Virus record (IMG/VR): IMGVR_UViG_3300042731_009256
Coordinates: 1-23,826 of that record
From: a virus
Length of the DNA: 23,826 nucleotides
Strand: one strand, 5' to 3'
Each line of letters opens with the position of its first letter. Position 1 is the stretch's first letter. The position numbers and the translations under genes are program-made. Of the stretch, positions 1-23,826 are shown piece by piece. The notes beneath the pieces were generated by a model. It did no database searches, was not told the origin of the DNA, and saw only the letters and a program-made list of their open reading frames with translations.

Positions 1-1
1 G

Positions 2-1924
2 AGCATCAAGCGGCGCTTGGGAGGCCGGCGCTCCCAATTCGACGATGGGCGGGTCGGCTTTCGCAAGATCACCATCCGGCTTCCTCGCTCGCTCTATAAA
101 TGGGAGTTCGAACAGGAGAGCGGCGATATCCTGGGGATGTGGCAGTATCTGGAGAATCCGCCGAAGGGCCAGGAGCATACGGTATACCTGCCCCTTAATC
201 GGGCGTTGCTGTTTCGGACGTCTCGAGAGGGCGACAACCCGGAGGGGTCCTCGATCTACAGGCCGGCTGTGCGACCGTTCGACTATAAGCGGCGTTTGGA
301 GCAGGTGGAGGGCATCGGTCTGTATCGGCGATGGGCCGGCTTCCCCATCGTCAACCTGCCCGATGGCGCGACGGCTCGCGACGAGGTTCCGGCTGGTACG
401 GTATCGGACGAGGAGCGGGCCGAGGACTTTGTGAAAAAGGTGTACGAGGATCGCATGATGGGGGCATACCTCATGCCGGGCTGGTCCTTCGCGTTCGGCG
501 GGCCCGAGGGAACCGTCGATCCTACCATGGGCCAGACGATCATCCGGAAAGATGCCGAGATGACGCGGGCGATCCTGGCGCAATACCTGCTGTTGGGCCT
601 GCGCGAAGTGGGGACGCAGGCGCTGGCGACCACGTTGCTGGATGCGTTCTTCCTGGCAGTCGATGCCTATCTGCAGATCATACGGGATGGGCTCAACCGC
701 TATGCTGTCCCATTTCTGTTCGGCTACAATACCGATTTTCAGGGCATGACCGGATATCCGACGTTTGAGACGTCATCCCCTCGCGCTCTGGATCTGGAGA
801 TTGTAGGGAAATACCTCGCGGCGATCGCGCAGGCCGGTGGGCTGCGCATCGACGATCCGACCGAATCTTTCCTGCGCAGCCTGATACCGGGCATGCCCGA
901 TGCGCTGCCGGTGGAGGAGGAAGAGGCTCCCGAGCGACCGAAACCGGAAAGCGGGGAAGAAGAACAGGAGATCCGTGGGGAGGGCGAGGGGGGCGAGGGC
1001 GACGAGGGTTATCGAAAGGGGGGCGACGACCTGGGCGAGGTCCCAGGGCGGCGTCGGTTTTTTCGGGGGTTCGGGTCCGGCTCCGGGGATGGTAGTGGGG
1101 GCGGAGGCGGGGAGAATTTCGCGGCGAAGGCGGCTCCCGATGGCCGGGCGGCGCAGTACCATGCCTTGACCGATCGCAACATGCGGGCCCAGCGGGCCAA
1201 TCTGGAGGGCTGGTCTGACGACGTGGCGTCTCAAATCTCGCAGTTAGGGCCCGAGGTGACCGATCGCGCAGTCCGATCGAAGATCGACGATCTGCTCCTG
1301 GCCGGCTTGCTGCTCATGCGCGAGCGATCGGTCCTCGACATCACGGCTGCGTTCTGGCTCGGGTTTGGCAAGCCTGCCGGTGGTCCGGCTCAGTTGGGGG
1401 CGCTCCAGGAGGAGATCCGGCTCTGCGACGATTGGATGGGCTATAGTGCGGGCGAGCTCATGCCGGTCAATCCTGCAGGTGGGGGCACTTTGTGGGGCGA
1501 CATTGCCGGCGAACTGGAGGGCCAGATCGCGGCGATCCTCCTGCTGCTGAAAGAGGGCCGAGAGGATGACGTGTTCTTCCTGGTCCAGGAGGCAGTCCAG
1601 GCGGCGACTCAGGCTTACTCCCGGGCCGAGCTCTACGCAGGCCATGTCTGGCACTCTATCTGGTCCGGGGCCTACCAACGCGATCGCTACGAGGAAATGT
1701 TGGGGGGTCTACCGGGTCCGATCCGATGGGTCCTCGACGTATGGGCCAAGCATTGCCGGCAGTGTCCTATCTTTGGGGCGGATCCTCCTGGGCGTGAATA
1801 TCCCTCGTGGGATGCTATGCTGTCTGTGACCGGTGGTATCACGCCAGGCTTTGGCACGGACTGCGATGGGCGATGCCGGTGTCACGTGGAGGTTTATAGG
1901 GCGGGCGTGTGGGTGTGGGCATGA
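2..1924 (+). CDS. Portal protein fused to a minor head (MuF/gp7-like) domain, 5' partial
   Basis: Forms the dodecameric head entry ring and probably carries the minor head protein as a C-terminal domain. The frame is open to the window edge, so the true start lies upstream; the numbering here counts the TTG at 17 as residue 1. Residues about 63-115 hold the portal-type stretch REGDNPEGSSIYRP followed by a K-R-E rich helix and GFPIVNLP. Residues 223-295 match the portal clip and crown pattern (RDGLNRYAVPFLFGYN, then a DL..VGKYLAAIAQAG segment). An acidic then Gly/Ser-rich linker (300-366) leads to a helical domain ending in a Cys/His cluster: C580, C583, C616, C620, C622, H623. That ending is typical of phage head morphogenesis domains. 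The stop overlaps the next ATG. The portal call is firm; the C-terminal role is inferred. Confidence 0.82.
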   Translation, partial: SIKRRLGGRRSQFDDGRVGFRKITIRLPRSLYKWEFEQESGDILGMWQYLENPPKGQEHTVYLPLNRALLFRTSREGDNPEGSSIYRPAVRPFDYKRRLEQVEGIGLYRRWAGFPIVNLPDGATARDEVPAGTVSDEERAEDFVKKVYEDRMMGAYLMPGWSFAFGGPEGTVDPTMGQTIIRKDAEMTRAILAQYLLLGLREVGTQALATTLLDAFFLAVDAYLQIIRDGLNRYAVPFLFGYNTDFQGMTGYPTFETSSPRALDLEIVGKYLAAIAQAGGLRIDDPTESFLRSLIPGMPDALPVEEEEAPERPKPESGEEEQEIRGEGEGGEGDEGYRKGGDDLGEVPGRRRFFRGFGSGSGDGSGGGGGENFAAKAAPDGRAAQYHALTDRNMRAQRANLEGWSDDVASQISQLGPEVTDRAVRSKIDDLLLAGLLLMRERSVLDITAAFWLGFGKPAGGPAQLGALQEEIRLCDDWMGYSAGELMPVNPAGGGTLWGDIAGELEGQIAAILLLLKEGREDDVFFLVQEAVQAATQAYSRAELYAGHVWHSIWSGAYQRDRYEEMLGGLPGPIRWVLDVWAKHCRQCPIFGADPPGREYPSWDAMLSVTGGITPGFGTDCDGRCRCHVEVYRAGVWVWA

Positions 1925-2139
1925 ACGATAACGGGCGAGACTCCAAGCTCCTATCTGTCCCAGGGCCGATCGCGGCGTTCGTGAATCGGCTGTGTGCATT
2001 GGATGCTGGCAATCACATGATCATCGTCGTCAAGGCTGGTTCCGGGGCTCGCGGGCTCGTGTCCTGGAGTGTCCTCGAGGGCCGGGCCGAGATGCCCAAA
2101 GCAGACACGTCCGAATCTCCCAAAGCAGGCGCCAATTAG
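1921..2139 (+). CDS. Small conserved-looking phage protein, unknown function
   Basis: A 72-residue protein whose ATG overlaps the portal stop (ATGA), so it is probably translationally coupled to the portal fusion. The middle (PGPIAAFVNRLCALDAGNHMIIVVKAG) reads as an amphipathic helix followed by a hydrophobic strand. The tail after residue 52 is polar and rich in Lys/Ser. It has no signal peptide or membrane segment. It is the last gene of the left rightward block, 5 bases before the stem of a bidirectional terminator. I do not recognise the family. The upstream GTG in the same frame at 1909 lies inside the portal gene and has no better ribosome site. Confidence 0.65.
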   Translation: MNDNGRDSKLLSVPGPIAAFVNRLCALDAGNHMIIVVKAGSGARGLVSWSVLEGRAEMPKADTSESPKAGAN

Positions 2140-2144
2140 AACAG

Positions 2145-2195
2145 AAAACGCTCCCCCTACCCCACCCACTTGGGCAGGTGTAGGGGGAGCGTTTT
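2145..2195. terminator. Bidirectional intrinsic terminator
   Basis: A perfect 16-bp stem pairs AAAACGCTCCCCCTAC (2145-2160) with its complement at 2180-2195, around a 19-base loop. The right arm ends in TTTT on the plus strand, and the left arm gives TTTTCTGTTCT on the minus strand, so it can end transcription from both sides. It sits between the end of the rightward portal block and the last gene of the leftward array. Its GGGGGAGC arm resembles the array's own hairpins. Confidence 0.85.
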
Positions 2196-2215
2196 GCTTG
2201 CTGCCGGCTGGCCGG

Positions 2216-2821
2216 CTAATCGTAGCGTTCGACGGCTTTGCGCAGGGCTGTGTATATGGGCTCGCTTTCGTCCTCGTCATCCCCCATGCCGTGGATGTCC
2301 CACAGGGCCAGGGTCTTGCGGGCGGCGTCGAGCAGTGGGGCAGTAGCGACGTGGGCATCGGCGATGGCGAGTTGTTCGCGGGCGAATTCGAGGATCTGTT
2401 CATCGTCCTCCGTGCGATAGTCTGGCGTGGCGTCTGCGAATGCCTTCGTGATCAGGCGCAGGGCGTGGAGCATGTCGGGGTCCGGCATCGGCAGCGTGTT
2501 GATGTCCTTTGCGATGGCCTGGATGTCTCTCCAGCGTTCCACTTCTTCAGGTGTCCATTGCTCGAAGTCGAGCTCCGGGTCCATGTGATCGATCAGCCAG
2601 TCCATTGCCTCGACCACGTGCATGGGCGGGTGCTGCGATGCCAGGGCGAGCAACCTGCGGCTCGCGGCCAGGGCCAACTGCAGTTTCTCCAGTTTGGCTC
2701 GGAGATCTGCCTGCGCTTCCTCGCTTTCGGACTCATCCTTGCCGAAGCTGGCGAGTACGAACCACGTGGCGGCGCTCTCGAGTTCCTGCAGGCTCGCGAT
2801 CAACCTTTGTAAGCGGATCAT
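2216..2821 (-). CDS. Hypothetical protein, helical, last gene of the leftward array
   Basis: A 201-residue, mostly helical and acidic protein. Residues 1-60 look like a coiled coil (QRLIASLQELESAATW, then an E/A/L-rich stretch). A stretch near residues 85-100 (EQWTPEEVERWRDI) suggests a short helical hairpin. The ATG at 2821 was chosen because GGAGG lies 6 bases upstream (AGGAGGACCCCG). A longer in-frame reading to 2935 lacks a ribosome site and has an unlikely N-terminus. The site is only a partial match to the block used by the rest of the array. I cannot assign a family; an early-phage accessory role is inferred from position only. Confidence 0.75.
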   Translation of the reverse strand: MIRLQRLIASLQELESAATWFVLASFGKDESESEEAQADLRAKLEKLQLALAASRRLLALASQHPPMHVVEAMDWLIDHMDPELDFEQWTPEEVERWRDIQAIAKDINTLPMPDPDMLHALRLITKAFADATPDYRTEDDEQILEFAREQLAIADAHVATAPLLDAARKTLALWDIHGMGDDEDESEPIYTALRKAVERYD

Positions 2822-2924
2822 CGGGGTCCTCCTGTCTATCGATCTGGTTTGGGTGTGGCGCTCCGGGGCCGGGTCCAGGCCAGGGCGATTTTCCAGGTTT
2901 TCAGGCTGGCCGGCTGATGACAGT

Positions 2925-3029
2925 CTAGTCGTCATCCCGTATGAATCGGGCTGGCCGTTTGGGCGCTGCCTCGCGTTGCCGGCGAGGCTTCCCCTGCGGT
3001 TCAGGCAGGATCTGGCCTACTTTGTCCAT
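2925..3029 (-). CDS. Possible 34-residue basic peptide
   Basis: A short frame in a 244-base gap of the array. It encodes a Pro/Arg/Lys-rich peptide (GKPRRQREAAPKRPARF inside) that ends in three Asp. The ATG is preceded by CCAGGAGGGG, close to the array's shared ribosome-binding core, but the spacing to ATG is only two bases, shorter than usual. The evidence is position, orientation and ribosome site; coding statistics are not usable at this length. It could equally be spacer sequence. Confidence 0.35.
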   Translation of the reverse strand: MDKVGQILPEPQGKPRRQREAAPKRPARFIRDDD

Positions 3030-3065
3030 CCCCTCCTGGCCTGGGTCCGGCTCCGGAGCATTATC

Positions 3066-3455
3066 CTAAGCGCAGACTGCGGCGAGTTGGTAGCGGGTAA
3101 ACTGCGTCTGTTGTAGGGCGTCGATCCAGGTGAGCAAGACGGTCCAGAACTCGTCCAGGCGTTCGATCCCTTCGATGTCGACGACGTGATCGCCGATGTC
3201 CTGCTCGGTTCCCCCTGCCGGCGCTCCGGAGGGGGTCTTGTCCATACTGCGGGCGTAGACGGCGACCATGTTGTCCTCTACCCACAGCACTTCGGCGCTG
3301 AAGGTTCGGGCGTATACCTGGCCCATCCCGGTCTGGCCGGTGGTGACCGTCTTGCTCAGGCGCTGGCCAATCTTCGCTCGGAAGTATGGTCCCAGGAATG
3401 AGGGAGTTGGCAAGCGAGCGATCACTTCCTCGACTGTGGTGGGTTCGTTGGCCAT
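3066..3455 (-). CDS. Hypothetical protein in the leftward array
   Basis: A 129-residue soluble protein. The N-terminal third is basic and polar (EEVIARLPTPSFLGPYFRAK). The middle is strand-rich (EVLWVEDNMVAVYARS), and the C-terminus is helical (ERLDEFWTVLLTWIDALQQT). The start is supported by GGAGGTATGATCAC before ATG. The gene begins 4 bases from the stop of the upstream array gene, and its ribosome site lies inside the end of that gene, so the two are probably co-translated. I do not recognise the family. Confidence 0.75.
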   Translation of the reverse strand: MANEPTTVEEVIARLPTPSFLGPYFRAKIGQRLSKTVTTGQTGMGQVYARTFSAEVLWVEDNMVAVYARSMDKTPSGAPAGGTEQDIGDHVVDIEGIERLDEFWTVLLTWIDALQQTQFTRYQLAAVCA

Positions 3456-3459
3456 GTGA

Positions 3460-4038
3460 TCATACCTCCGGGGCCGGCTGCACTACTACATGCACAGTGG
3501 GGCGATCATCGTCGGGCGGATCCGCATATCCGAGGAGCGTCTCGGCGATGTCATCGTAGCGGGCCAGGATATCCCCTGCTCCGACACGATCCGTCCATCG
3601 TTTGCTGCCATCGGGATGGCGGAGTTCGAAGGTTCCCTCGTGCGGGTCATAGTCGGTGATCTGCACGCGCGTCCGATCGATGATGCGCTGGTATCTGGTC
3701 CATCCTCGCAAGAATGCTGCCCACAGCATGCTTGGCCATGGGTCCTCCGGCAGAGAGGGCCATGTATCCTCCGTGCCAGGTCCGGGATCGAGGCCGGCGA
3801 CGTCGGGGCGGGGTGTGCAGTTGCGCATCCACTCGGTTGTCAACCCGTGGGTGTGCTGCAGCCAATTCCAGATCGTGTCTGCGTCCTCGCCATGGTAGCG
3901 GATGGCTTTCAACTGCGGGTGGTCCAGATACAATTCGAGTTCCTGCGTCTGACCGTCCTCCTGCGGATGCCGGCGGGCGGCGACGATGTGGCTGACCGAG
4001 ATCAGCCAGTTTCCATCTTGAATCATGGGATTGTTCAT
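3460..4038 (-). CDS. Hypothetical protein in the leftward array
   Basis: A 192-residue protein. Residues about 9-60 read as a small mixed alpha/beta domain (WLISVSHIVAARRHPQ, a strand with LELYLDH, then a helix with DADTIWNWLQ). This pattern is seen in small phage domains that place one helix against a sheet. The rest is Trp- and Pro-rich and acidic. The start follows CCAGGAGGTTACAG, a variant of the array's ribosome block. It lies directly downstream of a promoter-like repeat at 4064-4102, so it may head a transcript with the genes to its left. Function unknown. Confidence 0.78.
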   Translation of the reverse strand: MNNPMIQDGNWLISVSHIVAARRHPQEDGQTQELELYLDHPQLKAIRYHGEDADTIWNWLQHTHGLTTEWMRNCTPRPDVAGLDPGPGTEDTWPSLPEDPWPSMLWAAFLRGWTRYQRIIDRTRVQITDYDPHEGTFELRHPDGSKRWTDRVGAGDILARYDDIAETLLGYADPPDDDRPTVHVVVQPAPEV

Positions 4039-4063
4039 CTGTAACCTCCTGGTTGTGAATGGT

Positions 4064-4102
4064 CCTACTATATAAACGGTTCGGGGCCTGGTTTTCTTCA
4101 GG
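4064..4102 (-). promoter_or_regulatory. Leftward promoter-like repeat, copy 1
   Basis: On the minus strand TATAGT (4067-4072) follows a 17-base spacer from AAAACC (4090-4095). The -10 hexamer is one base from consensus; the -35 hexamer is far from it. The 15 bases CTACTATATAAACGG (4065-4079) recur exactly at 6402-6416. The -35 side, read on the minus strand as CTGAAG then AAACC, is also shared. Conservation of both halves and their spacing argues for a real promoter class, possibly activator-dependent. Confidence 0.55.
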
Positions 4103-4103
4103 C

Positions 4104-4197
4104 TCCCTACTGCCAGGCCGGAAGTGTATCAGTTCTGATATACTTACGGGCTGGCGGTAGGGGGAGACGTCTTTGCGAGGGCGTCTCTCCCTGGCCG
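4104..4197 (-). repeat. Spacer hairpin module between array genes
   Basis: CTCCCTACTGCCAGGCC pairs imperfectly with GGGCTGGCGGTAGGGGG. A second hairpin, GGGAGACG with CGTCTCTCCC, follows toward the upstream gene. This is a degenerate version of the two-hairpin spacers found elsewhere in the array. No U-run follows on the minus-strand RNA. Confidence 0.5.
4122..4145. promoter_or_regulatory. 24-bp dyad, possible operator
   Basis: AAGTGTATCAG and CTGATATACTT flank a central TT and match as inverted repeats in 10 of 11 positions. The dyad lies about 27 bp upstream of the -35 side of the leftward promoter-like repeat at 4064-4102. It is AT-richer than its surroundings. It also sits in the loop of a larger imperfect stem between 4104 and 4164, so an RNA role is the alternative. 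Confidence 0.45.
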
Positions 4198-4199
4198 GC

Positions 4200-4478
4200 T
4201 TATTGCATCCATGGCGCATCGATGTCATCGGGTACGGGGGGCCTGGCCGGCAGCAATCCTTCGGCGACGTAGAGCTCGAACTCCAGTTCGTCTGGTTCCG
4301 TGGCTGTGAGCTCGGTATCTGCGACGAGTTGGGTCCGTTCCCCTGTGGGTTCTCCATTGGGGAATAGGAACTCGACTTCGACCAGGGCCGGCTTGTCCGG
4401 ATCGCCATCGATCAGAGCGAGCTCCCTCGACTCGTGGATCGCGACGATCTGCACTCGGCGTTCGTGATAGTAGATCAT
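4200..4478 (-). CDS. Hypothetical small acidic protein in the leftward array
   Basis: A 92-residue acidic protein, mostly beta by appearance. It shows alternating strands (RRVQIVAIHES, LALIDG, ALVEVEFLFPNG), then a Glu/Thr-rich stretch and a Pro-rich C-terminus. The early half could be a small SH3-like barrel, but no diagnostic motif is present. The ATG follows CCCAGGAGGTATGACCCG, the array's shared ribosome block. It is flanked by hairpin spacers on both sides, so it is an insulated unit within the array. Function unknown. Confidence 0.75.
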   Translation of the reverse strand: MIYYHERRVQIVAIHESRELALIDGDPDKPALVEVEFLFPNGEPTGERTQLVADTELTATEPDELEFELYVAEGLLPARPPVPDDIDAPWMQ

Positions 4479-4512
4479 CGGGTCATACCTCCTGGGGGTG
4501 ATGGGCAGGTTT

Positions 4513-4581
4513 CCCTGCTGCAGGGCCAGGCCGGGGTCCTGGCGCTGCAGCAGGGGGAGACGGGGTCCAGGCGTCTCCCCC
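4513..4581 (-). repeat. Spacer hairpin module between array genes
   Basis: There are two adjacent perfect stems. CCCTGCTGCAG (4513-4523) pairs with 4545-4555 and encloses an inner CCAGG/CCTGG pair. GGGGGAGACG (4553-4562) pairs with 4572-4581. The inner CCAGG...CCTGG is the part shared with the other spacers, while the outer arms are specific to this one. The stems overlap by three bases. Confidence 0.75.
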
Positions 4582-4589
4582 TGCGTGGC

Positions 4590-4919
4590 CTACTCGTTGG
4601 GGTCGTATTCTCCCCCACAGGTTGCACAGTGTACGGTCTGCGCAGGCGTCCATGTCAGGCAGTCCATGCGGCGTTCACCACAGGTCGGGCAGGCTGTCGA
4701 GCGGAGCACGAGGCTCTCGTCCATCGCGGCTTGTACCTTGACGGCCAGGCCGGCGATGGTTTCTGCCTGCAGGACGCAGTACCGAACCGGGTTCGCTGTG
4801 TACCGGATTTCTTCGCGCAGGGCTGTGTACCGCTGGCGTAGGAATTCCAGGTTGGCGAGTAGGATGTTGAGCTCTGCCTCTGAGAGCTCCAGGTGAATGG
4901 GGATTGCGTTCATCGTCAT
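4590..4919 (-). CDS. Small zinc-ribbon protein
   Basis: A 109-residue protein with an N-terminal helical region (residues 13-70, coiled-coil-like, L/E/A-rich) and a C-terminal four-cysteine zinc ribbon: C77-x2-C80 and C98-x2-C101 (CPTC ... HCATC), with an extra C87. Such ribbons bind nucleic acid or protein partners; the exact role is not readable. The start MTMNAIP at 4919 follows CCCAGGAGGTATGACACG. A longer frame to 5012 would run through the neighbouring gene and was rejected. Only 43 bases separate it from the upstream gene, a gap with the ribosome block but without the large hairpin. Confidence 0.82.
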   Translation of the reverse strand: MTMNAIPIHLELSEAELNILLANLEFLRQRYTALREEIRYTANPVRYCVLQAETIAGLAVKVQAAMDESLVLRSTACPTCGERRMDCLTWTPAQTVHCATCGGEYDPNE

Positions 4920-4962
4920 CGTGTCATACCTCCTGGGCATGTGATATGTGTAGGGCTTGCCC

Positions 4963-5154
4963 CTACTGTTGGGCGAGATGCTTGTGTTCAATCTCTCTCT
5001 CGCCGATGCCAACGACTTGAATTCTCCATGTGGTCTTGTGCTTTATGTTCGCGAGTACGATGCCGGCGTGGCCTTTGTATTCTCCGCCGACGATCTGGAC
5101 AGTGTCTCCCTCGCGAATTCCATGGACTTCAATCACTTTGCCTAATCCTTTCAT
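4963..5154 (-). CDS. Small KOW/SH3-like barrel protein
   Basis: A 63-residue protein whose core, REGDTVQIVGGEYKGHAGIV, matches the KOW pattern: a hydrophobic strand, then G-x-Y/F-K-G then G-x-V. This pattern is found in NusG, ribosomal L24 and related RNA- or ribosome-binding proteins. The family usually binds RNA or RNA polymerase partners, so a role in phage transcription or translation is possible but inferred. The ATG follows CCCAGGAGGAAGAAC. A 17-bp hairpin spacer precedes it. The length is that of a single barrel, with no NusG N-terminal domain. Confidence 0.75.
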   Translation of the reverse strand: MKGLGKVIEVHGIREGDTVQIVGGEYKGHAGIVLANIKHKTTWRIQVVGIGEREIEHKHLAQQ

Positions 5155-5177
5155 GTTCTTCCTCCTGGGTTGGGATT

Positions 5178-5271
5178 GTAGGGTTGCCCCTACCGCATCC
5201 CCAGGCCGGCGATCTGGCGATCGCTTGGGTGAGCTCCTGGGGATGCGGTAGGCGGGGAGCGCGGGCTCCCC
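5178..5271 (-). repeat. Spacer hairpin module with perfect 17-bp stem
   Basis: CCTACCGCATCCCCAGG (5189-5205) pairs perfectly with 5236-5252. GGGGAGC (5254-5260) pairs with 5265-5271 across a GCG-containing loop. A third hairpin, GTAGGG with CCCTAC at the SAS-proximal edge (5178-5194), shares bases with the large stem, so the two cannot form together. The loop of the large stem contains GCGATCGC. Confidence 0.85.
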
Positions 5272-5280
5272 TGCCTACAG

Positions 5281-5550
5281 TTAGGCGATCGGCTCGCCAT
5301 CGATTTCGACTGCCTGCATGACCGAGCAGGCTCGCTGGAGGATCGTCCCATCTGGCGCTGCCAGCAGGAAGGCGGGCTCCGTGCTGCCATCGGCGGGGAA
5401 CCGGTGCATGTACGTGGCCAGGACTCTGTATCCTGCTTCGCGGTCCAGGTCCGATGTCAGGAAGATCCCGCTTCCGCTATAGGGGGCCGGCTTAACTCGG
5501 ACGATCATCGTGGTGAAGTGGGTCGTGATTTTGTCGACTTGTCTCGTCAT
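5281..5550 (-). CDS. Hypothetical protein in the leftward array
   Basis: An 89-residue soluble protein, strand-rich at the start (TTHFTTMIVRVKPAPYSG) and with a short segment AAPDGTILQRACSVMQAVEID near the C-terminus that looks like a beta hairpin. The start MTRQVDK at 5550 is fixed by CCCAGGAGGTATGACACG upstream. The longer frame to 6084 overlaps two genes and was rejected. Its start overlaps the stop of the upstream gene by ATGA, so these genes are coupled even though a full ribosome block is also present inside that gene's end. Function unknown. Confidence 0.75.
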   Translation of the reverse strand: MTRQVDKITTHFTTMIVRVKPAPYSGSGIFLTSDLDREAGYRVLATYMHRFPADGSTEPAFLLAAPDGTILQRACSVMQAVEIDGEPIA

Positions 5551-5981
5551 CGTGTCATACCTCCTGGGTGGTATTTCTCGACGTGGTATCCACATCCCCC
5601 TGGGTAACCCTGCCCGTAGGTGTCTACCCAGGAGCAGAGGGCGCGATCGAATCCTCCGCTTCCTGGAGGAGGTCCGTGCCATGCTCCTGCGATTTCCTGG
5701 GCTCCGGGTCGGGGCGAGTAGGCGGGTGGATACGTGCGGATCACTACATGCTCGGCATCTGGTGGGATGGCCGGGTCGGGTTCGAGCAGTCCTGCCTGCG
5801 TCAGGATCTGCTCCAGCGAATCGGCGAGGATGAAGCGCAGGTCTGTCATTTCCTCGTCGATGGTGGCCAGGTCGGCGGGGCTGGCGGTATCGACCTGCTC
5901 GCCGAGCTCGTGCAGGCGTTCGTAATACCTGCGCAGGCCGACGAGGAGACCGTCCTTTAGGGTGAGGGTGTGGGTGATCAT
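5547..5981 (-). CDS. Hypothetical protein in the leftward array
   Basis: A 144-residue protein. The N-terminal 70 residues are helical (VGLRRYYERLHELGEQVD, then an acidic helix with TIDEEMTDLRFILADSLEQI). The C-terminal half is Pro/Gly-rich with few strands, and its last 12 codons contain the ribosome block of the next gene. Its own start uses GGAGGATCTG, not the shared block, and overlaps the preceding stop by ATGA. It is therefore the middle of a three-gene coupled set (5281-6367) that lacks hairpin spacers. Function unknown. Confidence 0.72.
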   Translation of the reverse strand: MITHTLTLKDGLLVGLRRYYERLHELGEQVDTASPADLATIDEEMTDLRFILADSLEQILTQAGLLEPDPAIPPDAEHVVIRTYPPAYSPRPGAQEIAGAWHGPPPGSGGFDRALCSWVDTYGQGYPGGCGYHVEKYHPGGMTR

Positions 5982-6367
5982 CAGATCCTCCGTCTCTCCC
6001 GTGCGAAGCTGAATGCTGCTCCGGACTCTGGCAGCGGGTCCGCCTGCGGCTCGATTGGCTTCCCGTTGGTATCGGGCTGCTCATCGTCGGGCAGCCAGGC
6101 CAGGTTGCCCCACTCCACTTGATCGGTCATGATGCTGACGCGATTATGGGTGGGCAGCCAGGTCTGGACGAAGGCGTGGTCCTGGGGGCCGGGTCCGCCG
6201 AACTTGGCCAGGATCGTGGCGTCGGTGATGTGGGCTCCTTCGGTGTCATCCTCAGCGTCTACGATCGCCATGGCTTGAAGCTGGACTTTGGCATCCTTCA
6301 TCCAACTTGGCTTCTCTCCGGTGTACCGGTAGAAGCGACCGAACTCGACTCGTGTTTGCTCATCCAT
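5981..6367 (-). CDS. Hypothetical protein heading a coupled three-gene set
   Basis: A 128-residue protein. It starts acidic and aromatic (RVEFGRFYRYTGEKPSWM), continues with a strand-rich region (KVQLQAMAIVDAED, HAFVQTWLP, NRVSIMTD), and ends with a Pro-rich then basic tail. The start at 6367 has two purine-rich sites in tandem (AGGAGGTATGGAGGTAAGAC before ATG); the array block is the distal one. Upstream lie a promoter-like repeat (6401-6439) and a 28-bp palindrome (6447-6474), so this gene may begin a separate transcript. Function unknown. Confidence 0.75.
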   Translation of the reverse strand: MDEQTRVEFGRFYRYTGEKPSWMKDAKVQLQAMAIVDAEDDTEGAHITDATILAKFGGPGPQDHAFVQTWLPTHNRVSIMTDQVEWGNLAWLPDDEQPDTNGKPIEPQADPLPESGAAFSFARERRRI

Positions 6368-6400
6368 GTCTTACCTCCATACCTCCTGGGTGTTTGGTGG

Positions 6401-6439
6401 TCTACTATATAAACGGGCGGAGGGCCGGTTTCCTTCAGT
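6401..6439 (-). promoter_or_regulatory. Leftward promoter-like repeat, copy 2
   Basis: On the minus strand TATAGT (6404-6409) follows 17 bases after GAAACC (6427-6432), the same architecture as the copy at 4064-4102. The 15 bases CTACTATATAAACGG are identical in both, and CTGAAG sits just upstream of the -35 side in both. A 28-bp palindrome starts 15 bp further upstream. The downstream gene starts about 37 bases from the -10 hexamer. Confidence 0.55.
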
Positions 6440-6446
6440 CGGCGCT

Positions 6447-6474
6447 CTATCCGTTTGGCTAGTAAACCGGATAG
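6447..6474. repeat. 28-bp imperfect palindrome, copy 1
   Basis: CTATCCGTTTGGCT then AGTAAACCGGATAG; the half-sites match in 11 of 14 positions. It agrees with copy 2 in 21 of 28 positions and with the complement of copy 3 in 22 of 28. It lies just upstream of a leftward promoter-like repeat, as expected of an operator or activator site. Confidence 0.65.
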
Positions 6475-6487
6475 CAGTTGGGGAGCT

Positions 6488-6560
6488 CCCAACCCCAGGG
6501 CCAGGCGGGTCGTCCTGGTCCTGGGGTTGGGGGGCAGGAGGGTGGGCATCCTCCTGCCCC
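6488..6560 (-). repeat. Spacer hairpin module between array genes
   Basis: CCCAACCCCAGG (6488-6499) pairs perfectly with 6520-6531 and encloses a second CCAGG/CCTGG pair. GGGGCAGGAGG (6531-6541) pairs with 6550-6560. The arms differ from all other spacers, yet both hairpins and the CCCAGG edge are kept. Confidence 0.78.
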
Positions 6561-6578
6561 TTGCCCCTGGGTGTTGGC

Positions 6579-7214
6579 CTACTCGTAGGCACCGAGGCGC
6601 GTCAGGGCCGGCGTGGGGTCGATGGGCACTTCGTGCGTATTGTGCCAGCTATCGACTCTGACCGGCATGCCGGCATCGATGAAGCGTTGGAGATCCTCAT
6701 ATCTGCTGAGTTTGGCGAACTCGGCGCAGAGGAGCGGCTTGGCGGCTTCGGCGTCTAGGGCGAGGCAGTCGACCGTGATGTTCTGGCTCCCTGGGTTCCA
6801 TTCTTCGAAGCTGTCCATGAAGCGGGCCAGGGAGGGGTCTGGTACGTCCTCGAGGGGCACGTGCTGGTGCAGGCGAGGGTCATAGAGTGACTCGACGAAG
6901 GTGCGGCTGCGGGCTAACTTCTCCAGCATCTGCCTGGGGGATATCGGTGCATAGGGCGCAGCGTCCGTCTTGAGGGCTCGCTTGGCCCACTTCGTTGCGA
7001 TGGTGAGGTCCTCCAGGTGTCTGGCCGTTACCTCGACCTGCATGCCGTACCAGTCCAGCGGGCGTTTGTGTCTCTCGCTATGCCAGATAATCTCGATCCG
7101 CGAGTTGTTGGCGAAGCGATCCTGTGGGTACAGGGTGAGGCGGAAGGTGGCATAGTCAGAGTTGCGCGGGAACTCGATGTGCGCTTCATAGTAGCATACG
7201 GCTTTCTCGGTCAT
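6579..7214 (-). CDS. Hypothetical protein, largest of the array
   Basis: A 211-residue protein. The N-terminal half is a beta-rich domain (VCYYEAHIEFPRNSDYATFR, then RIEIIWHSE, then MQVEVTARHLEDL). The C-terminal half is helical (SPRQMLEKLARSRTFVESLY; RYEDLQRFIDAGMPVRV). The YYEAHIEF and ATFRLTLYP strands resemble a small ferredoxin-like or double-psi fold, but no catalytic motif is visible. The ATG follows CCCAGGAGGTAAGACG, identical to the site of the first array gene. The GC-rich spacer to its left has full hairpins. Function unknown. Confidence 0.8.
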   Translation of the reverse strand: MTEKAVCYYEAHIEFPRNSDYATFRLTLYPQDRFANNSRIEIIWHSERHKRPLDWYGMQVEVTARHLEDLTIATKWAKRALKTDAAPYAPISPRQMLEKLARSRTFVESLYDPRLHQHVPLEDVPDPSLARFMDSFEEWNPGSQNITVDCLALDAEAAKPLLCAEFAKLSRYEDLQRFIDAGMPVRVDSWHNTHEVPIDPTPALTRLGAYE

Positions 7215-7239
7215 CGTCTTACCTCCTGGGTGAGGATCT

Positions 7240-7314
7240 GTAGGGCGTTGCCCTACCGTAACCCCAGGCCGGGGGTCCTGGAGTTATGGTAGGGAGGGAG
7301 CTCAGGCTCCCTCC
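7240..7314 (-). repeat. Spacer hairpin module, near-identical to the next
   Basis: GTAGGGC (7240-7246) pairs with GCCCTAC (7250-7256). CCCTACCGTAACCCCAGG (7251-7268) pairs with 7277-7294 with two mismatches or wobble pairs. GGAGGGAGC (7293-7301) pairs with 7306-7314. The first two stems share bases 7251-7256 and are mutually exclusive. The third stem overlaps the last codons and stop of the upstream gene. Confidence 0.85.
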
Positions 7315-7559
7315 GTCCCAGGGAGCGGTAGAGGCCGGCTGTGTTGGCCGAGGCTCCTACCATCTGGCCGGTATATCGTCGGGCCCATGCCCAGGCGTCT
7401 GTACAATCTCACGGCCAGTTCGGCGCAGGCGATCATGCTGCCGTGGTACTCGATGCGGCTGCTGCTGACGGGATCCCGGCTTACCAGTTTATACATCGTG
7501 GCGACGTCGTTGGCTTTGAGGCTGTTCTCGATGATGGCTGCGAGGTCGATGGTGTCCAT
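7302..7559 (-). CDS. Hypothetical small protein in the leftward array
   Basis: An 85-residue protein with a helical first half (DTIDLAAIIENSLKANDVAT, then CAELAVRLYRRLGMGP) and a Pro/Arg-rich C-terminus. The last residues (PGTEGA) are encoded by one arm of a terminator-like hairpin, so the end of the reading frame may have been set by module insertion or recombination. The start follows CCCAGGAGGTATCAG. Near-identical spacers lie on both sides, which makes the gene a unit flanked by direct repeats that could be lost or swapped by recombination. Function unknown. Confidence 0.72.
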   Translation of the reverse strand: MDTIDLAAIIENSLKANDVATMYKLVSRDPVSSSRIEYHGSMIACAELAVRLYRRLGMGPTIYRPDGRSLGQHSRPLPLPGTEGA

Positions 7560-7582
7560 CTGATACCTCCTGGGTGGGTTAT

Positions 7583-7657
7583 GTAGGGCGTTGCCCTACC
7601 GTAACCCCAGGCCGGGGGTCCTGGGGTTATGGTAGGGAGGGAGCGCGGGCTCCCTCC
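7583..7657 (-). repeat. Spacer hairpin module, near-identical to the previous
   Basis: GTAGGGC (7583-7589) pairs with 7593-7599. CCCTACCGTAACCCCAGG (7594-7611) pairs with 7620-7637, one wobble. GGAGGGAGC (7636-7644) pairs with 7649-7657. It matches 7240-7314 at all but a few positions, and the arms are also shared with 9010-9052. Confidence 0.87.
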
Positions 7658-7664
7658 GTCCCAT

Positions 7665-8150
7665 CTATCGTCCTTCCCATTTGACCAGGCATGCCCACTG
7701 TTTCCAGCTAAGCGGGCTCGGGTATTGGCGTTCCTCCGGGTCCGTCTCCAGCCAGGTGATGATCTGGTCGCAGAGGCTGGCTCGGAAGTCCGAGCGGAAT
7801 TGCTTGGTCTTGAGTAGGCGGGCGGCTGCTCGGCGCTGGTTGGGGTGTACGTCCGGGCTGGCCATCCATCGCAGCCAGTGTTCTGGCCAGTCCGGGTCGG
7901 CGATCGCGAAGGTGTCTTGCCAGGCGAGGGGGTCTTTCAGCCATTCTTCCGGCGTCAGCCAGGCGGGCAGGTCGATCGCTCGGACTTCCCACTTGGTGAA
8001 GGTTACGGGTCGCCAGTCGTCGGAGCTCAGGATCCCTTGTTTTGTCTCCGTGATGTCTACCTGCTCCGTATAGACTGCGACCGGGCGGCGAGGCGTTCCC
8101 ATTTCCTCGCCATCGTGGCGGTAGAGGATCGCGTGTGTTACGGTATCCAT
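7665..8150 (-). CDS. Hypothetical Trp-rich protein in the leftward array
   Basis: A 161-residue, Trp-rich soluble protein. The N-terminal third is beta (THAILYRHDGEEMG, VAVYTEQVDITETK). The remainder is helical with repeated W-L/W-x pairs (PAWLTPEEWLKDP, PEHWLRWMASPDVHPNQRRA) and a basic helix (AARLLKTKQFRSDFRASL). The ATG follows CCCAGGAGGTATGACCG. A second, out-of-frame ATG inside this ribosome block opens a 149-codon overlapping frame, which I treat as a shadow because its composition follows the real frame's third positions. Function unknown. Confidence 0.78.
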   Translation of the reverse strand: MDTVTHAILYRHDGEEMGTPRRPVAVYTEQVDITETKQGILSSDDWRPVTFTKWEVRAIDLPAWLTPEEWLKDPLAWQDTFAIADPDWPEHWLRWMASPDVHPNQRRAAARLLKTKQFRSDFRASLCDQIITWLETDPEERQYPSPLSWKQWACLVKWEGR

Positions 8151-8186
8151 CGGTCATACCTCCTGGGTGTGTGGGTGTAGGGGCTC

Positions 8187-8211
8187 GGTGGGGGAGGATA
8201 TCTCCCCCACC
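8187..8211 (-). terminator. Terminator-like hairpin, reduced spacer
   Basis: GGTGGGGGAG (8187-8196) pairs perfectly with 8202-8211 around a GATAT loop. This spacer has only this hairpin and the ribosome block; the large CCCAGG-edged stem is missing. No U-run follows on the leftward RNA, so termination would need Rho or would be partial. Confidence 0.6.
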
Positions 8212-8221
8212 TTGCCTTTAC

Positions 8222-8419
8222 TCATACCTCATCCCCCTCCTTGCCCGTCTCCCTTTCGGCTGGCCTGGGTCGGGCCGGCTTTAGGGCGGCGAGCAGATTG
8301 TCCACTCTCGCGCGGGCGATGCCGAGGCGCGTGGCGATGTCGAGGAGTGTTTCGTTTGCGTCTCGCCATTGCTGCTCGAAGGTGGCGGCATCGGTTGGCT
8401 TTTGGTCGTTCTCAGCCAT
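8222..8419 (-). CDS. Small protein with possible helix-turn-helix
   Basis: A 65-residue protein. Residues about 21-45 (NETLLDIATRLGIARARV then DNLLAALK) fit a helix-turn-helix: a helix, a G-I turn, then a second helix ending LLAAL. The remainder is a basic, Pro-rich tail followed by acidic residues. If correct it could be a DNA-binding regulator, possibly of the palindromes described here; that is inference. The start at 8419 was chosen because AGGAGGTATGAGG places ATG at normal spacing. The ATG two codons upstream sits only one base from the site. Alternative: a short coiled coil. Confidence 0.68.
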   Translation of the reverse strand: MAENDQKPTDAATFEQQWRDANETLLDIATRLGIARARVDNLLAALKPARPRPAERETGKEGDEV

Positions 8420-8445
8420 CCTCATACCTCCTGGGTGTGGTATGT

Positions 8446-8551
8446 GTAGGGGCTTGCCCCTACCGGATCCGCAGGCCGGGGGCGTGGATCCCGTTGGGGT
8501 ATCTTTGCTCCCGTTCTGCGGATGCGGTAGGGGGGGAGCGCGGGCTCCCCC
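8446..8551 (-). repeat. Spacer hairpin module between array genes
   Basis: GTAGGGG (8446-8452) pairs with CCCCTAC (8457-8463). CCTACCGGATCCGCAGG (8459-8475) pairs with 8515-8531 with one internal mismatch and a long loop. GGGGGAGC (8532-8539) pairs with 8544-8551. This copy has CCGCAGG in place of the usual CCCCAGG, matched by CTGCGG on the other arm. Confidence 0.8.
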
Positions 8552-8565
8552 TCCTACGCTGCGGA

Positions 8566-8862
8566 TCAGGCTCCTTCCTCCCATCGTTCCTGTACGCTGG
8601 TTACTTCTATACGTTCGACTTCGTGTGCGGCGTGGGTTACGTGCGAGGTATGGCCTTCTCCCCTGGCCGGTTTCCAGGTCCAGGGCGTGACCATGGTCAC
8701 TTGTTCGCCTGCGACCGTCGTTACCTCCAGGATCTGGCCGGTTGCCTTGATCCGGGCCAGTTCGCCGACTTTCGGCGTTCCGGGTCTTACTTCCATGGTG
8801 TGCGTGGTGACGATCCCGTTTTCGCGCTTCGATTCGGCGAGGGCCACCATCTTGATTGCCAT
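8566..8862 (-). CDS. Hypothetical small beta-rich protein
   Basis: A 98-residue protein dominated by strands: GIVTTHTMEVRPG, then VGELARIKATGQILEVTTVA, then EQVTMVTPWTW, and a final VERIEVTSVQ. The pattern VGELARIKATGQILEV resembles the first strands of a KOW/SH3 barrel without the Gly-Lys-Gly signature, so it may belong with the KOW-like gene at 4963-5154. The ATG at 8862 has ideal spacing (8 bases) from CCCAGGAGGT; the in-frame GTG at 8871 overlaps the site and was rejected. A His-rich loop (HTSHVTHAAH) could bind metal. Function unknown. Confidence 0.75.
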   Translation of the reverse strand: MAIKMVALAESKRENGIVTTHTMEVRPGTPKVGELARIKATGQILEVTTVAGEQVTMVTPWTWKPARGEGHTSHVTHAAHEVERIEVTSVQERWEEGA

Positions 8863-9009
8863 GCTGCTCACCTCCTGGGTGTGGGATTATAGGGCCCTAT
8901 CGCCGAGGGCTCTGCTACCGGCTCCGCGGGCTGCGGTGTTGGGGGGTTTGCGTCCGGTGGCCTAGACGGGGGTTGATCTGCCCGTCATCCCCTTCGGCTC
9001 GTGGTAGGG

Positions 9010-9069
9010 CCCTACCGTAACCCCAGGAGCGGGTCCTGGGGTTACGGTAGGGGGGAGCGTGGGCTCCCC
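9010..9069 (-). repeat. Spacer hairpin module with perfect 18-bp stem
   Basis: CCCTACCGTAACCCCAGG (9010-9027) pairs perfectly with 9035-9052. GGGGAGC (9052-9058) pairs with 9063-9069. Compared with the 5189-5252 stem, two positions differ and both partner bases have changed to keep pairing. The 213-base gap to the left also holds about 130 bases (8870-9005) with no gene and no clear structure beyond a short GGGCCC. Confidence 0.87.
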
Positions 9070-9075
9070 TCTACT

Positions 9076-9465
9076 CTAGATCAGTCTGGCCCATTGGGCC
9101 ATACCTCCGCGGGCCCAGTCCTGCGGGCGGGCTGTCGCGGCTATCTTGTCGGCGATGTCGTCGAGGCGATCGGCGAGGGCGCGTTGTTCGGTTCCCCAGG
9201 TTCCGGGCAGGTCGAAGGTGGCGGTTACGGGCAGGCATTTGTGTTCGCGTTTGGGGCTGATCGCGAAGGCGACCATCCTCCAGATATATGCGGTTTCTCC
9301 GCCTGCCGTTACTTGCCGGGTCGTGGGGTCGAAGGTGACTCGCGGCTTCGAGGCTCGCAGGCATCCTTTGTTCTTGCCTTGTGTGGCGATGATGCCTTGC
9401 GCGAGTGCGAGTTCGGCGGGTGTCAGGCTTGCCTTGCTCAGGTCGAGCTCGGGCATGTTGTACAT
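9076..9465 (-). CDS. Hypothetical protein, first gene of the leftward array
   Basis: A 129-residue protein. It has an N-terminal helix (SLTPAELALAQGIIATQ), a central beta region with two likely exposed Cys (GKNKGCLRASKPRVTFDP, then ETAYIWRMVAFAISPKREHK), and a C-terminal helix (ALADRLDDIADKIAATA). The WRMVAF core looks like a buried strand of a small alpha/beta fold. The ATG follows CCCAGGAGGTAAGACG. It is the first gene after the control region, and its ribosome site can be masked by an 8-base complement at 9510-9517. Function unknown; as the first gene it is a candidate early product. Confidence 0.8.
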   Translation of the reverse strand: MYNMPELDLSKASLTPAELALAQGIIATQGKNKGCLRASKPRVTFDPTTRQVTAGGETAYIWRMVAFAISPKREHKCLPVTATFDLPGTWGTEQRALADRLDDIADKIAATARPQDWARGGMAQWARLI

Positions 9466-9470
9466 CGTCT

Positions 9471-9572
9471 TACCTCCTGGGTGTGTTATGTAGGGCGTAA
9501 CCCTACCAGCAGGAGGTTAGGTCGGGTCTTGCTGCTCTACTGCCGGCAGTAGTGTCCTGCCTAATCTCCTGG
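9471..9572 (-). promoter_or_regulatory. Leader of first array gene with anti-ribosome-site element
   Basis: In the leftward RNA the ribosome block (plus-strand ACCTCCTG at 9472-9479) is exactly complementary to plus-strand CAGGAGGT at 9510-9517. That same stretch can instead pair with CCTAATCTCCTG at 9560-9571 (11 of 12). Between them lies the perfect palindrome CTACTGCCGGCAGTAG (9537-9552). A GTAGGG/CCCTAC hairpin is at 9490-9506. The two pairings exclude each other, as in a translational attenuator. Confidence 0.55.
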
Positions 9573-9589
9573 TGGTGGGGTTTCCCCCT

Positions 9590-10030
9590 TTCCCCCTATC
9601 CCCTCATTTTTCTTAATTCTCCCTCCAGGTTGGGGTGTTCGTTGGTATGTAGTTATGTATTAGTTCGCTTCTCGGTTTGTCCTGTCGTTGCCTGTCGGTC
9701 TTCTTGTCCGGGCCGTCCGATTCGGGTGGGCCCAGGCCGTCTGGCCAGATTTGCACTGTCGGGTGCGGGGGCTATGTTTTGGCTTTCGGCGTCCGGTTCC
9801 GGGCTGGTCGGGCCGGTTGGTTACTCCCTGGCCAGTCCTGGTTTTATCCCTCGCGGGTTAGGCTCGCGGCTCGCTTACTTGCCCCTTCGTGCTGTTGGTT
9901 GTTCAGGTTCCTGGTCTTGCTACTCGGTCCGTTTACTCGGCTCCGGTTTGTGTAGGCTTGGGGCGGCTCCCTGTCCTGCTTTTCCCCCTGCGTTGCTTCC
10001 TGTCTCCCTCTCTGCGTTGCGTTCTATCCT
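9590..10030 (-). other. Gene-free, T-poor leftward leader
   Basis: The plus strand here is strikingly poor in A and rich in T, so a leftward RNA would be purine-rich and poor in U. It has almost no ATG on the minus strand and stops in all minus frames. A 161-codon plus-strand frame covers it, but that frame has a biased Ser/Leu/Pro/Cys composition and no ribosome site, so I do not call it a gene. It lies between the AT-rich island and the first array gene, and is best read as a long unstructured 5' leader. Confidence 0.55.
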
Positions 10031-10120
10031 ACTATAACAAATTATACTGCATCAAGGTTAACAACGGGTATTGAAACCCCTAATAAACTATTAAAAATTT
10101 CCGTGTTTCGTAACTCTTTC
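10020..10120 (-). promoter_or_regulatory. AT-rich island with candidate leftward promoter
   Basis: This is the only clearly AT-rich stretch of the window. On the minus strand TGTTATAGT (from 10031-10036) fits an extended -10, and TATAAT occurs 10 bases upstream of it (10041-10046). No good -35 lies at 16-18 bp. The sequence TATAGTAG is shared with the two internal promoter-like repeats. A GTTAAC palindrome is also present. The alternative role is a DNA-unwinding element for replication. Confidence 0.45.
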
Positions 10121-10168
10121 AAATTGCCCCACCCTGCCGGGTTGAGCCACCACATTGCAGCCTGGGGG

Positions 10169-10196
10169 CTGTCCGTTTGGGTAGTTAATCGGGCAA
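10169..10196. repeat. 28-bp imperfect palindrome, copy 2
   Basis: CTGTCCGTTTGGGTAG then TTAATCGGGCAA; identical to copy 1 in 21 of 28 positions. It lies in the control region between the AT-rich island and the rightward promoter. The 10-bp palindrome GGGCATGCCC lies about 25 bp to its right. Confidence 0.6.
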
Positions 10197-10290
10197 CCTT
10201 CGCATAGTGACTAGGGCATGCCCCTGGCCATCGTCACGTCCTTGTCCACTGCCCGTCATCCATCTGCCACATTCTTGTCATCCTTTCTCG

Positions 10291-10325
10291 GACTTTGGTA
10301 AGACGAAAGTCAGGCAAAAGTCAGG
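10291..10325. promoter_or_regulatory. AAAGTC box cluster upstream of rightward promoter
   Basis: GACTTT (10291-10296) is inverted relative to AAAGTCAGG at 10306-10314 and 10317-10325. The two direct copies start 11 bp apart, about one helical turn. The cluster ends 34 bp before the -35 hexamer, a position suited to an activator or repressor. Confidence 0.5.
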
Positions 10326-10358
10326 TATCTTCCGGGCTTTTCGGGTACTTGGGGGGGA

Positions 10359-10387
10359 TTGACACCGAAACCGTTCTCGTGTATAAT
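10359..10387 (+). promoter_or_regulatory. Perfect-consensus sigma70-type promoter
   Basis: TTGACA (10359-10364), a 17-base spacer and TATAAT (10382-10387), all exact consensus. The start should fall near 10393-10395. It faces the lysis and structural genes but precedes the first rightward gene by about 400 bases. Confidence 0.9.
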
Positions 10388-10393
10388 GGGGAC

Positions 10394-10511
10394 GTCAAGC
10401 GCAACCTCCTGGGTGTGGTCCTCGTCCGTAGGGGTCCGATCGGTTGCGGGAGATGCCAGGAGCATCCTGGGTCGTTGTTCCTGCTCCTGGCCGTTCTTAT
10501 ACCCATTTTTT
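10394..10511 (+). ncRNA. Candidate antisense RNA or leader against the array ribosome sites
   Basis: An RNA from the consensus promoter would begin near 10394. It would carry AACCTCCTGGGTGTGG (10403-10418), the complement of the ribosome block shared by the leftward genes; up to 16 bases match exactly (the gene starting at 8419). Further on, GCCAGGAGC (10455-10463) pairs with 10483-10491 in a 9-bp stem, and T6 follows at 10506-10511 after a 14-base gap, so termination is possible but not canonical. CCAGGAG in the stem can also pair with the CTCCTGG of the anti-ribosome segment. Alternative: this is the relic of an array module that lost its gene, now simply part of a long leader. Confidence 0.45.
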
Positions 10512-10680
10512 GGTGTAGGGTGGGCGAGCGGGCGTGGCATCGGGGTTACTGTCTCGCTCGCCCACCCAGGAGCGCTGGTGGCGACGGGGCCGGCGTTTCC
10601 CTCCTGACAGTGCGATGGCGGTTTCCAGGTCCTCCGCCATCGCAGAAAAAGCGCAGGGCTCTCCCTGCTTCATAATAGCA
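10512..10680. repeat. Hairpin-rich leader without a gene
   Basis: GGGTGGGCGAGCG pairs perfectly with CGCTCGCCCACCC (about 10518-10566). GCGATGGCGG pairs with CCGCCATCGC (about 10612-10644). GCAGGG pairs with CCCTGC just after it. The architecture resembles the array's spacer modules but lies right of the rightward promoter. No reading frame here has a ribosome site. Confidence 0.55.
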
Positions 10681-10792
10681 GTCCGGCTCGGGCTTTAGGG
10701 CCTACGATCTGGATTCTGCCCAGGAACTCGTACACACGGGCGGTCACAGCATTTGCTGTGGCGGACTCGTGTGTTTTGCTTTGGGGGTATCG

Positions 10793-11506
10793 ATGGGCAA
10801 TCCAAGGTTGGAGGCGCTGCTCGGCCAAGTCGAACAGACTCTGGTGGCACTCGACGAGGGTGCTGCCGATCTGCAGAGCGTCCGGGAGATCCTGGCCACA
10901 CGGCTGCGTGACTATCGGATGACGGCTCTGCCCCAGGTTCCCTGGACTCGAGATCTGCGCTCCGTTCTCCCCTCCAATACCCACTGTCCGGCTCCCCTCC
11001 AGAATGGCTGGTGGCGGCGCTCCCTCGATCAGATCGAATCCGTCTGTTTCCATCATACCTGCTCCCATTCTCCAGAGGCGTTTACTGCCTGGTACATCAC
11101 CAAGGATGGTGGTCGGCCAGGCTGTTGTTATACCATCTGGATCGCCGAGACCGGGGAAGTCCTGCTCTGCGGCGACCTGGAGGCCGGCTGTTGGCACAAC
11201 CACAATGGCCATCAGAACGTCGACCTATCGGTTGGCCTGGCCGGCAACAAATCGGTGTATCCTCCTTCCCCTGCGCAGATGCGGTCCGCCATTCAGGTGG
11301 CAGCCTGGGCGATTCTCTCTCCCATGTTGCCGGGGGTCACTTCCCTGGGGCAGATCATGGGCCACTGCGACTATCCCCTGTGTAAACCTGGCAAACCTCA
11401 CGCGACGTCCTGCCCAGGCTGGCTTGTCCCACAGACGGGTAAATGGCGGTCCGCTTTGTTTGGTGGCCTGGCCGAGTTCCTGGCCGACTTTCTAGGATCC
11501 AAATAA
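10793..11506 (+). CDS. N-acetylmuramoyl-L-alanine amidase (endolysin), Amidase_2/PGRP-like
   Basis: A peptidoglycan amidase expected to cut the bond between N-acetylmuramic acid and L-alanine at lysis. In the 237-residue protein, residues 1-40 form a short helical or coiled-coil N-terminus. The catalytic domain follows: CFHHTCSH with H87/H88, GCCYTIWI with Y113, a GDLEAGCWHNHNGHQN segment (128-142), MGHCDYP with H191, and ATSCPGW with C207. H87/88, H191 and C207 fit the zinc-ligand pattern of T7-lysozyme-type amidases. No signal peptide is seen, so export depends on a holin, and a membrane protein gene follows. The ATG at 10793 was chosen over GTG at 10769 because GGGGGT precedes it, though that site is weak. 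The domain call is firm. Confidence 0.88.
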   Translation: MGNPRLEALLGQVEQTLVALDEGAADLQSVREILATRLRDYRMTALPQVPWTRDLRSVLPSNTHCPAPLQNGWWRRSLDQIESVCFHHTCSHSPEAFTAWYITKDGGRPGCCYTIWIAETGEVLLCGDLEAGCWHNHNGHQNVDLSVGLAGNKSVYPPSPAQMRSAIQVAAWAILSPMLPGVTSLGQIMGHCDYPLCKPGKPHATSCPGWLVPQTGKWRSALFGGLAEFLADFLGSK

Positions 11507-11524
11507 GGGAGGCATCTATCGCGC

Positions 11525-11543
11525 AAATTCACAAAAATTCACA
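11525..11543. repeat. Short direct repeat before the holin-like gene
   Basis: AAATTCACA occurs at 11525-11533 and again at 11535-11543, one helical turn apart, in a small AT-rich patch between the amidase and holin-like genes. It may be a protein-binding site or simply an A-rich leader that keeps the following ribosome site open. Confidence 0.35.
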
Positions 11544-11594
11544 ATTTCAACGTGTTATCGGGTTGGTTCCCTATTTCATCAAGGAGGTGGTCCT

Positions 11595-12020
11595 ATGTTG
11601 CGCAGTCGAAAGTGGAGCGTTCGGGCGGTCAAGATCCTGGCCATCGCGCTGGCGTTGGTCATCGGGATCCTCGTTCCCCTGGTGCTGGCCAAGGGCCCGA
11701 GCGGGCCCGTGCTGCAGGGCGAGGACGAGCTCCCCATGCTGGAGGATATGATCATCGGTGGGATCCCGGTCATCCTGCTCATCGTCCTGATCGTGCAAAT
11801 CTTCAAGGACTGGGTGGGCGTCCCAGGGCAATACCTGCGCTGGATATCCCTGGGCCTGGGTCTTGCTTTCGGGATCCTCTATCAATACGGTATGGGCTGG
11901 CCGGAGGAACCGTGGGGATGGGTCGTGTTCGTCGTCCGGCTGTTGTTCGGGGTCCTGTCGAGCTCCCTGGTTGACTTCACTCGTGACGTGGCGTCTCGCG
12001 TTGGCCTGAATAGACGTTAG
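11595..12020 (+). CDS. Holin-like membrane protein
   Basis: A 141-residue protein with four likely membrane segments: residues 12-32, 53-70, 83-101 and 107-126. The first follows a basic N-terminus (LRSRKWSVRAVK) and could be a signal anchor. The loop 33-51 is acidic, and the C-terminus is charged and positive (RDVASRVGLNRR). Size, number of segments, basic tail and position directly after an amidase fit a phage holin, which opens the inner membrane for the endolysin. The family is not recognised by sequence. The start is clear: AAGGAGGTGGTCCT precedes ATG. A non-lysis membrane role remains possible. Confidence 0.72.
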   Translation: MLRSRKWSVRAVKILAIALALVIGILVPLVLAKGPSGPVLQGEDELPMLEDMIIGGIPVILLIVLIVQIFKDWVGVPGQYLRWISLGLGLAFGILYQYGMGWPEEPWGWVVFVVRLLFGVLSSSLVDFTRDVASRVGLNRR

Positions 12021-12037
12021 CTGACGGGAGGTATGCC

Positions 12038-13645
12038 ATGCCGTGGGAGATCCGTCCAGAGGGGGGCCAATACTGCGTCTACCAGTCCGACACGGACGAG
12101 CTCGTCAAGTGCCATCCTAATCGGGCCGATGCCGTGGCTCACCTGCGGGCGTTGTATGCGAACGTCGACCACTCCGAGGCCGGCATGTGGATCGATCGCG
12201 GATTCTTCGTCGATCTATCGGGCCAGGATGGGTCCATAGCGCAGCGGGTGCTGGCCGGCGATCCCATCTGCATCATACCTCGTGGGATGTTCTGGCGTGA
12301 TGGCATGGCTCGCAACGTCGACGACCAGGCTGTCGACGAGTTCGTGGTCAACTATCGCGACCGGCTCGATCGGGGCCTGCGGCGCTCACGGCTCGCTGTG
12401 GATCAGGATCATAATGGCCGGGCACTTGGCTGGTATCAGGACGTGATGGCGCTCCCTGAAGGTGTGGGGTCGACGTTCCAATGGAATCGCGCTGGCCGGG
12501 AGGCGCTGGAGGCCAACGAGTTCGCTTACTTCTCGGCAACCGTCTACTGGCAGATGCGCGATCGCGTCACCAATCAAACGGTCAACAACGTGCTGGCCGG
12601 TGGGGCGCTCACGAACTATCCGTATTTCGGCGAGGCGACGGCGTTGTTCTGCCTCGCGACCGAGGCGGATGCCCCACCCATTTTCTATGCCGTCACTAAG
12701 ACGGGTCCGCATGGTGACCAGTTGCCGGCTCGGGCATACCTTGTCGTAGAGGATCCATCGAAGCCGAGCACGTGGCACTTGCCGGTCATGTCCTGGCGGG
12801 GCGGCAAACTTGTGTACGATCATAAGCTGATGGGCGCTGCGAAGGCATCGCTCACGGCTGAGGAAGGCCATCGCGGGAACCCGTATGAGGGCCCGCAAAA
12901 GGCCGAGGCGTTGGCTAAGCTCAAGCGTCTCTACGAGCGCGAGGGCTTGGAGTTTACTCTGGAAGAGGGAGGTTTTCCTATGTCCCAACAAGCTCCACTA
13001 CCAGGTGGGGAAAACGCGGATCAGGTCCTGGCCGGGCTCCGGCAGTTCTTTGCGGGGCTCATCCCTGGATCTGGCCGATCGGATGCCCCACCCACCAGTC
13101 CGTCCGCCGAGGTCCTGGCGCTGCAGGCGCAGGTCGAGGCGCTGAGCGAGCAGGTCGCGGGGTTCGGCGACCTGCCGGATCAGTTGTCTGCGGCGCAGGC
13201 GCAGGCGGATGAATATCGGGCCCAGGTCGAGACTCTGCAGGGCGACCTGGGGAGTGAGCGCGAGGCTCGCCAGATCGAGCGGTTCCGGCAGATGGCGGGA
13301 TCCGACTATGCTCACTTGCCCGTCCAGATCGATGCGCTTGGCGAACATCTGCGCTGGCTTTACTCGCGGGATACGGAAGAGGAACAACCCCACGCGACGT
13401 TCTTCTCCGATCTGCTGCGCAGGGCCGACGAGATGTTCGTCGATGCGTTCCGCGAGCGCGGGTCGTCTCGCGCTGGCGGCGATGGGGCCATGGTGCGGAT
13501 CAACGCTGCCATCGAGGAATACCAAGAGGCGCATGCCAATACAACCCGGGAGGAGGCCATGGAGGCTATCTTCCGGGCACAGCCTGATCTGTACGAGGCT
13601 TACCAAACGGAGCGCAGCCAGGCTGCGCAGGGGGTGTCCCAATGA
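12038..13645 (+). CDS. Mu I-like prohead protease with C-terminal scaffold
   Basis: A maturation protease that cleaves head proteins during capsid assembly, joined to scaffold. The protein has 535 residues. Residues 24-43 (KCHPNRADAVAHLRALYANV) match an N-terminal segment seen in phage proteases. Residues 84-200 match the Mu gpI pattern: an FWRDGMARNVD strand, LAVDQDH (H125), a GWYQDV strand, FAYFSATV (S166), and GGALTNYPYF near 188-197. Candidate catalytic residues H125 and S166 are inferred from the family pattern. After residue 314 the protein is Gln/Ala/Glu-rich and coiled coil, typical of scaffold. The start follows GGGAGGT. The stop overlaps the decoration gene start (ATGA). Confidence 0.85.
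   Translation: MPWEIRPEGGQYCVYQSDTDELVKCHPNRADAVAHLRALYANVDHSEAGMWIDRGFFVDLSGQDGSIAQRVLAGDPICIIPRGMFWRDGMARNVDDQAVDEFVVNYRDRLDRGLRRSRLAVDQDHNGRALGWYQDVMALPEGVGSTFQWNRAGREALEANEFAYFSATVYWQMRDRVTNQTVNNVLAGGALTNYPYFGEATALFCLATEADAPPIFYAVTKTGPHGDQLPARAYLVVEDPSKPSTWHLPVMSWRGGKLVYDHKLMGAAKASLTAEEGHRGNPYEGPQKAEALAKLKRLYEREGLEFTLEEGGFPMSQQAPLPGGENADQVLAGLRQFFAGLIPGSGRSDAPPTSPSAEVLALQAQVEALSEQVAGFGDLPDQLSAAQAQADEYRAQVETLQGDLGSEREARQIERFRQMAGSDYAHLPVQIDALGEHLRWLYSRDTEEEQPHATFFSDLLRRADEMFVDAFRERGSSRAGGDGAMVRINAAIEEYQEAHANTTREEAMEAIFRAQPDLYEAYQTERSQAAQGVSQ
12980..13645 (+). CDS. Nested scaffold protein from an internal start
   Basis: Within the protease gene, AGGGAGGTTTTCCT precedes an in-frame ATG at 12980 (residue 315, MSQQAPLPGG). 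This site is as good as those of separate genes. The product would be 221 residues: a Pro/Gly-rich start, then a coiled coil rich in Gln/Ala (EVLALQAQVEALSEQVAG and AQAQADEYRAQVETLQGD), then an acidic C-terminal helix. This arrangement is known from lambda C/Nu3 and Mu I/Z, where the short form is the internal scaffold. Expression of the nested form is inferred. Confidence 0.7.
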   Translation: MSQQAPLPGGENADQVLAGLRQFFAGLIPGSGRSDAPPTSPSAEVLALQAQVEALSEQVAGFGDLPDQLSAAQAQADEYRAQVETLQGDLGSEREARQIERFRQMAGSDYAHLPVQIDALGEHLRWLYSRDTEEEQPHATFFSDLLRRADEMFVDAFRERGSSRAGGDGAMVRINAAIEEYQEAHANTTREEAMEAIFRAQPDLYEAYQTERSQAAQGVSQ

Positions 13646-14037
13646 CCGCTGTTCCTCAAGGTGCTGAGATCCGTGTGAGCGTCGAGGCCGGCGAAGATCT
13701 GACGGGCAAGCAGTTCTACTTCGTCGAGATCGATACCGGCAAGCTGGCGCTGTGTGATGCGGCGACCGACCAACCCTTTGGGGTTCTCCAAGATAACGAC
13801 GTCGTGTCAGGCCGGATGGGCGAATGCGTGGTGTTGGGCCCGTCCAAGGTCGTCGCAGATGGTGCTATCACCAAGGGCAACCTGATCGGCACTTCTGCCG
13901 ATGGGCAGGCCGACGTCAAGGTTCCTGGTACGGATGTCACGGAGTATGTCGCGGGGATCGCTCTCGAAGATGCGACCAACGCAGGCGAGGTCCTGTCCGC
14001 GCTCATCAACTGTGTCAGTCCGTTCCGGGCGGCATAG
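13642..14037 (+). CDS. Capsid decoration (cement) protein, DUF2190-like
   Basis: Probably binds the outer surface of the mature capsid to stabilise it. The 131-residue protein is almost all beta. It carries the pattern of small decoration proteins: an N-terminal DLTGKQFYFVEID strand, FGVLQDNDVVSGRMGECVVL, VVADGAITKGNLIGTSADGQ and VAGIALEDATNAGEVLSALI. It sits between the protease/scaffold and the capsid gene, the usual place. It starts within the stop of the protease gene (ATGA), so translation is coupled. The family call rests on pattern and position. Confidence 0.82.
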   Translation: MTAVPQGAEIRVSVEAGEDLTGKQFYFVEIDTGKLALCDAATDQPFGVLQDNDVVSGRMGECVVLGPSKVVADGAITKGNLIGTSADGQADVKVPGTDVTEYVAGIALEDATNAGEVLSALINCVSPFRAA

Positions 14038-14084
14038 GTTCACTGGCTTCATCGGTGGACATCTATCTATAGAAGGAGGCTGCC

Positions 14085-15065
14085 ATGCCTACTGATCAAC
14101 CAGGTTCGGGCGAGGTCCATGTCGACCAGTTGCTCACGGACGTGTCTGTGGGGTTCGTCAATACTGTCTACATCGCTGGCCTGTGGTTCCCCATGGTGCT
14201 GGTCATGAAACGATCGGACATCGTTCCGAAGTATACGAAGAGTGCGTGGTTCCGCGACGAGGCCAAGGAGTTGGGCGAGCGTGAGGCTCCGCCTGTCTCC
14301 GGCTACAACGTCGACGTGACCGATACCTACTACTGCCGGGAGTACGGTATGGGGCACTTTATCGGCGATGCGCGTCGGGCCAACACCGATCTGCCGTTCG
14401 ATGCAGACCGGGATGGGGCCAGGTGGGTGACGGACAAAATGCTCATGAAGGAAGAGCGGCTCGTCGTCTCCGGCTTCTGGAAAACCGGTGTGTGGGGAGC
14501 GGATAAGACGGGCGGCGTCGACTTCACCAAGTGGTCCACTTACGCTACCAGCACGCCAATCCAGGATCTGCGCGGGTTCGGACGAACGATCCGGCGTGGC
14601 CTGGGTGGGCTCGCTCCCAACACGGCTATCTTCGGCGATCTGACGTGGGACGTGCTGGCCGATCATCCCGACTTCCTCGATCGCATCAAGTATGGCTCGG
14701 GATCCGACTCCCCTGCCATGGTCACTCCCAACCTCGTGGCGCAGTTGCTCGGGTATCAGAAGGTCCTCGTCGGTGCGTCCGTGTATACCGCCAGTCCGGA
14801 GGGCACTGCCGAGGCATCGGTGACGTACACTCCGAACTGGGACGACGATGGCTGGTTGGGATACGTGGCTCCCAGGCCGGGGCTGTTCAACCCGACTGCC
14901 GGCTACAACTTCACGTGGAAAACCGCTTTCGGCGGTCCGCGTTACATCAAGAACCGGCGCGATCCGCTGTCGGATAAAGGCTTTCTCATCGAGGCGTTCC
15001 AGTTCATGGATCATCACGTCTGCGCCAAGGATGCCGGCTTGTTCATGTCGGATGCAGTGGACTAG
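14085..15065 (+). CDS. Major capsid protein, HK97-fold
   Basis: Forms the icosahedral shell. The 326-residue protein has the layout of Mu-type and related HK97-fold capsids: an N-terminal arm (DQLLTDVSVGFVNTVYIAGLWFPMV), a strand with KRSDIVPKYTKSAW, an extended-loop segment, DTYYCREYGMGHFIGDARRAN, a long helix (EERLVVSGFWKTGVWG), and a C-terminal domain with QLLGYQKVLVGASVY and AFQFMDHHV. There is no long N-terminal delta domain, as expected where the scaffold is separate. The start follows AAGGAGGCTGCC. Cleavage sites cannot be assigned. Confidence 0.86.
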   Translation: MPTDQPGSGEVHVDQLLTDVSVGFVNTVYIAGLWFPMVLVMKRSDIVPKYTKSAWFRDEAKELGEREAPPVSGYNVDVTDTYYCREYGMGHFIGDARRANTDLPFDADRDGARWVTDKMLMKEERLVVSGFWKTGVWGADKTGGVDFTKWSTYATSTPIQDLRGFGRTIRRGLGGLAPNTAIFGDLTWDVLADHPDFLDRIKYGSGSDSPAMVTPNLVAQLLGYQKVLVGASVYTASPEGTAEASVTYTPNWDDDGWLGYVAPRPGLFNPTAGYNFTWKTAFGGPRYIKNRRDPLSDKGFLIEAFQFMDHHVCAKDAGLFMSDAVD

Positions 15066-15073
15066 GAGGTCCT

Positions 15074-15442
15074 ATGGCTCAGGGCGACTATGTTCAGGCT
15101 CTGCGTGACTTCCGGTATGACGACCAGGTCGGCGAGGTCCATACCGGTCAGGTGTTCCAGTTAGGTGGTCACATCAACGACGATGGCCTGCTTCGTCATC
15201 GGTTCCTGGCTCCCATCGAGGATGTCCCAACGACCAAGGCCAAGCGGGAAGCGTGGCTCGCTTCCCTGCCTACGTGCGGGGAATGTGGGGCCATGTTCCT
15301 GCAGGAATGGCAGCGGGATCGATGCGGGGAGGCTCACGGGCTCTCCGCCGAAGAGCGCGAGAGGCAAGCCAGGGAGCGGGCTCACGACCGCTACGAGCGC
15401 ACTGTTGCTCCCGAGAGGCGTGTCATGCGCGTCGGTGCGTGA
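15074..15442 (+). CDS. Hypothetical protein with CCCH-type zinc site
   Basis: A 122-residue protein. The first 45 residues look like a small barrel (YDDQVGEVHTGQVFQLGGHI). Residues 68-88 hold C68-x2-C71, then C84 and H88, a plausible single zinc site. A strongly charged helix (EERERQARERAHDRYERT) and a basic tail follow. It lies directly after the capsid gene, where small head-completion or capsid-associated proteins are common. The start follows AGGAGGTCCT. I do not recognise the family. Confidence 0.75.
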   Translation: MAQGDYVQALRDFRYDDQVGEVHTGQVFQLGGHINDDGLLRHRFLAPIEDVPTTKAKREAWLASLPTCGECGAMFLQEWQRDRCGEAHGLSAEERERQARERAHDRYERTVAPERRVMRVGA

Positions 15443-15523
15443 CCACCTGCTGGTAATCAATCGCATAGGCCGATGGCTTTCCCCACCCATCTGTATCTGC
15501 CTGTCTGCCTGCTGGCGGGGGTG

Positions 15524-15551
15524 CTATCGGTTTAACTAACCAACGGGATAG
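15524..15551. repeat. 28-bp imperfect palindrome, copy 3
   Basis: CTATCGGTTTAACT then AACCAACGGGATAG, ending 8 bases before the ATG of the neck gene at 15560. It agrees with copy 4 in 22 of 28 positions and with the complement of copy 1 in 22 of 28. The ends CTATC and GATAG are kept. Confidence 0.65.
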
Positions 15552-15559
15552 GTGGTGTT

Positions 15560-16123
15560 ATGGCGCTGACCGACCTGCAGAGGCTCCGGCTCAAAATCGC
15601 CGATCGGGCGAAGGCTGTCATCGACGAGGCGTTGGGGGAGGGTACGGGCTCCAAGACTGTATACCAATGTCGTCTCTCTCCCATCGTCGAGGCGACCGAT
15701 CGGATCTATGTCGACGGGGTCCTCCAAACTCGGGATGTCGACTACACCATCGACGAATCCCTGGGGCTCGTCACTTTCGTCGCGGCTCCCGCTTCCGGGG
15801 CCGAGATCACTGCCGACTATCAGTGGGTTACGTTCACGGACGAGGAGCTCCAGGATATGCTCGATCAGGCCGGCTCCCTGGTCCTGGCGGCGATGGAGGC
15901 TATCCGTTGCCTGCTGGCCGACAGTGAGCGGTTCCTGAAGTATACGTTCGGCCAGGAGAGCGTGGATCGGTCCACTGCGAGGGCTGCGCTGCAGGATCTG
16001 CTCGACGATCTGCGTCGGGCGAAGGGCGGGCCCGTTGGGTTCGTGTTAGCAGATACGCCAGAGCGTGAAGAGCTCATGGCTCCCTTTGTAGAGCAAGACG
16101 AGGAGTTGACCGATGTCGATTAA
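15560..16123 (+). CDS. Head-tail connector (neck, adaptor) protein
   Basis: Probably the adaptor ring bound to the portal. The 187-residue protein begins with a helix (DLQRLRLKIADRAKAVIDEA) and continues with a beta-rich insertion (IYVDGVLQTRDVDYTIDESL, GAEITADYQWVTFTDEELQD). A helical half follows (MLDQAGSLVLAAMEAIRCLL). The mixture of helix and TFTDEEL-type motif, and its place between capsid and stopper-like genes, fit phage adaptor proteins. Position carries much of the weight. The start has only a modest site (GGATAGGTGGTG) overlapping the 28-bp palindrome. Confidence 0.72.
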   Translation: MALTDLQRLRLKIADRAKAVIDEALGEGTGSKTVYQCRLSPIVEATDRIYVDGVLQTRDVDYTIDESLGLVTFVAAPASGAEITADYQWVTFTDEELQDMLDQAGSLVLAAMEAIRCLLADSERFLKYTFGQESVDRSTARAALQDLLDDLRRAKGGPVGFVLADTPEREELMAPFVEQDEELTDVD

Positions 16124-16445
16124 TTCGCGACTCGGGCGGGGGAGAATGAGGTACGTTTCCGATCGTATCGTCGACGACAACTTTACGACGGTGAAGATCT
16201 GGCGGGATGGGTCCAAGATCGCTACGCTGCGAACCCGAATCGCTCCGACCACGCGGGGGACTGCCGGGCGTGATCGCAGGCCGGTGCAGGGCGACGTGTC
16301 TCCCCAAACCTATGTCATGGCCGTGCCAAAGGGAACCACGGTTCAATCGGGCGACGACGTGTGGGCCGGCTCCGACCGGTATCGGGTCGTTTCTGTGGAT
16401 CGCGTTCCCCAGGGCCGGCAGGTGATCATGGAGCGGCTTCAATAG
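16113..16445 (+). CDS. Head closure (stopper) protein
   Basis: A 110-residue beta-barrel-like protein expected to close the portal channel after DNA packaging. Typical strands are visible: TVKIWRDGSKIATLR in the middle and VQSGDDVWAGSDRYRVVSVD near the C-terminus. The V-x-x-G-D/D-x-V-W-A-G-x-x-x-Y-R-V pattern is common to phage stoppers and minor capsid barrels. It starts 11 bases before the adaptor gene stop, so the two are coupled. GAGGAG precedes the ATG. Confidence 0.72.
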   Translation: MSINSRLGRGRMRYVSDRIVDDNFTTVKIWRDGSKIATLRTRIAPTTRGTAGRDRRPVQGDVSPQTYVMAVPKGTTVQSGDDVWAGSDRYRVVSVDRVPQGRQVIMERLQ

Positions 16446-16456
16446 GGAGGTGTACT

Positions 16457-16900
16457 ATGCCGATCGCGGCAGATCAAAAAGTGTTCGTCGTCATCAAATC
16501 CGCCGATGGCGCTCAGGAGCTCGAGGGCTTCTATACCCAGGATCATCGGTTCGATCTGGAGGTGGCTTTCGTGGTATCGGGTCGAACTGCGTTGTTCCCC
16601 AGGGTCCACATCGGCGATCAGGTCCATGTCGACGACGAGATGGCCGGCGAGGTGGTCGCGATCCGACCGTCTGGCGTGGCCCAGCGGTGGGAGATCCACT
16701 TCGCGAAGGCCGACTCGTTTGTCGACTTCCTGGAGGGGAAGTCATCCCGTGGTCGTCGACCGAAAGCTCCGGAGGTCGAAGAGGCCGGCGAGGAGGCCGG
16801 CGAGGCCGGCGAGGGCCCTACGGACGACCAGGGTGGCATCGGAGGCGCTCTGGAGACTGCGCTGGCTGCGGCTGATGCCGAGCGGGCGCTTAGGGAATAA
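16457..16900 (+). CDS. Hypothetical neck/tail-region protein with acidic tail
   Basis: A 147-residue protein. The first 95 residues form a beta-rich barrel-like domain (KVFVVIKSADGAQELEGFY, LFPRVHIGDQVHVDDEMAG, QRWEIHFAKADSFVDF). A low-complexity acidic stretch with repeated EEAGEE and GEAGEG units and a short helix follow. The acidic repeat comes from tandem GCCGGCGAG units and may vary in length between relatives. The ATG at 16457 follows AGGGAGGTGTACT; the longer upstream frame has no site. It lies between stopper and tail terminator genes. Function unknown. Confidence 0.75.
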   Translation: MPIAADQKVFVVIKSADGAQELEGFYTQDHRFDLEVAFVVSGRTALFPRVHIGDQVHVDDEMAGEVVAIRPSGVAQRWEIHFAKADSFVDFLEGKSSRGRRPKAPEVEEAGEEAGEAGEGPTDDQGGIGGALETALAAADAERALRE

Positions 16901-16909
16901 GGAGGGGCT

Positions 16910-17122
16910 ATGGCTCGGGTTGACTTGGTGGTGCTGTTGTCCATCGAGGAGGAGGGGTTCCCTCCGTTTCGGGCTGAGCTCAACCAGGCTCCTGACATGG
17001 CTCCCGACTTGACTCCCAGGGCGCGTGCGTTGTTGTTGCGACTGACCGAAGAGATCCTGGCCCACTGCACTCGCCAGATCCCTACGGTGGAGGAGTTATT
17101 GGCGCAAGGCGATGGCGACTGA
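16910..17122 (+). CDS. Small hypothetical protein in the tail operon
   Basis: A 70-residue protein: an N-terminal hydrophobic strand (RVDLVVLLSIEEEGFPPF), a Pro-rich middle, and a C-terminal helix (RARALLLRLTEEILAHCTRQ). The start follows AAGGAGGGGCT. It overlaps the next start by 11 bases, so translation is coupled. No family is recognised. Its position before the tail terminator suggests a neck or tail-assembly role, but that is inference only. Confidence 0.68.
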   Translation: MARVDLVVLLSIEEEGFPPFRAELNQAPDMAPDLTPRARALLLRLTEEILAHCTRQIPTVEELLAQGDGD

Positions 17123-17597
17123 ATGGATCGACTTGGCATCCTGGATCCTGGCCGGGCTGAAGGCGAATGCGACCGTTACGGCTGCAGTCGTCGGTGGGGC
17201 GGATAGCATCATCGAGGCCGGCACCGTTACGGCTCGCATGCTCGATGCCAATCAGGAAACGCGGCAGACCGATGCCGGCGATCCGAACCGGGTCCTCGCG
17301 CTGGTCGTGTGGGAGCGGGGCGAAGGTAGCAGGCGGGCCGGCTCGCGGGCTGCTGTGGCCAGTGTCTTTGTTCACGATCGCGGAGGTGGTTATGATCGGA
17401 TCCGTGCGATGCGTGAACTCATCATCAAAGCGGTTGTGTGTCCTGATCAACCGGTGCTGTTTGTTCGAGGAGCGGTTGCGGTCCAGGTGCTACACTCGGG
17501 CCGAACCGGCTTCCAGAGGTTCGACGAGTTCGATGTGGCTTTCGAGCGGGTAGACTTTGCGGCTCCCCTCGTGGCACAGATGGACTCCTATACGTGA
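17112..17597 (+). CDS. Tail terminator (tail completion) protein
   Basis: Probably caps the tail tube and joins it to the head. The 161-residue protein has a helix-first then beta layout common to this class (IDLASWILAGLKANATVT; RVLALVVWERGEGSRRAG; AAVASVFVHDRGGGYDRIRA; ERVDFAAPLVAQ). The R-x-x-A-M-R-E-L helix after a strand is typical. Its place directly before the tail tube gene supports the call; sequence support alone is moderate. It starts inside the previous gene's end. Confidence 0.68.
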   Translation: MATEWIDLASWILAGLKANATVTAAVVGGADSIIEAGTVTARMLDANQETRQTDAGDPNRVLALVVWERGEGSRRAGSRAAVASVFVHDRGGGYDRIRAMRELIIKAVVCPDQPVLFVRGAVAVQVLHSGRTGFQRFDEFDVAFERVDFAAPLVAQMDSYT

Positions 17598-17612
17598 CAG
17601 AGGAGGTTTCCC

Positions 17613-18473
17613 ATGGCTGCGATATCGCAGAAGGCTGCTGGTGCGGGCTTTCGTCACGCTCGCATCTACCAGCTAGACTCTAACGGTTTGGGGCTCGTTC
17701 CTGCGACCTATGATGCGGATACCGCATACGATGGCGTGTGCATCGAGCTCCCGAAGGCGCTCACATTGACCGTTCCGGATCCGCAGACGATCGCGCATAC
17801 CGGGGCCGATCGCGTGGCGCAGGTGGTCCTGCTCCCTCCGACCGAGGCAGTGACCGGCGAGCTCCGGGCGGGTCATACCGACCTGGAGGTCGAGGGCATT
17901 GTCGGTGGTACGAAGGTCCAGGAATTGGCCGACTTTGTCGTGGGCGGCGTGGGCACGGATCAGCAAGGCAAAGAACCGGACGTCGGTGTCCTGGGCTATC
18001 GCCAGGCGGCTGTGACCGATCCCTCGCGGGCCGATCGCGGATCCAAGTGCTGGATTTTCAACATGCTCCCGAAGGCGACGTTGTTCGCCAAGGGCGGGCC
18101 GGCTGAAGAGGGTGGCGCTGACGAGAATACGTTCACGGTCCAACCCAAGGTCGTCTCAGCGTTCCCCTGGCTGATCGAGTTCACCTGTGCGGATAACGGC
18201 TTCCTCGAGGCGCAGGTCCTCAAGGGGGTCAGCCAGTACCGTCCGCATCTGGCCTACTGGAAGGGTGACGCGACCGAGACGGCGTTCGACTTCACCTACA
18301 CTGCGGCTGCGACCACGAAGGTGAAGGTTTATCACTGGGTCCTGTCGACCGGAATCGTGACCGACGTTACCGCTACCGTTACCATCACGACGGCTGACAT
18401 CACGTTCGGCACTGCGCCTGCTGCCGGCGACATCGTGATCGCGTTCTACGAGATGGCCGATGCGGTCTGCTAG
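17613..18473 (+). CDS. Major tail (tube) protein with C-terminal extra domain
   Basis: A 286-residue protein expected to polymerise into the tail tube. Residues 1-200 are beta-rich with a tube-like layout (KALTLTVPDPQTIAHTGADR, AGHTDLEVEGIVGGTKVQEL, FTVQPKVVSAFPWLIEFT). Residues from about 210 form a separate beta domain rich in Thr/Ala/Val (TAFDFTYTAAATTKVKVYH, VTATVTITTADITFG), resembling Ig-like or similar decoration domains added to tube proteins. The start follows GAGGAGGTTTCCC. Gene order (tail terminator before, frameshifted chaperones after) supports the call strongly. Confidence 0.82.
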   Translation: MAAISQKAAGAGFRHARIYQLDSNGLGLVPATYDADTAYDGVCIELPKALTLTVPDPQTIAHTGADRVAQVVLLPPTEAVTGELRAGHTDLEVEGIVGGTKVQELADFVVGGVGTDQQGKEPDVGVLGYRQAAVTDPSRADRGSKCWIFNMLPKATLFAKGGPAEEGGADENTFTVQPKVVSAFPWLIEFTCADNGFLEAQVLKGVSQYRPHLAYWKGDATETAFDFTYTAAATTKVKVYHWVLSTGIVTDVTATVTITTADITFGTAPAAGDIVIAFYEMADAVC

Positions 18474-18485
18474 TCGGAGGCGGCT

Positions 18486-18977
18486 ATGCAGACGAAAGTA
18501 GTCGAATACTGGAATGGTACGGTTGCAGAGACCGGCAAGGGTAAGGGCCGGAAACGCAAACCAGATATCCGGATCGTTGTCCGCGAGGCCAACGCGATGG
18601 ATGGTATCACGCGGGCTGTCCTCCAGGGCACTGCAGAGAGTTGGCTCCTGGCTCACGGCTATGTCGTCGAAGAGGCAGAGGCCGAGGCCGAGGCCAAGGC
18701 CGAAGGGCAAGAGGCTGAGGGCGAGAAGGCCAGGACGCAGATGGCTGCGGCCAGGGCGATTGCGGCGAGGCTCGCGGCGAGGATCGTTTATCCCGACTTG
18801 ATGTCTACGGTGGCAGAGGCCGAGGGCATCGATCCGGATCTATCTCTCGATGCGTTTCTGGAGCTCCCGGATACGTTGACGGGCCCATGGCAAGAAGCTG
18901 TCTACGAGCTCAATCCGCATTGGCTCACGCTCCGTCCTGCGACTCCTGAGCAGGAAGAGGCGGAAAAAAAAGGCTAG
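18486..18977 (+). CDS. Tail assembly chaperone, short (G-like) form
   Basis: A 163-residue helical protein that would guide tape measure and tail tube assembly; not part of the virion in known relatives. The N-terminal 60 residues contain KPDIRIVVREANAMDGITRA, and a long Glu/Ala coiled coil follows. The end has the slippery A8 run (18964-18971) and a TAG six bases later. Ribosomes that slip -1 there read on into the next frame to make a long form. The place between tube and tape measure genes is classical for lambda G/GT-type pairs. The start follows GGAGGCGGCT. Confidence 0.82.
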   Translation: MQTKVVEYWNGTVAETGKGKGRKRKPDIRIVVREANAMDGITRAVLQGTAESWLLAHGYVVEEAEAEAEAKAEGQEAEGEKARTQMAAARAIAARLAARIVYPDLMSTVAEAEGIDPDLSLDAFLELPDTLTGPWQEAVYELNPHWLTLRPATPEQEEAEKKG

Positions 18978-19249
18978 ACGCGCATCGGCTGCAGGTGCGG
19001 CAACGGCTCGTTGACTACAACCGGGCGATCAAGGACTCGGCGGATCCCGACTCCCTCGAGGACGACGACCGATGGGAGTTGGTCAAGCCTGAGTTGTCCT
19101 GGGCGCTGTGGAAGTTGGGCCGGCGTTTCGACTGGCATATCCCGCTGTTCGAAGGCGGGCTCGTCGATTGGCCGGAGTGGTTTATGCACGACATGGCCAT
19201 CCTCGAATGGCTCAATCGCATGATCAGGCGCGACATGGGGATGGACTGA
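18486..19249 (+). CDS. Tail assembly chaperone, long (GT-like) form by -1 frameshift
   Basis: The same start as the short form with a -1 shift at the A8 run. Zero-frame codons end GAA AAA AAA; slipping back one base continues AGG CTA GAC with no stop until 19249, giving 162 + 92 = 254 residues. The second part (from 18971) contains QRLVDYNRAIKDSADP, WELVKPELSWALWKLGRRFD and a helical end (AILEWLNRMIRRD). The separate 84-codon frame starting with GTG at 18995 lacks a good ribosome site, so the fusion is the more likely product. Purine-rich AGGAAGAGG lies just upstream of the A-run, as in known -1 sites. Confidence 0.78.
18964..18972 (+). promoter_or_regulatory. -1 programmed frameshift site
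   Basis: Eight A then G. Read in the zero frame the heptamer is A AAA AAA, a standard -1 slippery pattern. AGGAAGAGG (about 18953-18961) can act as a Shine-Dalgarno-like stimulator, as at dnaX. A short hairpin (CGCAT with GTGCG, about 18981-19000) follows. Confidence 0.78.
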
Positions 19250-19262
19250 ACGGAGGAGCGTT

Positions 19263-19499
19263 ATGGCCGAGCGAATCTACGATATCGCCGAGGGGGTCCT
19301 GCCCGAGCATCCAGAGACCACGGTTGTCAAGTGGCTTGGCTCCCTGGCCAGTCCAGATGCGGCTGCGCTGACTGCGGCGTGGCTGTCTGCGGTGGGGCGG
19401 GTCCGCCGACTTGGCGACCACTGTACATACCTGGATACGGATGGGCCGGCGTATCATCTGAAGGTGTACGATGGTACGACGTGGCAGACCATCGTCTAG
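19263..19499 (+). CDS. Small hypothetical tail-region protein
   Basis: A 78-residue protein. The first part is helical (AERIYDIAEGVLPEHPETT and ALTAAWLSAVGRVRRLG). The end, YHLKVYDGTTWQTIV, matches the short KVYDGTTWQ strand seen in many phage tail and fibre domains. The start follows GGAGGAGCGTT, 13 bases after the long chaperone stop. It lies just before an intrinsic terminator. Function unknown; a minor tail role is inferred. Confidence 0.72.
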   Translation: MAERIYDIAEGVLPEHPETTVVKWLGSLASPDAAALTAAWLSAVGRVRRLGDHCTYLDTDGPAYHLKVYDGTTWQTIV

Positions 19500-19541
19500 G
19501 CGCTGCAGATCCATGGCGTCCCAAGCCAGGCTTGGGCTTGT

Positions 19542-19571
19542 CGGCGAGGGATGCCTCGCCGTTTGTTTTTT
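19542..19571 (+). terminator. Intrinsic terminator inside the tail operon
   Basis: CGGCGAGG (19542-19549) pairs perfectly with 19554-19561 around a GATG loop and is followed by TTTGTTTTTT (19562-19571). Just upstream, CCCAAGCC pairs with GGCTTGGG. It lies between the 78-residue gene and the gpG-like gene. Read-through or antitermination must occur for the downstream genes unless a new promoter exists. Confidence 0.8.
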
Positions 19572-19577
19572 GGGGGT

Positions 19578-20177
19578 ATGATGCCCATCCCGTATCAGGC
19601 CGAGTTCGATGCGGATACGCAGGCGCGTTGGGATGAAATGTGGGCGGCGCTTGGCGCGATCGGCGAGCTCACCCATCGCGAGGCTGACATCGTGGCCAAC
19701 GTGGTCCGCTTGGGTATCGCGTGGAACTTCACCCATGAATCGGCTCCCGATGGCACTCCCTGGGAACCGTTGGCTCCGCGTACACAGGCCGAGCGGCGCG
19801 AGGGTATCGACTCGCGGGGGATCCCGTTCCGAACCGGGGCGATGCATCCCATCCTCGTCCGGACTGCCGATCTGAAGCGGTCTTTTACGGATCCCGACCA
19901 TCCTCGTCATATCTTCATCGTCACCCGGGCCCCAGGCGGCGTCGAGCTCACGATATCCGCCGAGGACGATCCGGCGACTCCCGATCGGATCAGGACTCTG
20001 CATGCAGGTGGTCACGTGATGGGCATATCGAAGGGCATGCGCGACCTGCCTGCCGGCGAACCATACAAGGGGGCTCCGGTTCCGGCTCGTCCGTTCGTGG
20101 GGATCAGCGACCAGTTCGAGGATCAACTCTACGAGCAAGCCAGGCGCGTATTGTTCCAGCGTCTCGAGAGGGTGTAG
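19578..20177 (+). CDS. Virion morphogenesis / tail completion protein, Mu gpG-like
   Basis: A protein of the family that joins tail to head or completes the tail. In about 199 residues the family pattern is visible: GIAWNFTHESAPDGTPWEPL then AERREGIDSRG, ILVRTADLKRSF, an AEDDPA strand, RTLHAGGH, PAGEPYKGAP and PARPFVGISDQFEDQLYEQA. PW.PL and PARPFxGI are hallmarks. The ATG at 19578 has TTGGGGGT upstream and follows the terminator T-run directly. An upstream ATG at 19551 lies inside the terminator hairpin and is unlikely. Confidence 0.85.
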   Translation: MMPIPYQAEFDADTQARWDEMWAALGAIGELTHREADIVANVVRLGIAWNFTHESAPDGTPWEPLAPRTQAERREGIDSRGIPFRTGAMHPILVRTADLKRSFTDPDHPRHIFIVTRAPGGVELTISAEDDPATPDRIRTLHAGGHVMGISKGMRDLPAGEPYKGAPVPARPFVGISDQFEDQLYEQARRVLFQRLERV

Positions 20178-20181
20178 CGCG

Positions 20182-20523
20182 ATGGCAGAGGATGCTCCTG
20201 TCCTGGGCAAAGTCGAGAGCAGATCCGGCGATGCTACGCTGCGGCTGCTGTGCGAGCAGGTGAATACGCAGACCAGGCTCCTGGCTCAATACCGGGCCGA
20301 TCTGCGCGAGATGGATGGGCAGGTCGACGGCTTGTCCGTGCAGATGGGGGTCCTGTGGGCGGCTCACGAGGCCGGCAAAGGCAATGGGCCGAGGAGCATC
20401 GCGGCGTTGGGCGAACGGCTTGCTCGGGTTGAAACGCAAGTCAAGATCGCGTTGGGGATCATGGGGGCGCTCCAGTTGATCACGATCGCGGTATCGAGTT
20501 ATCTGGCGGCCAGGGCTCCATGA
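20182..20523 (+). CDS. Small coiled-coil membrane-anchored protein
   Basis: A 113-residue protein with a predicted coiled coil (residues 18-55, RLLAQYRADLREMDGQVDGL, then a helix with ERLARVETQVK) and a single C-terminal membrane segment (about 88-110, ALGIMGALQLITIAVSSYLA). This layout resembles XhlA-type hemolysin or holin accessory proteins, though the sequence match is weak. Here it lies between two tail-region genes, far from the amidase. The ATG has GAGGGTG upstream. Alternatively it is a minor tail protein that touches the membrane. Confidence 0.65.
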   Translation: MAEDAPVLGKVESRSGDATLRLLCEQVNTQTRLLAQYRADLREMDGQVDGLSVQMGVLWAAHEAGKGNGPRSIAALGERLARVETQVKIALGIMGALQLITIAVSSYLAARAP

Positions 20524-20798
20524 GGCGCTTCCAGTTGCTCCGGGCGGAGGATGTCTCCGGCGTCTCAGGTACGGGGGTCGTGGCTGAGGGGGTCCAGTTT
20601 ACCGGTGGGGTGTGCGTGTTGGTCTGGTTGGGTCCGGTGTCCTCCGTCGTGGTCCATGAATCGATCGCCAACGTGCGGAGGATCCATGGCCATGATGGCA
20701 AGTCAGTAGTGGTTTGGCTCGATCCTGAAGGAGGTTGTGATGGCGCAGACGCAGGTTCTACAGACGGCGCAAGTCAACACGGTCACGATCGCGGCTAG
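20520..20798 (+). CDS. Small conserved-looking phage protein
   Basis: A 92-residue protein starting in the previous stop (ATGA). The core reads FQLLRAEDVSGVSGTGVVAE, VCVLVWLGPVSSVVVHES and NVRRIHGHDGKSVVVWLD. A pattern of this type (D-x-SGxSGTGxVAEG, then a strand ending HGHDGKTxVVW) recurs among small phage genes of unknown function. The last 24 residues overlap the start of the next gene and look like spillover, so the conserved fold probably ends near residue 68. Position suggests a virion or tail-associated role. Confidence 0.65.
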   Translation: MRRFQLLRAEDVSGVSGTGVVAEGVQFTGGVCVLVWLGPVSSVVVHESIANVRRIHGHDGKSVVVWLDPEGGCDGADAGSTDGASQHGHDRG

Positions 20799-21105
20799 TG
20801 CGGCGCTCAGCGGGGCGATCGACTTTCGGCGCTTCTCCCGCATGGAGGTCCACATGCCGTCCGCGTGGACTGCTGCGGATATTGGCTTCCAGGTATCTGG
20901 CGCGATCGATGGCACTTACCTGCCCCTGTATGACGAGGCGGATCCGGCTGTGCTGCTGGAGATCGGCGCTCCGGCTGTCGACCAGGCTCACGTGGCTCCG
21001 GCGAAGTTGGCCGGCGCTGCGTTCGTGAAGCTGTGGTCGCAGACTGCCGGCACCGGCGTCAACCAGGCGGCAGAGCGTTTGTTGGTCGTGGTCCTCAAGA
21101 GTTAG
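20740..21105 (+). CDS. Hypothetical virion-type protein before the tape measure
   Basis: A 121-residue, beta-rich protein (VNTVTIAASAALSGAIDFRR; MPSAWTAADIGFQVSGAIDG; FVKLWSQTAGTGVNQAAERL). The MP-x-AWTAA-x-x-x-FQ-x-S then GT-x-x-PLYD pattern is seen in small phage virion or fibre-associated proteins, including ones encoded near tail genes. The ATG at 20740 follows AAGGAGGTTGTG; GTG at 20737 is too close to the site. It ends just before the fourth 28-bp palindrome. The molecular role is unknown. Confidence 0.72.
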   Translation: MAQTQVLQTAQVNTVTIAASAALSGAIDFRRFSRMEVHMPSAWTAADIGFQVSGAIDGTYLPLYDEADPAVLLEIGAPAVDQAHVAPAKLAGAAFVKLWSQTAGTGVNQAAERLLVVVLKS

Positions 21106-21146
21106 GGCCCACCCTGCTCGTGGGGTCCGGGGGTAGGCGCTCCGGA

Positions 21147-21174
21147 GTATTGGTTTAACTAGTCAAAGGGATTG
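21147..21174. repeat. 28-bp imperfect palindrome, copy 4
   Basis: GTATTGGTTTAACTAGTC then AAAGGGATTG, ending two bases before the tape measure ATG. It agrees with copy 3 in 22 of 28 positions. The neighbouring ribosome site is weak (AAAGGG), so protein binding here could also affect translation start or mark a transcription start. Confidence 0.6.
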
Positions 21175-21176
21175 CT

Positions 21177-23826
21177 ATGCCTGAGCAAACTTTCTCGATC
21201 CAGGTCACGATCGATGGCTCCCAGGCCAAGGCCGAGGCCGGGCGGTTGCGGGACGCGATCCAAAAGCAGTTGATGTCTGCTGGCGCGATCCGGTTCGACA
21301 CGTCTGCGCTGGAGAAGGTCCTCAAGAGCAAGGATATCGGCATCAGTGGGTTGGTGCGGATCGAGGGCCTGGAGCAGGCGTCGACCGGGCTGACGGCGCT
21401 GCAGGCTGCGGCTGCGCAACCTGTGGTAATCCAGGGCCGGGTCGACATCCAGGGCCTGGAGGAATCCATGTACCGCATGGCTCAGATCCGGCGTGATGCC
21501 GGATCCCTGGGCCGGGCGATCGCGGCTTCCCTCAGCCAGCAGTGGGTCAACCTGGAGGGCAAACTCGCCGAGCTCCAGTCGAAGATCACGGGGCTCGTGC
21601 GTCCGGGGGAAAAGGTCGACATTGCTGCCGATATGCTGGAGGGTATGCCCGAGCTCGAAGCGGCGCTGGCCGACCAGGATAAGAAAACGCTGGATCTAAC
21701 GCTGAAGATGCAGGAGCTCCAGGCTCGCGTGGCTGAGCTCAACCAGGCTTATGCCCAACTCGGGCGTATCAAGATCCAGCCATTGGCCGGTGGCGAGCTC
21801 CGTACCATGTCCGAGCTCATGAAGGGGCTGACGGAACCGTACCATAAGGGCAAGATCCGCAGGGCGGTCCGGGATATCGATGCGGAGTTGGCTCCCCTGG
21901 AGGCGACCGTCCGCGATCGTATGAGGGCGGCTGTGGCAGAGGCGGAGAAGGCTCGTGGTCCGCTGCTGGCGGAGATCCAGAAGGTCAAGGCCGAGATGGA
22001 GGCCATGATGGCCGAGCGTCCGGTGCGTCCTCCTACGATCGGAGGTATGCCGGCGTACCAGGAGGCAATGCAACAGTGGGAGGCTCAATTCGCGCAGATG
22101 GAGGCGCGTTATCTCGAGCTCACCCGCGAGCTCGACGTCGTCCGTACTACTGCCATGACCGGCGATGCCGAGGATATGAAGAATCAGCTAATGATCCGGC
22201 GTCACCAGCTAGAGGGTCCTCTGCGCGAGGACTTTGCCTTCTGGCGTGAATGGTCGACCGAGAGCGTCGAGCAGTTGGCGGCAGATCTGCGGGCGGCTGG
22301 CCAGTCGGCTGCGGCTGAGGCGCTGCAGCAGATGATGGCTATCTTCCAGGAGCGGAAGCGGCTGCAAACGCAGATGAAGCGGGCGTTCGGGGGGCTCCTG
22401 AAGGGCGGCGAGGCCGAGCTCCCTGCCGGCGCGAAGGGAACCATGGTGGACTTCGTCAACGCGGAGCGGGCGTTGGCTACTGCTGCCGGCGACGTCAATG
22501 CGGTCATGGTCGAGCAGAAGAAGCTCCTGACTGCCATCGTCAAACGAATGGAAGAGGCGGCGATGGCTGCCGAGGGCCTGGGCAAAACCGAGCGATATGC
22601 GATCGCTCGGATGGAGGCTACTGCCAGGCGCGAAATGATGGCGGCTACGAAGGCCGGCGTTCCCCTCGAGGAGGCCGGCGCTGCTGTTACCTCCATCATG
22701 GCCAGGTTGACCGTCGAGGCGAAGCGGATGCGCTCCGAGATGGTTAAGGCGCTGGAGGATCAGCAGCAGGCCGAGGCGGCTGAGCGTGCTGGCCAGGGCG
22801 TCATCGGCGTGTGGCGGCGCGTCCGGCAGATCCTCGTCGGGCGATCCATCATCCCGGACATGGTCCATGAGATCGAGGTCTGGTTGGCGTCTATTGGCCA
22901 GCAGCAATCTCCCTTTGCGCATATCCGCCAGGATGCTGCCGATGCGTCTGCGCAGATCATCAGCGAGTTCGCCAGGCTGGCGCAGGCGCTCCCTGCCGAG
23001 GCGATCGCGTCCGAGGTCAACGTCCTCGAAGCGGAGATCCGCGACCTGGAGCGGGCGTTCCAGGAGGCGTCGGTTTCCGGATCCGAGGCCGGCGAGCGGT
23101 ATAAGCTGGCGTTCCGGGATGCTGCCGAAGAGGTTCGGCGGGTCCTGGGCTCTACTCCCGAGGTCGAGGCCAAGCTGGCCCAGGGTATGCTTCCCCAGGG
23201 CTTTGGCGTTGGGGCCGGCGAATCCCGGTGGCAAAAGACGGAGGGGGCGGCTGCTCGGCGGGCGGGGGCAACCCGGGAGGGGGATGTCTGGTATCAGGCC
23301 ATCAAGGTGGATATCGACGAGGCCGGGCGTAGGGCTCAGGCCGAGCTCGATGCGATCGCGGGGCAGATTGTCCAGAAGCGGGCCAGGTTGGCGGCGCTGC
23401 AGCAGGAGCAATTGGTCCGTATGGCCAACACCTACGAGCAGGCGGCTGCTACTGCCCAGGCCGAGGGCGATCCTGCTGCGGCTGAGCAATTGGCCAATCA
23501 ATTGGCGGCGACTTATTCGCAGATCGGCCAGGCCGAGGAGGCGTTGGTCCAGGCGCAGCGTGAGGTCGGCGAAATGGTCCAGGTGGAGGCCGATCGCGAG
23601 GCCGAGCGGATCCGGGCTGCAGGCAAGGAATATGCTCGGGCTTCTGCCGTGGGCCAGGTAGACGTCCAGGCGGCGAAGGCTGCGGCTGCGGAGGTCATCG
23701 AGCAGGAGCGGCGTGTTACTGCCGAGGTCAAACGTCACGCGCAGTACCGGGCCAAGCAAAAGGAGGAGGCGGCTAAGCGGGCGACTCTGAAGGCTCGGGC
23801 CCAACGCGAGGCCGAGATCCAGGCGG
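21177..23826 (+). CDS. Tape measure protein, 3' partial
   Basis: Sets tail length and is ejected ahead of the DNA. At least 883 codons are present, open at the window end. Residues 1-60 contain an N-terminal alpha/beta part (QTFSIQVTIDGSQAKAEAGR). Most of the rest is coiled coil and Ala/Glu/Gln-rich. About residues 553-575 carry VGRSIIPDMV then HEIEVWL; the SIIPDM motif recurs in tape measure proteins of siphoviruses. No clear hydrophobic segment or lysozyme domain is seen in the available part. It follows directly on the fourth 28-bp palindrome. Long minus-strand frames through it are shadows. Confidence 0.86.
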   Translation, partial: MPEQTFSIQVTIDGSQAKAEAGRLRDAIQKQLMSAGAIRFDTSALEKVLKSKDIGISGLVRIEGLEQASTGLTALQAAAAQPVVIQGRVDIQGLEESMYRMAQIRRDAGSLGRAIAASLSQQWVNLEGKLAELQSKITGLVRPGEKVDIAADMLEGMPELEAALADQDKKTLDLTLKMQELQARVAELNQAYAQLGRIKIQPLAGGELRTMSELMKGLTEPYHKGKIRRAVRDIDAELAPLEATVRDRMRAAVAEAEKARGPLLAEIQKVKAEMEAMMAERPVRPPTIGGMPAYQEAMQQWEAQFAQMEARYLELTRELDVVRTTAMTGDAEDMKNQLMIRRHQLEGPLREDFAFWREWSTESVEQLAADLRAAGQSAAAEALQQMMAIFQERKRLQTQMKRAFGGLLKGGEAELPAGAKGTMVDFVNAERALATAAGDVNAVMVEQKKLLTAIVKRMEEAAMAAEGLGKTERYAIARMEATARREMMAATKAGVPLEEAGAAVTSIMARLTVEAKRMRSEMVKALEDQQQAEAAERAGQGVIGVWRRVRQILVGRSIIPDMVHEIEVWLASIGQQQSPFAHIRQDAADASAQIISEFARLAQALPAEAIASEVNVLEAEIRDLERAFQEASVSGSEAGERYKLAFRDAAEEVRRVLGSTPEVEAKLAQGMLPQGFGVGAGESRWQKTEGAAARRAGATREGDVWYQAIKVDIDEAGRRAQAELDAIAGQIVQKRARLAALQQEQLVRMANTYEQAAATAQAEGDPAAAEQLANQLAATYSQIGQAEEALVQAQREVGEMVQVEADREAERIRAAGKEYARASAVGQVDVQAAKAAAAEVIEQERRVTAEVKRHAQYRAKQKEEAAKRATLKARAQREAEIQA

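Follow-up and report, generated by a model that had tools for sequence, protein, structure and literature searches.

A repeated ribosome-binding block before leftward phage genes and its complement in a predicted late-leader RNA

Introduction

Why would a phage carry one extended ribosome-binding sequence before most genes of its leftward array and before none of its rightward genes? This question is raised by the window, a stretch of 23,826 nucleotides (positions 1 to 23,826 of IMG/VR virus record IMGVR_UViG_3300042731_009256). An earlier note, made without database searches, had likened the sequence block to the start-associated sequences (SAS) of cluster K mycobacteriophages (Pope et al., 2011, PMC3203893), whose role was reported as unknown in 2024. 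The phage studied here is not a member of cluster K (Weiservirinae): a megablast of phage records gave no match to it, all capsid matches fell below 60% identity (the best being Arthrobacter phages), and one relative sits in an Anaerolineae MAG.

Results

A shared block precedes most leftward genes

We counted 15 leftward genes, not the 16 given in the earlier note. Its main claim, that most of them share a block, held: the exact sequence CCCAGGAGGT precedes 10 of the 15, and 13 are preceded by the block if one change is allowed. The features are listed below; nt values give the length of perfect complement to the predicted RNA described later.

2216..9485, minus: leftward array of 15 small genes, most led by the block, with hairpins in the intergenic regions (open reading frames and intergenic sequences read out)
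9472..9481, minus: exact block, gene 9076-9465; 14 nt
8870..8879, minus: exact block, gene 8566-8862; 15 nt
8426..8435, minus: exact block, gene 8222-8419/8425; 16 nt
8158..8167, minus: exact block, gene 7665-8150; 14 nt
7565..7574, minus: exact block, gene 7302-7559; 12 nt
7221..7230, minus: exact block, gene 6579-7214; 12 nt
6381..6390, minus: exact block 13 bases ahead of the ATG of gene 5981-6367, another GGAGGT lying in the interval; 13 nt
5559..5568, minus: exact block, gene 5281-5550; 12 nt
5160..5169, minus: one-change block CCCAGGAGGA, gene 4963-5154; 10 nt
4928..4937, minus: exact block, gene 4590-4919; 10 nt
4487..4496, minus: exact block, gene 4200-4478; 10 nt
4044..4053, minus: one-change block ACCAGGAGGT, gene 3460-4038; 10 nt
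3464..3473, minus: one-change block CCCCGGAGGT, gene 3066-3455; 6 nt
7250..7654, minus: examples of a repeated intergenic hairpin family upstream of blocks, at 7250-7311 and 7593-7654 and also at 9010-9052 and 8513-8550 (repeat comparison)

All 11 exact copies in the window lie on the minus strand, 10 before leftward genes and one, an orphan, elsewhere. With up to one mismatch, 17 matches are found against 2.6 expected, a number reached in none of 100 shuffles. Only the leftward genes with starts at 5981 and 2821 lack the block, and no rightward gene is preceded by it, as had been claimed. The claimed spacing of 3-8 bases before ATG largely held, being usually 5-8 bases and 13 at the gene starting at 6367, where the second GGAGGT adjoins the start. 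An upstream extension as CACA was confirmed for the orphan and for the four gene copies lying furthest upstream; downstream sharing was confirmed in part (TATGACACG twice, TATGACCCG once, TATGACCG once, TAAGACG twice). The repeated block before leftward genes is a real feature of this DNA.

The string CCCAGGAGG is absent from the rightward strand of the window; on the array strand, 10 of 13 copies stand at standard spacing before starts, and another (6390) lies ahead of a gene at longer spacing. Across four related phages, CC precedes AGGAGG-plus-start sites in 40 of 67 cases on the array strand versus 3 of 38 on the late strand (Fisher 9e-8). The pattern ACCCAGGAGG-N4-10-ATG occurs only 0-9 times per genome of 1.2-8 Mb among 60 genomes of the class of the likely host, indicating that the block is not a host habit. 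The earlier note would have been refuted by a motif equally common before rightward or host genes; it is common before neither.

No array gene gave a strong family match, apart from a KOW motif. In the relatives, array genes include ParA-, FtsK- and DnaA/DnaD-like genes, which belong to replication and maintenance. Stems of the GTAGGG-CAAC-GCCCTAC or GTAGGG/CCCTAC type occur at several block sites of the window. Upstream inverted repeats or hairpins beat shuffles at p<=0.05 for 6 of 40 block sites in the four phages, compared with 5 of 38 late controls. We dropped the idea that an upstream hairpin is a universal second half of the tag and, because its significance is no better than at the controls, claim no equivalent of ESAS, the upstream 17-bp inverted repeat of about half of SAS sites.

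The block is more than a strong Shine-Dalgarno sequence

The 16S end of the one MAG carrying a relative was not found, so the host class was sampled instead; its tail (...CACCTCCTTT / CCTCCTTT) was identical in all 21 genomes in which it was found, out of 60 sampled. Leftward and rightward genes had nearly the same mean predicted duplex energy with 16S rRNA, -12.6 and -12.5 kcal/mol respectively (p=0.46), and the ACCC of the block cannot pair with the host-class tail. Given the equal pairing and the unpairable ACCC, we infer that the block is not simply a stronger Shine-Dalgarno sequence.

An orphan copy lies downstream of an opposite-facing promoter

The orphan, an exact block at 10404-10413 on the minus strand, was missed in the earlier note and does not precede a leftward gene. 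It lies approximately 17 bases downstream of a perfect consensus promoter that points the opposite way; an RNA starting there would therefore carry the complement of the block.

10359..10387, plus: rightward consensus promoter TTGACA-17-TATAAT, 12 of 12 consensus bases; same place in the relatives L015, L018 and L031
10394..10775, plus: predicted RNA of about 382 nt, with a 5' anti-block hairpin, more hairpins, a conserved 3' module and a terminator (promoter and terminator positions)
10400..10448, plus: predicted 5' stem-loop CGCAACC...GGTTGCG, leaving UCCUG of the anti-block unpaired (predicted fold)
10405..10414, plus: anti-block CCTCCTGGGT, the reverse complement of ACCCAGGAGG (the orphan on the other strand); longest string shared by all four leaders
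10734..10775, plus: predicted terminator ACACGGGC...GTGTGTTTT, immediately ahead of the endolysin gene; kept in relatives
10793..11506, plus: endolysin (Amidase_2), first gene of the late unit; start re-read from the sequence

The RNA is predicted from sequence alone, without transcript data. Its counterparts in the relatives would measure 209-446 nt, and the terminators of L015, L018 and L031 have the form ACACGGGC...GCCCGTGTT followed by a T-rich run. A search of leader and hairpins against Rfam 15 gave no match at the family gathering score (best E=0.005, chance level). No tRNA-like element was found in the window or L015, and the single doubtful one in L018 lies outside the leader. For 12 of 15 leftward genes the perfect complement to the predicted RNA is 10-16 nt long, whereas in 20 rightward genes it never exceeds 9 nt (p=2e-5), a comparison that is partly circular because the block defines the anti-block.

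Could the orphan instead serve the translation of a short leftward peptide, as the ribosome-binding site of its gene, and so be an ordinary member of the set? L018 does have an ATG at good spacing (GGAGGGTTAATG, 16 codons), and L031 has one 14 bases away. However, there is no ATG at this place in the window, and the only one in L015 is 16 bases away. The putative peptides are short and would cross a perfect promoter on the opposite strand, and it is the spacing to the promoter, not that to a start, that is conserved. We consider this explanation very unlikely.

Block and anti-block are present or absent together in related phages

Both block and anti-block are present in L015, L018 and L031, whose capsids are related (73-78% identical). 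Little else can be aligned among the four leaders, the longest string they have in common being the ten-base anti-block; none of 2000 shuffles gave a common string of at least 10 nt. The anti-block starts 17-22 nt after the TATAAT promoter in all four phages. Relatives having the genes without the block would have spoken against the earlier note, and one such case exists. In G004, with a capsid 74% identical, a leftward array and a promoter in the corresponding position are present without the block. G004 also lacks the anti-block, and therefore fits the regulon reading set out below better than it fits refutation. The tag, its strand bias, its complement, the promoter, the terminator, their conservation in three relatives and the absence of both halves from a fourth can all be read directly in these genomes.

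The fit between the halves is not uniform. In the window and L015, block and anti-block correspond at the base after GGAGG, but L018 has GGAGGA in its blocks and GGAGGG in the complement of its anti-block. The L015 anti-block is predicted to be paired in cis. Swapping anti-blocks between phages revealed little preference for own over foreign, and we rejected own-versus-foreign specificity as weak. The L018 mismatch, the cis pairing in L015 and the weak specificity are points against a regulon.

Only four block-bearing phages were found. Beyond these, a pattern search for promoter plus anti-block yielded nothing except L024, L027, L029, L026, L028, L058 and L059, which we set aside as chance matches because blocks are absent and the matches fall mostly inside or beside coding sequence. 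The hairpin common to L015 and L018 found no carrier beyond those two, and the 3' module none beyond L015, L018 and L031.

A rival account is that the block is only a favoured strong ribosome-binding site, spread by duplication and recombination of similar intergenic regions, with the orphan and its promoter lacking regulatory meaning. In its favour, the intergenic regions of the array are mutual repeats (84-93% identity), and the block includes a 7-nt Shine-Dalgarno sequence. Against it, rightward genes are predicted to pair with 16S rRNA just as well, and the tag is retained even between phages with diverged intergenic sequences. The orphan supplies the sole ten-base string kept in the four leaders, and both halves are missing from G004. 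We regard this account as unlikely.

Discussion

A proposed RNA-controlled regulon

Our preferred reading, which the evidence tips us toward without settling, is that the block is an extended ribosome-binding tag marking a translation regulon of leftward, non-structural genes, and that the cognate regulator is an antisense RNA from the late leader. At its left end, the late unit (lysis and structural genes) has a strong consensus promoter. From it would come a leader or small RNA, about 380 nt long, that stops at the terminator just before the endolysin gene and carries CCTCCTGGGT, the exact complement of the tag, near its 5' end. Once made, this RNA would base-pair in trans with the tags and cover their Shine-Dalgarno sequences, jointly shutting off translation of the leftward (early) genes. 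The sequence evidence is strong, and the reading gains further support from the replication and maintenance genes in the relatives' arrays and from a similar layout in unrelated cluster K phages. The function is inferred, without RNA data: we infer that the phage produces the RNA, that pairing takes place in vivo, and that the effect is repression, exerted at the early-to-late switch. Also weighing against the regulon are the lack of any transcript data for these phages and the small number, four, of phages bearing the block.

Alternatively, block and orphan may be sites for a phage protein, either an RNA-binding repressor like T4 RegA or a DNA-binding protein as in the L5 stoperators, with the orphan as an operator beside the late promoter. 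The orphan lies about 10-20 bases past the presumed transcription start, a position from which a bound protein could obstruct the promoter; like the SAS (GGG...CCC), the block has the potential to form a weak hairpin (ACC...GGT); and Pope et al. (2011) left 'RNA or protein' open. However, a DNA operator would not have to coincide with a correctly spaced ribosome-binding site, as nearly all sites in the window do. The orientation of the orphan relative to the promoter is the one that gives the complement, and no candidate regulator was found. This alternative also seems unlikely to us, and the antisense regulon remains the reading we prefer.

Comparison with known systems

The proposed RNA resembles trans-acting antisense small RNAs, among which the C-rich loops of Staphylococcus RNAIII cover Shine-Dalgarno sequences. 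As judged from the genome, it has a promoter and a terminator of its own, several Shine-Dalgarno targets (the 12 leftward genes noted above), and a C-rich stretch that complements ribosome-binding sites and falls mostly within a hairpin loop; expression and an effect on translation are inferred. Unlike the targets of RNAIII-type RNAs, those here carry a dedicated tag repeated across a phage operon, and the RNA would be the leader of the opposing late unit.

T4 RegA (reviewed in PMC3014915) is a translational repressor that acts at ribosome-binding sites, a single regulator silencing many early genes of the phage. We propose the same logic here, although RegA is a protein and our putative regulator an RNA. 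The arrangement also recalls pR'-6S RNA-tR' of lambda, a late leader directly before the lysis genes: in both, a leader a few hundred nt long runs from a strong promoter to a terminator at that place. No antiterminator was identified here, in contrast to lambda, and lambda 6S RNA is not known to carry the complement of early ribosome-binding sites. L5-type stoperators, DNA sites not tied to ribosome-binding sites, do not match the array-strand CCCAGGAGG copies, 10 of 13 of which keep standard start spacing, with the copy at 6390 at longer spacing.

The likeness to cluster K SAS drawn in the earlier note, with an unrelated sequence, is supported in position, orientation, restriction to non-structural genes and conservation beyond the Shine-Dalgarno core. 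Both are short asymmetric tags with a Shine-Dalgarno core (AGGAG) 3-8 bases upstream of starts, present in many copies in one orientation in the non-structural half only, and conserved beyond the needs of 16S pairing (here, the CC bias). They differ in sequence (GGGATAGGAGCCC, the 13-bp SAS consensus, versus ACCCAGGAGGT here, where the block is (A)CCCAGGAGGT/A), and the phages and hosts are unrelated. Upstream inverted repeats are RNA-hairpin-like here, whereas those of ESAS overlap SigA-like promoters (PMC11373665).

The likeness extends further than the earlier note saw: in both systems, for SAS in subcluster K1, a single reverse-complement copy untied to a gene start lies in the late leader (PMC3203893; PMC11373665). 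In Adephagia and other cluster K phages, this reverse-oriented SAS sits in a hairpin loop, GCGCGG-CCTCCTATCC-CCGCGC (PMC11373665, PMC3203893), within the gap or leader where late transcription starts, in some members only. A good anti-SAS is absent from the same leader of the SAS-bearing Pixie, Keshu, MacnCheese, KiSi, Chris and Marshawn, and in Amgine, Bryler, PhelpsODU and Shandong1 it is present only in a form interrupted by two bases. The poor or interrupted anti-SAS of several SAS-bearing phages is a point against the regulon reading. Covariation of SAS and loop is not supported in Amgine and Bryler, where a changed loop accompanies a still-standard SAS; this argues against strict co-evolution. 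We found no description of an anti-SAS RNA in the open-access literature searched.

The occurrence of the same arrangement in an unrelated phage group speaks for function rather than accident. A bolder reading, to which we give slightly less than even odds, is that tagged ribosome-binding sites and a late-leader anti-tag RNA form a general phage device, arisen separately in Chloroflexota phages and cluster K mycobacteriophages, which would explain SAS: a single RNA, from the promoter at which late transcription starts, would silence the early regulon as a whole at the level of translation. For SAS, unexplained since 2011, a cognate antisense RNA from the late leader is a specific, testable mechanism, and existing laboratory phages, Adephagia among them, are suited to testing it. 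If the model is true, phage biology would gain an early-to-late switch that acts on translation through RNA, with an effect comparable to that of T4 RegA.

Distribution of the block

Most of the window's 15 small leftward genes (the array, from 9465 down to 2216) are preceded by one extended ribosome-binding tag, the block, and a further copy lies apart from them:

10404-10413, minus strand: exact block tied to no gene start (the orphan).

Exact CCCAGGAGGT occurs 11 times, always on the minus strand; the other ten copies precede leftward genes, three more of which have the block with one change and two of which lack it. The earlier note's claim of a core at 10 or more of 16 leftward genes thus held, except that the genes number 15. 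Its proviso that the motif not be equally common before rightward or host genes was also met, as the rightward strand contains no CCCAGGAGG and the block is seldom used in the class of the likely host. Across four related phages, CC precedes AGGAGG-plus-start sites at 40/67 array versus 3/38 late positions.

In this 23,826-base IMG/VR virus fragment, the rightward genes encode a Mu-like portal protein, amidase endolysin, holin, head protease, cement protein, major capsid protein and tail proteins. No near match was found among the named phages searched. Close capsid relatives (73–78%) are other IMG/VR contigs (L015, L016, L017, L018, L031), and L014 is the same phage. One capsid relative at 65% sits inside an Anaerolineae genome bin, from which we infer that the host is likely a Chloroflexota bacterium. 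The array in L018's genome includes AAA, ParA, FtsK and DnaA/DnaD-like genes, which are non-structural.

It could be argued that the block is just an ordinary ribosome-binding site whose copies were distributed by recombination. Predicted duplex energies with the 16S tail do not distinguish leftward from rightward sites (−12.6 vs −12.5 kcal/mol, p=0.46). The host-class tail, read from the 21 of 60 genomes in which it was found, is CACCTCCTTT, leaving the ACCC ahead of AGGAGG without a ribosomal pairing partner. On this evidence the block is more than a strong Shine-Dalgarno sequence and ACCC must be kept by something other than 16S pairing; we consider the recombination account unlikely.

An anti-block in the predicted late leader

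The orphan lies 17 bases past the TATAAT of a rightward promoter with 12/12 consensus bases. RNA initiated there is predicted to include, close to its 5' end, the anti-block CCTCCTGGGT, which is ACCCAGGAGG in reverse complement. L015, L018 and L031 share this layout: promoter, 20–22 bases, then the identical ten bases. The four predicted leaders run 209 to 446 nt from promoter to a conserved terminator (ACACGGGC...GCCCGTGTT plus a T-rich run) immediately before the endolysin gene. They have diverged nearly throughout, L015 and L018 being more alike, and CCTCCTGGGT is their longest common string; when their first 60 bases were shuffled (n=2000), the common string never exceeded 6. In predicted folds, the anti-block is partly unpaired within a larger stem-loop in three of four leaders and paired in cis in L015.

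Separately, the L015 and L018 leaders contain, ~90 bases past TATAAT, a hairpin, GCCGGAGGAGGG(G)TGCGGGCCCAGACTCCGGC, that is near-identical despite diverged surroundings and able to pair in cis with the anti-block. Also within these leaders, a tRNA-like stretch (L018:6458-6550 and the L015 equivalent; weak tRNA-Sec score, E=0.76) contains GGTTTGACTCC and a long acceptor-like stem.

Joint occurrence and target matching

The earlier note would have been refuted by relatives having the genes without the block. G004 (L017), whose capsid is 74% identical, has a leftward array and, at the corresponding place, a strong promoter. It has no block before its genes and also no anti-block past the promoter, a combination that agrees with the regulon reading better than with refutation; it serves as a natural control. 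The L016 locus is the same. Block and anti-block thus occur together or are missing together in the five phages examined.

Perfect complements of 10 to 16 bases to the anti-block region occur at 12/15 leftward starts of the window, and its 20 rightward starts reach 9 at most. Since the anti-block is defined as complementary to the block, this contrast is in part circular; the figures do show how far matching extends beyond the core.

The tag and anti-block sequences, their positions, conservation and joint absence are shown. We lean, without great confidence, toward a regulon that is marked by the tags and has an RNA as its cognate regulator as the best-supported reading. In this model, firing of the late promoter would yield leader RNA bearing the anti-block, which would pair with the tags, mask their Shine-Dalgarno sequences and halt translation of the early genes. 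That the RNA is transcribed, that it pairs in the cell, and the sign and timing of its effect are all inferred; the evidence comprises four block phages, sequence only and no RNA data. Own and foreign anti-blocks differ little in a swapped pairing test, and in L018 the base after GGAGG fails to track between block and anti-block. The other chief rival, that a protein binds the tag, we also regard as unlikely.

Other features near the block

1784-1798, plus strand: CCTCCTGGG in the portal-fusion gene, within a conserved PPGREY motif in three block phages (window, L015, L031); L018 has CCCCCTGGG and block-less G004 CCGCCGGGG. It might serve late mRNA as another anti-block, or reflect codon choice alone.
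4919-4937, 5550-5568 and 4478-4496, minus strand: at each of three blocks the sequence continues as GGAGGTATGACACGATGA or ATGACCCGATGA, giving an open frame of four codons (Met-Thr-Arg-stop) that overlaps the true ATG by its TGA. This could be a mini-gene, serve for coupling, or be no more than block homology.
4060-4080 and 6395-6415, minus strand: a common element, CGTTTATATAGTAG, 20–30 bases upstream of some blocks, also in the relatives G005 and G002 (form TATATAGGTAGA); conceivably an internal promoter.
7250-7311, 7593-7654, 8513-8550 and 9010-9052: nested, near-identical intergenic hairpins with alternative pairings (GGGAGCCCGCGCTCCC; CCTACC-ATAACCCCAGG...CCTGGGGTTACGGTAGG; GTAGGGCAACGCCCTAC), which resemble an attenuator or a processing site.
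4963-5154, minus strand: gene for a 63-aa protein that carries a KOW motif (Pfam, E=2e-5) and weakly matches a transcription antiterminator in PHROG; a possible NusG-like factor, in a hairpin-rich operon with a terminator before the lysis genes opposite.

Within the window the hairpins upstream of the blocks form a family of repeats, yet they are not significant over all sites, and no equivalent of ESAS (the extended form, with upstream inverted repeat, of the start-associated sequences, SAS, of cluster K mycobacteriophages) is claimed.

Comparison with cluster K mycobacteriophages

SAS were described in cluster K with RNA or protein binding posed as a question, and a single reverse-orientation SAS without an associated gene start was reported in Anaya, Adephagia, Angelica and CrimD (Pope et al., 2011, PMC3203893). 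We located this copy in Adephagia (record position about 58,682) and Anaya, where a long hairpin, GCGCGG-CCTCCTATCC-CCGCGC, has this copy as its loop. Late transcription in Adephagia appears to start in the very gap holding it (PMC11373665). The hairpin with an exact anti-SAS loop is present in Validus, Amelie, Efra2, Stinson, Adephagia and Anaya. In Amgine, PhelpsODU, Bryler and Shandong1 the loop is C-rich and mismatched at two central bases, although the SAS of Amgine and Bryler is still standard, and no anti-SAS loop was found in Keshu, Pixie, MacnCheese, KiSi, Chris or Marshawn. The association therefore holds clearly for some cluster K phages without extending to the whole cluster. The analogy to SAS drawn in the earlier note is supported, and in some members it extends to the anti-SAS hairpin: although these phages are unrelated to the window phage, both have a tag before gene starts and, in cluster K in part only, a reverse-complement copy where late transcription begins.

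Follow-up and report, generated by a model that had tools for sequence, protein, structure and literature searches.

Genes and features at the locus

The window, IMG/VR record IMGVR_UViG_3300042731_009256 in its entirety (23,826 bases), carries Mu-like head and lysis genes. Between the portal gene and the endolysin, small genes of unknown function form a leftward array; a common ribosome-site block precedes most of them, and they are non-structural and probably early. The rightward late block opens with the endolysin, whose true start is probably an internal one beyond the terminator-like hairpin that precedes it, and continues through holin and head genes (Table 1). The host is probably a member of the Chloroflexota, as an Anaerolineae MAG contains a relative of the window's head protein. 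The first leftward gene (9076-9465, minus strand) encodes a protein whose family is widespread among viral contigs, at ~35-50% identity in L121-L130, and has no PHROGs match; a search of this gene against 396 genomes of the MAG's class found nothing. Long GC-rich inverted repeats of the CCCTACCGTAACCCCAGGA/TCCTGGGGTTACGGTAGGG type, mutually related in sequence, occupy many intergenic gaps of the array between 4500 and 9060, for example at 9010-9052, 7251-7294, and 8457-8533.

The shared block, CACACCCAGGAGGT, occurs 16 times in the window at up to three mismatches, against 0.86 expected, a count attained by none of the shuffles. The minus strand contains CCCAGGAGG 13 times, where 0.24 copies are expected; the plus strand lacks it. 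Rightward genes of the window carry AGGAGG without the preceding CCCA.

Table 1. Positions of the features at the locus and of comparable hairpins in other phages
Feature	Position	Strand	Remarks
Portal	17-1924		Mu-like head gene
Ribosome-site block TCACAACCAGGAGGT	4044-4058	-	
Ribosome-site block TCACCCCCAGGAGGT	4487-4501	-	
Ribosome-site block ACATGCCCAGGAGGT	4928-4942	-	
Ribosome-site block CCCAACCCAGGAGGA	5160-5174	-	
Ribosome-site block TACCACCCAGGAGGT	5559-5573	-	
Ribosome-site block AAACACCCAGGAGGT	6381-6395	-	
Ribosome-site block CCTCACCCAGGAGGT	7221-7235	-	
Ribosome-site block ACCCACCCAGGAGGT	7565-7579	-	
Ribosome-site block ACACACCCAGGAGGT	8158-8172	-	
Ribosome-site block CCACACCCAGGAGGT	8426-8440	-	0 mismatches
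Ribosome-site block CCACACCCAGGAGGT	8870-8884	-	0 mismatches
Ribosome-site block ACACACCCAGGAGGT	9472-9486	-	of leftward gene 9465-9076; protein kept in L003, L093, L096, L121
Consensus sigma-70 promoter P_R, TTGACA-17-TATAAT	10359-10387	+	exact; TTGACA 10359-10364, 17-nt spacer, TATAAT 10382-10387; expected start about 10392-10394
Predicted 5' stem-loop of P_R RNA	10400-10448	+	arms CGCAACC 10400-10406 and GGTTGCG 10442-10448
Anti-ribosome-site block ACCTCCTGGGTGTGG	10404-10418	+	complement of leftward block, mostly in loop
Second hairpin (9-10 bp), then T6	10455-10511	+	arms GCCAGGAGCA 10455-10464 and TGCTCCTGGC 10482-10491; T6 10506-10511
Terminator-like hairpin ACACACG...CGTGTGTTTTGCTTT with T-rich tail	10732-10783	+	just before endolysin; same position in L003, L093, L096, L121
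Endolysin (Amidase_2)	10769-11506	+	first rightward gene
Late block: holin, Mu-like head protease, small open frame, major head protein	11595-15065	+	gene starts: holin 11595, protease 12038, major head protein 14085
Cluster K anti-SAS hairpins	L190:33650-33720 (Adephagia 58650-58720), L191, L192, L194-L199, L201-L204		
Freshwater-group hairpins	L184:1599-1740, L186:7168-7310, L136:2558-2700		plus eight more contigs

A consensus promoter followed by a complement of the block

P_R agrees with the sigma-70 consensus (TTGACA, 16-18 nt, TATAAT) at 12 of 12 positions, as an earlier note on this DNA had claimed, and is the sole 12/12 site found by a promoter scan of positions 4000-20000. About 10 nt past its expected start lies the complement of the leftward block that the same note had placed there: plus-strand ACCTCCTGGGTGTGG reads on the minus strand as CCACACCCAGGAGGT, with 0 mismatches to two of the array copies. 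The claimed 16-of-16 match with the gene at 8419, here given as starting at 8418, holds for the shifted 16-mer ACCTCCTGGGTGTGGT, the 16-mer originally given (AACCTCCTGGGTGTGG) matching at 15 of 16 positions. For any given promoter, CCCAGGAGG would occur by chance in a 13-nt-wide interval behind it with a probability of about 1e-4.

Downstream of the complement, the note named a 9-bp hairpin and T6. The hairpin is real; T6 was rejected as a terminator, lying 14 nt beyond the stem, a gap that is not canonical, and receiving no call from a terminator scan. With termination at T6 unsupported, a leader of about 340-380 nt is the more likely form of the P_R RNA, whose 3' end would probably fall near 10775 at the better terminator-like hairpin before the endolysin. 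Corresponding leaders in five genomes, the window and its relatives L003, L093, L096, and L121, end 210-460 nt from their starts at a hairpin, GC-rich and followed by T-rich sequence, that adjoins the first rightward gene. All five display the layout of a lambda pR'-type late leader: a late promoter, a short leader, and a terminator before lysis or head genes. Several relatives share a motif, CTGGCCCNGGAACA...ACACGGGC, 5' of the pre-endolysin hairpin (L003:5920-6010, L093:6720-6780, L096:6560-6640, and window 10700-10790), which is possibly part of termination or antitermination control.

The leader is predicted to open with a stem-loop

In all five genomes, the first 60-80 nt of the leader are predicted to fold into a stem-loop that places the complement in the loop, with stems of differing sequence. 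The loop location expected of the pairing region of an antisense RNA is thus predicted in each, with the block partly paired in some genomes, the window among them: the complement is unpaired at 0.37-0.56 there and at 0.82 in L121. A flank helix test yielded p values of 0.11 (window), 0.011 (L003), 0.17 (L093), 0.025 (L096), and 0.003 (L121), combining to a Fisher p of 8e-5 over the five genomes, with neither the window nor L093 significant alone. A test of total folding energy is weaker (combined 0.006), and because the folding energy of the window leader with the block held open is ordinary, the case for structure rests on the helix test. Rfam covariance models, including that of the C4 antisense RNA, give no match in the window or its relatives.

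The complement changes together with the array

P_R counterparts are present in all four relatives, and the near-identical sibling contig L002 is identical to the window across 150 nt from the promoter. L003, with an endolysin 51% identical to that of the window, bears TTGACT-17-TATAAT followed by TTACCTCCTGGGTCGATCC and a leftward array with ACCCAGGAGG. L093 and L096, retrieved by a head-protein search (78 and 73% identical), bear TTGACA-17-TATAAT followed by TCCTCCTGGGTC and CCCTCCTGGGTC, respectively, and leftward arrays of CCAGGAGGA. The complement begins 17-22 nt past the -10 box in the window and these three relatives. Single bases also track the array: the base after GGAGG is A in the L093 array and the complement has the matching T, the window having T and A; L096 has a mismatch at this base (C opposite A).

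L121, a 79.8-kb record found through alignment of the first array gene, uses a different leftward ribosome site, AGAAAGGAA, with ten copies on the array strand and none on the other strand of the whole record. Its consensus promoter is followed by ACAGAACC-TTCCTTTCT-...-GGTTCTGT, in which TTCCTTTCT, the complement of its own site, is enclosed by a perfect 8-bp stem, its distance from the -10 box equalling that in the others. Since L121 combines another array site with a matching complement, the two have changed together, the RNA-target covariation expected of an antisense RNA and seen here between L121 and the CCCAGGAGG group. By reading, the rightward genes of L121 are ParB-like, terminase, and portal; those of all five genomes are lysis, head, or packaging genes. 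Four of the five Chloroflexota-type cases share ancestry.

With a match defined as a perfect complement of at least 8 nt, 45% of the leftward ribosome sites of L121 match its own loop, compared with 0-6% of those of the other phages, whereas the loops of the window, L003, L093, and L096 match 50-92% of their own leftward sites and 5% of those of L121. Own rightward ribosome sites are matched at 0-15% in all five genomes. The mean loop-array duplex energy in the four CCCAGGAGG genomes is -21 to -30 kcal/mol, compared with -14 to -17 kcal/mol for random windows, the best-scoring of which fall inside the array itself, and -19 to -22 kcal/mol for rightward sites. The loops consequently show extended complementarity to the putative target ribosome sites above background.

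The earlier note had named a promoter kept without its complement in relatives as the observation that would speak against its antisense-RNA interpretation. The three divergent relatives with the CCCAGGAGG array keep both elements, and L121, with a different array, bears the correspondingly changed complement. L094, the only relative to combine the promoter with no complement, also keeps the leader, terminator, and lysis gene; its leftward genes carry AAAGGAG without CCCA, i.e., it has no CCCA-type array. The promoter, the complement, the array, the conserved position of the stem-loop, and the change of the complement with the array are all features of the DNA itself, and at this level they support the antisense-RNA interpretation.

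Elsewhere among viral contigs, the block alone occurs at 79 loci, nearly all single-copy. Matches to a pattern of promoter plus ACCTCCTGG or CCTCCTGGG (L004-type loci, L008, and L111-L116) have no array and were treated as chance; L008, despite a similar-looking stem (GTTAC/GTAAC), has only a single block at the locus. Relatives further removed, which have just the capsid or the first array gene in common (L097, L098, L101-L106, L108, and L123-L131), showed no comparable promoter-near site.

Comparable hairpins in Cluster K mycobacteriophages and a freshwater-type group

SAS repeats (GGGATAGGAGCCC) stand at the starts of non-structural genes in Cluster K mycobacteriophages, with one opposite-orientation copy in four phages, and their role was left open (Pope 2011, PMC3203893); they were still termed ill-defined in 2024. 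The SAS sequence is not found upstream of gene starts in the window, whose block is a different element of the same design. In Adephagia and CrimD, the lone opposite SAS (plus strand GGCCTCCTATCCC, Adephagia 58682-58694) sits in a hairpin loop. The hairpin has a 10-bp outer stem and is located where genes 92 and 93 (numbering of Adephagia, Cluster K1) are more than 400 bp apart; late transcription starts between these genes according to published RNA-seq (PMC11373665), and no consensus promoter is visible in the gap. Adephagia can be grown in the laboratory host M. smegmatis and has already been subjected to targeted gene deletion. The anti-SAS hairpin region was found in 130 phage records. 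Across 12 phages, 91.6% of its stem cells pair, compared with 39-46% when slid, and the loop is nearly unchanged while two stem pairs are altered on both sides. Amohnition has two mismatches between the loop and its SAS, and Pixie (Cluster K3), with 18 SAS copies, lacks the anti-SAS. By analogy, we regard the Cluster K anti-SAS hairpin as a parallel case of the window design.

In a group of freshwater-type phages (GC 0.37), a consensus promoter is followed by a hairpin, GGGCAG-TCTTTTTTCCTTTCTCTT-CTGCCC, and AGAAAGGAA serves as a ribosome site almost solely on the opposite strand, at 7 genes in one record and 5 in another, which suggests a third group with the same design. About 30 nt 3' of this hairpin, just before a ribosome site, L135, L147, L162, and others conserve CACCTGAGCATGTG...AAACTGCTCAT. 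This element looks like an H-type pseudoknot, composed of CAC/GTG and GAGCA/TGCTC pairings, with ACAC/GTGT changing to GCAC/GTGC. L136 has no Rfam match.

Proposed mechanism and alternative explanations

From these features we infer transcription, pairing, repression, timing, and direction of control. It is quite probable that the late leader RNA pairs with the ribosome sites common to the early genes and thereby represses their translation at the onset of late transcription. P_R would drive the rightward late operon (endolysin, holin, and head genes), its leader RNA starting near 10394 and probably ending mostly at the pre-endolysin hairpin, or else continuing into the late genes. The first 55 nt would form a stem-loop displaying ACCUCCUGGGU, complementary to the shared block ACCCAGGAGGU of about a dozen leftward, probably early genes. 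Because this pairing would cover the Shine-Dalgarno sequence of each target gene, the onset of late transcription would repress translation of the whole early set. The CCCA that additionally precedes GGAGG in the block, not found in rightward genes, may act as an address restricting the RNA to early messages. As the loop is the complement of the shared ribosome site and is kept as such where the site has changed, one RNA may silence many early genes.

The block could instead be a DNA binding site of a phage repressor, stoperator-like, with one site at the late promoter and many between the leftward genes. The repeats are indeed asymmetric, in one orientation, and mostly intergenic, and an altered repressor specificity could make the array and the promoter copy change together in L121. 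Against this, the array copies sit at Shine-Dalgarno spacing and hold a Shine-Dalgarno core in both versions (GGAGG and AAAGGA), while the promoter copy lies at +10 to +25, off the -35 and -10 boxes. It is flanked by inverted repeats, unrelated in sequence from genome to genome, and is invariably antisense in the late transcript, Cluster K included; we consider a repressor site quite unlikely. Control in the reverse direction, in which the folding of the late leader is altered by abundant early messages from the leftward genes that pair with it, for example to delay read-through of the pre-endolysin terminator, is unlikely as well. It would give a role to the terminator-like hairpin right before the late genes in the leaders of five genomes, and the complement could pair inside the leader with ACCCAGGAGC at 10564-10573. 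The place of this internal partner, however, is not conserved in relatives, and a single early site would be enough for such control, yet about a dozen genes retain the extended block.

The copy at 10404 could also be an ordinary leftward ribosome site, belonging to a small unannotated leftward gene or its relic: it is perfect, shares its strand with the other blocks, and is followed by a TTG at 5-nt spacing. This TTG (10398), the only start at near-normal spacing in the window, opens just 25 codons, the ATG of L096, 4 nt away, opens 16, and L003 and L121 have no start at normal spacing. No leftward promoter is apparent, and neither the hairpins nor the constant location behind a consensus rightward promoter would be explained; as no frame is conserved (L003, L093, and L096), this reading was rejected as highly improbable. 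A cis-acting antitermination or leader element (put-like) of the late operon, with the ribosome-site match as a by-product, would suit a stem-loop that opens a long leader closed by a terminator-like hairpin. It predicts neither a loop that tracks the change in array sequence nor the anti-SAS loop of Cluster K, and is very unlikely.

Returning to repression by the leader RNA, we lean towards a broader view of it as a previously undescribed, convergent layer of control, in which a late-leader loop antisense to the ribosome site of a whole early set would have arisen independently in Chloroflexota-type and Cluster K phages, and perhaps in the freshwater group, and would explain SAS. In agreement with the earlier note, the open-access literature searched contained no description of a phage RNA aimed at a shared ribosome site. 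If correct, a late-leader loop acting on a shared early site would constitute a regulon-wide early-to-late switch without a protein and would provide a function for the Cluster K SAS repeats; base-pairing roles would become conceivable for further late-leader RNAs, such as lambda 6S.

Comparison with known systems

Cluster A mycobacteriophages have stoperators, DNA sites to which the repressor binds (PMC9283540). They resemble the window blocks in comprising many asymmetric sites and one near a promoter but, unlike these, are not themselves ribosome sites; a stoperator system is disfavoured by the Shine-Dalgarno spacing of the blocks and by the hairpins. Also close in design is the Cluster K SAS, a short asymmetric repeat with a Shine-Dalgarno core, conserved beyond the need of the ribosome at a dozen or more non-structural genes and accompanied by a lone opposite-orientation copy away from gene starts. 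It differs in sequence and belongs to unrelated phages, and an RNA hairpin had not been described for it before.

C4 of P1/P7 and sar of P22 are phage antisense RNAs that each cover the ribosome site of one message. Like these, lambda OOP is a phage antisense RNA acting on a single message (PMC12197685). All three are small phage RNAs pairing with a phage message, as proposed here, but small phage RNAs of the kind that covers ribosome sites have so far been known with one target each, whereas the window loop matches a site common to about a dozen genes.

The lambda pR' leader (6S RNA) consists of a late-operon promoter, a short RNA, and a terminator just before lysis and head genes, the anatomy also seen in the window leader. 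Its function was unexplored according to a review (PMC12197685). For lambda 6S a base-pairing role is not known, while the window leader carries a proposed pairing loop. Host-encoded sRNAs of the RsaE/RoxS type use a C-rich loop to pair with the Shine-Dalgarno regions of many messages. Their targets are scattered, whereas here the putative RNA and its targets share one phage genome and change together.
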